From an uncultured Prochlorococcus sp. (GTDB taxonomy: Bacteria > Cyanobacteriota > Cyanobacteriia > PCC-6307 > Cyanobiaceae), in NCBI GenBank assembly GCA_902620895.1, contig CACNJU010000004.1, positions 1 through 64,000 on the forward strand: DNA of 64,000 nucleotides, read 5' to 3'. A model generated the notes under the pieces. The model was not told the DNA's origin and ran no database searches. It saw only the letters and a program-made list of their open reading frames with translations. Positions 1 through 64,000 of this stretch are shown in pieces; positions within the stretch are counted from its first letter, which is position 1, and each line of letters starts with the position of its first letter. Position numbers and translations under genes: made by a program.

Positions 1-125
1 CCTAATGTAACTAGAATATCTCGATCTTTTAAGTTTTTAAGTCTATTAAGATGTAATTCACGAAACGGTTCCCTTTTAAAAATTGCATCTTCACAGTACC
101 TACCAAAAACTACAAACTTTTCCAT
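1..125 (-). CDS. YciI-family protein, 3' part outside the window
   Basis: A reading frame starts at the ATG read from 125 downward and stays open to the window edge, giving the first 41 residues (MEKFVVFGRYCEDAIFKREP, continuing with a predicted helix rich in Arg and Leu). The opening beta strand followed by a CED motif resembles cyanobacterial YciI/YCII-domain proteins, small ferredoxin-like-fold proteins of uncertain enzymatic role. The C-terminal half, with the usual conserved His/Asp, is not visible. It is divergent from the cyAbrB gene, with about 97 bp of AT-rich DNA between them. The family call rests on the N-terminus only. Confidence 0.6.
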   Translation of the reverse strand, partial: MEKFVVFGRYCEDAIFKREPFRELHLNRLKNLKDRDILVTL

Positions 126-169
126 TTTTAAATATAAACTATAGAATAAATATATAGTAAATAATTGCA

Positions 170-175
170 TATAAT
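170..175 (+). promoter_or_regulatory. Candidate -10 box for the cyAbrB gene
   Basis: A perfect TATAAT hexamer lies 47 bases before the cyAbrB start codon, in the intergenic spacer between two divergent genes. No good -35 hexamer is seen at the expected distance. In such AT-rich DNA a TATAAT match alone is weak evidence. Confidence 0.35.
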
Positions 176-222
176 ACACGCAAATTGCTATGTTATTTAA
201 TACAACTTTCTTTTAATTAATT

Positions 223-579
223 ATGCTAACTGGTAGCGATCTCCTTGCAAAAGTTAAAGAACTTGGTGATGTTAGCAAATCTGACCTAGTTCGCGCCTGT
301 GGATATGTTTCCACTAAGAAAAACGGAGGTGAACGTTTAAACTTTACTGCATTTTATGAAGCACTTTTAGAAGCAAAAGGGGTTAATCTTGGTGATTCTG
401 GTGTTGCAGGTATTGGGAAAGGTGGAAGGAAACTTAGTTATATCGCTACAGTTCAAGGCAATGGAAATCTTCTGATTGGGAAAGCATACACAGCACTTCT
501 TGATTTAAAAGCAGGTGATGAATTCGAAATTAAGCTGGGAAGGAAACAAATCAGATTATTACCTAACGAAGAATCTTAA
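223..579 (+). CDS. cyAbrB-type transcriptional regulator
   Basis: The 118-residue protein matches the cyanobacterial AbrB-like (cyAbrB) family. It has a conserved N-terminal helical part containing VRACGY and a GGERLNF segment, a glycine-rich linker (GIGKGGRKLSY), and a C-terminal swapped-hairpin AbrB-like domain (about residues 75-115) ending in LGRKQIRL. In this family the C-terminal domain binds DNA. Studied cyAbrB proteins act in carbon/nitrogen balance and in repression of several operons, so a nucleoid-like or global regulatory role is likely but inferred. The start is the ATG at 223. It is convergent with trpA across about 90 bp of nearly pure A/T sequence. Confidence 0.85.
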   Translation: MLTGSDLLAKVKELGDVSKSDLVRACGYVSTKKNGGERLNFTAFYEALLEAKGVNLGDSGVAGIGKGGRKLSYIATVQGNGNLLIGKAYTALLDLKAGDEFEIKLGRKQIRLLPNEES

Positions 580-670
580 AGACAAAAGACAAATTGGTTA
601 TATTAATTTTCAATTATTTTTCAATTATTTTCAATAATTAATTCTTTTAATTAATAAATTATCCTTGTAT

Positions 671-1513
671 TTATTTTTTTTGATCAGCAGCTAAACGCAT
701 TTCTTTACAAAATTCACCAACATGATCAACAACATCTTTTTCACTTGAACTAGAAATTCGTTTTACAAATGCACTCCCAATAATCACCCCATCTGCTCCC
801 CACTCACGAACTTTATTAACATGTTCTGGAGTGGATATTCCAAAACCAACAGCGATTGGATTTCTATTTACATCTTTTAATTTAGAGATAAGATTTTCTA
901 CTCTATTTTCCATTTTGTTTCTCTCACCAGTGACACCTGTAACACTTACTAAATAAGTAAAGCCTTTTGTATTATCTGATATTTGTTTCATTCTTTCATA
1001 AGGAGTAGTTGGAGCTACCAATAAAATTAAGTCCATAGAATGGCTACTTACTATTTTAGAAAATTTATAAGCCTCCTCTAAAGGGAGATCAGGAACTATT
1101 AGGCCAGAAACTCCAGCATTAGATGCCATTTCACAAAACTCTTCAAAGCCGAAACACAATAATGGATTTAAGTAAGAAAAAAGGATGATGGGAATATTTA
1201 ATTTACCTTTTAAAGACTCTAAAAGTTTAATTACTTTTCTTAGGCTAGTGCCTGACTTTAAGGCGCGAGAAGCCGCCAATTGAATAACTGGTCCGTCTGC
1301 AAGTGGGTCACTGTAAGGGATACCTAATTCAATAAGGTCAGCACCATTTTCTTGTAACTTTAATAAAATCTCAGATGTTATTTCAATATTGGGATCCCCA
1401 GCCATTATAAAAGGCATTAAAGCTAATTTTTTTTTATTTTTTAATTCACAAAACATCACATCTACCTTAGATAAAGATTCATTTTTAGTAATTTGCATTT
1501 TGTTATCTTTCAT
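671..1513 (-). CDS. trpA: Tryptophan synthase alpha subunit
   Basis: TrpA cleaves indole-3-glycerol phosphate to indole and glyceraldehyde 3-phosphate, the first half-reaction of tryptophan synthase; the indole is channelled to TrpB. The 280-residue protein is a full-length TIM barrel. PFIMAGDP (about 34-41) is followed by IELGIPYSDPLADGP, with catalytic Glu62 and Asp73. The phosphate-binding end reads GFGISTPEHV and GVIIGSAFVKR. The start could be the ATG used here or the ATG five codons further in; both lie before the conserved fold. No other trp gene adjoins it, and trpF lies about 30 kb away, so the pathway is dispersed. The downstream neighbour on the other strand is cyAbrB. Confidence 0.97.
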   Translation of the reverse strand: MKDNKMQITKNESLSKVDVMFCELKNKKKLALMPFIMAGDPNIEITSEILLKLQENGADLIELGIPYSDPLADGPVIQLAASRALKSGTSLRKVIKLLESLKGKLNIPIILFSYLNPLLCFGFEEFCEMASNAGVSGLIVPDLPLEEAYKFSKIVSSHSMDLILLVAPTTPYERMKQISDNTKGFTYLVSVTGVTGERNKMENRVENLISKLKDVNRNPIAVGFGISTPEHVNKVREWGADGVIIGSAFVKRISSSSEKDVVDHVGEFCKEMRLAADQKK

Positions 1514-1541
1514 TATTTTCAGATATTTTTCTATGAAAAAT

Positions 1542-1862
1542 TTATGTGTTTTTTTCTAAATCTTCCATTAGTTTTTGCTGCTCTTCCTTTGACAATGAGT
1601 TGAATTTGGTTTCTAGTTTATCATTAACAACTTTTTCATACTCTTTTCTATAACGCTTCCTTTGTTCCATAAAAGTCATTTTTCCATTTATAACTCTATA
1701 AACATAAGATGTGACCCAAGTAATAACAATCAAAATCAAGATACAACTTGAGAGAGTAGTGGCTGTAAAATTGTCGATCCCAATTTTCGGTGCAAATTTA
1801 TAACTAATTAATCCAATTAATGAAATAAATAAACCTATTTGTATTACTTTTCCTTTAGTCAA
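1542..1862 (-). CDS. DUF3007-family membrane protein
   Basis: This 106-residue protein has two predicted membrane segments (about 5-25 and 35-57) followed by a highly charged, Lys/Glu-rich cytoplasmic tail with KEEQQKLMEDLE near the end. The pattern fits the DUF3007 family of cyanobacteria and plastids, for which I know no firm function. The start codon is TTG (MTKGKVIQ). It begins 4 bp after the ndhL stop, on the same strand, so the two are probably co-transcribed, and trpA follows. A photosynthesis- or thylakoid-related role is only suggested by the phylogenetic range and the ndhL link. Confidence 0.75.
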   Translation of the reverse strand: MTKGKVIQIGLFISLIGLISYKFAPKIGIDNFTATTLSSCILILIVITWVTSYVYRVINGKMTFMEQRKRYRKEYEKVVNDKLETKFNSLSKEEQQKLMEDLEKNT

Positions 1863-1866
1863 TTAT

Positions 1867-2100
1867 TTACCCTTTACCACTTCCTCTTAGTCTGAGATTT
1901 AAAAATGGAGAAAATAAAATTAAACCTGGAAAGAAAAGAAATACAAGGCCATAAATTCCTAATCTTTCAAATTTGCCCATAATATTCCATCTATTATTCA
2001 TCCAGTAAAATAGTAACAATGGGATAACCAATAAATAGGTAGAAATAATTCCTATATAAGCAATTATAGTAACTAATGAATTATTAAAAAAACTTTCCAT
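1867..2100 (-). CDS. ndhL: NAD(P)H-quinone oxidoreductase subunit L
   Basis: NdhL is a small membrane subunit of the cyanobacterial NDH-1 complex, which serves cyclic electron flow, respiration and CO2 uptake. The 77-residue protein has two transmembrane segments (about 8-30 and 47-68), the loop [18 protein letters not shown], and a short charged C-terminus; length and hydropathy fit the family. I chose the ATG at 2100. A longer open frame runs upstream to 2205 but would overlap the tRNA-Leu gene, and its extra residues are not part of the family. It is followed 4 bp later by the DUF3007 gene. Confidence 0.92.
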
Positions 2101-2178
2101 TTTATTATATGGTTTCTTAGTTAAAACATAACAACTATTGGAAGTTATCGTCAGAACTAAAAATAAATAATTAAATAA

Positions 2179-2264
2179 TGGGAGTGGGGGGACTTGAACC
2201 CCCACGAGCTAAATCGCTCGACGGATTTTAAGTCCGGCGCGTCTACCAATTCCGCCACACTCCC
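2179..2264 (-). tRNA. trnL: tRNA-Leu(UAA), without intron
   Basis: An 86-nt class II tRNA can be folded on the minus strand. The 7-bp acceptor stem GGGAGTG/CACTCCC uses 2264-2258 and 2186-2180, with discriminator A at 2179. The D arm contains GGTAGACGC, the anticodon loop CTTAAAA gives anticodon UAA, the long variable arm is typical of Leu, and the T arm contains GTTCAAGTCC. CCA is not encoded. The anticodon loop is uninterrupted, so the group I intron found at this place in many cyanobacteria is absent. It sits just upstream of ndhL. Confidence 0.97.
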
Positions 2265-2363
2265 AAAGGAATTTGCGCATATTTATCGTAGCTGAAAGAT
2301 ACCCATTTAACCAAGAAAAATTGGAATATTTACACTTTTAATTGTCAGATTAAATCTAATTTT

Positions 2364-3413
2364 TTAATTTACTATTCCTTCTACTTGCCATTGTAAAGTT
2401 TCACCTGCATGAAATGGTTTTATTTGTCCGACGATATTTTTTTCTTCAACAACATCAATATATTCTTTAATTTTGTTAGGTCTAGAAACTAATTTTAATT
2501 TTTCTTCATTTGGTGGGACATTATAAAAATTAGGTCCATTCAAACTTGCAAACTTTTCAAAATTATCTAGAGCATCCTCCTCTTCAAAAACTGTTAAGTA
2601 GCTTTCTATTGCTACTGGCGAATTAAAAATGCCTGCACATCCACAAAAAGCCTTCCACTTCCTAAGGTGTGGAGCAGAGTCAGTCCCCAAGAAAAAACAT
2701 TTTTCCCCACTTGTTGCCGCTCTCCTTAAGGCGAGTCTATTATTTTCCCTCTTAGCAACTGGTAAGCAGTAAAAATCACTATTTAAGCCTCCAAAAAACA
2801 TTGCATTTCTATTTATGTGCAAATGATGCGGAGTAATAGTAGCCCCAATATTATTTTCGCGCACAAAATCCACTGCATAAGAGGTGGTTATATGTTCTAG
2901 AACGATTTTTAATTTTGGAAATCTTTTGGTTATTTGAGAAAGTTCTTTATCTATAAAAACTTCTTCTCTATCGAATACATCTACTTCAGAATCAGTCACT
3001 TCCCCATGAATTAAAAGAGGCATTCCAGAATCTTGCATTAATTCAAAGATCTTATATAGATTTTCTATTTTCCTAACTCCATGACTGGAATTTGTTGTGG
3101 CATTAGCAGGATATAATTTTGCTGCAAAAAAAACATTATTTTTAAAACCCTTAATTAGTTCCCCTTTATCAGTGTCATCTGTAAGATAAATTGTCATTAA
3201 TGGTTCAAACTTAGAACTTTCTGGTAGCGCTGCAACAATAGATTTCCTATAAGAAATAGCGCTGTTGATTGATGTTATGGGACTTTTAGTATTTGGCATA
3301 ACAATGGCTCTTCCAAAATATTCCGAAGTAAAATGAATGATATTTTTTAATACAAGACCTTCTCTTAAATGTAAATGCCAATCATCAGGTTTTATTATGT
3401 TTAAAGTCTTCAA
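2364..3413 (-). CDS. pyrC: Dihydroorotase
   Basis: PyrC catalyses reversible ring closure of carbamoyl aspartate to dihydroorotate in pyrimidine synthesis. The 349-residue protein is a class II (E. coli PyrC-like) amidohydrolase. DDWHLHLREG carries the metal ligands His13 and His15, AAKLYPA has the lysine (Lys99) expected to be carbamylated, LLIHGEV and VLEHITT carry further metal-binding His residues, and LGTDSAPH carries the catalytic Asp. The start is TTG and places the conserved KPDDWHLH at the usual distance from the N-terminus. It stands alone on the minus strand, downstream of nothing obviously related. Confidence 0.97.
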   Translation of the reverse strand: MKTLNIIKPDDWHLHLREGLVLKNIIHFTSEYFGRAIVMPNTKSPITSINSAISYRKSIVAALPESSKFEPLMTIYLTDDTDKGELIKGFKNNVFFAAKLYPANATTNSSHGVRKIENLYKIFELMQDSGMPLLIHGEVTDSEVDVFDREEVFIDKELSQITKRFPKLKIVLEHITTSYAVDFVRENNIGATITPHHLHINRNAMFFGGLNSDFYCLPVAKRENNRLALRRAATSGEKCFFLGTDSAPHLRKWKAFCGCAGIFNSPVAIESYLTVFEEEDALDNFEKFASLNGPNFYNVPPNEEKLKLVSRPNKIKEYIDVVEEKNIVGQIKPFHAGETLQWQVEGIVN

Positions 3414-3531
3414 AATTTTTTCTATTTAATCAATTTTAACAGCAAATTAAAATTGACAATAATTTATAGATATTCGAGGATAGTTATTAACCAATTATGA
3501 AATTTTTTATTATCTAAATTAAATCCTAAAT

Positions 3532-4611
3532 ATGAGTGATTTTTTATTTCCAATAATAGAAATAGTTTTAGGCGTAGTTCTTCTTTTTGCAGGAGGAGAG
3601 TTCTTTATTCAAGGAGCCATATTTTTATCTTTAATTTTAGGAATACCTCAAATAGTAATTGGTTTGACAGTTGTTTCTCTTGGAACAAGCTCTCCTGAGT
3701 TGTTGGTAAGTTTGAGTTCAATTTTAAAAGGCAGTGATTCGCTTGCGGCAAGCAATGTAATTGGAAGCAATATTTTTAATGTTCTCGTTGTTTTGGGCAT
3801 AAGCTCATTGATAACACCTCTTAAAGTAAAAAGCAGAATAGTCAGAAGAGATGTGCCTCTTTTAATGGCAATTTCTTGTGCAGTCTGGGCCATGTCATCA
3901 ACAGGCTTATTAACATTGCAAGCAGGGATATTTCTAATATTTTGTTTAATCTTAAATACAATATGGGAAATCAATACCATCAATGAGAAAGGAGAGGAGA
4001 CAAAAGATGCTGAACCAGAGATAGAAGAATTAAAAGATAACTATAAAGGGAAAATGAATATTTTACTAAAGTTAATATTGGGAATATTTCTTTTAAGCTT
4101 TGGTTCAAATATTTTAGTAAATGGTTCTCAAACCCTCGCTACTCTTTTGGGTGTAAATGAAATTGTTATTGGTTTAACTATCGTCGCAACTGGGACATCT
4201 TTACCAGAGTTAGTAACTTCAATAATTGCTGCATTTAAAGGCAAAACAGATCTTGCGATTGGGAATGTAATAGGAAGTAATTTACTCAATCAACTTTTAA
4301 TCCTTGGAAGTTGCAGTATTTTTTCAGGATTTAAAGGTTTAGTAATTGAACGGAGTCTAATAAAAGTTGATTTACCTTTTATGGTTTTAACTACTTTTGC
4401 ATGCTTACCAATTTTCTGGAGCAAAGGAGAAATCACAAGGATTGAAGGATTTATTTTGCTTAATCTTTATATTTTCTACATTCTCGATAAGATACTTTTC
4501 CTAAATGGATTTTACTTCCTTTCTGAATTAAGGATCGGTTTATTTATTTACTTTGCATTACTTATAGTATTTCTGATTTTTCAAGAAAAATTAAAATTTT
4601 CTAATTCATGA
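3532..4611 (+). CDS. Sodium/calcium (CaCA family) exchanger
   Basis: The 359-residue inner-membrane protein has two homologous halves of about five transmembrane segments each. Each half carries the CaCA alpha-repeat signature: GTSSPELLVSL plus SNVIGSNIFN (about 52-85) and GTSLPELVTS plus GNVIGSNLLN (about 223-253). The acidic and Asn residues of these repeats form the cation site. A hydrophilic acidic loop (about 150-170) separates the halves. It probably exports Ca2+ or exchanges K+/Na+ with Ca2+; the exact ion cannot be read from sequence. It is convergent with glutathione reductase, with only 2 bp between the stop codons. Confidence 0.92.
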   Translation: MSDFLFPIIEIVLGVVLLFAGGEFFIQGAIFLSLILGIPQIVIGLTVVSLGTSSPELLVSLSSILKGSDSLAASNVIGSNIFNVLVVLGISSLITPLKVKSRIVRRDVPLLMAISCAVWAMSSTGLLTLQAGIFLIFCLILNTIWEINTINEKGEETKDAEPEIEELKDNYKGKMNILLKLILGIFLLSFGSNILVNGSQTLATLLGVNEIVIGLTIVATGTSLPELVTSIIAAFKGKTDLAIGNVIGSNLLNQLLILGSCSIFSGFKGLVIERSLIKVDLPFMVLTTFACLPIFWSKGEITRIEGFILLNLYIFYILDKILFLNGFYFLSELRIGLFIYFALLIVFLIFQEKLKFSNS

Positions 4612-4613
4612 TT

Positions 4614-5993
4614 TTATCCATACATAGTCACAAATTCTTCTGAGATAGTTGGGTGCAAAGCCATAGTAATATCAAAGTCTTTTTTTGTAATCCCTGCATT
4701 TAATGAAATTGATACCATTTGAATAATCTCAGACGATGTTTCTCCAAACATATGACATCCTAGGACTTTGTCAGTTAGCTTATGAACTACAATTTTCAAC
4801 ATACATTTTGATTTATTCTTTTTAAAGGTATTAGACATAGGGGTAAATTTGCATTTGAAAATTTTTATATTTTTTTCAGAGTAAATCTCTTTAGCTCTTT
4901 TCTCACTTAAGCCAACTGTTGAAATTTCTGGAATAGTAAAAACGGCCTTAGGGATATATTCATAATTTACTTTTCTTTTTTTGTCATTAAAGAAATTATC
5001 CGAAAAAACTCTCCCTTGTTCTATTGCTACTGGAGTTAAGTTTGGCTTATTTATGATATCACCAACTGCAAAAATATTTGCGTTGCTTGTTTGATTAAGT
5101 TCATCGACATCTAAATATAGACCATCCATTTTTAGATTTAAAAAATCTAAATTTAAAGGCAAAAGATTTGGTTCTCTTCCTGTAGCAATAAGGATATTAT
5201 TAGTTAGGATTTTATCTCCCGTGTCTAGGGTAGATTCCAAATTTCCATTTACTTTCTTGATAGACTTTAATTGGGTATTGGAGATTATATTAATTTCAGT
5301 AAAAGTAGGTGATTCCTCTAGGCATGAAGAAAGATCCTCATCAAAACCATTAAGTAAATGTTGGCCTCTAATTAATTGAGTTACTTCAGTACCTAAATTT
5401 CTGAAAATAGAAGCAAATTCACAAGCAATATATCCACCTCCTACTATTAATATTGATTTGGGAAACTTTTCTAATTCAAAAATATCATCACTAGTCCATG
5501 CCAAATCTACCCCAGGAATATTTAATTTCTTTGGTTTACCTCCAACTGAAATAAGAATTTTTTTTGAACTTATTTTGTTTTTAATTTTCTTTGTGTTTGA
5601 ACAAATAATTTCTAATTCATTTTGAGTAATAAATCTTCCTAAGCCTTCAAAGATAGTTATATTCAACTTTTTTAAAGAATTTCTATGTAAATTACTTAAT
5701 CTAGAAACCTCGTCTCTAACATTTTTCAACAAAATATTTGATTCAAAATTAATACCTTCATTTTTTAATCCATATCCTTCAGAAGAATCCATATTTTTTT
5801 TACTTTTAGCTGCATAAACCATTAATTTCTTTGGCACACATCCCCTTATGACACAAGTTCCTCCTATTTGATTTGCTTCTATGATTGCGACTTTTGCTCC
5901 ATAACTAGCCGCACGTTTAGCCGCCGCGAGTCCTCCAGATCCAGCGCCAACAACAATTAAATCAAATTCAAATTCCAAGACTTTTTTAATCAA
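4614..5993 (-). CDS. gor: Glutathione reductase (NADPH)
   Basis: This flavoprotein disulfide reductase regenerates glutathione from its disulfide using NADPH. The 459-residue protein has the N-terminal FAD dinucleotide fold VVGAGSGGLAAA (about 14-25), the redox-active pair in GGTCVIRGCVPKK (Cys47 and Cys52), the NAD(P) fold VGGGYIACEFA, the ATGREPN and FAVGDI motifs, and the C-terminal catalytic HPTISEEFV. The CVIRGCVPKK form is typical of glutathione reductases rather than lipoamide dehydrogenases. The longest frame starts at a TTG; a second TTG at 5978 (MEFEFDLIVVGAG) fits family N-termini as well or better. A GST-like gene is divergent from it 36 bp away. Confidence 0.93.
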   Translation of the reverse strand: MIKKVLEFEFDLIVVGAGSGGLAAAKRAASYGAKVAIIEANQIGGTCVIRGCVPKKLMVYAAKSKKNMDSSEGYGLKNEGINFESNILLKNVRDEVSRLSNLHRNSLKKLNITIFEGLGRFITQNELEIICSNTKKIKNKISSKKILISVGGKPKKLNIPGVDLAWTSDDIFELEKFPKSILIVGGGYIACEFASIFRNLGTEVTQLIRGQHLLNGFDEDLSSCLEESPTFTEINIISNTQLKSIKKVNGNLESTLDTGDKILTNNILIATGREPNLLPLNLDFLNLKMDGLYLDVDELNQTSNANIFAVGDIINKPNLTPVAIEQGRVFSDNFFNDKKRKVNYEYIPKAVFTIPEISTVGLSEKRAKEIYSEKNIKIFKCKFTPMSNTFKKNKSKCMLKIVVHKLTDKVLGCHMFGETSSEIIQMVSISLNAGITKKDFDITMALHPTISEEFVTMYG

Positions 5994-6029
5994 TTATTAT
6001 AACGTTAGTTTATAGCTTTAATTCAAATA

Positions 6030-7262
6030 ATGAATGGGATTTTGACATGGGATGATTTAAGTAAATTTGAAGTTGCAGATCTTGATAGAGTCCATGGTAT
6101 TAATAATTCTTACGCAAATTTAAGATTATTTGGACATAGTGAAAATGATGTATTAGTTACCCTTTATAGGGATAGGCATTCTTGGTGTCCTTACTGTCAG
6201 AAGATATGGTTATGGCTTGAATTTAAGAAAGTTCCATACAGAGTCAAGAAAATAAATATGTTTTGCTACGGCCAAAAAGAAAGTTGGTTCCTTGAAAAAG
6301 TCAGATCGGGGAAATTACCTGCAATTGAGTTTAAAGGGCAAGTTATAACTGAAAGCGACGATATCATAGCTTTTTTAGAAAATAAATTTGGAACACTTGG
6401 ATCTTCTATAACATCTAGTCACCTTATCAAAATTCGAGAGTTAGAAAGAGAAATTTTCAGATCGTGGTGTAATTGGCTCTGCCGAGAAAGCTTTAATTTT
6501 ATAGATAACTCCTTTAGAAAAAAAAGATTTAAAGAATCCATTTCTAAACTCGATGAAATCTTAAGTAGCTCAAAAACAGGGTTTGTTGATCCATCAGTTT
6601 CTAACGCGGATGATATAGAGCCTGGTGTTGGAGATATAATTTTTATTCCCTATATGGAGAGAATGAATGCATCACTTATTTATTATAAAGGTTTTAATTT
6701 AAGATCTAATTACCGTCATGTAGATAACTGGCTTACCCTTTTTGAAGGGACAAGTGCGTACAGAGGCACTCAAGGAGATTTTCACACTCATTCTCATGAT
6801 TTACCCCCACAAATGGGAGGATGCTATAAAGAAAGCAATGAAGAACAGATTACTTTCTCTAAGCTAATAGATACTGGGGAGGGTTTAGGTAATTATGAAT
6901 TAAACCAAAATTATGAGCCAAAATACTATGCAAAAATTGCTCTTAAAAGAGTGATAAAACATAAAGACAACTTATTAAAGGTAAACCCATACAATAAAGA
7001 ATCCTTTGACGAATCATTGAGATCAGCTTTGAGCCATATGATCACAGGTGAAGTATTAATCCCAAAAAAACTTTCAGGAATCTCTCTAAGATACTTAAAA
7101 AATAGAATCTCAGTTCCAAGAGATATGCCAATTATTTCAGCAAGGTTATTAAGGCAATCATTAAATAAAATTGAATCGCTCAGTAATATCAATGAAATAG
7201 ATAAGATACCTTTCAGACATAGATATGATCAAGATCCTATAAATTTCATTTCTAGTTATTAG
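6030..7262 (+). CDS. Glutathione S-transferase-like protein with thioredoxin-fold N-domain
   Basis: The 410-residue protein has an N-terminal glutaredoxin/GST-type domain containing the redox motif CPYC (Cys53-Cys56) in SWCPYCQKIWLWLEFKKVPY. A cis-Pro region (GKLPAIEFKG) and ITESDDIIAFLE follow, as in GST N-domains. An alpha-helical GST C-domain extends to about residue 240, and a family-specific C-terminal extension has no recognisable motif. It is much longer than a standard GST (about 200 residues). It is divergent from glutathione reductase, which supports a thiol-linked role. The substrate is unknown. Confidence 0.8.
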   Translation: MNGILTWDDLSKFEVADLDRVHGINNSYANLRLFGHSENDVLVTLYRDRHSWCPYCQKIWLWLEFKKVPYRVKKINMFCYGQKESWFLEKVRSGKLPAIEFKGQVITESDDIIAFLENKFGTLGSSITSSHLIKIRELEREIFRSWCNWLCRESFNFIDNSFRKKRFKESISKLDEILSSSKTGFVDPSVSNADDIEPGVGDIIFIPYMERMNASLIYYKGFNLRSNYRHVDNWLTLFEGTSAYRGTQGDFHTHSHDLPPQMGGCYKESNEEQITFSKLIDTGEGLGNYELNQNYEPKYYAKIALKRVIKHKDNLLKVNPYNKESFDESLRSALSHMITGEVLIPKKLSGISLRYLKNRISVPRDMPIISARLLRQSLNKIESLSNINEIDKIPFRHRYDQDPINFISSY

Positions 7263-7267
7263 CAAAA

Positions 7268-8662
7268 CTATAAATTTTTTCTTGAATCTATTTGTAGTAA
7301 ATCTCTTATTTTTTGTACTTGACTTGCAATATTTGGATCAATAGATAATTTTTTTTCAACTTGTTCAATAGCATACATAACTGTTGTATGGTCCTTCCCC
7401 CCAAACTCATCTCCAATTCTTGGCAGGCTTAGATCCGTACCATGTCTCATAAGATACATACCTATTTGTCTAGCTTGACTTACTGGTTTTCTCCTACTTG
7501 AACTGATTAATTCATCAGTAGAAACTTTAAAGAAATCTGACACTTTATTAATAACTTGTTTTGGAGTAACCACTACTCCAACACTATTAGGATCAAGCAT
7601 GGGAGCAATTGATTGAACTGTCATTGGCAAGCCTGTTATTGATGCAAATGCAACAGCTCTAGTAAATGCTCCTTCCAATTCTCGAATATTCGAAGTGAAC
7701 CTTCCTGCTATAAATTGAATTAAATCTCTTGGAAGACTCATCCTCTCTTGTTCTGCCTTTTTTTGAAGGATGGCTGTCCTCGTCTCAAGGTCAGGTGGTT
7801 GAATATCTGCGGTCATACCCATTGAGAACCTAGAAATTAATCTCTCTTGAATTCCCGACAATTGATTTGGTGGTCTGTCACTTGCAATAACTATTTGACT
7901 TCCTGATTCGTGAAGTGCGTTAAAAGTATGAAAGAATTCTTCCTGTGTGTACTCTTTGCCTTCTAAGAACTGTATATCATCTATTAAAATCAAATCTACA
8001 TTTCTATATTTATCTCGAATAGCTGTCATTCCATCTCTTCGAATACCACTAATAACATCATTTGTAAAAGTCTCTGTAGATACATATTTAACTTTTGCTT
8101 CTGGATCTATTTCTACTCGATAATGACCTATTGCTTGCATTAAATGAGTCTTACCAAGACCTACTCCTCCACAAATAAATAATGGATTGAATTCTCTCCC
8201 AGGAGATTCGGCAACGGCTAAAGCTGCCGCATGAGCCAACCTACTATTTGGACCTACAACAAATCTTTTAAATACATAGCGTAAATTTAAACCATTAGGA
8301 TTTTTGAATTGATTTTTTGAAGAATTATTTTGGTTAATACTAGAAAAAGATTTTGTTTTATGATGAACGTTCTGTTCGTTAGGTTTATCTTCACTTGTTA
8401 AATCGCTGCTGGTATTCGTTTCAGATTTAAAAACAACTTTTACATCATGACCGCAGATTTCCTTTGCAGCTTTTTCAATAGTTTCACAATAATTCTTTCT
8501 CAACCAATCACTAGAAAATGTATTTGGGGCGATTAAAGTTAATAAGCCATTTTCAAAACAATTAAATTTAGCAGGCCTGATCCATGTCTCAAATGAAGGC
8601 TTACTTAAAGTTTTTTGGAGTGATTGTTGAACTTCCGCCCAAATAGGATTAGTTGCTTGCAA
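7268..8662 (-). CDS. dnaA: Chromosomal replication initiator DnaA
   Basis: DnaA binds DnaA boxes at the origin and opens the duplex in its ATP form. The 464-residue protein shows all four domains: domain I (1-80, WAEVQQSLQ and FETWIRPA), a polar low-complexity linker (about 81-125), the AAA+ domain with Walker A GGVGLGKT (165-172), Walker [13 protein letters not shown] and the sensor RFSMGM region, and domain IV with the box-recognition signature [15 protein letters not shown]. The start is TTG. I saw no cluster of TTATCCACA-type boxes around the gene and no dnaN beside it, so the origin is probably not here. It is convergent with the GST-like gene, 5 bp apart. Confidence 0.97.
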
Positions 8663-8831
8663 AGTTTTATTCTCTAGATTATTAATCTAGTTGGAATTTA
8701 ATAATTGGCCATTATCAAATCACAAGATCACAACAAATTTAAAATTACTTAACAAAGTATCGGCTAAATTTATAAAAATAAATTTTATATTTTTTAATAG
8801 GCATATAATTATTTTAAATTTCACTAAATTA

Positions 8832-9467
8832 TTGGATAAAGCACTACTTATTATCATGGCAAAATGGCATGGTTTTGGAAGATGCAAAACAAGATTATCA
8901 AAAGATATAGGTAAAAGTAATTCGGCGAAAGTACAAAGTGTAATGACCAAACACACAATTTCAGTCGCAAAATTTCTTCAAGAAAATAGACTGCTTGATA
9001 TTTCTATTGCCATAACTGGTTTGGGTTTAGGAAATTGTAGAAAATGGTCTAGAGAATTAGGCATCAAAAAATTTAATTTGCAGGGGAAAGGCTGCTTGGG
9101 AGAAAAAATGAAGCGGCAAATAATTATCAACAAAAAATTTTGTGCAAGACATAAGATCAAAAATATTATTTTTATTGGTACTGACCTTCCAGATTTATGC
9201 CATCAAGATTTATTAAATACTCTAAAAGAGCTTCAGCATAATGATCTTATTTTAGGACCATCTAATGATGGAGGATATTGGCTTATTGGTTTATCAGAAA
9301 AAATAATGTTATCAAATACATATTTACCTTTTATCAACATAAAGTGGGGAACAGAAAATGTTCTTCAAAATACAATTGATAATTTTGGTTCTAAAAAATT
9401 AAAATATAAGTTTTTAGATAAAAAAATAGATATAGATACAATTATTGATATTGAAAATAGAAAGTAA
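8832..9467 (+). CDS. TIGR04282-type glycosyltransferase (DUF2064)
   Basis: The protein resembles the 'rSAM/selenodomain-associated transferase 1' family, a nucleotidyl/glycosyl-transferase fold. It has an N-terminal strand followed by AKWHGFGRCKTRLSKDIG, then IFIGTDLPDL and LGPSNDGGYWLIGL, which are the family hallmarks. The start is uncertain. I prefer a TTG at 8832, which keeps the first beta strand (ALLIIMAKW). An open frame also runs from an ATG at 8691, and an ATG at 8856 would cut that strand. It is followed 5 bp later by a TIGR04283-type glycosyltransferase, the usual partner. The substrate is unknown; the radical-SAM or selenodomain gene named in the family title is not in this window. 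Confidence 0.8.
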   Translation: MDKALLIIMAKWHGFGRCKTRLSKDIGKSNSAKVQSVMTKHTISVAKFLQENRLLDISIAITGLGLGNCRKWSRELGIKKFNLQGKGCLGEKMKRQIIINKKFCARHKIKNIIFIGTDLPDLCHQDLLNTLKELQHNDLILGPSNDGGYWLIGLSEKIMLSNTYLPFINIKWGTENVLQNTIDNFGSKKLKYKFLDKKIDIDTIIDIENRK

Positions 9468-9472
9468 TCGAC

Positions 9473-10156
9473 TTGTCAAAAATTTCAATTATCATTCCAA
9501 CTATTAATGAAGCTTGTAATTTGCCATTATTGCTCTCAGACTTATCAAGTATTCAGAAAGATGGGGAAATCATAATTGTTGATTCTGGAAGTGAAGATAA
9601 AACTATCGATGTAGCGAATATTTATGGAGCGAAAGTATTTATATCCAAAGAAAGGAATCGAGGTCTACAATTAGATATTGGAGCTAAAAATTCAAAAGGG
9701 GAGTGGCTCATATTTTTACATGCAGATACAAGATTAACTCATGATTGGTTTAAAAAAATCAATTCATATTTAAAAGGCAACAAGAATAGTATTTACTATT
9801 TTGAATTCAAAATTAATAACAAAAAGATAATTTATAGAGTTCTCGAAATTCTCGTGAATTTCAGAAGTAAATTTTTTAAACAACCTTATGGTGATCAAGG
9901 TTTGATAATTCATAGAACTACCTACTTTAAGAATAATGGTTTTAGAAAAATACCTTTGATGGAAGATGTAGATTTTTTAAGGAGATTAAACAAAAAAAAA
10001 GATTTAAAACAATTAAATTTGCCTATTTTTATAAGTTCAAGAAAATGGGAAAGAACTAATATTTTTCTCCAAGCAATTAAGAACTTGCAATTTAGAAGAA
10101 GATGGTTAAAAGGCGAATCGTTAAAATCTATATATTCTGACTACTACAAAAAATGA
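9473..10156 (+). CDS. TIGR04283-type family 2 glycosyltransferase
   Basis: This 227-residue GT-A-fold glycosyltransferase begins with a TTG codon immediately before the first strand (ISIIIPTINEA). It shows the nucleotide-sugar site IIVDSGSEDKT, the metal-binding region LHADTRL, and the downstream GDQGLIIHR and PLMEDVDFLRRL motifs typical of the 'rSAM/selenodomain-associated transferase 2' family. It probably forms an operon with the preceding TIGR04282-type gene, and the pair likely acts on the same unknown acceptor. There is no signal peptide or membrane segment, so it should be cytoplasmic. It is convergent with the GNAT gene, with the stop codons touching. Confidence 0.87.
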   Translation: MSKISIIIPTINEACNLPLLLSDLSSIQKDGEIIIVDSGSEDKTIDVANIYGAKVFISKERNRGLQLDIGAKNSKGEWLIFLHADTRLTHDWFKKINSYLKGNKNSIYYFEFKINNKKIIYRVLEILVNFRSKFFKQPYGDQGLIIHRTTYFKNNGFRKIPLMEDVDFLRRLNKKKDLKQLNLPIFISSRKWERTNIFLQAIKNLQFRRRWLKGESLKSIYSDYYKK

Positions 10157-10687
10157 TTAATTTGCATACCAAAATGCACATTTTGAACCTCTAGGTTCTA
10201 ATGTCCAACCTTGTCTTTTATAAAATGAAACCACTTCGGCATCAGCAAAAAGGGTTACTTTAGAAATTCCAATATTTTTCAATTCTTTTAGGACATATTT
10301 CATTAACTCTTTCCCCAATCCAAGTCCTTGATAGACAGGGTTAATAGCCACATCCCAAACTGTTGCTTCTAGAATTCCATCACCAGTGCATCTTGCAAAT
10401 CCTACTAGTCTGGGGAATTTATCATCATGACGCCATAACCCAACCACCAAAATACTGAAATCTAAAGCTCTTTTTACCCTCCTTATAGGTCTTCTGCTCC
10501 AACCAACAGTTTGCAAAAGTTGATCTAGTTCTATTAGATCTAAATCTTTATTTATACTACATACAAATATTTCTTCTTTATTTGTTTGAGTGAACTCATA
10601 AGAATTTAAACCATAGAGATCTATCAGCTCTTCCCTTGATAAAGTGTTTGATTTTTTTATTAACGATCCTCGGTTTCTAAAAATCAT
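10157..10687 (-). CDS. GNAT-family N-acetyltransferase (Ycf52-like)
   Basis: The 176-residue protein has the GNAT acetyl-CoA binding core: VWDVAINPVYQGLGLGKELM (motif A, about 108-127), followed by KVTLFADAEVVSFYKRQGW near the end (motif B). An N-terminal extension includes LLQTVGWSRRP, a segment shared with the Ycf52 proteins of red-algal plastids and the plant plastid acetyltransferases. The acceptor (protein or small amine) is not known from sequence. Its ATG shares one base with the stop codon of the upstream ABC transporter, which suggests translational coupling. Confidence 0.85.
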   Translation of the reverse strand: MIFRNRGSLIKKSNTLSREELIDLYGLNSYEFTQTNKEEIFVCSINKDLDLIELDQLLQTVGWSRRPIRRVKRALDFSILVVGLWRHDDKFPRLVGFARCTGDGILEATVWDVAINPVYQGLGLGKELMKYVLKELKNIGISKVTLFADAEVVSFYKRQGWTLEPRGSKCAFWYAN

Positions 10688-12483
10688 TAAAAATTCACGA
10701 ATCCTTTTTGTTGAAGCTCAGAGAGCTGAAAATATAAACCCTTTTTCAGTCTCAATTCACTATGTGTTCCCTCTTCAACTAATGATCCCCCTTTTAAGAC
10801 TAAAATCTTATCCGAACTTTCAATGGTGGCTAATCTGTGAGCTATTACTAATGCAGTTCTTTTTGAAAGAATTCTCTCAAGATCTTTCTGCAAAGTAGCC
10901 TCTGTAGAGGGATCCATAAACGCTGTTGCTTCGTCCATTATTAAAACAACAGGATTTCTAATCGCTACTCGAGCTACTGATAGAAGTTGTCTCTCTCCAG
11001 AAGAGAGATTTCCCCCTCTTTCTCTTAGTAAGGTGTTCAAGCCTTCTGGTAATTTTTGTAATAAATTATCTAACCCTAATTCGTTACAAAGATTTTCTAA
11101 TTCAAGATTGTCTACATTGGAATTTAGTTTTAAATTATCTGCGACATTTCCACTAAAGATAAAGGTATCTTGCAAAACTACTCCCAACATATTTCTAAGA
11201 GTTGCAATAGGAATATCTTTGATATCTATGTCGTCGATAAAAATTTGGCCTGACTGAGGCTCATACAATCTACATAAAAGTCTTATTATGGTGGTTTTAC
11301 CTGAACCAGTTGGCCCTACAAAAGCCACATGCTCTCCTGGATTGATCTTGAAAGATAAATTTTTTATAATATGTTCTCCTTCGTTGTAGAAAAAATTAAC
11401 ATTCTTGAACTCAATTTTGCCCTTAAATTTTTTATTTACATTTTCAGGATTTTCTAAAAAATGTTTTGCGGAAATAGAGTCCTTAATCTGTATTTCTTCA
11501 TCCAATAATTCATTTATTCTTTCTACAGCTGTTAAACCTCCTTGGATCTGAGTAAATCTTTCTGCAAGCTGTCTTAGAGGCTCAAAAAGTCTTTGCGAAT
11601 ATAAAATAAAAGTTGTTAATGTTCCTAAACCAATATTTCCAGAAGTGACAAGATATCCTCCAACTGCCAAAACCAAGGAAACTGCGGCAAGAGAAATCCA
11701 TTCTATAAATGCCGAAATACTACTGTCATAGAATATTGTTCCATTTACTGCTTTTTTATAAGCAACTCCAGTATTAGAAAATTTCTTGCTATTGAAAGCC
11801 TCTCTTCTGAACATCTGAACGACTTCTAAACCTTGAAGATTCTCCTGAAAATCAGAGTTGAGTTGAGACAATTCTTCTCTTACTTGATAATTGGCTCTTC
11901 TATAACGTTTTTGGAGCCAAATAATGAAATATGAAACTGGGATTTGAGTCAAAAGTAATAAAATAGCAAGCCCTCTATCAATTGAAAGCATTGTCAAAGA
12001 AATTACTATCAGACTAACGAAGTCGGCAATGACCCCAACTGCCCCACTACCAAAAACCTCGGCTAAAGCATCAACATCATTTGTTAATCTCGTTAATAAT
12101 TTCCCTACAGGCATTTTATCGTGATACTTAAGAGATAAAGATATTGAATGATCAAAAAGTTCTCTTCTTATTCTTGCTGTCAAACGTTGACCCACTGCCT
12201 GGATATTGTAAGTTTGGTATCCCTGCAAAACTAATCTGAATAATACAGTTATTAATAAAGTCAGGATTATGGCATTTATTGACTGCCCAAAGAAAGTTTT
12301 ACTTAGCCAAACATCTGTAGTTTCATTCTTTAGAATAGTAATTGCTTGACCAACTAATAGTGGTTGAATAGCTCCAGAGAAAGAAACAGGTAACAAAACT
12401 ATCAAGATTAGATAGATTGTTTTTTTATCTTTAGTTAAATATTTACCTAACTTTTTAATCCTTCGAAAATCTTTAAAAAACAT
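10687..12483 (-). CDS. ABC exporter, fused membrane and ATPase domains
   Basis: This 598-residue MsbA/multidrug-type half-transporter probably works as a homodimer in the inner membrane. Residues about 20-330 form the six-helix type I exporter domain. The C-terminal 240 residues are the nucleotide-binding domain with Walker A GPTGSGKTT, the signature LSSGERQ (Ser in place of the usual second Gly), Walker B VVLIMDEAT and the switch His in IAHRLAT. The substrate (lipid, drug or peptide) cannot be assigned. It lies 12 bp downstream of hisG on the same strand and overlaps the following GNAT gene by one base. Confidence 0.92.
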   Translation of the reverse strand: MFFKDFRRIKKLGKYLTKDKKTIYLILIVLLPVSFSGAIQPLLVGQAITILKNETTDVWLSKTFFGQSINAIILTLLITVLFRLVLQGYQTYNIQAVGQRLTARIRRELFDHSISLSLKYHDKMPVGKLLTRLTNDVDALAEVFGSGAVGVIADFVSLIVISLTMLSIDRGLAILLLLTQIPVSYFIIWLQKRYRRANYQVREELSQLNSDFQENLQGLEVVQMFRREAFNSKKFSNTGVAYKKAVNGTIFYDSSISAFIEWISLAAVSLVLAVGGYLVTSGNIGLGTLTTFILYSQRLFEPLRQLAERFTQIQGGLTAVERINELLDEEIQIKDSISAKHFLENPENVNKKFKGKIEFKNVNFFYNEGEHIIKNLSFKINPGEHVAFVGPTGSGKTTIIRLLCRLYEPQSGQIFIDDIDIKDIPIATLRNMLGVVLQDTFIFSGNVADNLKLNSNVDNLELENLCNELGLDNLLQKLPEGLNTLLRERGGNLSSGERQLLSVARVAIRNPVVLIMDEATAFMDPSTEATLQKDLERILSKRTALVIAHRLATIESSDKILVLKGGSLVEEGTHSELRLKKGLYFQLSELQQKGFVNF

Positions 12484-12495
12484 TTAGCTAATCTT

Positions 12496-13134
12496 CTATA
12501 AAGCATTAGTTGATTCTATTGATAAAATAGTATCTCTGAGATGATTATCATCTAACCTCATAGATAAAGGATTTCCAATTAGTCTTGCAGTAGAGTAATA
12601 AAGATCATCTATTTTAATTAAACCATTCTCTTTAAGAGTCTTTCCAGTTGCCACCAAATCAACTATTGCCTCTGCCATACCTGTTATAGGACCAAGCTCG
12701 ACTGATCCTGTCAAATGAACTATTTCTACAGGAATATTTAATTCTTCAAAATAAGATCTTGCTGTTTTTATAAATTTACTTGCCACTTTACAATTCGCTG
12801 GAAGATCAGTTGGTTTTGAATAATTGCTATTTTTCTTAACCGCCAACGACATATGACAGCCACCAAATCCTAAATCTAATAACTTGGCGATTTTTAATTC
12901 AGATTCTCGTAAAACGTCATACCCAACAATACCCAAATCAGCCTGACCATAACTTACATAAACAGGCACATCTCCATTTCTTACTAATAAAGCTTTTGCC
13001 CTTTTGCAATTTGATTCAAAGGTTAATGATCTATTATTTTCGTCCAACGCATCAGAGAAATCTAATCCAGCTCTTTTAAAAGTTGAAATTGAATCTTTTA
13101 ACAGAGCTCCTTTTGGTAAAGCTATAGTAAACAT
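12496..13134 (-). CDS. hisG: ATP phosphoribosyltransferase catalytic subunit, short form
   Basis: HisG catalyses the first step of histidine synthesis, joining ATP and PRPP. The 212-residue length identifies the short form, which lacks the C-terminal regulatory domain and works with HisZ; no hisZ is in this window. Visible features are the N-terminal [23 protein letters not shown], and the PRPP site [19 protein letters not shown]. The start ATG at 13134 is 40 bp from the start of the divergent metallo-beta-lactamase-fold gene, so the two promoters must lie inside or close to each other's coding sequence. Confidence 0.95.
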
Positions 13135-13174
13135 AGATCAATTTCTTCCAAGAGTTCTTCATTCTAAGTTAACA

Positions 13175-13915
13175 ATGGAATTTAATAAAGCTCTAAATAT
13201 AATCGGACTTAGAGTTTTAAGTGACAACGTTATTTGGTTGTTGGTAAAAGATAAATCCGTTATTGTTGTGGATCCATCTGTTCACGAACCAGTTATTAGA
13301 TATATAAATGAAAACAATTTTCACTTAGAAGCTATTTTGCAAACTCATCATCATTCAGACCATATTGGAGGGACGAAGTCTCTTATTGATGGATGGCCAA
13401 ATGTAAAGGTGATTGCTTCCTCCAAAGAAAAAAAGCGAATACCTTTTCAAAATGTATCTGTAGAGGATGGAGAAACTTTAAATATTTTAGGTGAAGAAGT
13501 AAAAATAATTGAAGTATTGGGACATACAAGCTCACATATTGCCTTCTTTTTTAAAGGTGAAAATCCTGTTCTTTTTATTGGTGACACATTATTTTCTGGA
13601 GGTTGTGGAAGAATTTTTGAGGGAACATATCAACAAATGTATTCTTCGCTAAAAAGAATCAAATCTTTACCAAAAAATACTCTCATATATTGTGCGCATG
13701 AATATACAAAGGCAAATATATTATGGGCATTGAATCTTAAGCCTAAAGATCAAGATATAAAAAATAAACTTTTGGAAGTTGAAAAAAAACTTTCTCTTAA
13801 TGAATTGACAATTCCATTTTTACTTGATGAAGAGATGAAAATAAACCTTTTCTTAAGAGCAAAAAATTTAGAAGAATTTACTTTTTTAAGAGCAAATAAA
13901 GATTTATGGGTTTAA
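13175..13915 (+). CDS. gloB: Hydroxyacylglutathione hydrolase (glyoxalase II-like)
   Basis: This 246-residue metallo-beta-lactamase-fold hydrolase is expected to split S-lactoylglutathione in methylglyoxal detoxification. The zinc-binding motif [10 protein letters not shown] is present, followed by [23 protein letters not shown] and the late ligand region [10 protein letters not shown]. The frame stays open upstream to 13004, inside hisG. I chose the ATG at 13175 because family members begin a few residues before the first strand and the extra sequence overlaps hisG antisense. The C-terminal domain is somewhat short, as in many cyanobacterial members. RidA follows after 24 bp. Confidence 0.9.
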
Positions 13916-13939
13916 ATAGATAGGTATCTTCTTAAAAAA

Positions 13940-14332
13940 ATGTCTCCAAAACAAGTAATTAAAACATCAAATGCGCCAGATCCAGTAGGACCTTATAATC
14001 AAGCAATAAAAGCGGGAGATTTTATCTTTTGTTCTGGTCAAATTGCTATAGACCCAGCTTTAAATGAAATAACATGTTTAGGTGATATTGAGAAGGAAAC
14101 TATTCAAGTTTTAAAAAATCTCTCAGAAGTTCTTAAAGCTGGTGGAGCCAAAATAGAGGATGTAATAAAAACAACTATTTACTTAACTGACTTAAGTAAT
14201 TTTCAAATTGTCAATAAAATTTATAGTGATTTTTTTAATATAGAGAATCCTCCTGCAAGAGCCTGTGTGGAAGTTTCATCTCTACCAAAAGGAGTTTTAG
14301 TTGAAATAGATTGCGTCGCTTTTTTAGATTAA
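13940..14332 (+). CDS. ridA: RidA-family enamine/imine deaminase
   Basis: RidA proteins hydrolyse reactive enamines and imines such as 2-aminoacrylate made by PLP enzymes. The 130-residue length is normal. Signature pieces are PVGPYNQAIKAGDFIFCSGQ at the N-terminal end and ARACVEVSSLPKGVLVEIDCVA near the C-terminus, the latter with the Arg that binds the substrate carboxylate and the catalytic-site Glu. It forms a trimer in known cases. It lies 24 bp downstream of the glyoxalase-II-like gene on the same strand. Confidence 0.95.
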   Translation: MSPKQVIKTSNAPDPVGPYNQAIKAGDFIFCSGQIAIDPALNEITCLGDIEKETIQVLKNLSEVLKAGGAKIEDVIKTTIYLTDLSNFQIVNKIYSDFFNIENPPARACVEVSSLPKGVLVEIDCVAFLD

Positions 14333-14417
14333 TTTCTAATTATTGAGAAATTTGAAATAAGAACCAATTATGCACCATAGTTGTATAGATTATTAGTTGA
14401 TAATTCATCTTTGATCT

Positions 14418-14645
14418 ATGTCAGCAGCTAAGCTTAATATAGATGAACTAGAAGCAGGTTATCCTTTATTTTGCAAAGCTCTTAGACTATTAATTTTAAA
14501 AGGTAACTCAGCTAAAGATATAGAAAAGACAGTTTGTTGGAGTCATCTTGAAACTTTAAATAGATGTCTACCAGGTAGATATAAAGCCCCCACGTATTTA
14601 ATGGCTTTAATCAAAAGAGATATTGCTAAGCCTAATAATTACTAA
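14418..14645 (+). CDS. Small conserved protein, DUF3136-like
   Basis: I do not know a function. The 75-residue soluble protein starts with an ATG at 14418 and is rich in helix-forming residues. It has three Cys residues, in LFCKALRL, TVCWSHLE and NRCLPGRYK. The TVCWSHLETLNRCLPGRYK stretch matches my memory of the DUF3136 family found in marine Synechococcus and Prochlorococcus. The middle (GNSAKDIEKTV) could be a small helix-turn-helix, but this is weak. It converges on the end of the carboxysome operon, with 6 bp separating its stop from that of the acRAF-like gene. Whether it has anything to do with carboxysomes is unknown. Confidence 0.7.
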   Translation: MSAAKLNIDELEAGYPLFCKALRLLILKGNSAKDIEKTVCWSHLETLNRCLPGRYKAPTYLMALIKRDIAKPNNY

Positions 14646-14651
14646 TAAGGA

Positions 14652-14891
14652 TTAATCTTCCAAATAAAACTTATCAATATCCTTTGAAAAGTCCTTTTCT
14701 TTGTCTGAAATTTCTTTATTACTTAAAAATATTGAAAGACTTACAAAATTCTTGCCGAAGCTGATATTTGGATAGATATCCCTTTCTTTACACAATTTCT
14801 CAATTTTCCCCATGAATTTACTAATTTTTGAGTATTGCTCAAATTCAAATCTTTTTTCAATTCTCAAAGGTGATTCTCTTTCATTCCACAT
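14652..14891 (-). CDS. Pterin-dehydratase-like carboxysome RuBisCO assembly factor (acRAF-like)
   Basis: This 79-residue protein sits at the downstream end of the carboxysome operon, where alpha-cyanobacteria encode a degenerate pterin-4a-carbinolamine dehydratase-like protein proposed to help form I RuBisCO assembly (acRAF). The pattern fits: WNERESPLRIEKRFEF, a helix with FMGKIEKLC, then PNISFGKNFVSLSIF, corresponding to the dehydratase strand order. The usual paired catalytic His residues are not seen, so dehydratase activity is unlikely. The gap to csoS4B is 74 bp, larger than other spacers in the operon, and holds TATAGT about 30 bases before the ATG. It may therefore have its own promoter. 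Confidence 0.75.
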   Translation of the reverse strand: MWNERESPLRIEKRFEFEQYSKISKFMGKIEKLCKERDIYPNISFGKNFVSLSIFLSNKEISDKEKDFSKDIDKFYLED

Positions 14892-14965
14892 TTAATTCTT
14901 TATTCAAGGCTAATTACACTATACCTTCAACAAAGTTTCATAATAAATTTTTGAAGTTAAAATTT

Positions 14966-15214
14966 TTAGTCGCTCTCCCAGTAATCAATAATACCGCCAA
15001 TGGTTAAATCTGTTTGAACTTCTGGATTAGGGCATGCAAATCGAGCTGCAGAGCCACTAGCAGTAAAAACCCAGTTACCTTCTCTAGCACCAACAGGATC
15101 AACAGCAACTAATTTCTTTCCTTTATTATTTTCCAAAATTCGTAAATTCATATGACCCAAGCCTGCGACTCTTTGAGTACATACCATCCTTCCTAGAACC
15201 TTCATTATTTCCAT
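14966..15214 (-). CDS. csoS4B: Carboxysome shell vertex protein CsoS4B
   Basis: CsoS4B is a pentamer-forming BMV (CcmL/EutN-type) protein that caps icosahedral vertices of the alpha-carboxysome shell. The 82-residue protein has KVLGRMVCTQRVAGLGHMNLR at the start of the fold (about 4-24), then VAVDPVGAREGNWVF and the closing LTIGGIIDYWE. I chose the ATG at 15214 rather than the in-frame ATG three codons later because a strong AAGGAGG ribosome-binding site lies 9 bases upstream. It follows csoS4A after 18 bp. A paralogous pair such as this is usual in cso operons. Confidence 0.95.
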   Translation of the reverse strand: MEIMKVLGRMVCTQRVAGLGHMNLRILENNKGKKLVAVDPVGAREGNWVFTASGSAARFACPNPEVQTDLTIGGIIDYWESD

Positions 15215-15232
15215 AATTTATATCCTCCTTTT

Positions 15233-15484
15233 TTATGACTTGTCAGGATCCCAATGATCTATTATTCCAACAATCGTTAAATCGCTTGGATAAGATTTGC
15301 TTCCTGCAGCTTCCCTAGCAGCAGAACTTCCAACACAAATCACCCAATCTCCTGGTTTACAGCCAACAGCATCTACAGCAACCTTTTTTGAAGAACCATC
15401 CAATACAACCTGAAGATGTTTGTGTTCAAAACCAGGGATCCTATTGGTTGATACAAGTGGTTTTACAACCTTACAAATTAACAT
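15233..15484 (-). CDS. csoS4A: Carboxysome shell vertex protein CsoS4A
   Basis: CsoS4A is a vertex pentamer of the alpha-carboxysome, paralogous to CsoS4B. The 83-residue protein shows the BMV fold pieces ICKVVKPLVSTNRIPGFEHK (about 3-22), VAVDAVGCKPGDWVICVGSS and LTIVGIIDHWD. Its ribosome-binding site GAGGAGG lies 10 bases before the ATG and overlaps the last codons of csoSCA, so initiation may be coupled to translation of csoSCA. It is the sixth gene of the csoS1-to-csoS4B run. Confidence 0.95.
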   Translation of the reverse strand: MLICKVVKPLVSTNRIPGFEHKHLQVVLDGSSKKVAVDAVGCKPGDWVICVGSSAAREAAGSKSYPSDLTIVGIIDHWDPDKS

Positions 15485-15486
15485 AA

Positions 15487-17016
15487 CTAATGAGCCTCCT
15501 CTGTTTTTTTATCTAAAGACATTCCAATAATTTGGGCGGAATGAATGTTGTCCCTATCTCTAATAGTAGAGCAAGTGTGTAACAACCCTTGATCAACTAA
15601 ATTTTTATACCTAATTGATATCGCATTATTAACTCTTTCACAATCATTTATTGCCCTCTCTTTTGCTCCGGGGACTTTTCCAGAGTAATCAAATCTAATT
15701 ACCACCGGAATAGGTAGATCTTGAGAAACATTTAATCCAGTAAAAATCTTCACTCCTACATCTAAATCTGGAGCCCCTTCTTCTACTGTATCTAAATGAG
15801 CAAAATAAGTTAAATTTCTGAGATGTACTTCTTTGAAACCTATCCCAACTCCAATAAACCTCTCTGCATGTCCAATATCTTCATAAGAACCATTATGAAA
15901 ACTCTTAACATAATCAATTTGAGAAATATTATTGACAATTAATTTATAAGTAAATTTTTCCAGTCCACTGAGTTTATCTTTTGAAGATTGCTTAGAAATT
16001 ATCTGGCAAATTTCTCTTTCTGCATCCTCTCTTGAGAAATTTATTGTTGAATTATAAATTTCTAATGTAGAAATAGTTTTTTCTAAATCTATACCTCCAT
16101 CGCTAGTTGATAAATGTATTTTTAATGAATCAGTGTCTGTATCAAGTCCAATTAACATTAAATCCACAGAAGCTCCGCAGCAAAAGCTATTCTCTACAGC
16201 CTCTTTGAAAGCAAATAATTTATTTCTACCTTCTGCTGCAGCTAACTCGTCATTACTCCCATGAGCTGCGCATCCCTGATGCAAAGGATCTACTGAACTA
16301 AAGTGATAAGTTACAACTTTTAAGTACCTGGTTTCTTTATGAGCTTCATTAGGAACATTCTCTCTATATCTTTTATGTTCAGTTTTTACCCATCGATTAA
16401 CAGTATTTTCAATATCAAACAGTGCTCCAGCATGGGATCTTCTTCTTACTGAACTAAAAGGTATTCTCATTACATAAGCAACTGAATGAGCTAATCTTCC
16501 ATCTGAACAAGGGGTTATATCAAGTAAATGTATTCCACAATCTAAGAGAAATTTTTCAAAGTCTTCGGCATCCCTACTTCCAGCAGCACCTTCAAGTGGA
16601 TCATTTTTAAAAAAATTGTCGCTTAGTTTCTCATGCTGTTTGAAAGCACACCATGCATATAAAGCTCGCATATCAAGAGGTTTAACCCAAGATTTATCTA
16701 ATACATGTAGGGGTAAATCTATTCCCAAATTTTTTCTTGATATTTTCTGTGCCTTATTTATAAAATCTTCGTGATGTTGAATTCGAGCAATTTCCTTGAG
16801 AGTTGGGACAATTTCATCAAAATCACTTTTTATTTTGCTTTCATACCTAAATAGATTTTCATTTTGGATATTATTGGTTAATTTATGAGACTTTCCAGAA
16901 TTCCTGAAATTATTTGATTCTTTAGTTTGTATATGGATATTTTCAGTAAAAGTTTTCATTGGAGCTGTTGGCCCCAATGTGAAGTTCTTGGCTTTAGCCA
17001 GTCCTCTTAAAGGCAT
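15487..17016 (-). CDS. csoSCA: Carboxysomal carbonic anhydrase CsoSCA (CsoS3)
   Basis: CsoSCA converts bicarbonate to CO2 inside the carboxysome. The 509-residue protein is a divergent beta-class enzyme. After an N-terminal, partly disordered segment (about 1-60) and a helical domain, the catalytic domain has TPCSDGR (Cys170 zinc ligand, Asp172-Arg174 dyad), His238 in TYHFSSVDP and Cys249 in GCAAHGSND. The C-terminal domain is the symmetry-related copy that lost its metal site. The N-terminus in known systems binds RuBisCO, and the peptide around residues 10-40 is the candidate here. It lies 7 bp after csoS2 and 2 bp before csoS4A. Confidence 0.97.
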   Translation of the reverse strand: MPLRGLAKAKNFTLGPTAPMKTFTENIHIQTKESNNFRNSGKSHKLTNNIQNENLFRYESKIKSDFDEIVPTLKEIARIQHHEDFINKAQKISRKNLGIDLPLHVLDKSWVKPLDMRALYAWCAFKQHEKLSDNFFKNDPLEGAAGSRDAEDFEKFLLDCGIHLLDITPCSDGRLAHSVAYVMRIPFSSVRRRSHAGALFDIENTVNRWVKTEHKRYRENVPNEAHKETRYLKVVTYHFSSVDPLHQGCAAHGSNDELAAAEGRNKLFAFKEAVENSFCCGASVDLMLIGLDTDTDSLKIHLSTSDGGIDLEKTISTLEIYNSTINFSREDAEREICQIISKQSSKDKLSGLEKFTYKLIVNNISQIDYVKSFHNGSYEDIGHAERFIGVGIGFKEVHLRNLTYFAHLDTVEEGAPDLDVGVKIFTGLNVSQDLPIPVVIRFDYSGKVPGAKERAINDCERVNNAISIRYKNLVDQGLLHTCSTIRDRDNIHSAQIIGMSLDKKTEEAH

Positions 17017-17023
17017 TATTTAC

Positions 17024-19321
17024 TTAACCTCTTGCACCACCTGAAAAGGTAACAAGTTGTCCTTCACGAGTATTTCCACTAGATCCAGTTATCAAGAAAT
17101 CTGGTTTTTCTGTTTCCTCATTTCTTTTAACTTCCATAGGGGGCATTGCGCTCATAAATCCTGCTCTTGATGGATTTCGCTTTCTAGAAGAAGCTCCCTC
17201 TGTACCTGTTACCTTATCGCCGCGATCCCAATCATCACCAGTTACGTTTCCTACTGATTGTCCTTCACCAGTAATTCTTGATGCGACTCTTTTTTCTGGT
17301 GTCTTTGCAGCACGTTCTGTCTCTTCAATTTCCATTTTTTGTTTATAAGTAATATTTTTATTCGGTTCAAATCTAAATTTTTCAGTGCCAGTTACCTTAT
17401 CAACTGCCATATCAAAAGGCCCTGTTACCTTTGAACCATTTTCATATTCATTACCTGTAACTCCTTGAGTATTTTTTTCAGAATATTTATCTCTTGATGG
17501 TGATTTAACAGAGAATTCGTTCCAAGAGTTACCTGCTGACTTTTCCGGATTCGCATAAGCAGTATCATTTGGAGGATTATCACAAGCTTGTGAGAACTGA
17601 TCTCCTCCAACATAAGGAGTCCCTGTTAGGTTTTTACATGCACCTTTCTTAGCACCTGTCATCACTCCGCCAATTCCTGGTTGTTGTCCTGTAAGTCTGG
17701 CATTTGAATTATTTCCTGAATTAACTGTTGATCGGGATTTCATATCTTGAGAAATCTCTGTACTACAATTATCATTTATCTGATCTAAGCCTGCGTATGG
17801 TGTTCCTGTTAGCACTTTGCATGAACCTGGTTCATCTCCAGTTACTATTTTTGATCTTCCTGTCATAGTCCCGCTAATTAAATTTGACTTTGAAGAAAGG
17901 CTTAAACCTACTTTTCTAGCTTCTGGTTTTGGTTTTGAACCGCAAAACTTGTCATATTGTTGAGATCCTATGTACTCATCACCAGTTACATTCTTGCAAC
18001 TCCCATGCTCATTGCCTGTCATATGGTCTGATCTTCCTACACCTGTACCTGTTACATTATTCCCATTAAGAGTGTTATAAATGCCTACTTTTTCAAATGC
18101 TTTACCTTTTGGATTTGGCTCTGAACCAAGATATTGATCTCCAGTTAACTGATGTCCAGAACCTGATTCATCTCCAGTAACCAGAGTGGATCTACCTGGA
18201 AGAGATCCAGATACTTTTAATCCATCAGTTGTAGTACTGTGTTTAACCTTTGAAGGATTTTTTGGAACATCTCCACAATAGTTCTGCGATTGATTAGCAG
18301 ATACATATTCAGTACCTGTAAGGTTTTTACAAGTCCCAGGCTCATCGCCTGTGACCCTCTCAGATCTACCGACTTCATTTCCAGTTACTTTATTACCTGA
18401 TGTTGTAGAGGTAACAGTAGATCTAAGTGGCTGTTTATAACTTGGTCTATCTTGACAAAATTGGTCAGCCACTTCTGCTCCCATATATTGAGTACCAGTG
18501 ACAGTTCTGCATGTACTTGCTTCATTACCTGTAGTTTTCACAGATCTATTAGCTTGTGTTCCAGTAACTATTTGACCTGAATCAGTTTCGCTTTTACCAA
18601 CTTTCCAGCTTGCATCAGCAATATTTTGTTTGGCCCCATTTTTATTTGGACCACATGGTCTAAATTTACCATTACCTTTTTTGCCTGTGGCACCAGTTTT
18701 ACTTCTTAGATCTCTCACTCTCTGAGAAATCTCTCTACTACTTAAATCTGGGTCTCCCCTTCTAGCTAAAGAAGCTGCACTAGTATTTTGTTTAGTTGCT
18801 GATTTCCCATGCTTAGATTGAGCTTCTCTTCTCGCTAAAACAATATCTCTACTTGTATTAGTAATAGGCTTTCTCTTCTTATTAATTCTTCTTTTAACAT
18901 TTGGTTTTGATAATTTAATTTCTGAATTATGTAAATTTTGAACTTCTTGATTTTTGCTTGTGGCAGTTTTAACTGTGTTTACGGGACTTTCTTTTTTAAC
19001 ATCAGTACGAGTTCTATCGGATGAAGTTATTGCTGATTTCCCATGGGTAGACATTGCTTTTCTTCTCTCTATTACTAACTCTTTACTAGATAAATTTGTG
19101 GGTGAAGACTTTCTATTTACCTGAGTTTTTGGAATATGTTTTATAGATGTTGTAGAAAAGTTTTGATTGTTAGGAGAAGACTGAGTCCCAGAAATCTGTA
19201 TATCTTGAGAAGATCGAACTCTATCTTTAGTAGTTGAAGAATAGGCAGCAGCTTTTTTACCGCTATCACTCATCGCCTTTCTTCTTTCTAATGCAATCTC
19301 TCTACTGGTTTTTTTTGACAT
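17024..19321 (-). CDS. csoS2: Carboxysome scaffold protein CsoS2
   Basis: CsoS2 is a largely disordered scaffold that links RuBisCO to the shell. The 765-residue protein has three regions. The N-region (about 1-215) has four repeats, including ERRKAMSDSGKKA, ERRKAMSTHGKSA, ARREAQSKHGKSA and a weaker fourth; such basic helices bind RuBisCO. The M-region (about 235-590) has six repeats of the VTG...R...TG...C...TG.Y type. The C-region (about 600-765) ends in the conserved anchor TREGQLVTFSGGARG. I use the ATG at 19321; an upstream TTG three codons earlier is open but adds nothing. The third M repeat lacks the Cys residues found in most others. A hairpin lies just upstream. Confidence 0.96.
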   Translation of the reverse strand: MSKKTSREIALERRKAMSDSGKKAAAYSSTTKDRVRSSQDIQISGTQSSPNNQNFSTTSIKHIPKTQVNRKSSPTNLSSKELVIERRKAMSTHGKSAITSSDRTRTDVKKESPVNTVKTATSKNQEVQNLHNSEIKLSKPNVKRRINKKRKPITNTSRDIVLARREAQSKHGKSATKQNTSAASLARRGDPDLSSREISQRVRDLRSKTGATGKKGNGKFRPCGPNKNGAKQNIADASWKVGKSETDSGQIVTGTQANRSVKTTGNEASTCRTVTGTQYMGAEVADQFCQDRPSYKQPLRSTVTSTTSGNKVTGNEVGRSERVTGDEPGTCKNLTGTEYVSANQSQNYCGDVPKNPSKVKHSTTTDGLKVSGSLPGRSTLVTGDESGSGHQLTGDQYLGSEPNPKGKAFEKVGIYNTLNGNNVTGTGVGRSDHMTGNEHGSCKNVTGDEYIGSQQYDKFCGSKPKPEARKVGLSLSSKSNLISGTMTGRSKIVTGDEPGSCKVLTGTPYAGLDQINDNCSTEISQDMKSRSTVNSGNNSNARLTGQQPGIGGVMTGAKKGACKNLTGTPYVGGDQFSQACDNPPNDTAYANPEKSAGNSWNEFSVKSPSRDKYSEKNTQGVTGNEYENGSKVTGPFDMAVDKVTGTEKFRFEPNKNITYKQKMEIEETERAAKTPEKRVASRITGEGQSVGNVTGDDWDRGDKVTGTEGASSRKRNPSRAGFMSAMPPMEVKRNEETEKPDFLITGSSGNTREGQLVTFSGGARG

Positions 19322-19351
19322 AATCTTCAAATGTGAAACTCTTGTGAAAAA

Positions 19352-19380
19352 CTTTCTCCAAAAATATTTTTTGGAGAAAG
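19352..19380 (-). terminator. Perfect 13-bp hairpin plus U-tract between cbbS and csoS2
   Basis: Read in the direction of the operon, a 13-base arm (19380-19368) pairs perfectly with 19364-19352 around a 3-base loop and is directly followed by TTTTT (19351-19347 region). This has the form of an intrinsic terminator. It lies in the 81-bp spacer 22 bases after the cbbS stop and 31 bases before the csoS2 ATG. Since csoS2 and the shell genes must still be made, it is more likely a leaky terminator or a processing and stability element. The stem is AT-rich near the loop, so efficiency is uncertain. Confidence 0.75.
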
Positions 19381-19402
19381 ATATTTACTACATAAAGTAG
19401 AT

Positions 19403-19744
19403 TTAACGTCCTTGGAAAACTACAAAAGCTGTTCCTTGGCTTTGAGTGTAAGCATCGTATCCGATGATTCTTACATGGTGATCAGGGTATGCTCTATGAC
19501 ATGCCTCTAATTCACTTACAACCAAGTTAAGATCTTTTTCCCCAAAGAATGGGAGCTTCCAATAAGACCAATAAGTTTGCATACTTCCGCTAGGATGAAC
19601 ATGCTCAATAACAGGACTCCAGCCTTGAGCAATTATGTATGCAATTTGATCGTATATTTCTTCCTGGGTCATCGGTGGTAAGAAACCGAATGTTTCCAGG
19701 GTTGCAACTGTTTGATAGTCGCCTACTGTGCTCTGGAAAGGCAT
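19403..19744 (-). CDS. cbbS: RuBisCO small subunit, form IA
   Basis: The small subunit caps the RuBisCO L8 core to make L8S8. The 113-residue protein has the expected N-terminal TVGDYQTVATLETFGFLPPM, the QIAYIIAQGWSPVIEH helix-strand region, and MQTYWSYWKLPFFGEKD, with the late HVRIIGYDAYTQSQGTAFVVF. The short loop between strands A and B is typical of carboxysomal form IA. It is separated from cbbL by 93 bp containing a 9-bp hairpin and is followed by a terminator-like hairpin before csoS2. Confidence 0.98.
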   Translation of the reverse strand: MPFQSTVGDYQTVATLETFGFLPPMTQEEIYDQIAYIIAQGWSPVIEHVHPSGSMQTYWSYWKLPFFGEKDLNLVVSELEACHRAYPDHHVRIIGYDAYTQSQGTAFVVFQGR

Positions 19745-19770
19745 AATTAATTTAAATGTGAATGAAATTA

Positions 19771-19786
19771 CTCGTAATAGAACGAG
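19771..19786 (-). other. Small 5-bp stem-loop in the cbbL-cbbS spacer
   Basis: CTCGT (19771-19775) pairs with ACGAG (19782-19786) around a 6-base loop, 27 bases before the cbbS start. It is short and could be chance, but it stands next to a stronger 9-bp hairpin in the same spacer. Confidence 0.35.
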
Positions 19787-19798
19787 ATTTGTAGAAGT

Positions 19799-19823
19799 TT
19801 GAGGAGAAGAAATATCTCCTCAA
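19799..19823 (-). other. 9-bp hairpin in the cbbL-cbbS spacer
   Basis: TTGAGGAGA (19799-19807) pairs perfectly with TCTCCTCAA (19815-19823) around a 7-base loop, just after the cbbL stop. No run of U follows in the direction of transcription, so it is not a standard terminator. It may protect the 3' end of cbbL mRNA or set cbbL/cbbS decay rates. Confidence 0.6.
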
Positions 19824-19837
19824 TTTTGAAATCTGGT

Positions 19838-21253
19838 TTAACCTTGAACGTCTAGTTTGTCGACGGTATCAAATTCAAACTTAATTTCCTTCCAAGTTTC
19901 AAGAGCAATAGCTAATTCAGGACTGTGTTTAGCAGCTTCCATAAGAATGTCTCTACTCTCTTTTTCGATTTCGCGTCCAGCATTACGTGCTTTTACACAA
20001 GCTTCTAGAGCGACCCTGTTGGCTGCAGCTCCAGCAGCTGAACCCCATGGATGACCATGTGTTCCTCCACCGAACTGAAGACAAGAATCATCTCCAAAAA
20101 TCGCTAGGAGTGCAGGCATATGCCACACGTGAATACCACCTGATGCGACAGCAAATACTCCTGGCATGGAACCCCAATCTTGATCAAAGAAATTACCTCT
20201 TGATCTATCTTCGGGAACAAATGACTCTCTTAAGTTGTCAATGTAACCAAGAGTTGTTTGGCGATCACCTTCTAGTTTTCCAACAACTGTTCCAGTATGT
20301 AATTGATCTCCTCCTGAGAGTCTCAAACATTTTGCTAGAACCCTGAAATGGATACCGTGTTTTGGATGTCTATCAATAACAGCATGCATAGCTCTATGAA
20401 TATGTAGAAGCATGCCATTTTTACGACACCAGTTTGCTAATCCAGTATTTGCAGTAAAACCGCCAGTTATATAATCATGCATGATGATTGGCATATCTAG
20501 CTCTTTTGCAAATTCAGCTCTTTCGTAAAGCTCTTCTGGAGTATTGGCCGTACAGTTTAGGTAATGACCCTTAACTTCTCCAGTTTCTTGCTGAGCAAGC
20601 TTAACTGCTTCTGCAACAAACTCAAATCTTTCTCTCCAACGTTGGAATGGCTGAGAGTTTATATTCTCATCGTCCTTCGTTAAATCAAGACCACCTCTAA
20701 GGCACTCATATACAACTCGACCATAGTTTTTACCAGATAATCCTAATTTAGGTTTAATGGTACAACCAAGAAGAGGCCTTCCATATTTGTTTAAACGATC
20801 TCTTTCAACTACGATTCCATTTGGGGGACCACCGCAAGTTTTGATGAAAGCGATTGGGAATCTAATATCTTCTAGACGTAAGTGTCTAAGAGCTTTAAAT
20901 CCAAAAACGTTTCCTACTAGAGATGTTAATACGTTTGTAATAGAACCTTCTTCAAAAAGATCTAAAGGATATGCAATAAAAGCATAAAAAGCTTCAGGAT
21001 CTCCAGGAACGTCTTCGATTCGATAACAACGTCCTTTATAAAATTCTAAATCTGTAAGTAACTCGGACCAAACTGTTGACCAAGTACCTGTTGAAGATTC
21101 AGCTGCAACAGCTGCTGCAACTTCTTCTCTTGGAACACCTTCCTGACCTGTACATTTGAAACAGGCTAGTAAATCGGTGTCTAGGGGTACATATTCTGGA
21201 GTCCAGTAGGTATCTCTGTACTCCTTTACCCCTGCATCATACTTCTTACTCAT
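19838..21253 (-). CDS. cbbL: RuBisCO large subunit, form IA
   Basis: This is the catalytic subunit of the CO2-fixing enzyme. The 471-residue protein is full length. Key residues are Lys167 in CTIKPKLG, the carbamylated Lys193 in [14 protein letters not shown] with Asp195 and Glu196 as magnesium ligands, the mobile-loop lysine in VGKLEGDRQ, and HVWHMPALL with SGGIH. The sequence type and the link with csoS genes place it in form IA, which alpha-cyanobacteria are thought to have gained laterally from proteobacteria. It lies 68 bp after csoS1. No RuBisCO activase gene (cbbX or cbbQ/O) is seen in the window. Confidence 0.99.
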
Positions 21254-21321
21254 AAGGATAAATTTAGGTCTGTGTAGGGAAAATAATTATTGTGCAAAAT
21301 TTATAAGTTTTGCTTTATTTA

Positions 21322-21633
21322 TTAGTCCTTCTGACCAAGAAATTCACCGTTACCAAGAGCAGGTTCAACTTCTCTATGAGGACGAGCAATAATGTGAGCT
21401 GCAACTAAACCGTCGCCAACTCTTTCACAAGCATCAGCACCAGCTCTTACAGCTGCGTTAACTGCGCCTGTTTCTCCTCTAACTAATACTGTGACATAAC
21501 CGCCACCAACGAATTCACGACCAATAAGGCGAACTTCTGCAGCCTTTGTCATTGCGTCAGCTGCTTCGATTGCAGGTACAAGTCCGCGTGTCTCGATCAT
21601 GCCGAGAGCGATACCCATTGTTTCTGTAGCCAT
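21322..21633 (-). CDS. csoS1: Carboxysome shell hexamer protein CsoS1
   Basis: CsoS1 is the main facet protein of the alpha-carboxysome. It forms hexamers with a small central pore. The 103-residue protein is a single BMC domain: ALGMIETRGLVPAIEAADAM at the N-terminus, AEVRLIGREFVGGGYVTVLV with the pore-forming loop, then GAVNAAVRAGADACERVG and a C-terminal tail HIIARPHREVE. It is the first gene of the operon. It is preceded by a 327-bp leader and promoter region with palindromes and a direct repeat. Only one csoS1 copy is visible here, in contrast to proteobacterial operons with two or three. Confidence 0.98.
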   Translation of the reverse strand: MATETMGIALGMIETRGLVPAIEAADAMTKAAEVRLIGREFVGGGYVTVLVRGETGAVNAAVRAGADACERVGDGLVAAHIIARPHREVEPALGNGEFLGQKD

Positions 21634-21651
21634 TGTCTACTAATTACTAAA

Positions 21652-21665
21652 TGTGGAATGTTCAA
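21652..21665 (-). repeat. 14-bp direct repeat, copy near the csoS1 start
   Basis: TGTGGAATGTTCAA on the plus strand (TTGAACATTCCACA in the csoS1 direction), ending 18 bases before the csoS1 ATG, so probably in the 5' untranslated leader. An identical copy lies at 21883-21896. Confidence 0.85.
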
Positions 21666-21687
21666 TCCGAAGAATGCTTCATTAAGT

Positions 21688-21697
21688 ACTTATAAGT
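21688..21697. promoter_or_regulatory. 10-bp perfect palindrome ACTTATAAGT
   Basis: This perfect inverted repeat in the csoS1 leader shares its ACTTAT/ATAAGT halves with the larger palindrome at 21743-21757. It could be a second regulator site or part of an alternative promoter (TTGACT overlaps it on the minus strand). Confidence 0.35.
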
Positions 21698-21742
21698 CAA
21701 GCGTTTTCGATAAAATCTCCATTAATGTTTTTTCTATCATTC

Positions 21743-21757
21743 ATAAGTTAAACTTAT
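21743..21757. promoter_or_regulatory. 15-bp palindrome overlapping the csoS1 -10 region
   Basis: ATAAGTT-A-AACTTAT is a perfect 7+1+7 inverted repeat that overlaps the proposed -10 box of the csoS1 promoter. Its position is that expected of a repressor operator. The regulator is unknown. Confidence 0.45.
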
Positions 21758-21783
21758 CACCCTTGGTACTATTGATATGTCAA
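21754..21783 (-). promoter_or_regulatory. Candidate sigma-70 type promoter of the carboxysome operon
   Basis: On the minus strand a consensus -35 TTGACA (21783-21778) is followed after 18 bp by TGATAA (21759-21754). Transcription would start near 21747 and give a leader of about 110 nt before csoS1. It is the best -35 match in the spacer. The spacing is 1 bp longer than optimal, and it has not been tested. Confidence 0.5.
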
Positions 21784-21882
21784 TACTTATGCAATTTAGT
21801 TAGTGCATCAAAACATACTGTTGTGTTAAGAAAAAATTTACATTATGTTATTTCCGTACGAGGCAGGCCCTGTCTACACAGG

Positions 21883-21896
21883 TGTGGAATGTTCAA
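21883..21896 (-). repeat. 14-bp direct repeat, promoter-distal copy
   Basis: Identical to 21652-21665 (TGTGGAATGTTCAA). It lies about 100 bp upstream of the proposed csoS1 -35 box and next to the hairpin CCTGT-CTAC-ACAGG at 21869-21882. Confidence 0.85.
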
Positions 21897-21960
21897 CCTT
21901 TCCTGTCTCCGTATCTAGCTTTGAAGTAAGATAATATTCTCTATAAATTTAATTGTAATT

Positions 21961-22545
21961 TTGAAACTTCCAGTCCTAACTATTGCGAGTGGCAACCAAA
22001 CTAAAGTTTCTGAAATTTCGGAAATGCTGGATGTTTTGTCTTTAAAGGTTCAGAAGCAACCAGATTATTTAAATGTAGAAGAGACTGGAGACACATATTT
22101 TGAGAATGCACTTTTAAAAGCAAAAGCAGCTGCTTTAGAGACAAAAACCTGGGCATTAGCTGACGATTCAGGCCTTGAAGTGGATATCTTAGATGGTCGA
22201 CCAGGCATATATTCTGCTCGATATGCCAAAAATAACGCTGAAAAAATTAAAAAATTAATTAATGAACTTTCTGAAAGTCCTTACAGGAGCGCGAGATTTA
22301 TAAGTTGTATGGTTTTATGTGATCCCTCAGGAAACTTAGTGAAGGATACAACTGGAATATGCTGGGGAGAAATTCTTAAGACCCCAAAATATCCAAATGG
22401 GGAGTTTGAATCTATTTTTTGGGTAAAAGAAGCTAACTCTGTTTATGGAGAGCTCTCACAATCACAACTAAGTAAGTTAGGGAGCAGGGGTAAAGCCGCC
22501 AAGATTATGTCACCTTACCTCAAAAAAGAAATTGGTTTAAATTAA
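21961..22545 (+). CDS. rdgB: RdgB/HAM1 non-canonical purine NTP pyrophosphatase
   Basis: The enzyme hydrolyses dITP, ITP and XTP to monophosphates and so keeps deaminated purines out of nucleic acids. The 194-residue protein starts with TTG and has the family's TIASGNQTKVSEI (about 6-18), ALADDSGLEVDIL with the catalytic Asp pair (about 65-77), PGIYSARYA, and a C-terminal region with SQLSKLGSRGKAA where members usually have a (S/N)H.S.R.KA-type end. It stands between csoS1 and csoS1D in the opposite orientation. This arrangement separates csoS1D from the main carboxysome operon; a functional link to carboxysomes is not evident. Confidence 0.95.
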   Translation: MKLPVLTIASGNQTKVSEISEMLDVLSLKVQKQPDYLNVEETGDTYFENALLKAKAAALETKTWALADDSGLEVDILDGRPGIYSARYAKNNAEKIKKLINELSESPYRSARFISCMVLCDPSGNLVKDTTGICWGEILKTPKYPNGEFESIFWVKEANSVYGELSQSQLSKLGSRGKAAKIMSPYLKKEIGLN

Positions 22546-22552
22546 AAAATTC

Positions 22553-23323
22553 TCAATAATTTGAAATTTCATCAATTGCTCTTATAGCAGCTGCTGCTGC
22601 TTCTTCTACATCTCCTTCTTTCCCTGCCAAAGTTAATCTACCAAAAGCGCCAACTGCCTTTACATCAACAACAGTTATATTTGATGCTTTTTCTGCTTCA
22701 TTTGCTGCTTTTAAGACATACCCAGCCGGTTCAGTTTCTAATATGAACATGCTCATTCCAGATTGAATCATTGATCCACTTCTGTTTTGTCTATTTATTA
22801 AAACAGCATGATCTGGAGTAATAGCTCGAATAACTTCTGTCCAACTTGTTGAAGGTTTGGTTCTTTTTCTAACTTCACTTCCAATAGCATCTAAAACAAC
22901 ATCACCAGAATGTAAAACAGTACTTTGATCTTTGTGGTAAAGAGCAAGAGAGCCAAATGCTCTTTCAACAATCATCTGACCAAGTCTTACATTACTTGCT
23001 TTTAAGGCAATATCAGTGACTCTATGCACAGCCATCCCAGGTGAAACTTCCATCCAAAGGCATGAATCTCCAGGTATAGGTAAAAAACCTCTACTAACCG
23101 TCCCCATATATGCAGCTAATTGAGGTTGAAGAGAATCCAAAAAAACATATGTTCTCAACTCAATTTGCTCAACTTGACTTGCTTGTCTGGACACCAAAGA
23201 CTTTTCTGAATCAGTTGTTATAAAACAGCTTGCACCACTGGCCTGAGATTGCACCTCAGATCCTGTTACAAGAGAACTGCCTTTTTTTCGTTCCCCTCTG
23301 TTTAAACTAGAAGTTGGTTCCAT
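22553..23323 (-). CDS. csoS1D: Carboxysome shell pseudohexamer CsoS1D
   Basis: CsoS1D is a tandem-BMC protein that forms trimers with a large gated pore, thought to admit bulky metabolites such as RuBP. The 256-residue protein has an N-terminal polar extension (about 1-48), a first BMC-like domain ([19 protein letters not shown] to about 150), and a second one ([20 protein letters not shown] to the end), the latter ending with [12 protein letters not shown]. The conserved pore residues (the Glu-Arg pair of studied CsoS1D) are not assigned here. It is convergent with rdgB, 7 bp apart, and needs its own promoter in the 97-bp spacer shared with the next plus-strand gene. Confidence 0.95.
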
Positions 23324-23420
23324 TCACGCGACTATAACGGATAATGGTTCATTTTTTCTATTAAATTTACTTGCATGCTTCCCACAAAACGATAACTTCA
23401 AGTAAAAGATATGCATTTTT

Positions 23421-23789
23421 ATGGGAACTTCTCAAAAAAAAGAACCAAATGTTTCTGGTACTGAAAAAGAATTAACTCCTGATCAAACTCTTGGATTAGT
23501 TAGCCTAAGCTTGATGCAAAAACTATCTCAGAAAGACCCATCTTTTAGTTGGTTAGAAGAAGATAAAATTGAAAAAGTAAATCTTAAGAACCTTAGAGAT
23601 AGATTGGAGTTAACGCAATTAGCTATAGATACTGGAGCACCTTTAACCACTTCAGAAGTGACAGTTTTAATTGGGGCAAAGCCCGGTAAATCTAAGTTAG
23701 AAAGAGCAGGATTACTAGCCACGAAAATAGCTAGAAATGTATGGAAGATTTCAAAAATAAGTCAAGGAAATTCCTTCTACAGAAATTAA
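23421..23789 (+). CDS. Unknown protein with a possible excisionase/MerR-like helix-turn-helix
   Basis: I do not recognise a named family. The 122-residue soluble protein has a charged N-terminus, a predicted helical middle (LVSLSLMQKLSQ, NLKNLRDRLELTQLAIDTG), and a C-terminal segment PLTTSEVTVLIGAKPGKSKL...LATKIARNVWKIS (about 75-114). That segment follows the pattern of short helix-turn-helix domains of the excisionase/MerR type: a TTSEV-like first turn, then a second helix, then a strand pair with a W. It is divergent from csoS1D and 157 bp upstream of chlN on the chlN strand, so a regulatory role for either neighbour is conceivable but unproven. Confidence 0.6.
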   Translation: MGTSQKKEPNVSGTEKELTPDQTLGLVSLSLMQKLSQKDPSFSWLEEDKIEKVNLKNLRDRLELTQLAIDTGAPLTTSEVTVLIGAKPGKSKLERAGLLATKIARNVWKISKISQGNSFYRN

Positions 23790-23937
23790 AATACGCCCCA
23801 AAAGTTTTTTTCATAATTCCCATTTAAGTATTTAAACATTCATATAAGTTTTTTAAATGTGTTCATTTTGTAAGAGAACTTATTAATTACTTTCTTAAAT
23901 TAAAAAGTTTATGCAAGCTTGAAATATAAGCTCTTGA

Positions 23938-25203
<1,266 letters not shown>

Positions 25204-25208
25204 AAACT

Positions 25209-26780
25209 ATGGAATTAACTCTTTGGACTTATGAAGGACCGCCACATGTTGGTGCTATGAGAATTGCCTCTTCAATGAAAGACATTCATTATGTGCTTCA
25301 TGCCCCCCAAGGAGATACATATGCAGATCTTCTCTTCACAATGATCGAGAGGAGGGGGCAAAGGCCTCCAGTAACTTACACAACTTTTCAGGCTAGAGAC
25401 CTTGGAGGCGATACAGCTGAATTAGTGAAGAAAAATATTAAGGAAGCGGTTGAACGATTCAAACCCAAAACTCTTTTAGTCGGAGAAAGTTGTACAGCAG
25501 AACTTATCCAGGACCAACCTGGAGCTCTTGCGAAAGGGATGGGATTTGATATGCCGATTGTGAATCTTGAATTACCTGCTTATAGCAAGAAAGAAAATTG
25601 GGGTGCCTCAGAAACCTTTTATCAATTAACAAGAACCCTTTTAAAAGAAAAAGTAAGCTATTCAGAGAAAATAAGTCCTCATAGGTGGAAGGAATTCGGG
25701 CGTAGACCAAAAGTCAATATACTTGGCCCTTCGTTACTAGGATTTAGATGCCGAGATGATGTAATCGAAATCCAACGCATACTTTCAGAGCAAGGAATAG
25801 ATACAAACGTAGTTGCTCCATTAGGTGCTAGTCCAGATGATATTGAAAGACTAATTGATGCTGAAATAAATATTTGTCTTTATCCAGAAATTGCGGAAGC
25901 ATCATGCGAATGGCTTAAACGGAACTTTGGAATGGAATATACAAACGCTATTCCAATTGGAATAAAAAATACAATCGAATTTATAAATGAAGTTCATAAG
26001 AAATTAGATCTTCCATTAACGAATAAAAAAGAATTAGAAAATAAATCAAAACTTCCTTGGTACTCAAAATCAGTTGACTCAAATTATCTGACTGGCAAAA
26101 GAGTTTTTATTTTTGGGGATGGAACACATGCAATTGCAGCAGCCAAAATTGCTAAGGAGGAATTAGGTTTTGAAGTAGTTGGTCTTGGAACATACAGCAG
26201 GGAGATGGCCAGGCAAGTAAGAGCTACTGCAAAAGATCTAAATATAGAAGCTCTGATAACTAACAATTATCTAGAAGTGGAAGATGCCATGAAAAAAGCA
26301 TCCCCTGAACTAGTTTTAGGGACCCAAATGGAAAGGCATAGTGCAAAAAGACTCGGGATTCCATGCTCAGTAATTAGTACTCCAATGCATGTTCAAGATG
26401 TCCCTGCAAGATATAGCCCTCAAATGGGATGGGAAGGAGCAAATGTAATTTTTGATGACTGGGTACATCCCCTAATGATGGGCTTAGAAGAGCATCTTAT
26501 TGATATGTTCAAACATGACTTTGAGTTTGTTGATGGTCATCAAAGCCATTTAGGACATACAGCGACAAATACAAAGGATATTTTAAATTGTGACGAAAAA
26601 AAAGAAAAAAATAGTAAAGAAGGAATTATCTGGACTGAGTCTGGCAGAGCTGAATTAACAAAAGTTCCATTTTTTGTAAGAGGTAAAGTTAAAACAAATA
26701 CTGAAAAATACGCAATATTGAGAGGAATTCCAGAGATAAGCGATGAAACTCTTTACGATGCCAAAGCATATTTCAGTTAA
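25209..26780 (+). CDS. chlB: Light-independent protochlorophyllide reductase subunit B
   Basis: ChlB pairs with ChlN in dark-operative protochlorophyllide reductase. The 523-residue protein starts [18 protein letters not shown]. It has Asp36 ([10 protein letters not shown]), the unusual fourth ligand of the NB cluster, plus the conserved [10 protein letters not shown] and the substrate-side region [20 protein letters not shown] (about 393-412). The C-terminal [20 protein letters not shown] segment is the family's small helical domain, which covers the substrate. A stem-loop (ATGAGT/ACTCAT) lies shortly after its stop codon, and chlL follows after 189 bp, so chlL may have its own promoter. Confidence 0.98.
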
Positions 26781-26808
26781 TTTTTACCAATAAACTATAA
26801 TTTAGTCA

Positions 26809-26826
26809 TGAGTATTTTCACTCATA
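26809..26826 (+). other. 6-bp stem-loop after chlB
   Basis: ATGAGT and ACTCAT flank a 6-base loop (ATTTTC) about 30 bases after the chlB stop. There is no clean U-tract, so it is a weak terminator or stability element at best. Confidence 0.35.
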
Positions 26827-26863
26827 ATTTAATAGATTTAATCCTAAAAATTCAGTTATAAGA

Positions 26864-26917
26864 ACATATTTCCCGCTTTTAATACAATTAAATACATATT
26901 TGTTTAGAAACATATTT
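26864..26917 (+). repeat. Three ACATATTT repeats upstream of chlL
   Basis: The octamer ACATATTT occurs at 26864, 26894 and 26910 within the 189-bp chlB-chlL spacer. The spacings are 30 and 16 bp. In this AT-rich background the repeats may be chance, but they could be regulator sites for chlL. Confidence 0.35.
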
Positions 26918-26969
26918 CATGTGTATTTACGCTGCAAGAATATAAATAATAATGTGTTTCAAGCTTTAA

Positions 26970-27857
<888 letters not shown>

Positions 27858-27863
27858 TCTAGA

Positions 27864-28874
27864 TTAATCTAATCCAACCAATTTGCTTGTTAGATCATAA
27901 GTTTGTTGAGAGGTCTTCGTATCAATTATTCTTTTTGACAACTTTTGAGAAAAAGCTTTTCTGCCAGTTTTTTGACGATTTCCCCAGCTCCAATGGACTG
28001 ATGGTTTAGCAAATTCTTTATAAGTTGCCACTTGTGCAACCCTCTCTCCTGCCAATCTTTGTGAAACATATCCTTTTGTTATGAATTTTTGAAATATAGG
28101 GAATAAGAATCTAAATAACCAAGGTGTATCTCTAAAAAGTTTTGTATCAGCAACACACCCAGGGTATAGAGAATTTACAATAATCTTGTCTGCAGGATAT
28201 CTTTTTGATAATTCCTGAACGGTCACCATATTACAAAGTTTACTATCCTTATAAGCCTTACCAGGTTTAAATTTCTTTCCATTCGCCATACTTATTGGAG
28301 ATAAAAAACCATTTTTGAATCCAGATAAATCTCCCAAATCAGCTGGGGCAGGGATGGGGATCCTTCCGCCAAGTTCTGAATAATTAGCGGTAACAGTCCC
28401 TAATACTGTGATTCTTGGCTTGAATACAGTTGATTTGCCATTTAAAATAATTTCTCTTTCAGAAGATAAAATATTTTCAATAAGAAGATTTATCATAAGA
28501 AAATGGCTAAAATGATTTACTGCCATAGAGTTTTCAAACCCCTGAGTAGATCTTTCAGGTTTTTTTAATCTTGGTTTATAAACCGCTGCATTACAAATAA
28601 GAGAATTTATTGGCTTTTTAAATCTTCCTAATATTTCATCGCAACCTTTTCTCACATCATCCAAGTTAGAGAGATCTATTTCTATAAAGTGAATATTTTT
28701 AACTTCCTCTGTTGTCAAGGATTCCTTAGCTATTTTTATAGCTCTTTTATTTGATCGATTAACAGCTATAACCTCCCATCCAAATCTTAATAGAGGTTTT
28801 AGAGTATTTAATCCAACTCCTGAAGTTGTTCCTGTTATTAGGACTAAACCCTTAATGTTCTTACTCACTAGCAA
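27864..28874 (-). CDS. por: Light-dependent protochlorophyllide oxidoreductase
   Basis: POR reduces the same D-ring double bond as ChlLNB but needs light and NADPH. The 336-residue SDR has the cofactor motif TGTTSGVG (14-21), NAAVYKP, and the catalytic Tyr208/Lys212 in AYKDSKLCNM. The RKAFSQKLS segment near the C-terminus and the TPWLFRFLFPIFQKFITKGY loop are specific to POR. The start is TTG at 28874, or GTG two codons later; no ATG is available before the fold. It ends the run psaM - small membrane protein - por on the minus strand. Confidence 0.97.
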   Translation of the reverse strand: MLVSKNIKGLVLITGTTSGVGLNTLKPLLRFGWEVIAVNRSNKRAIKIAKESLTTEEVKNIHFIEIDLSNLDDVRKGCDEILGRFKKPINSLICNAAVYKPRLKKPERSTQGFENSMAVNHFSHFLMINLLIENILSSEREIILNGKSTVFKPRITVLGTVTANYSELGGRIPIPAPADLGDLSGFKNGFLSPISMANGKKFKPGKAYKDSKLCNMVTVQELSKRYPADKIIVNSLYPGCVADTKLFRDTPWLFRFLFPIFQKFITKGYVSQRLAGERVAQVATYKEFAKPSVHWSWGNRQKTGRKAFSQKLSKRIIDTKTSQQTYDLTSKLVGLD

Positions 28875-28922
28875 AAAAGTTAATAGAAAAATGAAAATTA
28901 GAATGATTTAAAATCATCCTTA

Positions 28923-29270
28923 TCAACGCCATATTACTCTGATAATGTCCCTAGAAATTATTTGATCCTGATCCTTCATAAATCTTTGCTCACCTTCAGA
29001 AGAGAATAAATCATCAAACTTATTTGTTAAGACATTAAATCTATATTTTTCGTATAAAAACGAGTCTTTAATTTCCCTTAATCTGGTCAACCTTACTTTG
29101 GAACTATAGCCAAGTTTAATCAAGCTTATTATTGCTAGAAGGCAAAAACAAATTTTTATAATTAAAACAATTATTGATACAAAATTGTCCTGTTTCTGTT
29201 GTCTTTTTATAAATACAAACCTTAAATAATTTTTGTGAAAAATACTATTTTTATAAAAAGATTTTGACAA
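28923..29270 (-). CDS. Small single-pass membrane protein, function unknown
   Basis: The 115-residue protein starts with TTG. It has a basic N-terminus, one long membrane segment (about 29-53) and a C-terminal soluble part with a short heptad-like region (about 58-85), ending in EQRFMKDQDQIISRDIIRVIWR. That C-terminal motif looks conserved and is the kind seen in a small cyanobacterial family; the topology (one membrane segment then a short coiled coil) resembles FtsB/DivIC-type proteins, but I would not assign that. It lies between psaM and por on the same strand, 48 bp before por. Confidence 0.65.
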   Translation of the reverse strand: MSKSFYKNSIFHKNYLRFVFIKRQQKQDNFVSIIVLIIKICFCLLAIISLIKLGYSSKVRLTRLREIKDSFLYEKYRFNVLTNKFDDLFSSEGEQRFMKDQDQIISRDIIRVIWR

Positions 29271-29355
29271 ATTAAGTACTTGATATTTTTACTGAATAAA
29301 TCAATTCAGTCTAACTATATTATTACCTTATAAATTTTAAATTTTCTAATAGAAT

Positions 29356-29460
29356 TTAGTTCCTACCTAAACTAATTCCAAGTCTTAGTGCTAAAACTCC
29401 GGCATGCATAACAACTATGAGGCTTAATGCAATAAGATTTATTGTTTGAGTTGGTTCCAT
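29356..29460 (-). CDS. psaM: Photosystem I reaction centre subunit XII
   Basis: PsaM is a 30-residue class single-helix subunit at the trimer interface of photosystem I. The 34-residue frame reads [20 protein letters not shown] then [14 protein letters not shown], one hydrophobic helix with the family's ALRLG motif near the C-terminal end. The ATG is at 29460 and the stop at 29356. It is 85 bp upstream of the small membrane protein gene on the same strand. Its length makes it easy to miss in gene calling. Confidence 0.92.
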
Positions 29461-29597
29461 GTTTAAAAATTATTTTCTTTATTCTCCACCGAAAAGAGGA
29501 GATTTGAAACACTATTACAAAATGATGTTACGTAATTAACAAATTGAAAGAAAAAATTTATTGAAAATTATTATAAATAAAACTAGCAAAGTTAATT

Positions 29598-30317
29598 TTG
29601 GGAATAGAAAATCAGGGTTTAATTTTTTCGACGAATAATTTACCTGGATTTGATCAAATGGCTTTAGATTTAAATTCTTTAGATCAGACAATTTCAAATC
29701 CTGAAATAATTCTTTCATTGAGGTTCTACTATTGGACTGGGGATTGGATTTCAATTGGCTATCACCAAAAGGAAATTCCTCTACATTGGGAAAACTTATT
29801 ATCAAATGGGAAAATTAATATTGTTAGACGTCCATCTGGAGGGGGTGCTGTTCTGCATTCAGGCGGCATAACGTATGCATTAACATTTAAAAAAACTTAC
29901 TATAGAATCTTAAGTTATGAAATGGTTAATAATTGGTTAATTAAAAGTTTTAGAGAATTAGGTCTAAACTTACAATTTGGTAATTTACAAAAATCAAGCA
30001 TTAAAACAAATTGTTTTGGGACTTCATTAATTTCTGATTTAGTTGATCAGGATGGGTTTAAGAGAATAGGTAGTGCCCAATTTCGTAAAAAAGGTGCATT
30101 CCTTCAACATGGAGAGATTCAAACAAATCCTTCAAGAGATTTATGGTTCAAATTATTCAAAGAAGAAGCTCCACCAAAAGTAAATTTAAAACTAACAAAT
30201 GATGAAATAATTGAACATTTGAGAAATTCATTCATGCAAAATAAATCAGATATAAATTTCAAAAAAATTTTCATAGATAATAAAAAAATAGAAAATTTTA
30301 ATAACAAGAATTATTAA
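29598..30317 (+). CDS. Lipoate/octanoate ligase-like protein (BPL_LplA_LipB fold)
   Basis: The 239-residue protein is a lipoyl or biotinyl protein ligase relative. The characteristic RRPSGGGAVLHSGGITYAL (about 78-96) and the catalytic-lysine region KRIGSAQFRKKGAFLQHGEI (about 155-174) are both present, with Lys at the expected place. An N-terminal ALDLNSLDQT-like helix is also typical. It may be an octanoyltransferase of the LipM type or a lipoate ligase; the choice cannot be made from sequence. The start is TTG at 29598. Its stop overlaps that of the convergent site-2 protease gene by 4 bp. Confidence 0.85.
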   Translation: MGIENQGLIFSTNNLPGFDQMALDLNSLDQTISNPEIILSLRFYYWTGDWISIGYHQKEIPLHWENLLSNGKINIVRRPSGGGAVLHSGGITYALTFKKTYYRILSYEMVNNWLIKSFRELGLNLQFGNLQKSSIKTNCFGTSLISDLVDQDGFKRIGSAQFRKKGAFLQHGEIQTNPSRDLWFKLFKEEAPPKVNLKLTNDEIIEHLRNSFMQNKSDINFKKIFIDNKKIENFNNKNY

Positions 30318-31537
30318 AGATCTCCTTTCCGCTTCATTGAATTAATTATTTTTGGTAATTCAATTCCTAAGGGATAATGATTTTTAAAGTTAAATTTGTT
30401 AACAATATCTGAAGGCAAATTAAAACCTAATTTATTCAATACAAAGTTTCCAATTTTTGACCTATCAATTATCCCCAAAGGGATATCTGCAGCATTGAGA
30501 ACCAACAAAAAACCTTCATTTGTTTCTTCAAGTCTTTCTATAGTTCTCCATAATTTATCGTTATAAGATACACTTTCAAAACTATCGATTGGTTTCTTAA
30601 AATCTCCAACAAAGTTCCGTTCCCATTTTTTTAAAGAAACATTTTTTAAAATATTCTCATCAACAAAACCAGTCCATCTCCCATTATTCGTAACAAAAAC
30701 ATATTTATCTAATGCATCCTTTTTATTTTTTATTAATGTATTAAATTCTGATAAATTTGAATCGTATTCAATTTTTCTCAAAGGCTTTAATTTAATCTCA
30801 GAAACTTTACTAAATTTAAGTATGTTTTCAATTTTAAAAAATTGACTTTCAGATTTTGAAGAATTAACTCCAAACAAGCCCAAAAAAGAAAGAATAAAAC
30901 CAAAGTAAAAGTTAAATCTAAATAAACAAACTATCCCAAAAAATAAAACAAAAAAAGATAATAATAAATTAACTTTATTGAGAAAATTCCTTCCTTTATT
31001 TTTACTTCCTGAGAAATGCCAAATAATACTTTTTAATAAATTACCCCCGTCTAAAGAACCAATTGGAATCAAATTTAGGAAGCCTAAGAATAAATTAAAT
31101 ATACCCACTCTAGAAATTATATTAATTGCTATTTGTTCTTGAGATAAACTGTTATTACTTATTAATAGTAAGATAAATGCTGTAACAAAGCATAAAAGAG
31201 GTCTAACAATTGCGATTTTTATATTACCTAAAGCAGTTTGACAATACTTATCTATTTGTAAGATAGCTCCTAGAAAATAAAAAGTAATTTTTTTTATTTT
31301 TACACCCTGATTAAGAGAAACAAAAGTATGGAAAACCTCATGAAAAATAATTGAAGATAATAAGAAAAAAGAAGTTAAAAATCCTATAATCCAAGATTCT
31401 TTAATATTATAAATATCACCTGAAGTTAAATTTATCTGATTACTTATACTCCATGAGAATAAAAAGAGAATAGCAAACCAATAAGGATGAACTTTAAAGG
31501 GAATTCCCCATATTTTAAAAATTTGCCAACTTCTCAA
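30314..31537 (-). CDS. Site-2 protease family (M50) membrane metalloprotease with C-terminal CBS-like region
   Basis: This 407-residue membrane protease starts with TTG (MRSWQIFKIWGIPFKVHPYW). It has the zinc motif HEVFH (His66-Glu67-His70) in one helix and LDGGNLL in a later one, the pair that defines site-2 proteases. Six or so membrane segments fill the first 230 residues. The C-terminal 170 residues contain two repeats resembling CBS domains (DKYVFVTNNGRWTGFVDE and GFLLVLNAADIPLGIIDR), which often sense adenylates. Substrates could be anti-sigma factors or other membrane proteins. It is divergent from trpF. Confidence 0.9.
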   Translation of the reverse strand: MRSWQIFKIWGIPFKVHPYWFAILFLFSWSISNQINLTSGDIYNIKESWIIGFLTSFFLLSSIIFHEVFHTFVSLNQGVKIKKITFYFLGAILQIDKYCQTALGNIKIAIVRPLLCFVTAFILLLISNNSLSQEQIAINIISRVGIFNLFLGFLNLIPIGSLDGGNLLKSIIWHFSGSKNKGRNFLNKVNLLLSFFVLFFGIVCLFRFNFYFGFILSFLGLFGVNSSKSESQFFKIENILKFSKVSEIKLKPLRKIEYDSNLSEFNTLIKNKKDALDKYVFVTNNGRWTGFVDENILKNVSLKKWERNFVGDFKKPIDSFESVSYNDKLWRTIERLEETNEGFLLVLNAADIPLGIIDRSKIGNFVLNKLGFNLPSDIVNKFNFKNHYPLGIELPKIINSMKRKGDL

Positions 31538-31592
31538 AAATAATCTCCGCTATATTTAGCAATAATATTAATTTTACACATAGGCTAATCAT

Positions 31593-32249
31593 ATGCCCAA
31601 GAGGAATACTTTAATTAAAATTTGTGGCTTAACTTCAGAAGAACAAGCTCTTAAAATCGCAAAATTAGGAGCGCATGCGATCGGCATTATTTCAGTGGAA
31701 GAGTCGCCAAGATATATCTCAGCGGAAATTAAGAAAAATATTTTTACAACCTTAGAAAGGTTGTATCCAAAAATTGAGAGGGTATCAGTTGTACAAAATT
31801 GTCCAATAGACTTAATTATTAAAAATTTCTTAGGAAGCCCAAGTGAAACTATCATTCAATTACATGGAGATGAAGATATTGATTATTGTAAAAAAATAAG
31901 GGAAAAAATTCCCCATATTGGCTTATGGAAGGCTTTCAGAATAAAAACAGAAAAGGACATAGATAATATAAAACCTTTTGAGGATTTTGTAGATGCGATA
32001 CTACTTGATTCTTGGAATAAAGAAACTTACGGAGGTTCAGGAGAAAAAATAAATTCTATATATCTAAAAAATCTTCAATTTAGCAAACCTTGGTGGTTAG
32101 CCGGGGGAATATCAATTGAATGGATTGATGAAATCCTCACTGAAATCAAACCAGATGGATTAGATATTTCAAGTAGCATTGAGATATCTCCAGGTTTAAA
32201 AGATATAGCAAAAACAGAAGATCTTTTTAAGTTTTTAAAAAGAAATTAG
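31593..32249 (+). CDS. trpF: Phosphoribosylanthranilate isomerase
   Basis: TrpF isomerises phosphoribosylanthranilate in tryptophan synthesis. The 218-residue TIM barrel begins with KICGLTSEEQA, whose Cys is the general base, and has LHGDED, DAILLDSW with the catalytic Asp, GGSGEK, WWLAGGIS and GLDISSSIE with the phosphate-binding loop. All segments are in the expected order. It overlaps the stop of the convergent folE by 4 bp and is far from trpA in this window. Confidence 0.96.
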   Translation: MPKRNTLIKICGLTSEEQALKIAKLGAHAIGIISVEESPRYISAEIKKNIFTTLERLYPKIERVSVVQNCPIDLIIKNFLGSPSETIIQLHGDEDIDYCKKIREKIPHIGLWKAFRIKTEKDIDNIKPFEDFVDAILLDSWNKETYGGSGEKINSIYLKNLQFSKPWWLAGGISIEWIDEILTEIKPDGLDISSSIEISPGLKDIAKTEDLFKFLKRN

Positions 32250-32986
32250 TAATTATTGGTAGCGGACTGCTGTTTTACAAGCTCAAAGAATTCTTGTTTT
32301 AAACTTAAATCGTGTCTAAAATCCCCTCTTACTACAGAATTAATCATACTTGTATTTGGTTCTTTGACTCCCCTCCATTTCATACAATAATGTTGGGCCT
32401 TTACAATAATACCTAAACCTTTAGGTTCACAAAGTTTTTCGATTTCATCTGCAAGAATCATTACAGCTTCTTCTTGAATATGAGGTCTTGAAAAGACCCA
32501 ATCAGCAACTCTAGCGAATTTTGAAAGTCCTATAACTTTATTTCCAGGTTTAATACCTATCCAACACTCTCCAAGAATTGGAACTAAGTGATGTGAACAT
32601 GCAGATCTGACAGAAATTGGGCCAACTGTATAAATTTCATCCAGATTCTTGTCATTTGGGAAACTTGTAACTTTAGGTTGTTCATGATATCTGCCTTTAA
32701 AAACTTCATTTAAATACATTTTTGAAACTCTTTCAGCAGTTTCTTGGGTATTATGATCATTTTCAACATCTATTACGAGGGACTTAAGTAAGTCTTTAAC
32801 TCTTGAGGCAACTTCTTTTTCTAAAATTTCTAATTCTCCAGGATTTATATAATCAGAAATATTATCGTTAGCACTAAATCTTGTACCAGAATTCTTAATT
32901 CTGTCCCTAATAATTTCAGAGATCAATTTATTAGTAATCTGGTCGTCAAAGTTTCTAATATTATCGTTGGGTAATGTAGAGGTCAT
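32246..32986 (-). CDS. folE: GTP cyclohydrolase I
   Basis: FolE converts GTP to dihydroneopterin triphosphate, the first step of folate and pterin synthesis. The 246-residue protein has an N-terminal extension (about 1-60), the zinc-binding stretch SACSHHLVPILGECWIG (Cys and His ligands, about 131-147), the later ligand Cys in AQHYCMKWRGVK, and the family sequence KVIGLSKFARVADWVFSRPH. It forms decamers in known cases. Upstream lie 145 bp without a gene; a small GGGCT/AGCCC stem is in that spacer. It is convergent with trpF. Confidence 0.96.
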   Translation of the reverse strand: MTSTLPNDNIRNFDDQITNKLISEIIRDRIKNSGTRFSANDNISDYINPGELEILEKEVASRVKDLLKSLVIDVENDHNTQETAERVSKMYLNEVFKGRYHEQPKVTSFPNDKNLDEIYTVGPISVRSACSHHLVPILGECWIGIKPGNKVIGLSKFARVADWVFSRPHIQEEAVMILADEIEKLCEPKGLGIIVKAQHYCMKWRGVKEPNTSMINSVVRGDFRHDLSLKQEFFELVKQQSATNNY

Positions 32987-33131
32987 AAAATTTTTAACAG
33001 AAAATTGTATGCAACTTAATTAACTGTATCTTCTAAAAGCTTAATTGCTTATACACTATATCACATTCTCTTGTTCAATCGGGCTCAAAAAGCCCTAAAA
33101 AAAATCACTTTTTAAGTAAAGAAAAAAATGT

Positions 33132-33839
33132 TCAGAGAGCTCCTCCAGAAGGCATTAAAGTTAAGTCTTCAATCAGTTGTGATTCAGGTTTTTGAGCCAT
33201 ATATAGAATAGTATCTGATACTTCGCTTGAGGAGAGCATAGAAGTTCTATCAAAATCAGCATTGATAGATTCGGAATCCCAAAGAGGAGTATTTACTGAA
33301 CCTAAAGTTATTGTGCAGGCTCTGATTGAATTAGATCTCTCCTCTTCCCTCAAGCATTTAGTAAACATCGCTAATGCGGATTTTGAAATACAATATGCTC
33401 CCCATTGGGGGAATGCATTATAAGAAGCATGGCTACTCACGTTAATGACTAATCCACCATTTTTTCTCATTTGAGGAACAATTGATCTGCAAATTTGGAA
33501 AACACTTGTGAGATTTATTTGCATAGTTTGTTCCCATTGTTTCAAATCCATTTCAACTAAGGGGCCATTAAATGCGCAACCAGCATTATTTATCAAGACT
33601 GAAGGGCATCCATAATCCTCAATTGCTTTTTGAACACAATGCTCTATTTCTAGAGGATTAGATAAATCACATTGAACTAGGCTAATTTTTGATTTAGTAG
33701 TTAAAAGTTCTCTCTTTAGTTTCTCCATTAAATCCATATTCCTTGAAAGTAAGATTAAATCCCATCCAGCATTAGCAAAAGTAATTGCGGTGGATCTACC
33801 AATACCTTTCGTAGCGCCTGTAATAAAAACTAGTTTCAA
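33132..33839 (-). CDS. Short-chain dehydrogenase/reductase
   Basis: The enzyme is a classical SDR with the cofactor motif GATKGIG, the NNAG motif (INNAGCAFNG) and the catalytic set Ser-Tyr-Lys in NVSSHASYNAFPQWGAYCISK. The substrate is unknown; linkage to accA might suggest lipid metabolism but is not proof. The longest frame starts with an ATG at 33905, inside accA. I prefer the TTG at 33839, one base after the accA stop, since it gives 235 residues and starts right at the first strand (KLVFITGATKG). The ATG version would add 22 basic residues and a 65-bp overlap. Confidence 0.85.
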   Translation of the reverse strand: MKLVFITGATKGIGRSTAITFANAGWDLILLSRNMDLMEKLKRELLTTKSKISLVQCDLSNPLEIEHCVQKAIEDYGCPSVLINNAGCAFNGPLVEMDLKQWEQTMQINLTSVFQICRSIVPQMRKNGGLVINVSSHASYNAFPQWGAYCISKSALAMFTKCLREEERSNSIRACTITLGSVNTPLWDSESINADFDRTSMLSSSEVSDTILYMAQKPESQLIEDLTLMPSGGAL

Positions 33840-33840
33840 T

Positions 33841-34848
33841 TTATTCAGTTTTTTGGTGAATTTCACTATAAATCTCTTCAATATTATTTGCTTCGATAAA
33901 TTCACCTAAAACCCTAAACTTTTTGTATCTTTCCTCAATTAATTCATTTTCAGGCATCTGCAGTAAAGCATTAAGGTGTTTCTCTATAGCCTCTTTTAGT
34001 GTATTGCCGGCATCTAAAGGAGCCCAATTATTGCCGCCAGAAGGTTCTGGTAATACCTCATCTATTATCCCCAATTTAAGTAAATCTTTACCTGTAATTT
34101 TGAGTGCTGATGCAGCTTCTGGTGCCTTCGCCGCATCTCTCCACAAAATTGATGCACACGCTTCTGGACTAGCAACTGTATAAACACTATGTTCAAACAT
34201 TAGTAACCTATCGGCAACACCTATTCCAAGTGCACCTCCTGAACCTCCTTCTCCAATGACAGTAGCCACAATTGGGACTTTCAATCCAAACATCTCTCGT
34301 AGATTTCTTGCAATCGCTTCACCTTGACCCTGTTCTTCAGCTTTTAAACCAGCATAAGCTCCAGGAGTATCAATAAATGTAAGTATTGGTAAAGAGAATC
34401 TGTTTGCATGTTGCATTAATCTAAGAGCTTTTCTGTAACCTCCGGGTTTTGCCATCCCAAAGTTTCTTACTACATTTTCTTTTGTATCCCTTCCTTTCTG
34501 ATGCCCTAACATCAATACTGGTCTATTATTTATTGAACCTATCCCCCCAATTAGTGCCATATCATCGCCACCATTTCTGTCTCCATGTAATTCGATCCAG
34601 TCATCACAAAACATTTGAACAAAGTCTAAAGTGCTAGGTCTTTGAGGATGTCTAGCTACCTGAATCTTTTGTGCAGGGGTGAGCGATTTGAAAATTTCAT
34701 CTCTTCTCCTAGCAGCTAAGGTTTCAAGCTGTAAAAGCTGTTGGCTTACATCTACTTCTGAATCTCTAGCTAATTCTTTAATTTGCTCTATTTGTTTTTC
34801 AAGTTCAACAAGAGGCTTTTCAAAGTCCAGGAGGTAACGTTTAGCCAT
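33841..34848 (-). CDS. accA: Acetyl-CoA carboxylase carboxyltransferase subunit alpha
   Basis: AccA forms with AccD the carboxyltransferase that makes malonyl-CoA for fatty acid synthesis. The 335-residue protein has the usual N-terminal helical part ([32 protein letters not shown]) and the crotonase-like core: [54 protein letters not shown], and the oxyanion-hole region [16 protein letters not shown]. It follows aar 3 bp later on the same strand, so precursor supply and acyl-ACP reduction are probably co-transcribed. The next gene is an SDR, one base on or overlapping. Confidence 0.98.
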
Positions 34849-34851
34849 AAT

Positions 34852-35892
34852 TTAGACAGTTAATACTTTGGGCTGTTTATCAAGTCCAATAGCAGAAAAA
34901 CCATGTTTTAAAGAAGCTGCTCCAATAAATTCCATCTTTTCAAGAGAAATGTTATTTCTTCCCCAACTAAAGTTGGTATGACACTTTTCAAATTCTAAAA
35001 TCATAGCTTCTGCAAAGCAAGCAAACATCTCTCTCTGAGGGTTTTGCATCTCTGCAAGTTCCATCATTTTCCAGCCAATATCATTGAAAAACTCTACTAT
35101 ACCTCCTTTTAATACATGAATATTTTCGCCTTGAAATTTCTCATCAAGATTTTTGGGGTATCCACCATCAATCATTAAACATGGTTTTTTTAAGTTATCA
35201 GTATCTATCTCAATAGTTTTAGGCATACTTGCTACCCATACAACAATATCGGCTTGAGGTAATGCCTCATCTAAAGTTGCTATGGTGCCACCATCTAATT
35301 CTTTTTGTAATAAAGCTAGTGGTTCTTGTTGTCTTGCGACCATAAGAAGTTCAGAAATACCGGTTTTATTTATAAGCCATCTACAAACAGCACTGCCTAT
35401 ATCCCCTGTAGCACCAATAACAGCAACAGTTGCTTGTTTAAGGTCTATCCCAATACGTGGTGCATTTATTTCTAGTTGCCTACAAATAACCCAGGCTGTA
35501 TGAGTATTGCCAGTAGTAAACCTTTCCCATTCTAATGAAGTATTTCTGATTTGTTTATGCTGAAGAAGATTAAAATTCTCAAAAATAATAGAAGTAAATC
35601 CACCTAAAGCTGTAATGTTAATCCCTTTTTTTTGAGCTAGTTCCATAGCATTTAATACTTTTCTTCTTGCCGTTTTAAACCTAGAAAGCATTTCAGGAAC
35701 AAAGCAAGAATCTATATAAGAACCTTCAATATATATTCCAGTGGCACTCTTAACTTCAACATTTTCAACCAACTGTGGAGGAGCTGTACACCAAACATCC
35801 AAGTCTCCAGCAGCAATATGATCAAAGCCAAGCATCGAAGCTTTTCTTTTCGCATCTTCAAAACTGGTTGAGTGGCCAATTAACCCAAACAT
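34852..35892 (-). CDS. aar: Long-chain acyl-[acyl-carrier-protein] reductase
   Basis: AAR reduces fatty acyl-ACP to fatty aldehyde with NADPH, the first step of cyanobacterial alkane synthesis. The 346-residue protein starts [20 protein letters not shown]. It has the active-site Cys region (about residue 290, [15 protein letters not shown]) and the Rossmann motif [18 protein letters not shown] (about 155-172); family length is about 340. The partner ado is the next gene upstream, separated by 108 bp; such aar/ado neighbours are normal. accA follows at 3 bp. Confidence 0.97.
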
Positions 35893-36000
35893 TTAAAATT
35901 TATAAATGGTTTCCATATGATGTTATGAACAATAGCATAGAGATACCTACTTAAATAGGAATGATAAATTATTAATATTCCTTATTAAGAAGAAATAAAA

Positions 36001-36729
36001 TCAAACGATTGCAGCCATCGCCATCCTGGCAATTTCTCTATTATCTAAACCTATTTCCATCAATGTATCTTGATAAGCAATCATAAATTCTTCCATTAAT
36101 TCTTCCCTGTCCATAGCTAAAACTGATGCATCATCTGCTACTTCATCTAACATCTTTTTAATTAAAGGAAGATTAACCTTATTAGCTTCCATTAATTCCT
36201 CTTTGCAAGTAGATAAATTCTCTTTAAGCCACTCTTGACCGTAATTTAAATGAAGATATTCATCTTTAACCACTCCCTCTGTTATTTTTTTTGCAAAAGG
36301 ATCGGCAACTCTTATGTAAACGTTATAAGCAGAGATTGCGAACGCTTCGATTAAAATGGCTTGTATTAAAAGACATGTTGTTAAATTTCCTTTTTCAAGT
36401 GCAATTTGAAAATTACCATGTAATTTAGAAAAGAATTTTTTAGCAAATTCCATATCAGCTTCTACACCTAAATTTCTTCCACATGCAGTAAAGCCTTTTT
36501 TATGTTTCATTTCCATTCTCGCCAATTTAGTTAACTCCTCTAATTCATTTGGAATTAAAGTTGCTATTGAAATGTAATTATCGTGAGCCTCTTGCTCTCC
36601 TTCTATAACAATTGCGTTTATTCTGCTATATGCATCTTTATAAGAATCTGTAGTGAAGTCTGGCAAATTTAAAGAAATCGGTTTATTCGATTCTTCAATA
36701 GTTTTGTTATTTGATTCTAGAGTTTGCAT
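36001..36729 (-). CDS. ado: Aldehyde deformylating oxygenase
   Basis: ADO converts the fatty aldehyde from AAR to an alkane and formate using a di-iron centre and ferredoxin electrons. The 242-residue all-helical ferritin-like protein shows the metal-binding segments EGEQEAHDNYISIATL (about 44-59), ARMEMKHKKGFTACGRNLGV (about 69-88) and KDEYLHLNYGQEWL. The expected product in Prochlorococcus is mainly pentadecane. The spacing to aar (108 bp) allows separate regulation, and ado has its own 111-bp upstream spacer. Confidence 0.98.
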   Translation of the reverse strand: MQTLESNNKTIEESNKPISLNLPDFTTDSYKDAYSRINAIVIEGEQEAHDNYISIATLIPNELEELTKLARMEMKHKKGFTACGRNLGVEADMEFAKKFFSKLHGNFQIALEKGNLTTCLLIQAILIEAFAISAYNVYIRVADPFAKKITEGVVKDEYLHLNYGQEWLKENLSTCKEELMEANKVNLPLIKKMLDEVADDASVLAMDREELMEEFMIAYQDTLMEIGLDNREIARMAMAAIV

Positions 36730-36840
36730 GTCAGTAATCTTTAGCTCATTATGCTTGAATATTACACGATTATAGAGTGTTTATTTAAATATCATGAAAA
36801 TAGTTTCAATTGTTAAGTCACATTTTTTACTTAAACTTAT

Positions 36841-37635
36841 CTAAGAATTGTTTGGCCAATCTGATTGCATCAGATTCATAATCAATTTGAACCAATGATT
36901 TATCAATAATTCCTTTAAATTTTTTCCTAACGACTCATTTGCTCCTCTACTATCCCCTATAACACCTGATTTACTGAAGTCGTCAGTAAGCCAAGCAGTA
37001 GGCGCATTACCCTCTAGACTCCAACCTTCAGGGATCTTTCCTTTAATGCCCTCATTTGGGCGTTCATCACCCACTAATTCTGGTTTTAAAGCCATCATCA
37101 AACTTGTTTCAGCTAAAGAAGCATGAAGCCCATCCTCTATCTCAGTTTTTGTTAAGAATTCATTCAATCCATTAACACCACTCCATAAGAAACAAGGGAA
37201 AACTGCCATCTCTGGTGAGAAACTTCTTAGCTCTCTTGCAGCTGTATTTAGTAGTGAAATTTGACCTCCATGTCCATTAATCAATATTAATCTTTTAAAA
37301 CCCATTTCAGATAATTGACTTCCGACTTCCTTAATCATTGAGGTTATTAAATTTGAGGAAAGCGAAATTGTCCCTGCAAAACCCTTATGTTCTGGAGAAA
37401 AACCAATATATTGCGTTGGAAGTTTTTTTAATGGAATATCATCAGATAATAATTTAAAAACTTCGCTAATAATTTCATCAACAAAAATACTATCTGTAGC
37501 AAGAGGCAAATGCGGCCCATGTTGCTCAACAGCACCGAATGGCCAAATCACTGTAGATCTTTTGTTTTTTGCAACACTCTCAATTTCTTGCCAATTTAAA
37601 TATTCAAATTTATTAGATATTGGTTTAAAGTTCAT
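36841..37635 (-). CDS. Creatininase-family amidohydrolase
   Basis: The 264-residue protein has the creatininase/MftE-type metal site: WPFGAVEQHGPHLPLATDSI (Glu, His and Asp ligands, about 31-50), the INGHGGQISLLNTAARELR segment, and ASLAETSLMMALKP with the late Glu ligand. Family members include creatinine amidohydrolase, a formamidopyrimidine deformylase and mycofactocin peptidase; creatinine itself is an unlikely substrate in this organism. The substrate is unknown. It is divergent from the S1-domain protein and 111 bp upstream of ado on the same strand. Confidence 0.85.
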   Translation of the reverse strand: MNFKPISNKFEYLNWQEIESVAKNKRSTVIWPFGAVEQHGPHLPLATDSIFVDEIISEVFKLLSDDIPLKKLPTQYIGFSPEHKGFAGTISLSSNLITSMIKEVGSQLSEMGFKRLILINGHGGQISLLNTAARELRSFSPEMAVFPCFLWSGVNGLNEFLTKTEIEDGLHASLAETSLMMALKPELVGDERPNEGIKGKIPEGWSLEGNAPTAWLTDDFSKSGVIGDSRGANESLGKNLKELLINHWFKLIMNLMQSDWPNNS

Positions 37636-37701
37636 TAATTTTAATTTTGAGTACTAAGATTTAGAGTATGTTAATAATTAATTATTCTTATTTTACCTAC
37701 G

Positions 37702-38904
37702 ATGGGAGTCAATAATAAAAACGCCCAAGATATTACCCAATCTAAGGGCAATAAAAAACCTCTTCAGGTACTTCACATAAGCAAGAAAGATACTCAAAAA
37801 AAATCTCAAGAAATAGATAATGAGCAAGCCAATTCGCAAGAAGAAATTAAAAAAGAAAATATCGCAATCAAACCTCAAATCATTAAAGATGATTCAGTAA
37901 AAGAAATTGAGGACAATAATGAAAACACCAAAGATTTTGATATTTCTCAACAAGACTTAAATAGACCCTTTAATTTTTCTGAGCAAAACACAGATATTCA
38001 ATTAGAAAGGACTGTTGATGAATTCGATTTTGATGAAAGTGCTTTTTTGGAGGCTTTAAATGAAAATGAGCCAATTGGTGCTACAGGAGAAACAATTTCA
38101 GGTAAAGTTATAGCAATCGAAAGTGATGGACTATATGTTGATATTGGTGGAAAAGCACCTGGCTATATGCCCAAAAAAGAATGTGGTTTGGGAGTCATAA
38201 CGAATTTTAAAGAAAAATTTTCTATAGGCCTTGAAATGGAAGTTTTGGTTATCAAAGAACAAAATGCTGATGGGATGGTGACAGTGAGCGCTCGGGCGTT
38301 AATTCTTAGGCAAAGTTGGGAGAAAGTATCAAGTTCCGCAAAAAATGGAGAATTAATTAACGTTTTAATTAATGGATTTAACAGAGGTGGTCTTACGTGT
38401 GATGTAGATGGATTGAGAGGATTCATCCCAAGATCCCAACTTGAAGATGGACAAGACTATCAATCTTTTGTTGGCAAAACTCTAAAAGCAGCTTTTCTTG
38501 AGGTGAATCCAGAATCCAGAAAATTAGTTCTCTCTGAAAAGAAAGCATCATTAGTCTCTAAGCTCACAAGTTTAGAATTAGGTCAATTAATTGAAGGAGA
38601 AGTTTTAGCAGTAAAACCATATGGCTTCTTTATAGATTTAGGAGGAGCTAGTGGACTTCTTCATCAATCCTCTCTAACAAATGGATCGATTCGTTCTTTA
38701 AGAGAAGTTTTTAAAGAAGGGGAAATGATAAAAGCTTTAATATCTGAAATTGACCTCGAAAAAGGGCGCATTGGTCTTAATACAGCACTCCTAGAAAACT
38801 CTGCGGGCGAATTAATTATTGATAAGCAAAAAGTTATGCAAGAAGCCACAGAAAGAGCACTAAAAACTAAAGCACTTTTCAATAAAAAAGAACAAGATAA
38901 ATGA
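37702..38904 (+). CDS. S1-domain RNA-binding protein (30S ribosomal protein S1 homologue B)
   Basis: The 400-residue protein has a polar, Lys/Glu/Asn-rich disordered extension (about 1-105) followed by three S1 RNA-binding repeats. They begin with GETISGKVIAIESDGLYVDI, GELINVLINGFNRGGLTCDV and GQLIEGEVLAVKPYGFFIDL. Cyanobacteria have two S1-like proteins; this three-repeat form with a long leader looks like the Rps1b type, which may not be a constant ribosomal protein. Its last four bases overlap the start of the Tab2-like gene (ATGA), so the two are translationally coupled. Confidence 0.87.
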   Translation: MGVNNKNAQDITQSKGNKKPLQVLHISKKDTQKKSQEIDNEQANSQEEIKKENIAIKPQIIKDDSVKEIEDNNENTKDFDISQQDLNRPFNFSEQNTDIQLERTVDEFDFDESAFLEALNENEPIGATGETISGKVIAIESDGLYVDIGGKAPGYMPKKECGLGVITNFKEKFSIGLEMEVLVIKEQNADGMVTVSARALILRQSWEKVSSSAKNGELINVLINGFNRGGLTCDVDGLRGFIPRSQLEDGQDYQSFVGKTLKAAFLEVNPESRKLVLSEKKASLVSKLTSLELGQLIEGEVLAVKPYGFFIDLGGASGLLHQSSLTNGSIRSLREVFKEGEMIKALISEIDLEKGRIGLNTALLENSAGELIIDKQKVMQEATERALKTKALFNKKEQDK

Positions 38905-39806
38905 AAATTAATAAAACAATGGAGTCAAGTCTTAAATTAAAAATATCAGATTGGGAATTAGACTTCTATTCAAGACCTATTATTGAATCAAATGGAAAAA
39001 AAAGGTGGGAGTTAATTATTTGCTCTTCAAGAAGTTATAAGACAGAGGAAATTTTTCTTTGGAATAAAAAATGCCCTGCCAATGAAGTTAATTCAGTATG
39101 GCTTACAAAGGCACTGAATGAAGCAATAAGTGAAGCAAAAAATCAAGGGTGGGAGAAGCCTTCAATAGTTCGATTCTGGAGGTCATCAATGAAATCGATC
39201 ATTAAGAAATCTCTGGAGGCCGTAAGTATTGAGGCTCTGGTAAGTAGGAGAACTTACGATTTATTAGATAGAATCAAATTTCTTGAAAAAGAGATTTATC
39301 CAAAAGAAAAAGGTTATGTAAGAGGTGTATTAGCTCCTACTTTTACTTCTAAAATGGAAAACGCTCCTACACCTTTACCTGAAGAAGTAAGGGGTGATGC
39401 TTTAACTATTTCTGAAATATCAATTGGAGAATTAAAATCAGCAGAAAATTGGCCTATTGAATTTGGAGATATTTTCCCAATTCAGCAAGATTTAGATGAT
39501 AATTATTTAGTTCCAGGATTAAGACTTTTTAGCAAAGATAGATCTTTAGCACTTTCTGCATGGTTCAGTTGTTTAGAACCTATTAAATTAGTCATCGATA
39601 AAAACCAACTCATACTTGAAGCTTCAGAAGTGGATAAGTGGCTAGTAACTGATTTACCAGAAAAAGATGCAAACATTTTAAGTACAAAGTTATTAGAGAA
39701 TAAAAAAAATTCTTTTGATTATCAATTTATTGCCATACAGTCAACGCCATACATAGAAAAATTTGCAGGGTTCTGGATCTTGAGAGATATTGAATTAATT
39801 TCATAA
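38901..39806 (+). CDS. Tab2/Atab2-like RNA-binding protein (DUF1092)
   Basis: The 301-residue protein matches the Tab2 family, needed in algae and plants for translation of photosystem mRNAs such as psaB. Conserved pieces include WELDFYSRPIIESNGKKRWEL, GWEKPSIVRFWRSSM, LPEEVRGDAL and a late WFSCLEP. The role in cyanobacteria is probably similar but less tested. The ATG at 38901 overlaps the stop of the S1-domain gene, coupling two RNA-binding proteins. The ylmD-like gene follows 22 bp later. Confidence 0.88.
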   Translation: MKINKTMESSLKLKISDWELDFYSRPIIESNGKKRWELIICSSRSYKTEEIFLWNKKCPANEVNSVWLTKALNEAISEAKNQGWEKPSIVRFWRSSMKSIIKKSLEAVSIEALVSRRTYDLLDRIKFLEKEIYPKEKGYVRGVLAPTFTSKMENAPTPLPEEVRGDALTISEISIGELKSAENWPIEFGDIFPIQQDLDDNYLVPGLRLFSKDRSLALSAWFSCLEPIKLVIDKNQLILEASEVDKWLVTDLPEKDANILSTKLLENKKNSFDYQFIAIQSTPYIEKFAGFWILRDIELIS

Positions 39807-39828
39807 ATTTAGCTTAGGAGCAGACACT

Positions 39829-40611
39829 ATTCCATACAAAGAAATAGCTTTCTCAAAAGCTGCAATTTTTATTCGAAAAAAAAAATTTGAGTATTATTCA
39901 TCTCCTATCCTTAGTCAAAATAATTTCAAACATGCATATTTTACGAAGTCAAGCTCTGAGAAATTTCTTCAATTATTAGGGAATCACTTCAGTGAAAATT
40001 ACATAAATTGTGTTTCCAATCAAATCCACAGTAATGTGATAGTGTTTGGATCATTTTCACAAGAGGGGATTAAGGCTGATGCAGATGGTCTTGTTGGTAA
40101 CAAATGCAATCAAAACTTATGGGTTTACACAGCTGATTGTATGCCAATATTTTTTGCAGATAAAAAAACAAGAAATGTAGCAACATTGCATTGTGGAAGA
40201 AAAGGTTTAGAAAAAAAAATAATAAAAAACCTGGTTAAAATTTTCGATAATTTAGGGACATCTAGAGATAACTTACTTGTTGCAATAGGACCAGCTATTT
40301 CAAAGGAACATTATATAGTTGATAAAATAACACTCAAAGATTTTTATAGAAAGGCCGAAAACAAAAACATAACGGTCAATTTGACTAAAGCTGAAAAAGA
40401 TCTTTGTTATAGTGATTCGAATCACTTCAAAGAGCAAAACTTAATTCAACTTGATCTTAAAAGATCTGCTTATAGACAACTTTTAAATGAGAACATTCCT
40501 TGTAAAAATATAGACATCTCAAATTTATGCACATACAAATTAAAAAATAAATTTAATTCCTGGAGAAGGAGCAAAACATTCTCGAGACAATGGAATTTTA
40601 TCTGCTCATAG
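39829..40611 (+). CDS. YlmD/laccase-domain purine nucleoside phosphorylase-like protein with probable ATT start
   Basis: The protein belongs to the YfiH/YlmD (multicopper 'laccase domain', DUF152) family; studied members are purine nucleoside phosphorylases/adenosine deaminases. Conserved parts are NQIHSNVIVF, TADCMPIFFAD and LHCGRKGL, with the His and Cys of the metal site. A GTG at 40036 would give 191 residues but cuts just after NQIHSN, losing its His. The frame is open back to 39799 and holds no ATG, GTG or TTG. An AGGAG at 39816-39820 precedes an in-frame ATT at 39829 by 8 bases, so ATT is the best start (260 residues, a normal family length). It is convergent with the next gene, 6 bp apart. 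Confidence 0.75.
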   Translation: MPYKEIAFSKAAIFIRKKKFEYYSSPILSQNNFKHAYFTKSSSEKFLQLLGNHFSENYINCVSNQIHSNVIVFGSFSQEGIKADADGLVGNKCNQNLWVYTADCMPIFFADKKTRNVATLHCGRKGLEKKIIKNLVKIFDNLGTSRDNLLVAIGPAISKEHYIVDKITLKDFYRKAENKNITVNLTKAEKDLCYSDSNHFKEQNLIQLDLKRSAYRQLLNENIPCKNIDISNLCTYKLKNKFNSWRRSKTFSRQWNFICS

Positions 40612-40617
40612 AGATAG

Positions 40618-40968
40618 TTAACTTGGACAAATTTCACTAGTTAAGTCTTTGGCGATTAATAATTCAGTCATCTCCTTAGAACCTTTAATATTAAAAACTT
40701 TAGCTAACAAAACATTCTCTTTGAAACCAAAAGGTTTTATTTTCACTTTGCTTCCCCTTGGGAATTCACTTTTAAGTAAATTAGTTGCTTTAAGCTCATC
40801 ATTTTCATTTACATCTACACAAAAAAGTCCAATCGTTAAATTCCTATTTTGATCCCCCACCAAAATAGTATTTGAATTTTTAATTTGAAGAATTTCAGCC
40901 GAATTAACTATTACAGGATTAAGAACAGTCAAACAGACTATAATTAAAATTTTTGATAATTTATTCAA
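40618..40968 (-). CDS. Secreted small protein, possibly staphylococcal-nuclease-like
   Basis: The 116-residue protein has a clear signal peptide (about 1-24, ending NSA) and a short beta-rich mature part: EILQIKNSNTILVGD, LTIGLFCVDVNEND and FPRGSKVKIKPFGFKENVLLAKVF. The order (IKN.NTILV..., then LFCVD, then ...GSKVK) recalls a reduced SNase domain, but the catalytic Arg/Glu/Arg are not evident. It probably lies in the periplasm or thylakoid lumen. The start is TTG. It lies 66 bp downstream of ilvB on the same strand. Function unknown. Confidence 0.65.
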   Translation of the reverse strand: MNKLSKILIIVCLTVLNPVIVNSAEILQIKNSNTILVGDQNRNLTIGLFCVDVNENDELKATNLLKSEFPRGSKVKIKPFGFKENVLLAKVFNIKGSKEMTELLIAKDLTSEICPS

Positions 40969-41034
40969 TTCAGAAAGATCTAGGCTTTTAATTATATTAA
41001 AGTTAATTTTTTAGAATGACGAATTTAAAAAAAA

Positions 41035-42798
41035 TTAGTCTTCACAATTAACATATCCAACCATTTGAGCATTACTTTTCCCAGGAGGAACCATTGGATA
41101 ACAATTTTCACCTCTTCTGACAAGTATATTAATCAAGGCAGGGCCGTCATGGTCAAGAGCATTTTTTAATTCATTCTGTAATTGTTTTCTATCAGAAATT
41201 AAGTATCCTTTAACTCCAAAAGATTCAGCAAGTTTTACAAAATCAGGTTCACCACAACTCATATCAGATGAGGAATATCTTTCATCGTAGAAACTTTCCT
41301 GCCATTGTCTTACCATCCCTTGCCAGCGATTATTTATAATAATCAATTTCACCTTTAGACCATATTGAGATAAAGTTCCTAATTCTTGAATATTCATTAA
41401 GACACTTGCATCTCCTGCAATACAAATTACATCTGAACTAGGTAAGGCAGCTTTTACTCCAATTGCGGCTGGCAATCCAAAACCCATAGTTCCTAAGCCT
41501 GCACTACTAATCCATTTTCTTGGAGAATTCCTAAGATATTGAGCAGCCCACATCTGATGTTGTCCTACATCTGTAGTTACATAAGCTTCGGGTGAGAGTT
41601 CCCTCACTTTTAAAAGAACCTCCTGAGGATAAATTTCTCCTTCCTTAGGCGGGTCATATAAAGGGTGTTTATTTTTCCAAAAATCAATTTTTTCTAACCA
41701 GTTTTTCGTCTGACAAATAAATTTGTTATTCAGAGATTGTTCATTAATTTTGAGAACAGCTTTTGAAACATCAGAAACAATTGCAACATCTACACGTCTA
41801 TTTTTATTAACTTCTGCCGGGTCAATATCTATATGAATTACCTTTGCGTTAGGTGCAAAAGTATCTAATTTCCCTGTCACCCTATCATCGAATCTAGCTC
41901 CAATAGCAATTAAAAGATCGCATTCTGTAACCGCGAAATTTGCGTAAGCAGTTCCATGCATTCCTAACATCCCTAGTGATAAATTGTCTTTTTCATCAAA
42001 AGCGCCCTTCCCCATTAAGGTTGTAGTAACTGGTATTTGATAATTCTTCGCCAAAGTTTTTATTTCATCATGAGCCCCTGAAGATATTGCTCCACCTCCT
42101 ACGTATAGAAGAGGTCTTTCAGAATCTTCTATTAATTTAATTGCTTTATTGATATCGCTATCATTAATTTCTCCATTCCTTTTAAATCCTTTAGGAATAA
42201 TCTCACCAGGCAAAACTCTTTGATAATTAAAGAACTCCTGACCTACATCTTTGGGTATATCAATTAAAACAGGGCCAGGCCTTCCAGATGAGGCTATAAA
42301 AAAAGCTTCAGAAACTACTTTCGCGATATCTGAAGGGTCTCTTATTACCCATGAATGTTTAACTATTGGAAGAGTTATACCAAAAATATCAGTTTCTTGA
42401 AAAGCATCTGTACCTATAGCGGGTCTTGGAACTTGACCTGTAACTACAACTAGGGGGACAGAATCCATTTGCGCAGTTGCAATTCCAGTCACCAAATTTG
42501 TTGCACCTGGGCCTGAGGTGCCAAAACATACTCCTACTTCACCTGTAGATCTTGCATATCCATCAGCCGCGTGTGAACCACCTTGTTCATGCCTAACCAT
42601 ATAATGCTTTAACCAACCTTCTTGTTCTGCCTTATGAACAGCGTCATATATTGGTAATATCGCTCCTCCAGGATATCCAAATATAACTTTTACCCCATGA
42701 ATCTTTAAAGAATCCATTAGTGCATCTGCACCAGTTATCCAAACTGGATTTTCATGTTTTGAACTGCCCTTTGAAAAGGATCTCGAAGTAAGGGTCAC
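41035..42798 (-). CDS. ilvB: Acetolactate synthase large subunit
   Basis: This ThDP- and FAD-dependent enzyme makes acetolactate for valine, leucine and isoleucine synthesis. The 587-residue protein starts with GTG. It has the N-terminal domain with [14 protein letters not shown] and [18 protein letters not shown] (cofactor-activating Glu), the middle FAD domain, and the C-terminal ThDP motif with [15 protein letters not shown] and [12 protein letters not shown]. The small regulatory subunit gene (ilvH) is not nearby. It stands apart from hemH by 135 bp. Confidence 0.97.
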
Positions 42799-42933
42799 TA
42801 AAGAAATTCAATACTTAATATAAATACTAAACTTAATTAAATACTTTTGCCTCATTTAGAAATGTAATGTCAGAAACGTATTCAAAAAATCTTTTAAAAA
42901 ATTTAAAATTTTCAAATAAATTTCAATTGTTCT

Positions 42934-44109
42934 TTATAAGATGCCTAATTTATGTAGGGGTCCAGAGCCTGAAATAAGTTCAATAAAAAGAACGAGAAAA
43001 ATAATCATTGCAACCCTTCCGTTCCACACTTCTGAACTATTATTCCAACCCCATTGCCACTTCTCTTGGGGGTAAAGTTTAACTTTTTCAGGCAACTGAG
43101 AAGCCTCCTCTAAATTTACAAGAGGTTCCTCCAAACAGGAAATCACTAGATCACTAAGGCCTTCAATAAAAGTAGGATGAGTATTTAAAGCCTTAACTCT
43201 CCGAAAGTTTTTAATACCAGCCTTTTCTGCAATTTCTTTATATTCAATATCAATTTCTTGTAATGTTTCGATATGCTCTCCAACGAAACTTATGGGGACC
43301 ACAATCAAATCATTAACATTTGACCTTCCAAGATCAGCTAACACTTCTTCTGTATAAGGTTTCAACCATTCAACAGGACCAACTCTACTTTGATAAGAAA
43401 GTGTATGAGGATTACTATGCCCTAAACATTTTTCCAGCTCATTAATAATTAATAAAGAACAATCTTCAATTTGTTGTTTGTAAGGATCTCCAGCTTCCTC
43501 TACGTAACTCTTAGGAACTCCATGAGCAGTAAAAAATATATGGGCTTTTGAAGGTGATTCACAAAGTGAAATTTGTTCAGAAATTAATTCGACCATAGAC
43601 TTTAAATAACCTGATTGACTGAACCAACTCCTTACACATCTCATTGGGACCTTCTTAAATTCATCATCGGAATCTCGCAATTTTTTTAATTCCCTAAAGC
43701 TCGAACCACTAGTACTTATCGAAAAATGTGGATACAGAGGTATTACAACAACTTGATCTATGCCATCTGCTTTCATATCAGCAATTGCTGATTCTGTAAA
43801 AGGATGCCAATACCTCATAGCAATATAGGTAGTAGCATTAAAACCCTTGGCCCTTAATTTTGATTGTAATTCTCTTGCTTGTTGTTCAGTTATCCTTCTG
43901 ATAGGTGAACCTCCACCTATAGAAAGGTATGCCTGTTGCGAAGTAGTACTCCTAAGCGTACTAATTAACCAAGCGAGGGGCTTTTGAAAAAAAGGAAAAG
44001 GGGTCCTTATTATTTCTGGATCAGAAAAAAGATTGTATAAGAATGGGCCTACATCAGTAATGCGTTCAGGCCCTCCTAAATTCATTAGTAAGACGCCTAG
44101 TTTATCCAT
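42934..44109 (-). CDS. hemH: Ferrochelatase with C-terminal chlorophyll-binding-like helix
   Basis: HemH inserts ferrous iron into protoporphyrin IX to make haem. The 391-residue protein has the family's MNLGGPE start, SIGGGSPI, the catalytic-His region [13 protein letters not shown] and the late [14 protein letters not shown]. Residues about 355-391 form a linker and hydrophobic helix with [15 protein letters not shown], the LHC/HLIP-type chlorophyll-binding motif found at the end of cyanobacterial and plastid ferrochelatases. The tail is thought to tie haem synthesis to pigment status at the membrane. It is divergent from the recombinase gene, 65 bp away. Confidence 0.97.
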
Positions 44110-44174
44110 TTAAAATTTATGGAGATTGAAAATCAACATTAAAAACGTCATTATATGGTCAATTATATAAGTAA

Positions 44175-45344
44175 ATGAACGTAATTCAGGAAATTAATAA
44201 TGTCAATGATAAATTTGCTACTCAAGGCAGCAAGCTTAAAATCGAAAAAAGAGGCGAGAAATTAAATATTCGTGGTTCACTACCCTCCAAAGAAGATAAA
44301 AATAACTTTAAAATTCAAAGAATATCTCTTGGTTTAAAGGCTGATATTTCTGGATTAAAGGAGGCCAAAAAAAAATTGAAATTAATCAATTTACAACTGG
44401 AATTGAATCAATTTGATTGGATTAATTGGATAGACAAACCTTATAAAAAGGCAATAAAAGATGGTTTTGAATTCCCAAATAGATTAATTCAATTTGAAGA
44501 ATTTTTTTTTAAAGAAAATAAAAGTGATTTTCGAACCAGCACTAGAAAAACTACTTGGAGAAGTTCTTACAAACCATATTTGAAAAGAATCCTAAATATT
44601 TACAATGATTATGAGAATGAAGCTTTAGAAAAAATATTTCAAAAAACACTTGAAAGTTATAAGGAAGGTACTAGAAGTAGAAAGCAATGCGCTACTTCTT
44701 TAAGTGTTTTGGCTAAGTTTATGGATATTAAACTACCAGAAGATTGGAAAATAAATTCTAGAGGATATGGTCTGAACAAAGCAGGATACAGGGATCTCCC
44801 TAAAGATGAGTTAATAGAGGAGCTGTGGGAGACGATACCAAACAAGTCTTGGAAATTTGTTTTTGGTTTGATGGCTACATATGGATTAAGGAATCATGAA
44901 GTATTTTTTTGTGATTTAAGTTCTCTTACTAATTTTGGGGACAAAATTATTAGAGTTTTACCCACGACTAAAACTGGGGAACATCAAGTTTGGCCATTTC
45001 ATCCTGAATGGGTGGAAAAGTTCGAATTATCAAAACTTGGTGAAAATCCTGAGCTTCTACCAAATATTAATAGAGACCTTAAAATTACAACCTTACAAAA
45101 TATTGGAAAAAAAATTACAGACCAGTTTAAGCGTTACTCATTACAAATAAAACCTTATGATCTAAGGCATGCTTGGGCAGTAAGAACAATTTTTTATGAT
45201 TTACCTGATACTGTGGCTGCCAGAATGATGGGACATTCGGTTAGTTTACATACTCAAACATATCACCACTGGATTACTAAAAGAGATCAACAACAGGCAG
45301 TAAATAATGCACTTTTAAAAGTTAAAAGAGTTAAAAATAATTAA
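44175..45344 (+). CDS. Tyrosine recombinase/integrase-family protein, solitary
   Basis: The 389-residue protein has a tyrosine-recombinase catalytic domain in its C-terminal half: Arg239 (YGLRNHEVFF), Lys266 (TTKTGEH), the box with Arg331 (KPYDLRHAWAVRT), His354 (MMGHSVS) and the nucleophile Tyr363 (TQTYHHW). The first His of the usual H-x-x-R is Tyr328, an accepted variant. The N-terminal half (about 80-190) looks like a helical SAM-like DNA-binding domain. No phage genes, direct repeats or tRNA sit beside it, between hemH and cobO, and base composition looks like the neighbours. It may be a domesticated recombinase; its target is unknown. Confidence 0.82.
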   Translation: MNVIQEINNVNDKFATQGSKLKIEKRGEKLNIRGSLPSKEDKNNFKIQRISLGLKADISGLKEAKKKLKLINLQLELNQFDWINWIDKPYKKAIKDGFEFPNRLIQFEEFFFKENKSDFRTSTRKTTWRSSYKPYLKRILNIYNDYENEALEKIFQKTLESYKEGTRSRKQCATSLSVLAKFMDIKLPEDWKINSRGYGLNKAGYRDLPKDELIEELWETIPNKSWKFVFGLMATYGLRNHEVFFCDLSSLTNFGDKIIRVLPTTKTGEHQVWPFHPEWVEKFELSKLGENPELLPNINRDLKITTLQNIGKKITDQFKRYSLQIKPYDLRHAWAVRTIFYDLPDTVAARMMGHSVSLHTQTYHHWITKRDQQQAVNNALLKVKRVKNN

Positions 45345-45378
45345 AGATTTATAATAATTAAATAAAAATAAGGAACAT

Positions 45379-46071
45379 ATGCAAGAAAAAACTTCATCTT
45401 CCGAGAAAATATTTAACCTCGATAATCAAGCAAATAAACTTGGAATGGGAGGTAAATTATCACCTGATAGCGATGAGAGCTCATATAAAAAAAGAATGCA
45501 ACAAAGAAAAGATATTCAAGCCAAAAGACTACAAATTAGAAAAACAAAAAAGGGATTATTGATTGTCTTTACAGGAAATGGCAAGGGCAAGACAACTGCA
45601 TCTTTAGGTATGGCTTTAAGGACGATAGGTCATGGCTATAAAGTAGCAATAATTCAATTTATCAAAGGAGGCTGGACCACTGGAGAAGAAAAAGCACTTA
45701 AAAACTTTTCTTCAAACATATCTTGGCATTCATTAGGAGAGGGATTTACTTGGGAAACACAAGACAGAGTAAGAGATGAAAAATTAGTTCAAGAGGCATG
45801 GCATCTAGCTAAAAAATACATACAAAACGAATCTTATAAACTTATTATTCTTGATGAAATTAATATTGCGACAAAACTTGGTTATCTTGCACCCGAAGAA
45901 ATAATCACTTTTTTAAAAAGCCTAAATGATAGAAAAAATCATATTGTTTTAACTGGAAGAGGAGCATCTGATTCAATTATCAATTACGCTGATCTAGTCA
46001 CAGAAATGAGACTAATAAGACATCCATTTAAAGAACAAGGAATAAAAGCACAAAAGTGTGTTGAATTTTAG
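45379..46071 (+). CDS. cobO: Cob(I)alamin adenosyltransferase, CobO/BtuR type
   Basis: The enzyme adds the adenosyl group to the corrin cobalt in B12 synthesis or recycling. The 230-residue protein has an N-terminal polar extension (about 1-55), the P-loop variant FTGNGKGKTTASLGMALR, AIIQFIKGGW, IILDEINIA and LTGRGASDSIINYADLVTEM, all typical. The N-extension includes QRKDIQAKRLQIRKTKKG and is positively charged. A ribosome-binding AAGGAAC lies 3-9 bases before the ATG. It is 35 bp downstream of the recombinase gene. cobK is encoded about 17 kb away, as expected for a scattered B12 pathway. Confidence 0.95.
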   Translation: MQEKTSSSEKIFNLDNQANKLGMGGKLSPDSDESSYKKRMQQRKDIQAKRLQIRKTKKGLLIVFTGNGKGKTTASLGMALRTIGHGYKVAIIQFIKGGWTTGEEKALKNFSSNISWHSLGEGFTWETQDRVRDEKLVQEAWHLAKKYIQNESYKLIILDEINIATKLGYLAPEEIITFLKSLNDRKNHIVLTGRGASDSIINYADLVTEMRLIRHPFKEQGIKAQKCVEF

Positions 46072-46122
46072 TTGAAGTAAATTATTAACAAAATTTTGTG
46101 TACGCAGGTTTAGAATTGTTTA

Positions 46123-46181
46123 AAGACGCAAGCAATATCTGAACAAAAAATAGATTTGGTGCATTTACTTGCTAATGTCTT
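46123..46181 (+). other. Possible leader hairpin upstream of pyrH
   Basis: AAGAC (46123-46127) and AGCAA (46131-46135) can pair with GTCTT (46177-46181) and TTGCT (46169-46173), leaving a 3x3 internal loop and a 33-base apical loop, 17 bases before the pyrH ATG. The two matched helices in register are suggestive, but each is only 5 bp. Confidence 0.3.
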
Positions 46182-46198
46182 AAAAGAATAATTATTGA

Positions 46199-46903
46199 AT
46201 GGCTTACAAAAGAGTTCTCTTAAAACTTAGTGGTGAGGCACTAATGGGTGAAAAACCTTATGGTATTGATCCTGCTATAGTTCAGTCAATTGCAGAGGAT
46301 GTTTCAAAAGTAGTTGAAAATAATGTGCAACTTGCAATAGTAGTTGGGGGCGGAAATATTTTTAGGGGACTTAAAGGGTCTGCTGATGGCATGGATAGAG
46401 CGACAGCTGATTATGTTGGGATGCTCGCAACAGTAATGAATGCTATTTCACTTCAAGATGGTTTAGAAAGAGTAGGAGTTGCAACCAGAGTTCAAACTGC
46501 AATAGAAATGCAGGAAATTGCCGAACCCTATATCAGAAGAAGAGCTATGAGACATCTTGAAAAAGGGAGAGTTGTGGTCTTCGGAGGTGGATGCGGAAAT
46601 CCATTTTTCACAACTGACACTACAGCTGCTCTAAGAGCAGCTGAGATAAATGCTGAAGTTGTTATGAAGGCAACTAAAGTTGATGGAGTATATAATTGTG
46701 ATCCTAATAAATTTAAAGATGCAAAAAAATATTCCTCTCTTAGTTATCAGCAAGTTCTTAGCGATGAAATCGCAGTAATGGATAGTACCGCAATTGCACT
46801 ATGTAAGGATAACAATATCCCTATCATGGTATTTGATATATTCAAAAAAGGGAACATCTCTAAAGCTGTTGCTGGGGATCCTATAGGTTCATTAATTAGT
46901 TAA
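46199..46903 (+). CDS. pyrH: UMP kinase
   Basis: PyrH phosphorylates UMP to UDP and is hexameric and bacterial-specific. The 234-residue protein begins [17 protein letters not shown]. It has [37 protein letters not shown] and [11 protein letters not shown], the expected ATP, UMP and magnesium-binding segments. It is the first of pyrH-frr-reductase; frr starts 22 bp later. A 127-bp leader separates it from cobO and may hold a stem-loop. Confidence 0.98.
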
Positions 46904-46925
46904 AGCTTATTTAAATTTTTTTATT

Positions 46926-47474
46926 ATGAGAGAACAAGAAATTCAAGAAAATATGAATAAAAGTATTGAAGCTACACAAAGAAACTTTAATACAATTAGG
47001 ACAGGCAGAGCTAATGCTTCATTGCTAGACAGAGTTAGTGTTGAGTATTACGGAGCAGAAACACCAATTAAATCACTTGCCACAATAAGCACTGTTGATT
47101 CACAAACAATTTCAATACAACCTTTTGATATCTCATGTTTACAAGCGATAGAGAAATCTATTTCTATGAGTGATTTAGGTATTACTCCAAATAATGATGG
47201 TAAACTAATTAGAATAAATGTCCCTCCTTTAACAGAAGAAAGAAGAAAAGAATTCTGTAAACTAGCCTCTAAATATGCAGAAGAAGGAAAAGTAGCTTTG
47301 AGAAATATTAGAAGAGATGCTGTTGATAAAGAAAAAAAAGACGAAAAAGATGGCCTCATTTCTATTGACGAATCGAGAGATAATCAATCTGAAATTCAGA
47401 AAATTACTGACAAATATATTGCTTTAATAGAAACTAAATTGTCTGAAAAAGTGAAGGAAATTCTAAAAGTTTGA
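46926..47474 (+). CDS. frr: Ribosome recycling factor
   Basis: RRF splits post-termination ribosomes with EF-G. The 182-residue protein has the family features [30 protein letters not shown] (helix 1 end and the domain-II junction; residues about 10-40), the [27 protein letters not shown] helix pair, and the C-terminal helix. The pyrH-frr pairing is widespread in bacteria. Its TGA stop overlaps the TTG start of the next gene (TTGA), so the reductase gene is translationally coupled to it. Confidence 0.98.
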
Positions 47475-48604
47475 TAGGATTTGACGTCGTAATAATTGGT
47501 GGAGGTTTATCAGGATCTTCCGCCGCTCTTAACCTATCAAAGAAAGGATATTCTGTTTTAATTCTTGAAAAAGAAAAACCCCAAGATTACAAACCATGTG
47601 CAGGTGGGATGGCATCCTCAATGCAAAGATTTCTTCCCTTAAATATAGAAGATTGCATAGAATCAAAAATTAAGAATGTTGAATTCAGATGGAAGGCTGC
47701 AGATAATGTGACTGCTGATCTGACTGGTGAATCCCCATTTTGGATTATTAATAGAGAAAAACTAGATAAATTATTACTTGATGAATCCTTGAGTAATGGA
47801 GTTCAAATAATAAGACCAGTATTGATAGAAAAAATCATAAAAAAAAATGATCACTGGGAAATTACTTGCAATAACGAAGAAAAATATATTTCAAAATTCC
47901 TCATAATTGCAGATGGGTCCCAATCCAAATGGGCAGGATATTTCAATTTAGGACCAAGAAAACCAAAATTTGCTAACACAATCTCTTTAAGGTTAAAAGG
48001 GTTAGGTGAAATTCCTAGAGATGCAGTTAGATTTGAGTTTGGATTAATAAAATATGGGTTCGCATGGGCATTCCCCCTAAGAGAAAGCTTAAATATTGGT
48101 TTAGGTACTTTTATAAATAATGGCCTTTTGGAAAATCAGGCTATAAATAAACAAGTGATCAGAAGCTTCGGTTTTGATGATTTTCCTCCCAAAACAATTA
48201 GTAAAAAACTGAGAATATGGAATGGCTTCCACTCAATTAATGGTGACAAAATTTTAGTCGTTGGAGATGCAGCATCTCTATGTGATCCATTTTTAGCTGA
48301 AGGAATTAGACCATCTTTAATTAGCAGTTTTTATGCTGCAGAATACATAGATCAGTGCCTATCAGGAAAAGGAGATGATTTAAATCTTTATACAAAAAAA
48401 ATTAACAACATTTGGGGGAAATCAATGGCTTGGGGGAGGAGAATAGCCCAAGTATTTTATAGATTTCCCAGAACGGGATATCAATTAGGTGTCAAAAGAA
48501 AAACAGCTCCTCAACGTATTGCTCAAATATTATCAGGAGAAATGAGTTATGAAGATATTGCAAAAAGAGTTATCAGAAGGCTTTTAACAAAAAGTGGGAA
48601 TTAA
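47471..48604 (+). CDS. Geranylgeranyl-reductase-family FAD oxidoreductase
   Basis: The 377-residue flavoprotein begins, from a TTG, directly with the FAD-binding fold ([20 protein letters not shown]). It has [10 protein letters not shown], the second motif [14 protein letters not shown] and the late [21 protein letters not shown] that closes the FAD site. The family includes ChlP, which reduces the geranylgeranyl tail of chlorophyll, but also other isoprenoid reductases. Whether this is ChlP or a paralogue cannot be settled here; the true chlP is often more strongly conserved and sits elsewhere. It overlaps frr by 4 bp and is convergent with tal. Confidence 0.85.
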
Positions 48605-48627
48605 TTCTTTTCAATTCAAACTTAAAT

Positions 48628-49629
48628 TTAGTTAGCAGAAATCAATTTATGATTTTTAATCTCTGAATATCTCTTTAGTAGCAGCTCTTCCAATTCTTCT
48701 ATAGCCTTACTGAATCCAGTAATACCTTCACTAAGCTTTTCACTTGCCATTTGATCTTCTAACATACTTAATCTGAAATCTTTTTCTTCAAATTCGTAGT
48801 CAATAGAATTATTTATTTGTGTACTTACATCTAATTTCCTAACTAACTCTCCTTTTTCTTTTTTCAGTTCCTCAAGAAATTTTGGTGCGATTGTCAAAAG
48901 ATCGCAACCTGCTAATTCTTTTATTTCATCAAGATTTCTAAAACTCGCTCCCATTACTTCTGTCTTAAATCCCTTTTCTTTAAAGTACTTGTATATTTGC
49001 GTAACCGAAATAACCCCAGGATCTTCAGCACCAACAAAACTAGTTTTTCCAGTTTTTGCTTTATGCCAATCCAATATACGGCCTACGAACGGAGAAATTA
49101 GAGTTATCTTTGCATTGGCACAAGTTACCGCTTGGCAGAAGTTAAAAAGCAAAGTTAAGTTGCACTTAATACCCTCTTTTTCCAAAATTTCAGCCGCCTT
49201 AATTCCCTCCCAAGTTGCAGCAATCTTTATCAAAATTCTTTCCTTTTCAATTCCAAAATCTTTGTAAAGATTGATCAATTTTCTCGCTTTTTCTACCGTA
49301 GCATCGGTATCAAAGCTCAATCTTGCATCAACTTCTGTAGATACGCGCCCTGAAATAAGTTTCAATATTTCTTTTCCAAAAAATACCGAAACTTGGTCAA
49401 CAGTTTCTTTGATTAATTCAATTTGGGAGAATCCTTGGGGCAATGCATTTTCTGAACTTTCTAAAGCTTTATCAATTAATTTCACATAATCAGGGTTCTT
49501 AGCTGCAGCAAGTATTAGTGATGGATTGGTAGTGGCGTCCCTTGGTTGAAATTTTTTTATCGAATCTAAATCTCCAGTATCAGCAACAACAACAGTCATT
49601 GAGGACAATTGTTCTAAAATTGATTTCAT
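48628..49629 (-). CDS. tal: Transaldolase
   Basis: Transaldolase moves a dihydroxyacetone unit between sugar phosphates in the oxidative pentose phosphate route. It is a main dark-metabolism enzyme in marine cyanobacteria and common in cyanophage genomes. The 333-residue TIM barrel has the start [29 protein letters not shown], the Schiff-base Lys in [12 protein letters not shown] (about 137-148), and [13 protein letters not shown] with [10 protein letters not shown]. The host-type length (333) exceeds that of phage transaldolases (about 215), so it is a cellular gene. Confidence 0.98.
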
Positions 49630-49719
49630 ATCTAAATAATCATATATATATATAAACTAGCCTTTATTCCTGATGAAATCATCAGATAATGAACTAAATA
49701 TTTATAAAATTGGAAATTT

Positions 49720-51471
49720 TTAGGGTTTTTTAACAATCATTCCATGATCTTTAATCTTGGGAGGTATTTTTTCAATTACTATCAAACTCTCAATAATTTC
49801 TTTAGCAACTGGCACAGCAACAGTTGAACCATATGCATAAGATTCAGATGGCTCATCAACGACTACAAGGACAGCATATTTCGGATCATTAACTGGTAAG
49901 GTAGCCACAAAACTGCAAACTTTTTTACTCGTGTAGGAACCATTTAAGGCTTTTTGGGAAGTGCCCGTTTTCCCCGCTATCCTATAACCCTCGATTTTCA
50001 CTCCAGATCCACTACCTTTATCAACTACGCTCTCCATCCATTCAAGAACAGTTTTAGAGACTTCGTGTGAAAAAAATTGTTTTTTTGGATTTTTATTAAC
50101 TCTTTCTATAAAAGTTGAGGTTACATGTGGAGTTACTTCAAAACCCCCATTTGCAAGAGCCGCATGAAGTTGAACCAATTTAAGTGACGAGATTGAGAAA
50201 CCTTTACCAAAAGAAGTGACAGCAGGCTCAATTGATTGATTTACAAATAAATCTTTTCTCTTAAGTTGGCCAGGAGTTGATTCAAATAAGTCAGTCTCAA
50301 GATTTTTATTTATACCTAAATTTTTTAGCCAATTCCAATAAATTGTGGGGTCTAAATTTTGCATTATTTTTACCATCCCAACGTTACTTGAAACCTGCAA
50401 AACTTTTGGATAGTCAATGTATCCATTACCTTTTTTATCCCAATTAGAAAGTGTCCATCCTCCAACGTTAATCTTTCCAATATCTTCAACTACTCCATCT
50501 TTCTGGATGACTTTTTCTTCTAAAGCTAAGGCAAGATTAATAGGTTTAAAAGTTGAGCCAGGCTCAAATAAATCTTGAGAATACCACCCCCTAAAGAGTT
50601 CAGAATCATACTGCCAAAATTTATTTGGATCATATGATGGGACTGTAACCAAAGAGAGAATCCGACCATCATTAACATCCATAACTATTGCAAATCCCTT
50701 CTTTGCTTTCCATTTGCTTACTTGCTTTGATAATGCATTATATGAAGCTTTCTGTAATCTTGAATCTATAGTTAGGCCTAAACTTTTGTAATCAGAAATA
50801 AAATCACCTGGTGCTGAATTATCCGGCAGAGGAGTTCCATCTCCTCCTCTTTTTATTAAATTACTTTTATTAAAAACTTTAATTTGATTATCTAAATGTA
50901 GTTCTAAACCTGCTGAAGCTACATTCTCATCATTAACAAAACCGACAAGATTAGAGTAAAGTTCCCCTTGCGGATAATATCTCTGGGAATATTTAAACAA
51001 ATCAATTCCGCTTATTTGAAGGTTCTTAATCTCTTCTGCCTTTTCTTCCGAAATTTTATCCAAAAGTTTGATACCACTCATTTTATTATTAAATTTCCTC
51101 AAGAGTATTTCATCATTAATACCCAAGATAGGTGACAATTTTTCTATAACTTCTTCAATACTGCGAACTCTGTTAATTGAATCACCAGGAAAATTAAAAT
51201 ATTTTGGATGGGCCCATAATTTATAGAGCGGTTTATCATAAGCAATTAGTCTATTATTTCTATCAACGATTGATCTCCTTTTTTTTAAGGAGTTAGTTTT
51301 AGAAGATTGTATTAATCTAGCTTCCCTTTGCAGATCAGAGGCGTTAAAGACTTGCAATTTAACTAACCTACCAAACAAACAAGAAATTAATAGTAAGCTA
51401 AAAATATAGAGAAATTTAAATCTTTTTTGATCAAGGGGTATTAGACGAACAATTTTTTTGTATTTTTTCAT
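49720..51471 (-). CDS. ftsI: Septal peptidoglycan transpeptidase (FtsI/PBP2-like)
   Basis: This class B penicillin-binding protein cross-links peptidoglycan during division. The 583-residue protein has a short N-terminal cytoplasmic piece, one membrane helix (about 21-40), the dimerisation/pedestal region with RRSIVDRNNRLIAYD, and the transpeptidase domain with the active-site Ser306-x-x-Lys309 (PGSTFKP), SSNVGM (SxN) and IAGKTGTSQKA. Starting at the ATG 51471 makes it overlap the upstream stop codon by one base; a TTG one codon earlier also exists. The gene pair order (FtsL-like, then ftsI) matches division clusters elsewhere. Confidence 0.95.
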   Translation of the reverse strand: MKKYKKIVRLIPLDQKRFKFLYIFSLLLISCLFGRLVKLQVFNASDLQREARLIQSSKTNSLKKRRSIVDRNNRLIAYDKPLYKLWAHPKYFNFPGDSINRVRSIEEVIEKLSPILGINDEILLRKFNNKMSGIKLLDKISEEKAEEIKNLQISGIDLFKYSQRYYPQGELYSNLVGFVNDENVASAGLELHLDNQIKVFNKSNLIKRGGDGTPLPDNSAPGDFISDYKSLGLTIDSRLQKASYNALSKQVSKWKAKKGFAIVMDVNDGRILSLVTVPSYDPNKFWQYDSELFRGWYSQDLFEPGSTFKPINLALALEEKVIQKDGVVEDIGKINVGGWTLSNWDKKGNGYIDYPKVLQVSSNVGMVKIMQNLDPTIYWNWLKNLGINKNLETDLFESTPGQLKRKDLFVNQSIEPAVTSFGKGFSISSLKLVQLHAALANGGFEVTPHVTSTFIERVNKNPKKQFFSHEVSKTVLEWMESVVDKGSGSGVKIEGYRIAGKTGTSQKALNGSYTSKKVCSFVATLPVNDPKYAVLVVVDEPSESYAYGSTVAVPVAKEIIESLIVIEKIPPKIKDHGMIVKKP

Positions 51472-51899
51472 CAATATCCCCTTTGATATTTGCTATCACT
51501 AAAACCTTCAATGAAGGTATTTAAATTTTTCTTAAATGTACTTTCTTTTTTTTCAGTAAGTTTATCTATATAAATTAAATCTTCAGGCTTGGTTTTTCTA
51601 TAAATGTTTAGAGACTCAAGTTCACGAATATAAAATTCCTCAATTTTGGAAATATAATCAATGAGATTATTATTGATAGCTCTTGTTTTTGATAAGATTT
51701 TATATGTATTTGACCATTTCCTTTGGCTATCAAAAGATAAGAAAAATAAGGTGAAAATTAATACCAATAAAGAGATATTAATAGCGTCGAAAATTTGATG
51801 TACTAATTTGATATTAATTATGGATATTTTTTCGGAATCTTGTTTACCTTCATATGGAACTTTTTTGTTTAAATTAAGTTGATTCCCATGAGGTTTCAT
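51471..51899 (-). CDS. Single-pass membrane protein, FtsL-like by position
   Basis: The 142-residue protein (ATG at 51899; a TTG one codon earlier is open) has a cytoplasmic N-terminus, one membrane helix (about 40-59), and a mainly helical outer part (about 60-140) with a possible coiled coil (NNNLIDYISKIEEFYIRELESLN). I do not recognise a family. The topology and the immediate position before ftsI, with stop and start codons sharing one base, are those of FtsL, which is poorly conserved and often missed in cyanobacteria. The assignment is inferred from context only. Confidence 0.6.
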   Translation of the reverse strand: MKPHGNQLNLNKKVPYEGKQDSEKISIINIKLVHQIFDAINISLLVLIFTLFFLSFDSQRKWSNTYKILSKTRAINNNLIDYISKIEEFYIRELESLNIYRKTKPEDLIYIDKLTEKKESTFKKNLNTFIEGFSDSKYQRGY

Positions 51900-51983
51900 C
51901 AATGATTTATTTTTAAATGAAAGGAGTATTACTAATTAAATAAACATCTTTTTGTGTGATTCGCAAGTAAAAAATTAAATTCT

Positions 51984-53345
51984 TTATGTCCTCAATAAGA
52001 ACAAATTTAAGAAGGTAAATCCATTCCATAAAGAATGCATAATCACTGAAGAGAACAAACTCCCTGAAGCAATTCTTGTAATTCCTAATCCAATTCCCAA
52101 AACAAATAATGGAGGCATTTCTCCCAAACTTAAATGGGCTAATGCAAAGATAAAGGCTGAAACTATGATGCCCGAAATTACTCCAAAATTTCTTGAGAGA
52201 GTTGGTAGTAAAATACCGCGAAATATAATTTCCTCAAATAGAGGAGCTAGTAAAGTTGTTGTTACAAATAATAGAAAAAATGATAAGTAATTATTATTAT
52301 TAAGAACAATTTCCAGCAAAGGGTTACTACCATTTTGATTATCAATCAGACTATTCATAATTAGAGAGATCAATAAAACAAGAGGAACTATGGTTAACCA
52401 ACCTTTAATACCCTGAATAATTGCATATTTTATGGGCAAGAAATTGAACTGTAAATAATCCTTTTTAAAAGTAAATTCACCATTCAAAGATTTTATTTGA
52501 TAATAAACTATCCCTAATGGAGGAATAGCCATAAAAAGATATCCAAAGAAAATTTTTAAAGATTGAGACAATTCATTAGAGATATTTTTAGAGAAGAGTT
52601 CAACCAAACTGATAGAAAACAAAGGTGATACCACTTCTCCTAAAACAACAAATCCACCTGCAATTAATAAAACCATATCTATTAATTCTAAATCTAAGTA
52701 TTTAATTTCTTTCCAACCAAACTTTTTCAAAGATATGATTGTCCATATTATTTTTAAAGCCAGAATAGAGCCAATAAATATTGTTAAAAGTGGTATTAGT
52801 CTTATGGCTAATATCTTTAAAAACATTTTGCTTGAAAATGATTTTGTTATTAATGCACTATCGTCAAAATCAAATTTCCGGCTTAAAAGGTGATATAAAA
52901 ATCTATCACCTTTAAATAAATCAAATTTATCAGAACTCGGATTATATGAATTATTATTAGATTTTTTTTCTATCTCATCAATCAGAAATTTAAAGTTTTT
53001 ATTTTCAAAATCTTTGGATATATTTTTAAAGATTATAGGATCATTTGATTTTGAAGTAATTATTCTAATTAATTTATTTCTTTCTGTTAGCTCTTCAAAT
53101 GCGACATCGGAGAGTGATTTATTTATTTGATCAACAGGATCATTAATGATAAAAAATTTTTTAAGATTTATAGGTATTGATTGGAGAGATAATTCAGCAA
53201 TTTCTTGCTCTTTTTGACTAATATCAAATGTGACAGATGGTCTATTTAAACTATCTCTTAAGCCTTGTTGCCATACAAAAAAAGTTATGACTACAGAAAT
53301 AAAAGCTAAAGTGAGTTTTGACTTAGAAATATTTTTAAAGATCAT
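51984..53345 (-). CDS. CPBP-family intramembrane metalloprotease
   Basis: The 453-residue membrane protein has about eight predicted helices. The C-terminal CAAX/CPBP domain carries LFEEIIFRGILLP (the EExxxR motif) and the later His residues in FALAHLSLGEMPP and HSLWNGF, the metal-dependent protease set. The N-terminal 170 residues are a soluble region between two helices (about 8-25 and 185-205), unusual for the small CPBP members but seen in cyanobacterial forms. Targets are unknown; plant relatives act on prenylated or chloroplast proteins. It lies on the same strand as the FtsL-like and ftsI genes, 84 bp upstream. Confidence 0.88.
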   Translation of the reverse strand: MIFKNISKSKLTLAFISVVITFFVWQQGLRDSLNRPSVTFDISQKEQEIAELSLQSIPINLKKFFIINDPVDQINKSLSDVAFEELTERNKLIRIITSKSNDPIIFKNISKDFENKNFKFLIDEIEKKSNNNSYNPSSDKFDLFKGDRFLYHLLSRKFDFDDSALITKSFSSKMFLKILAIRLIPLLTIFIGSILALKIIWTIISLKKFGWKEIKYLDLELIDMVLLIAGGFVVLGEVVSPLFSISLVELFSKNISNELSQSLKIFFGYLFMAIPPLGIVYYQIKSLNGEFTFKKDYLQFNFLPIKYAIIQGIKGWLTIVPLVLLISLIMNSLIDNQNGSNPLLEIVLNNNNYLSFFLLFVTTTLLAPLFEEIIFRGILLPTLSRNFGVISGIIVSAFIFALAHLSLGEMPPLFVLGIGLGITRIASGSLFSSVIMHSLWNGFTFLNLFLLRT

Positions 53346-53461
53346 AAATAAATTATATTATTGAAAACTATACTTAGTTATCATCGAAGTTCCTTATATT
53401 TTGTTTCTATTTTAATCACGCCATGAGATGATTAAATTATCTTAATCTTTAAATTTATATA

Positions 53462-54790
53462 ATGGCTATACGATTAGTTTTAGTTAGGCATGGACTAAGC
53501 AGTTTCAATGCAAAAGGATTAATTCAAGGAAGAACAGACGATTCATTATTAACTGATGAAGGATACGAACAAGCCCGAAAAGCAGGAAAAGCATTATCAA
53601 AACTAAATTTCGATAAAATCTATTCCTCTCCACTTGTGAGAGCGGCAGAGACTGCAAAAACAATTAAAAAGACCTTCAATAAAGAACAAGATATTGTATT
53701 CGATGATAATTTGCTAGAGGTAGATCTTAGTGAATGGTCTGGTCTAAGAATTGATGAAATAAAAAAGAAATTTCCAGAAATTTATCCTATATGGAAAAGT
53801 GACCCAGAAAATCTAATCTTAAAAAGAAAAGATAATAAAACTTATAAACCAATTCAAGAGTTATTTTTTCAAGCAACAAATTTTGTAGAGGATATTTTAA
53901 AAATTTATCTAGACAAAGATGATGCAAATATTTTAGTTGTAGGACATAATGCTATTCTCAGATGTTTAATCCTCTCGTTATTAGGAAAGCCTAATCAAGG
54001 TTTTAGGAAAATAAGATTAGAAAATGCCTCTTTATCTATACTCAATATTTCAAGGGAAGATAACTCTTTTAAGACCCAAATTGAATGCTTAAATCAAACT
54101 TCCCATCTAAATAAAAATATTCCGAATCAAATTGGAGATTCCAGAATATTTCTAATAAGGCATGGTGAAACTAACTGGAACAAAGAAGGTAGATTTCAAG
54201 GCCAAATTGATATTCCGTTAAATGAAAACGGGAAAGAGCAAGCTAGAAAGACTTTTGAATATTTGAGAAATATTTCTTTCAATAAGGCATTTTCAAGTTC
54301 AATGGAAAGACCTTATGAGACTGCACAAATAATCCTTCAAAATAGAAAAGAATTAAAAATAGAAAGAATAGATTCACTTTTAGAAATTAGTCATGGATTA
54401 TGGGAGGGTAAACTGGAAGCAGAAATAAGAGAACAGTGGCCCGTTTTATTAAAGAATTGGCATGATAAACCTGAAGAAGTAATAATGCCTGAAGGTGAAT
54501 CTATAAAAGATGTATCAGAAAGGTCCGTAGAAGCTTTTGACAAGATTTGTTTATCTCAAAAGGATAATGATCTTAGCCTTCTGGTTGCTCATGATGCAGT
54601 CAATAAAACTCTAATTTGCAAAATCCTTGGGATTAATTATTCAAATATTTGGATGATAAAACAGGGCAATGGCGGCATAACTATAATTGACCTTTTTAAG
54701 GATCCAAATAAGCCCCCTGTGATTAGCGCTCTAAACATTACAACACACCTTGGGGGAATACTTGATTCAACTGCTTCAGGAGCACTTTAA
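53462..54790 (+). CDS. Tandem histidine phosphatase (two phosphoglycerate-mutase-type domains)
   Basis: The 442-residue protein contains two complete histidine-phosphatase domains. The first has VRHGLSSFN (catalytic His10) and VVGHNAILR (about 160-168). The second starts near 228 with LIRHGETNWN (His234) and has LVAHDAVNKT late. The second domain has the canonical RHGETNWN motif; the first differs, with Leu-Ser-Ser in place of Glu-Thr. Cyanobacterial relatives are annotated as phosphoglycerate mutase (GpmB-like) or alpha-ribazole phosphatase; the double-domain form may act on different substrates per domain. It is convergent with lepB, 52 bp apart. Confidence 0.92.
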   Translation: MAIRLVLVRHGLSSFNAKGLIQGRTDDSLLTDEGYEQARKAGKALSKLNFDKIYSSPLVRAAETAKTIKKTFNKEQDIVFDDNLLEVDLSEWSGLRIDEIKKKFPEIYPIWKSDPENLILKRKDNKTYKPIQELFFQATNFVEDILKIYLDKDDANILVVGHNAILRCLILSLLGKPNQGFRKIRLENASLSILNISREDNSFKTQIECLNQTSHLNKNIPNQIGDSRIFLIRHGETNWNKEGRFQGQIDIPLNENGKEQARKTFEYLRNISFNKAFSSSMERPYETAQIILQNRKELKIERIDSLLEISHGLWEGKLEAEIREQWPVLLKNWHDKPEEVIMPEGESIKDVSERSVEAFDKICLSQKDNDLSLLVAHDAVNKTLICKILGINYSNIWMIKQGNGGITIIDLFKDPNKPPVISALNITTHLGGILDSTASGAL

Positions 54791-54842
54791 AATTAGCCTT
54801 GTTAAAAATTTATTTTGATGAAGTCGGAGTCAGAAAAAGGCT

Positions 54843-55502
54843 TTATTTACTGAAAAAGCCAACTTGACTAAGAGGCCAAAATCTGAAATATGCTTTACCA
54901 ATTATTTCTTTTTTATGAAGAAATTTACTTCCAGGCCAATATCTTCCATCCCAGCTATTTGCCCTATTATCGCCTAAAACTAAAAAATGATCTTCTGGCA
55001 CTTTTATATTTTCAAATTCACCACATTTATTAAATAGGGATAATGAGCACTTATAAGAGACATAGGGTTCAGGAATTAAATTATTATTTATTATTAATTC
55101 TCCATTAGAGTTTACACTTACAATTTCTCCTGGAATTGCTACCACTCTTTTAATATAAGCATCGCAAGCTTGATCCCTCAAACCAGGAATAAACGACATG
55201 GGAGGAAAACTCATAAAAAAACAATATCCTTTTTTTGGTAAAGGCTTAGATCTTGATGAAATTAATTTTTTGTCAAACGAGTAAGGTGAGTTAAAAACAA
55301 CAATATCTCCTCTTTTTGGTAAAGAGTTTCTTAGCGAAAATTTTTCAATAATTAACCTATCATTTATTTGTAATTCTGGGAGCATTGAACCAGAGGGGAT
55401 ATAACGAGGTTCTGCGAAAAATGATCTACAAGAAGAAACAAAAAAAGTTAATAGAATTAGTAGACCCCATTCTTTTAAAAAACTTTTTATGGAAACAGTC
55501 AT
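54843..55502 (-). CDS. lepB: Signal peptidase I
   Basis: LepB cleaves signal peptides on the outer face of the membrane. The 219-residue protein has a single N-terminal membrane helix (about 10-28), the nucleophile Ser39 in YIPSGSMLPELQIND, the general-base Lys118 in YIKRVVAIPGE and the late VLGDNRANSWDGRYWPG box. An extra loop (about 75-110) with SRSKPLPKKGYC lies between boxes. A single-helix form is usual in cyanobacteria. It is the first of a closely packed lepB - ArsC-like - ppa group read in reverse order. Confidence 0.96.
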   Translation of the reverse strand: MTVSIKSFLKEWGLLILLTFFVSSCRSFFAEPRYIPSGSMLPELQINDRLIIEKFSLRNSLPKRGDIVVFNSPYSFDKKLISSRSKPLPKKGYCFFMSFPPMSFIPGLRDQACDAYIKRVVAIPGEIVSVNSNGELIINNNLIPEPYVSYKCSLSLFNKCGEFENIKVPEDHFLVLGDNRANSWDGRYWPGSKFLHKKEIIGKAYFRFWPLSQVGFFSK

Positions 55503-55531
55503 AGGATTAATAAAATCTTGATTTTCTAAAC

Positions 55532-55888
55532 TTATATAAAATCATTTGCATATTCAATTTCGTTAAAACCTAATATTACTTTTTTTCCTTCGTAAATCAA
55601 AAATGGTCTTTTTATTAATTTGCCATCACTTAAAAGAATTTGAATAATTTCTTCCTTTGACAAACGATCAATATCAAGATTTAGAGTTTTAAAGGCTTTA
55701 CCTCTTGTATTAAAAATCCTTTTCTTATCATCAGAGTATTGTTCTAAGGCTAGATTTAAATAATTAACAAGTGGAGGTTCTTTTACAATATCAATTAACT
55801 GAAATTCAAAATCTTTGCTTTCAAGCCACTTTGCAGCTTTTCGGCATGTAGAGCATTTTAAATAACTATAAAAAATTATTTTTTTCAA
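55532..55888 (-). CDS. ArsC/Spx-family thioredoxin-fold protein
   Basis: The 118-residue protein has the family redox motif CSTC (Cys12 and Cys15 in YLKCSTCRKAAKWLE), RIFNTRGKAF, LSKEEIIQILLSDGKLIKRP with the cis-Pro loop, and a C-terminal IYEGKKVILGF. This is the ArsC/Spx/YffB fold. The usual Arg triad of classic arsenate reductase is only partly seen, so it may be a glutathione-linked reductase rather than a true arsenate reductase. The start is TTG, overlapping the ppa stop by 4 bp (TTGA), which suggests translational coupling. Confidence 0.83.
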   Translation of the reverse strand: MKKIIFYSYLKCSTCRKAAKWLESKDFEFQLIDIVKEPPLVNYLNLALEQYSDDKKRIFNTRGKAFKTLNLDIDRLSKEEIIQILLSDGKLIKRPFLIYEGKKVILGFNEIEYANDFI

Positions 55889-56439
55889 TTTAATTTACTA
55901 ATATTTGATTTCTTAAGTACTTTAAAGTTTTTCTTTTTTAGAGGCATACAACTTTTCAATAAATTTTCAACTACATCAAAATCCCTCCAACCATCAATTT
56001 GAATTGTTCTTCCATCGAGTCCTTTACTAGTTCTAAAAAATTCAGCAACATCCTCAAGCTGATTAGGAGCAATTTGATTAATACTCACTATATTAGCCTG
56101 CCTAGGATTAGCCATAGGCACACATAAAAGTTTTCCATCATATGCACCACAATCATGCATATCCAAAACTCCAATAGGTCTAGCTTTTATTAGACAACCT
56201 GCAAAAGTAGGTTCGTCCATTATCACCATTGCATCAAGGGGAGCTCCATCATCAGCAAGGGTATTTGGGATAAAACCATAATCAAAAGGGTACCTAACTG
56301 AAGAATGTAATACTCTGTCTAGGGCCATTATTCCTGCTTCAGAGCAATATTCATATTTATTCCTACTACCTGCAGGTATTTCAACAACAATATTCACTAT
56401 TCCCTTCATTGGAGATGGAGGTATTGAACTAAGGTCCAT
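55885..56439 (-). CDS. ppa: Inorganic pyrophosphatase, soluble family I
   Basis: Ppa hydrolyses pyrophosphate and so drives biosynthetic reactions. The 184-residue protein has VEIPAGSRNKYEY, YPFDYGFIPNTLADDGAPLDAMV (the signature with metal-binding Asp residues, about 51-73) and ARPIGVLDMHDCGAYDGKLLCV. A 10-residue C-terminal Lys-rich tail extends past the fold. It overlaps the upstream 84-residue membrane protein by 11 bp and the downstream ArsC-like gene by 4 bp. Confidence 0.98.
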   Translation of the reverse strand: MDLSSIPPSPMKGIVNIVVEIPAGSRNKYEYCSEAGIMALDRVLHSSVRYPFDYGFIPNTLADDGAPLDAMVIMDEPTFAGCLIKARPIGVLDMHDCGAYDGKLLCVPMANPRQANIVSINQIAPNQLEDVAEFFRTSKGLDGRTIQIDGWRDFDVVENLLKSCMPLKKKNFKVLKKSNISKLN

Positions 56440-56683
56440 CTTTTTTAAAATCGTGATTATGAATTATCTCTTTACCTTGAGATAAAGGTCTGCCAATTAA
56501 AATGCTTATTGAAGGTAAAAAAATTGTCAAAAAGGCAAAAATAATACCTAAAGATGTTATTGATAAACTCCTTATACTTAAGGGGTCATCATCATCTCTT
56601 TCAAAATCATTTCGAGCAGAACCATGAGAAGATTCTTCGCTTGATTTACTTTGAATAAACTGCTTTGATTTCGTGTAACTCAA
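56429..56683 (-). CDS. Small membrane protein of unknown function upstream of ppa
   Basis: The 84-residue protein starts with TTG, has a polar, acidic-rich N-terminal part (about 1-35) with ERDDDDPLSIR, and then one membrane helix (about 40-62) and a short polar tail. I do not recognise a family. Its 11-bp overlap with ppa and the match of its base use with the neighbours argue that it is expressed. Its function is unknown. Confidence 0.6.
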   Translation of the reverse strand: MSYTKSKQFIQSKSSEESSHGSARNDFERDDDDPLSIRSLSITSLGIIFAFLTIFLPSISILIGRPLSQGKEIIHNHDFKKDGP

Positions 56684-56779
56684 GAACTCTTAATTGGTAA
56701 AGATTAAGGAGATAATTAAACATCATTATCCTACATTCAAAATGTCAATAAATCAAAACATTGATTGGCGACTTTTTAA

Positions 56780-57130
56780 TTAGTCTTTTTCTAACAAAGA
56801 CCTAATAGATTTTAGTTCATCTAATATTTGTGCAAGTATATTTTGAGCAGCGGAAGAAGGTGTATTAAAGACCTCTACAGTAACTTCCTTTATTCTTAAA
56901 ATATCTTTTGCAAATCTTGCTACTTCATTAGGATGGAATTTTAAAGGGTCTTTTTGATCAGTCCTAAATTCGGGATTTAATTTTCTTGGATTAAAACTAG
57001 GGTTTAGATTTCTTAAATCTGTATTTGTATACCTATAGACAGAAGCTCTTGATCTATTTAGGTATTTTTGAACTTCATCAATACCTACCAATTCCTCTTC
57101 ACTAGAAATATTGGAATCTATATTTTCCAT
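56780..57130 (-). CDS. Possible helix-turn-helix DNA-binding protein
   Basis: The 116-residue protein has ELVGIDEVQKYLNRSRASVYRYTN (about 13-36), which follows the pattern of a MerR/excisionase helix-turn-helix: a GI.EV..YL turn and then the recognition helix with SRASVYRY. A Pro/Asn-rich linker with NPRKLNPEFRTD and a helical C-terminus with ILAQILDELKSIRSLLEK (possible coiled coil) follow. The family is unnamed to me but looks widespread in marine cyanobacteria. It is divergent from proS; the 174-bp spacer between them could hold an autoregulatory site. Confidence 0.65.
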   Translation of the reverse strand: MENIDSNISSEEELVGIDEVQKYLNRSRASVYRYTNTDLRNLNPSFNPRKLNPEFRTDQKDPLKFHPNEVARFAKDILRIKEVTVEVFNTPSSAAQNILAQILDELKSIRSLLEKD

Positions 57131-57225
57131 AAACTTAAGAAAATGATTAAGTAGTAATGAACTTTTTAAAGAGTTTGAACTACATTACTGAAGAAGTTAG
57201 CAGAAAGAATATTCTTAGACTAGCC

Positions 57226-57246
57226 GTGTTGAGGGACTCAAGACAC
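57226..57246 (+). other. Hairpin in the proS leader
   Basis: GTGTTGAG (57226-57233) pairs with CTCA and ACAC (57237-57246) around a GGA loop with a 2-base bulge, and is followed by TTTAAATTATTTTTT. It lies 58 bases before the proS ATG. It could be a weak terminator or attenuator or chance. Confidence 0.35.
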
Positions 57247-57304
57247 TTTAAATTATTTTTTCACCTTAATTGATAAAATTAATTATTATTAAGGATTTTT
57301 CTGT

Positions 57305-59107
57305 ATGCGCGTAACAACCTCATTTCCTCTGGGGACACTTCGTGACACACCTTCTGAAGCTGAGATTATTTCACATCAATTACTCTTAAAAGCTGGGTAT
57401 ATTCGCAGAGTTAATAGCGGTATTTATGCATACATGCCCCTAATGCTAAGAGTTATTGAAAAAATATCCTCAATAATAGAGAAAGAACTTAATAATATTG
57501 GTTGTACAAAATTACTATTACCTCAACTTCATCCTGCAGATTTATGGAAAAAAAGTGAAAGGTGGGAAGGATATACCGCAGGTGAAGGAATAATGTTTAA
57601 TCTCAAAGATAGACAAGGTAAAGAATTTGGTTTAGCGCCGACTCACGAAGAGGTTATCACGAGTATTGCATCAGAGACCATCAACTCCTATAAGCAATTA
57701 CCTCAATGTTTTTACCAAATTCAGACAAAATTTAGAGATGAAATAAGGCCAAGGTTTGGATTGATGAGAAGTAGAGAATTCATAATGAAAGATGGTTATT
57801 CTTTTCATTCTTCAGAAAACGATCTAGCTTCTTTCTATGAAAAGGTGGGCAATGCTTATGAAAATATTTTTGAATCTTGTGGACTGCAGACAGTAGGGGT
57901 TGAAGCTGATAGTGGAGCAATTGGCGGTGCTTCATCTAAAGAATTTATGGTCACTGCTGATGCTGGAGAAGATTCCATTTTGTTCACTCAAAGTGGTTCT
58001 TATGCAGCCAATATCGAAAAAGCTGTTTCTCTACCCTCTCAACCTATTCCACTAAAAAATAATATTGCAGAGTGGTTGGAAACGCCTCATCAAAAAACAA
58101 TCCTAGAAGTTTGCGACAATAACAATTTAGACCCAAGTCAGATTATTAAAGTAGTAATATTCCTTGCACAGTTCGAAAATGAATTTAATGCCCCAATTCT
58201 TGCATGCATAAGAGGCGATCAACACATTAATGAAGTAAAGCTTTTTAACTTAATCAATAAATTTCATCACTTCAATCTCCTTAATCTTAAAAAGATTGAA
58301 GACAAAAATACCATCGAAAAAAATCTAGTTGATTTACCCTTAGGTTTTATCGGGCCAGATTTAGATAATAAAACTATTAAAGCTAGTTCTAATTGGGAAA
58401 AAAAATGGACAAGAATAATTGACCATTCTGCCAGTGACCTTTCAAAGTTTATAAGTGGTGGGAATAAAGTTAATTTCCATAAAGTTTTTCAAGAATTTTC
58501 TTTTAATTCAAAAGACTATCTAATTGGTGATATCAGGAATGCAAAAAAAGGAGATAAAATTAGTATTGACAGTAATGAAGAACTTAAAGAAAAAAAAGGT
58601 ATCGAGATTGGACATATTTTCCAACTAGGTCAAAAATATAGTGAAAAATTAAATGCAAAATTCTCTGATAAGGATGGTCAGTTAAAAAATTTATGGATGG
58701 GTTGTTATGGAATTGGAGTTACAAGAATAGCTCAAGCTGCTATCGAACAGAATCATGACCAAAAGGGAATTTGTTGGCCTATCCAGATTTCTCCTTTTGA
58801 AGTTATTATTATTCCCACAAACCTAAAAGATCCTATTCAAAAGAACCTTACTGAGCATATATATAACAACTTTTTAATTAATAAAATTGATGTCCTTCTT
58901 GATGATAGAAACGATAGAGCTGGCGTGAAATTTAAAGATGCCGAATTAATTGGTATTCCTTTTCAGATAATAATTGGCAGAGATTCTGTTAACAAGGAAG
59001 TAGAACTTTTATGCAGGACAAATAATACTAAATTTAAAATTAGTACTGATAAATTGTTGGAAACATTTATTTCTGAATCAGAAATAATGTACAATAAAAA
59101 ATCTTAA
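57305..59107 (+). CDS. proS: Prolyl-tRNA synthetase
   Basis: ProS charges tRNA-Pro. The 600-residue bacterial-type class II enzyme has the motif 1 region EIISHQLLLKAGYIRRVNSG, motif 2 TKFRDEIRPRFGLMRSREFIMKDGYSFH (about 142-169), the inserted editing domain (about 230-400), and motif 3 GCYGIGVTRIAQAAIEQ. The C-terminal anticodon domain follows, with DDRNDRAGVKFKDAELIGIP. A good ribosome-binding AAGGA lies about 8 bases upstream. psb27 begins 24 bp after its stop, on the same strand. Confidence 0.98.
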   Translation: MRVTTSFPLGTLRDTPSEAEIISHQLLLKAGYIRRVNSGIYAYMPLMLRVIEKISSIIEKELNNIGCTKLLLPQLHPADLWKKSERWEGYTAGEGIMFNLKDRQGKEFGLAPTHEEVITSIASETINSYKQLPQCFYQIQTKFRDEIRPRFGLMRSREFIMKDGYSFHSSENDLASFYEKVGNAYENIFESCGLQTVGVEADSGAIGGASSKEFMVTADAGEDSILFTQSGSYAANIEKAVSLPSQPIPLKNNIAEWLETPHQKTILEVCDNNNLDPSQIIKVVIFLAQFENEFNAPILACIRGDQHINEVKLFNLINKFHHFNLLNLKKIEDKNTIEKNLVDLPLGFIGPDLDNKTIKASSNWEKKWTRIIDHSASDLSKFISGGNKVNFHKVFQEFSFNSKDYLIGDIRNAKKGDKISIDSNEELKEKKGIEIGHIFQLGQKYSEKLNAKFSDKDGQLKNLWMGCYGIGVTRIAQAAIEQNHDQKGICWPIQISPFEVIIIPTNLKDPIQKNLTEHIYNNFLINKIDVLLDDRNDRAGVKFKDAELIGIPFQIIIGRDSVNKEVELLCRTNNTKFKISTDKLLETFISESEIMYNKKS

Positions 59108-59131
59108 GGTTTATTTTTTGGGAGCAAAGTT

Positions 59132-59569
59132 ATGTTACTGAATTGGACATCAAAAATTTTTTTTAAAAATCTTACCAAAGTTATATCTTTTTCAATATCC
59201 TTAATTGTTGTTTTTACACTATTTAGTTCCCCTTCTTTAGCTGCAAAAACCTCTATGACAGGTGACTATACAAAAGATACAATTTCAGTTGTTAAAATAT
59301 TACAAACAGCTGTTGATACTCCAAAAGATTCTCCAAATAAAGATGAAGTAAGAAGTGAAGCTCTTACACTCATAACTGACTATATTTCCAGATACAGAAA
59401 TAGAGGATTGGTGAATAAAACTCAATCATTTACAACTATGCAAACAGCATTAAATGCTATGGCAGGTCATTACAAAAACTTTGCAAGTAGACCTTTACCA
59501 GATAAACTTAAGGAGCGTTTAACAAAAGAATTTTCTCTTGCTGAAAAAATGGTTTTAAGAGAAAGTTGA
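59132..59569 (+). CDS. psb27: Photosystem II assembly protein Psb27
   Basis: Psb27 is a lumenal protein that binds CP43 during photosystem II assembly and repair. The 145-residue precursor has a long hydrophobic signal (about 16-37) ending SLAA, then MTGDYTKDTISVVKILQTAV, SEALTLITDYISRYRNRG and the late four-helix-bundle segments up to LTKEFSLAEKMV. Unlike the Synechocystis lipoprotein, I see no lipobox Cys at the cleavage site, so membrane anchoring by lipid is unlikely. A GGGAG ribosome-binding site lies 8 bases before the ATG. The gene lies 24 bp after proS. Confidence 0.93.
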   Translation: MLLNWTSKIFFKNLTKVISFSISLIVVFTLFSSPSLAAKTSMTGDYTKDTISVVKILQTAVDTPKDSPNKDEVRSEALTLITDYISRYRNRGLVNKTQSFTTMQTALNAMAGHYKNFASRPLPDKLKERLTKEFSLAEKMVLRES

Positions 59570-59596
59570 TACAATTCATTTACTTTTTAAAAGTAA

Positions 59597-60961
<1,365 letters not shown>

Positions 60962-60976
60962 TTTAGTTCCAAATTA

Positions 60977-61978
60977 ATGAAGGAATCCTTTAGACATTTT
61001 GAACATAAAAAAGTTGATCTCATTGGTCTAGGCAACGCAATAGTGGATATTATTGTAAATATCAAAGATGAGTTTCTTGAGATAAATAATCTAGATAAAG
61101 GATCAATGAATCTAATAAATTCTGATGAATCTCAGAGATTGTTAGAAAATTGCAAAGTGATCAAACAAATTTCAGGTGGGTCCTCAGCAAATACAGTTGT
61201 TTGCTTAGCAGAATTAGGCAATCATGTGCAGTTTATAGGGAGAGTGAAAAATGATCAATTTGGGGATTTCTTTTCTGACGATATAAAAAAAAGTAAGACT
61301 ATATTTAATACTCCACCAACTATTGAAGGTGCTCCAACAGCTCATTCAATCATTCTGGTTACACCTGATGCCCAAAGAACTATGTGCACTTACCTAGGTG
61401 CATCTGTAGAGTTTGAACCAAAAGACATTGACTTTAATGTAATTAAGGAAAGTAAATACTTATATTTAGAAGGATATTTATGGGACAGTGAATTAGCTAA
61501 AAAAGCTTTTATTAAAGCCGCACAAATTGCAAAAGAATCTAATACAAAAATAATCCTTTCTTTGTCTGATTCATTTTGTGTGGATAGACATCGTGAGAGC
61601 TTCTTGGAATTAATTGATAACTATGTAGATATAGTTTTTTGTAATGAATCCGAGGTGTTAAGTCTATTTAATAATGATAAATTAGCAAGCTGCCAAGAAG
61701 ACCTATCTTCCTTATGTGAATTAGTCATAGTAACTCTTGGAAGCAATGGTTCTCTAATAGTTAACAAAAATAATGTTGAAATAATTGAGTCAATAACAAA
61801 AGGCAAGATTATTGATACTACAGGAGCGGGAGATATCTATGCGGGAGGGTTTATCCATGGATTAATAAACAATTTTTCCCTCAAAAAATGCGGAGAAATA
61901 GCTTCAATTTGCGCTGGACAAATAATTACGCAATTAGGATCTAGATCAGATATCGATCTTAAAGAGTTAATAAAATAA
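60977..61978 (+). CDS. PfkB-family carbohydrate or nucleoside kinase
   Basis: The 333-residue kinase has the N-terminal IGLGNAIVDI, the substrate-site GGSSANTVVCLAELGNHVQFIG (about 67-88), and the C-terminal signature DTTGAGDIYAGGFIHG with the catalytic Asp. The form looks adenosine-kinase-like rather than fructokinase-like (GGSSANT and the conserved TMCTYLGAS), but the substrate is not certain. It follows purA by 15 bp on the same strand, which would fit a purine-related role. It is convergent with cutA, 6 bp apart. Confidence 0.9.
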   Translation: MKESFRHFEHKKVDLIGLGNAIVDIIVNIKDEFLEINNLDKGSMNLINSDESQRLLENCKVIKQISGGSSANTVVCLAELGNHVQFIGRVKNDQFGDFFSDDIKKSKTIFNTPPTIEGAPTAHSIILVTPDAQRTMCTYLGASVEFEPKDIDFNVIKESKYLYLEGYLWDSELAKKAFIKAAQIAKESNTKIILSLSDSFCVDRHRESFLELIDNYVDIVFCNESEVLSLFNNDKLASCQEDLSSLCELVIVTLGSNGSLIVNKNNVEIIESITKGKIIDTTGAGDIYAGGFIHGLINNFSLKKCGEIASICAGQIITQLGSRSDIDLKELIK

Positions 61979-61984
61979 ATATAA

Positions 61985-62290
61985 TCAAATAGCCTTATTC
62001 AACCAACTATAATACTTCCTCTCAGCATTGTATTTTTTGTAAATAATCTGAGGGACATCATATGTGGAATTTTTATTTACGAAATCAATTAAACAATCTT
62101 TATATTCTAATTTACTTTTTATTGTGATTTCAAACTCTTTAGTTTCTTCAATATCATCATCCCACTCATAAATTGAAAAAATTTGTTTTATCGAAACACA
62201 AGCTGCAAGTTTATTTTGTATGAGTAATTTAGCCATTCGTAAAGCATTTGAGTTACTTGATTCAGTTGTTATAATAACTAATAGTTCCAT
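61985..62290 (-). CDS. cutA: CutA divalent-ion tolerance protein
   Basis: CutA is a small trimeric PII-like protein linked to copper tolerance; its exact function is unsettled. The 101-residue protein has ITTESSNSNALRMAKLLIQNKLAACVSI (about 7-34), a YEWDDDIEETKEFEITIKS middle with the acidic loop, and a late YDVPQIIYKKYNAERKYYSWL. These match the family. The downstream convergent gene is the PfkB kinase, and cobK lies 13 bp upstream on the same strand. Confidence 0.95.
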   Translation of the reverse strand: MELLVIITTESSNSNALRMAKLLIQNKLAACVSIKQIFSIYEWDDDIEETKEFEITIKSKLEYKDCLIDFVNKNSTYDVPQIIYKKYNAERKYYSWLNKAI

Positions 62291-62303
62291 AATGAATTAA
62301 ACA

Positions 62304-63101
62304 TCAATATTTTTTAATTATGTGATCTATCAAATTGTGATATTGATCAAAAGAGTAAGAATAATCATTTTTAACTTTCGGCCTTTTAACCAAAAATAAC
62401 TTCATCTTACTTCCAGAAACTATACTCTCCCAGTTTTTCTGAGAATAACTTCCAGATTCTCTGCATAGAACATAATCTATCTCCCAAAAATCACAAAGTT
62501 TTTTTTCTAAAATGCTTTTATTTTTTTTACTCGGTTCAAGGATCGCTATGTTTGAATTTTTAATACATGATCCAAAAGCTTTTGTTATACTCTCATAAGT
62601 TGGAAGTACCCTTGTAAATACATTTGCTTTACAATTCATATAATAACTAGCTGTATCGTTAAGGAATCTAGATCCTATTGCAAGAAGAATATTCTTATTT
62701 TCTATATCAACATTACTTATATCCTTTAAATGATCAATATAAAAAAAATTATTAGTGTTATTTATTAGAGATTTCCTCTCAAATAGTAAAAGAGGTGTAT
62801 TAATTTCTTTACATGCATTATTAAGATTTTTAGAAATTATTACGGCAAACGGATGAGTAGCATCGACAACGCATGTAATTTTATTTTTATTTATGAAATT
62901 AATTATTTGATATTTATTATTTAATTTCCCCGTAATGATATGTAACTTTGGATTTTCAATATAAGCTTGCCCTGCTTTATAAGTTAAAACACTTGCAAAG
63001 ACTGAATAATTAAGCTCAAGAAGCCTATTAGCTATTACAGGTCCATCCGAAGTTCCTGATAGGATCCAAACATTTTTATAGCAATTTCCTTGATTCTGCA
63101 T
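62304..63101 (-). CDS. cobK: Precorrin-6A reductase (CobK/CbiJ)
   Basis: CobK/CbiJ reduces precorrin-6A in the corrin ring of vitamin B12. The 265-residue protein has the N-terminal WILSGTSDGPVIANRLLELNY, the DATHPFAVIISKNL motif (about 80-93) and LLAIGSRFLND, with RVLPTYESI, as in the family. The aerobic or anaerobic pathway cannot be read from this gene alone. It is divergent from ssb, with 28 bp between the start codons. It is consistent with Prochlorococcus making its own pseudo-B12. Confidence 0.9.
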   Translation of the reverse strand: MQNQGNCYKNVWILSGTSDGPVIANRLLELNYSVFASVLTYKAGQAYIENPKLHIITGKLNNKYQIINFINKNKITCVVDATHPFAVIISKNLNNACKEINTPLLLFERKSLINNTNNFFYIDHLKDISNVDIENKNILLAIGSRFLNDTASYYMNCKANVFTRVLPTYESITKAFGSCIKNSNIAILEPSKKNKSILEKKLCDFWEIDYVLCRESGSYSQKNWESIVSGSKMKLFLVKRPKVKNDYSYSFDQYHNLIDHIIKKY

Positions 63102-63129
63102 CAGTATGTCTTTAATTAAATAGTAAGTA

Positions 63130-63555
63130 ATGAATCATTGTTTAATTCAGGCGGTAATCAATAGCGCTCCCCAAATGAGGTATACCAAAGAAAACCAAAC
63201 TCCAATTGCAGAAATGATTGTTAATTTTAAAGGATTACGTAGTGAAGATCCAACCAGAGATCTCAAGATCATAGGATGGGGAAATATTGCCCAAGTAATG
63301 GTAGATGAACTAAAGGAAGGGCAAAATATTGTTATAGAGGGACGACTAAAGATGAATTCTGTAACTAGAAAAGACGGAACGAAAGAAAAACAACCAGAGC
63401 TAACAGCTTCAAAAATTCATCAAATATCGCCAGTTGATGTAATTAAGTCTGATCAAAAAGAAAATAATGAGTCATTTGAAAATAAAGAAACCGCCAAAAA
63501 ATCTAGTTGGGATAGTTCACCTCTAGTACCTGAAGTGGACGAAATACCTTTTTAA
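63130..63555 (+). CDS. ssb: Single-stranded DNA-binding protein
   Basis: SSB coats single-stranded DNA in replication and repair. The 141-residue protein is an OB fold: QAVINSAPQMRYTKENQTPIAEMIVNF, RDLKIIGWGNIAQVMVDELKEGQNIVIEGRL and KEKQPELTASKIHQI. It ends in the acidic tip EVDEIPF that binds partner proteins, after a short polar linker. The start differs from the usual MSVN/MNHC pattern only slightly. It is convergent with a small gene, its stop one base away. Confidence 0.93.
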   Translation: MNHCLIQAVINSAPQMRYTKENQTPIAEMIVNFKGLRSEDPTRDLKIIGWGNIAQVMVDELKEGQNIVIEGRLKMNSVTRKDGTKEKQPELTASKIHQISPVDVIKSDQKENNESFENKETAKKSSWDSSPLVPEVDEIPF

Positions 63556-63556
63556 A

Positions 63557-63739
63557 TCAAATATCAACATTATTTTCTTGAACACTTATAATTAACTTGC
63601 TTATTTTTCTTTCAAGCGCGGCAAGTTCGCTTCTGATTTCTGGCCATTTACCCTTATCAAGATTTTCTAGTAGCCATGCTCTATCTTGATCAAGTTTAAA
63701 AATTAAATCTCCTTGATTTGCAGTATTAGGATCTTGCAT
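63557..63739 (-). CDS. Small conserved-looking protein, function unknown
   Basis: The 60-residue frame begins with ATG and encodes a charged, helix-rich protein: LIFKLDQDRAWLLENLDKGKWPEI followed by RSELAALERKISKLIISVQENN, a probable short coiled coil. There is no signal or membrane segment. I know no family. It ends one base from the stop of ssb and starts 42 bp from the next divergent gene. It is probably real given its clean helical pattern and tight packing. Confidence 0.6.
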   Translation of the reverse strand: MQDPNTANQGDLIFKLDQDRAWLLENLDKGKWPEIRSELAALERKISKLIISVQENNVDI

Positions 63740-63781
63740 AATACTTGTTAGCCTATTTAAAACTCATTCTACTAAATCAAA

Positions 63782-64000
63782 ATGAAGAAATACTTATCGC
63801 CTGGAAACTTAATCGTAACCGCTGGGGGTATATTAGCTTTTGTTGGAATGACTGCTTATTTTACAGACTCAGTGAATTTAAGTGTACCTACCTTTTTTTA
63901 TGGAGTACCTATTTTCCTAATTGGCTTAGGCTTAAAGACTTCCGAAATACCTCCTGTAGAGTTATTTGACAAGACAAATTTTGCGACAAATAAATTTAAT
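63782..64000 (+). CDS. DUF2854-like membrane protein, 3' part outside the window
   Basis: An ATG at 63782 opens a frame that runs off the window end (73 codons). It encodes KKYLSPGNLIVTAGGILAFVGMTAY, a membrane helix (about 10-28), then VPTFFYGVPIFLIGLGLKTSEIPPVELF with a second helix. The pattern fits the DUF2854 family of cyanobacteria and plastids, whose function I do not know. A different frame at 63745-63969 is open too but encodes no sensible protein and is a shadow. The family call is from memory of the N-terminus only. Confidence 0.7.
   Translation, partial: MKKYLSPGNLIVTAGGILAFVGMTAYFTDSVNLSVPTFFYGVPIFLIGLGLKTSEIPPVELFDKTNFATNKFN

Follow-up and report, generated by a model that had tools for sequence, protein, structure and literature searches.

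The cbbS-csoS2 spacer and its hairpin

The window, by which we mean the whole stretch of 64,000 nucleotides (64 kb) analysed here, carries a carboxysome operon with the gene order csoS1, cbbL, cbbS, csoS2, csoSCA, csoS4A, csoS4B and acRAF. The spacer between cbbS and csoS2 is 81 nt long and contains a hairpin. The elements of this region are as follows.

17024-19321, minus strand: csoS2, the gene downstream of the hairpin (ATG at 19321)
19322-19346, minus strand: remaining csoS2 leader, with no second hairpin above shuffle level
19347-19351, minus strand: U-run TTTTT, abutting the stem with a gap of 0 nt
19352-19380, minus strand: hairpin of the cbbS-csoS2 spacer, perfect over 13 bp, CTTTCTCCAAAAA-ATA-TTTTTGGAGAAAG
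19381-19402, minus strand: linker of 22 nt from the cbbS stop to the base of the hairpin
19403-19744, minus strand: cbbS, the gene upstream of the hairpin (stop codon ends at 19403)
19745-19837, minus strand: cbbL-cbbS spacer, with a strong hairpin GAGGAGA...TCTCCTC but without a U-run, used as in-operon comparison

When we re-read the sequence, we found that the arms (19380-19368 and 19364-19352, minus strand) pair over 13 bp with no mismatch across a loop of 3 nt and that TTTTTGGAGAAAG is followed by TTTTTC. The original prediction had given the arms, the loop and the five T after cbbS exactly right, and the gene coordinates bear out its placement of the hairpin between cbbS and csoS2. Only four of the 13 pairs of the stem are G:C.

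Folding of positions 19300-19440 (minus strand, RNAfold) gave -30.4 kcal/mol, compared with a shuffle mean of -20.46 (z -3.2), and none of 200 shuffles was as low. The hairpin by itself reaches -13.9 kcal/mol. Papers are cited here by their PMC numbers and from passages of their text. With 13 bp and this energy, the hairpin is stable by the standard for intrinsic terminators, since it lies beyond the cut-off of -10 kcal/mol of PMC13289151, and it also has the U-tract directly after the stem (TTTTT at 0 nt). When both strands of the window were scanned for G:C-closed hairpins with a score of at least 12, the cbbS-csoS2 hairpin had the top stem score (29.1) of the 174 hairpins found; the best stems in eight first-order Markov sequences of window length scored 21.8-27.8. 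Four hairpins in the 64-kb window combine a stem score of at least 14 with a tail score of at least 2.8. The stems of the other three score 14.6-16.0, and the cbbS-csoS2 hairpin is the sole strong hairpin with a U-rich tail; read on the opposite strand, its palindrome has a poor tail. A scan of positions 10000-26000 for terminator-like sites listed this hairpin first, and the number of sites (12, shuffle mean 9.3) is in itself unremarkable.

Searched against its own genome, the cbbS-csoS2 region matches itself alone, the second match being the palindrome on the other strand. In 400 kb of three other genomes, the stem of the lineage gave 2, 2 and 1 strand-matches (a palindrome counts on both strands). 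With one place in its own genome and few stem matches in the three others, a dispersed REP-like palindrome was rejected. Rfam covariance models found nothing at the gathering score in this region, the best match at a lax threshold being to a miRNA model on the opposite strand (E 0.69), and a known Rfam element was therefore rejected as the identity of the hairpin.

Setting within the operon

Long spacers follow csoS1 (68 nt), cbbL (93 nt) and cbbS (81 nt); the spacers csoS2-csoSCA, csoSCA-csoS4A and csoS4A-csoS4B are short (7, 2 and 18 nt). The csoS4B-acRAF spacer (74 nt) is more weakly structured (z -2.1) and the 72 nt 3' of acRAF contain no special structure, so that the operon's best terminator-like site lies mid-operon. 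The last gene of the operon ends 6 nt from a convergent open reading frame (14418-14645, plus strand), and no terminator-like site was listed at 14580-14652.

The arms of the cbbL-cbbS hairpin include TGAGGAG and CTCCTCA, which correspond to a portion of the Yfr1/Yfr10 loop motif and to its complement; when duplexes are predicted with the two Yfr10 copies of the genome, this site ranks fourth and third. Both copies (L312, L313) adjoin a Cyano-1 RNA (Rfam RF02362 beside RF01701).

Conservation of the hairpin in relatives

We detected CbbS in 154 of 200 genomes for the genus and in 268 of 272 for the family (34 of 34 genera), and 30 further loci were added from a search in which 38 of 38 genomes matched. 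Besides the window we read 249 loci, which overlap in part (some genomes were entered twice) and represent about 28 of the family's 34 genera. In 240 of these 250 loci we could identify a csoS2-like start; for the other ten, 130 nt 3' of cbbS, or the available contig, were taken. We sorted the loci into five groups (genus type/high-light, LL, LLI, marine Synechococcus-like and freshwater/other), the labels of which were assigned here, partly from the stem sequence and the genome size.

Of 167 distinct cbbS-csoS2 spacers (at least 60 nt), 152 contain a G:C-closed hairpin (loop of at most 10 nt) at a score threshold of 14. This threshold says little where spacers are GC-rich, as the marine Synechococcus-like calibration genome has 4134 hairpins of this kind in 400 kb, counting both strands. 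The pairing is thus retained in relatives, on which the original prediction had made itself dependent. Among the 15 spacers without a hit, 13 are of the genus type and two of the freshwater type (L224, L249). In the 13 genus-type spacers, the CTTTCTC and GGAGAAA arms enclose a larger loop, and each of the six that we folded forms the outer stem. In a shuffle test, which we judged to be the better measure than the threshold, 148 of 168 distinct spacers were equalled by no more than 2 of 40 dinucleotide shuffles, the best hairpin sometimes being a different one (e.g. in L013, L029, L032, L159, L222, L226, L227, L229, L233 and L239). The 20 spacers failing this test are the same 13 genus-type spacers and L020, L110, L131, L224, L245, L247 and L249.

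The median distance from the cbbS stop to the start of the hairpin is 22 nt in the genus type (range 17-27), 22 nt in LL (13-77), 22 nt in LLI (22-23), 20 nt in marine Synechococcus-like (19-35) and 17 nt in freshwater spacers (4-45). In each of 12 genus-type genomes, both the cbbL-cbbS spacer (median z -4.61) and the cbbS-csoS2 spacer surpassed almost all shuffles in stability; the csoS1-cbbL spacer did so in 4 of these genomes. Among 12 genomes each from LL, LLI and marine, the cbbS-csoS2 spacer was stable by this measure in 10, 10 and 8. Marine Synechococcus-like spacers (L182 and others) have a second hairpin between the U-rich stretch and csoS2; this was found in 16 of 21 spacers (at most 5 of 100 mononucleotide shuffles as good), and the window has no comparable one.

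Two proteobacterial cso operons were reached, both of them on plasmids. On plasmid pTs417 of Candidatus Thiodictyon syntrophicum, the cbbS-csoS2 spacer (L270:3024-3249) consists of a long nested inverted repeat (-123 kcal/mol, z -6.03), which is perhaps an inserted palindromic element, and the spacer of Nitrobacter hamburgensis has no structure above chance (z -0.16). With one of two operons, conservation of the hairpin outside the cyanobacteria is unproven.

Turnover of the stem and compensatory changes

The stem types differ between lineages and include CTTTCTCC (the window's genus), AGCCTCG, TTAGCC, GAGCCCTGA and GGTCCCG or other forms. The 5' arm is present in 163 of the 165 loci taken as the window's genus; the two exceptions, L106 and L108, have instead a stem of the AGC(C/T) type seen in other genera. 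The genus-type rows, which were chosen by their arms, are silent on covariation because their outer eight pairs hardly vary.

For 41 sequences of another stem type (three alignable types), we found that 98.1% of 369 cells are paired as compared with 88.2% in shuffles; here, the rows were chosen by arm pattern, which favours pairing at the core, and the shuffles keep the column make-up but not relatedness. In slid controls, pairing falls to 18.7-49.6%. Double changes occur in five of nine pairs (shuffle mean 3.2, reached by 12 of 500 shuffles) and covariation amounts to 0.383 versus 0.196 in shuffles, with none of 500 as high. Further pair types are no more numerous than in shuffles (10 vs 10.6). 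The compensatory change for which the original prediction had proposed to align the spacers of relatives is present in this set.

The U-run after the stem

Between four and eight T directly follow GGAGAAA(G) in 79 of 91 distinct genus-type sequences, and the other 12 have none or one T. Under a strict rule (a run of at least four T beginning no more than 2 nt from the stem), we counted a U-run in 68 of 72 genus-type spacers, whereas 6.0 were expected from composition. The four exceptions carry AAATTTTTT and arise because the scan stops at the last G:C pair. The corresponding counts were 1 of 19 for LL (1.0 expected), 0 of 13 for LLI (1.2 expected), 2 of 21 for marine Synechococcus-like (0.0 expected) and 3 of 27 for freshwater spacers; in the 18 freshwater-type spacers usable for the composition test, none was seen and 0.2 were expected.

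Under a lax rule (at least four T in 8 nt, beginning 0-3 nt past the stem), the observed and expected numbers were 72 of 72 vs 50.6 (genus type), 16 of 19 vs 10.3 (LL), 13 of 13 vs 9.6 (LLI), 20 of 21 vs 2.8 (marine Synechococcus-like) and 10 of 18 vs 2.6 (freshwater-type). The marine Synechococcus-like and freshwater-type counts thus exceed what composition predicts; those of the two AT-rich Prochlorococcus-like groups (LL, LLI) hardly do. In 20 of the 21 marine Synechococcus-like spacers, a run of at least four T is offset by 2-5 nt from the stem. The idea that the U-run is confined to the window's genus was rejected, since it is true of stem-adjacent U-runs alone and most spacers in every group pass the lax rule. 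Judged from these sequences, the strict terminator form is a feature of the window's genus, and in marine Synechococcus-like and freshwater-type spacers the U-rich stretch close to the stem is genuine.

The cbbL-cbbS hairpin of genus-type genomes, which served as control, has a strict U-run in 7 and a lax one in 43 of 90 cases. As background, the lax rule is passed by 40%, 12% and 39% of all hairpins in 400 kb of a genus-type, a marine and an LLI-type genome. At gene ends defined by open reading frames in 400 kb, we found 13 hairpins in a same-genus genome, 16 in the LLI-type genome and 88 in the marine Synechococcus-like genome, of which 6, 7 and 6, respectively, have a strict U-run; these numbers are too small for a firm terminator threshold. 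Because strict U-runs are rare at the gene ends of the marine Synechococcus-like genome, their absence from the cbbS-csoS2 spacer there is weak evidence against termination.

Discussion

From the hairpin, its U-run, its position, its conservation and the compensatory changes, we infer with a probability of about 0.58 that in the window's genus this element works as an intrinsic terminator that leaks and would also protect the csoS1-cbbL-cbbS message at its 3' end. The hairpin would be a 3'-end element for this part of the carboxysome operon. A polymerase that has moved past cbbS would make the hairpin just beyond the reach of a ribosome stopping at cbbS and would pause at the U-run, where a share of the complexes would release. 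The hairpin would then guard the 3' end of the released message and the remaining polymerases would continue into csoS2-csoSCA-csoS4A-csoS4B-acRAF, the outcome being that the message for RuBisCO and shell exceeds that for CsoS2. A leaky terminator accounts for the adjacent U-run and for the position outside the ribosome's reach. The cell probably makes more RuBisCO than assembly protein in this way, by means of a hairpin that stops or protects many transcripts.

Conservation, compensatory change and the excess of U-runs in the genus (68 of 72 vs 6.0) favour the leaky terminator of the original prediction, whereas in sister lineages a directly adjacent U-run is mostly missing, although many of their spacers have U-rich sequence close by. 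This absence of the strict U-run from most spacers of other groups and the stem with four G:C pairs speak against a terminator, as do two figures from other bacteria: canonical intrinsic terminators end only 22% of transcription units in S. elongatus (PMC13289151), and 7 of 33 stem-loops in C. cellulolyticum are predicted as terminators, yet the downstream genes are transcribed (PMC4423207).

Since the hairpin occurs in sister lineages mostly without a stem-adjacent U-run, the main alternative, which the original prediction had also raised and which we consider rather unlikely but serious, stays in play, namely that all polymerases pass and that an endonuclease (e.g. RNase E in the U-rich stretch) cuts 3' of the hairpin, which would shield the csoS1-cbbL-cbbS message from 3' exonucleases. 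Such processing is in line with the strong structure of the cbbL-cbbS spacer (12 of 12 same-genus genomes), with the tight packing of csoS2, csoSCA, csoS4A and csoS4B, with the second hairpin past the U-rich linker in marine Synechococcus-like spacers and with the cellulosome operon, in which 28 of 33 stem-loops lack a U-run (PMC4423207). However, protection alone needs no adjacent U-run, and the window's genus keeps one; moreover, the long half-lives in MED4 belong to later operon genes. In that strain, 5 of 9 CO2-fixation genes fall into a long-half-life cluster, the operon members of which sit in the middle to end of operons (the passage gives no gene names), and decay sets in later with distance from the start (PMC2897979). 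This pattern could plausibly fit genes reached by read-through from an upstream promoter. Either termination or processing would raise the RuBisCO message above the csoS2 message, and one hairpin could do both.

The strong terminator form could also indicate a full terminator, with csoS2 and the later genes transcribed from a promoter of their own inside cbbS or the spacer. This appears improbable, because the sigma-70-like scan offered no good candidate for a second promoter: the sole match listed between the hairpin and csoS2 has a -10 element overlapping the csoS2 ATG, and promoter-like matches of this type in 10000-26000 are fewer than in shuffles (34 vs 51.8). We likewise give little credence to a binding site for a protein or an sRNA controlling csoS2. 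One example would be Yfr10, since csoS1 and csoS2 mRNA are enriched in Yfr10 pull-downs from MED4 (PMC6778093). The genome has two Yfr10 genes and the outer arms are almost invariant in the genus type (rows chosen by arms), but the arm sequences are wholly different between lineages and, in a duplex prediction that disregards accessibility, the hairpin is outside the ten best sites in the operon for either Yfr10 motif. Duplex prediction thus lends no support to a Yfr10 target site with complementarity to the loop motif. That the palindrome is functionless or a dispersed repeat is very improbable; some Markov sequences come near its stem score (27.8 vs 29.1), but it is single-copy in its own genome, takes a similar position in relatives and covaries in the 41-sequence set.

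It is possible, though on balance doubtful, that the hairpin is an old stoichiometry valve of alpha-cyanobacterial carboxysome operons. It would have been kept family-wide through several replacements of its sequence, and its mode would have changed between lineages: weak termination or processing where the U-stretch is offset, strict termination in this genus. The CsoS2:RuBisCO ratio would then have been tuned through the evolution of one RNA hairpin. The passages of the literature consulted leave unexplained how one operon gives far more RuBisCO than CsoS2, CsoSCA and vertex proteins. Purified carboxysomes of H. neapolitanus contain RuBisCO, CsoSCA, CsoS2A and CsoS2B at 13:1:2:2.5 (PMC12918739), which is the kind of imbalance that such an element could serve. 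In MIT9301, rbcL is among the top-expressed genes (PMC10294614). Carboxysome genes are now being transferred to chloroplasts and yeast, and synthetic carboxysome operons may be missing such a part; a conserved hairpin at a natural break point is a specific and mutable element to test.

Our literature searches, which covered mainly open-access papers, returned no report of a cbbS-csoS2 hairpin, and the passages of PMC2518516 contained no match for the genes or terminators of the carboxysome operon. Among known systems, intrinsic (Rho-independent) terminators share with this element the stem, the immediate U-run and the location just past a stop codon, whereas the cbbS-csoS2 element lies within an operon ahead of genes that still need expression, has only four G:C pairs and is a predicted terminator. 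In Halothiobacillus neapolitanus, the order cbbL, cbbS, csoS2 is the same and steady-state cso transcript levels track protein abundance (PMC2760150, citing Cai 2008); that system is compared by its transcript levels, the passage describing no mechanism of grading. The SRPS stem-loops of the cip-cel cellulosome operon (PMC4423207) likewise follow highly expressed genes in an operon for a large protein complex and are kept in relatives, and the cbbS-csoS2 hairpin resembles them in standing after a gene inside an operon with a downstream gene following; the difference is that most of those stem-loops have no U-run, whereas the window's genus keeps it. Intra-operon hairpins that set the stoichiometry of a complex are thus a known kind of element, as the cellulosome operon illustrates (PMC4423207).
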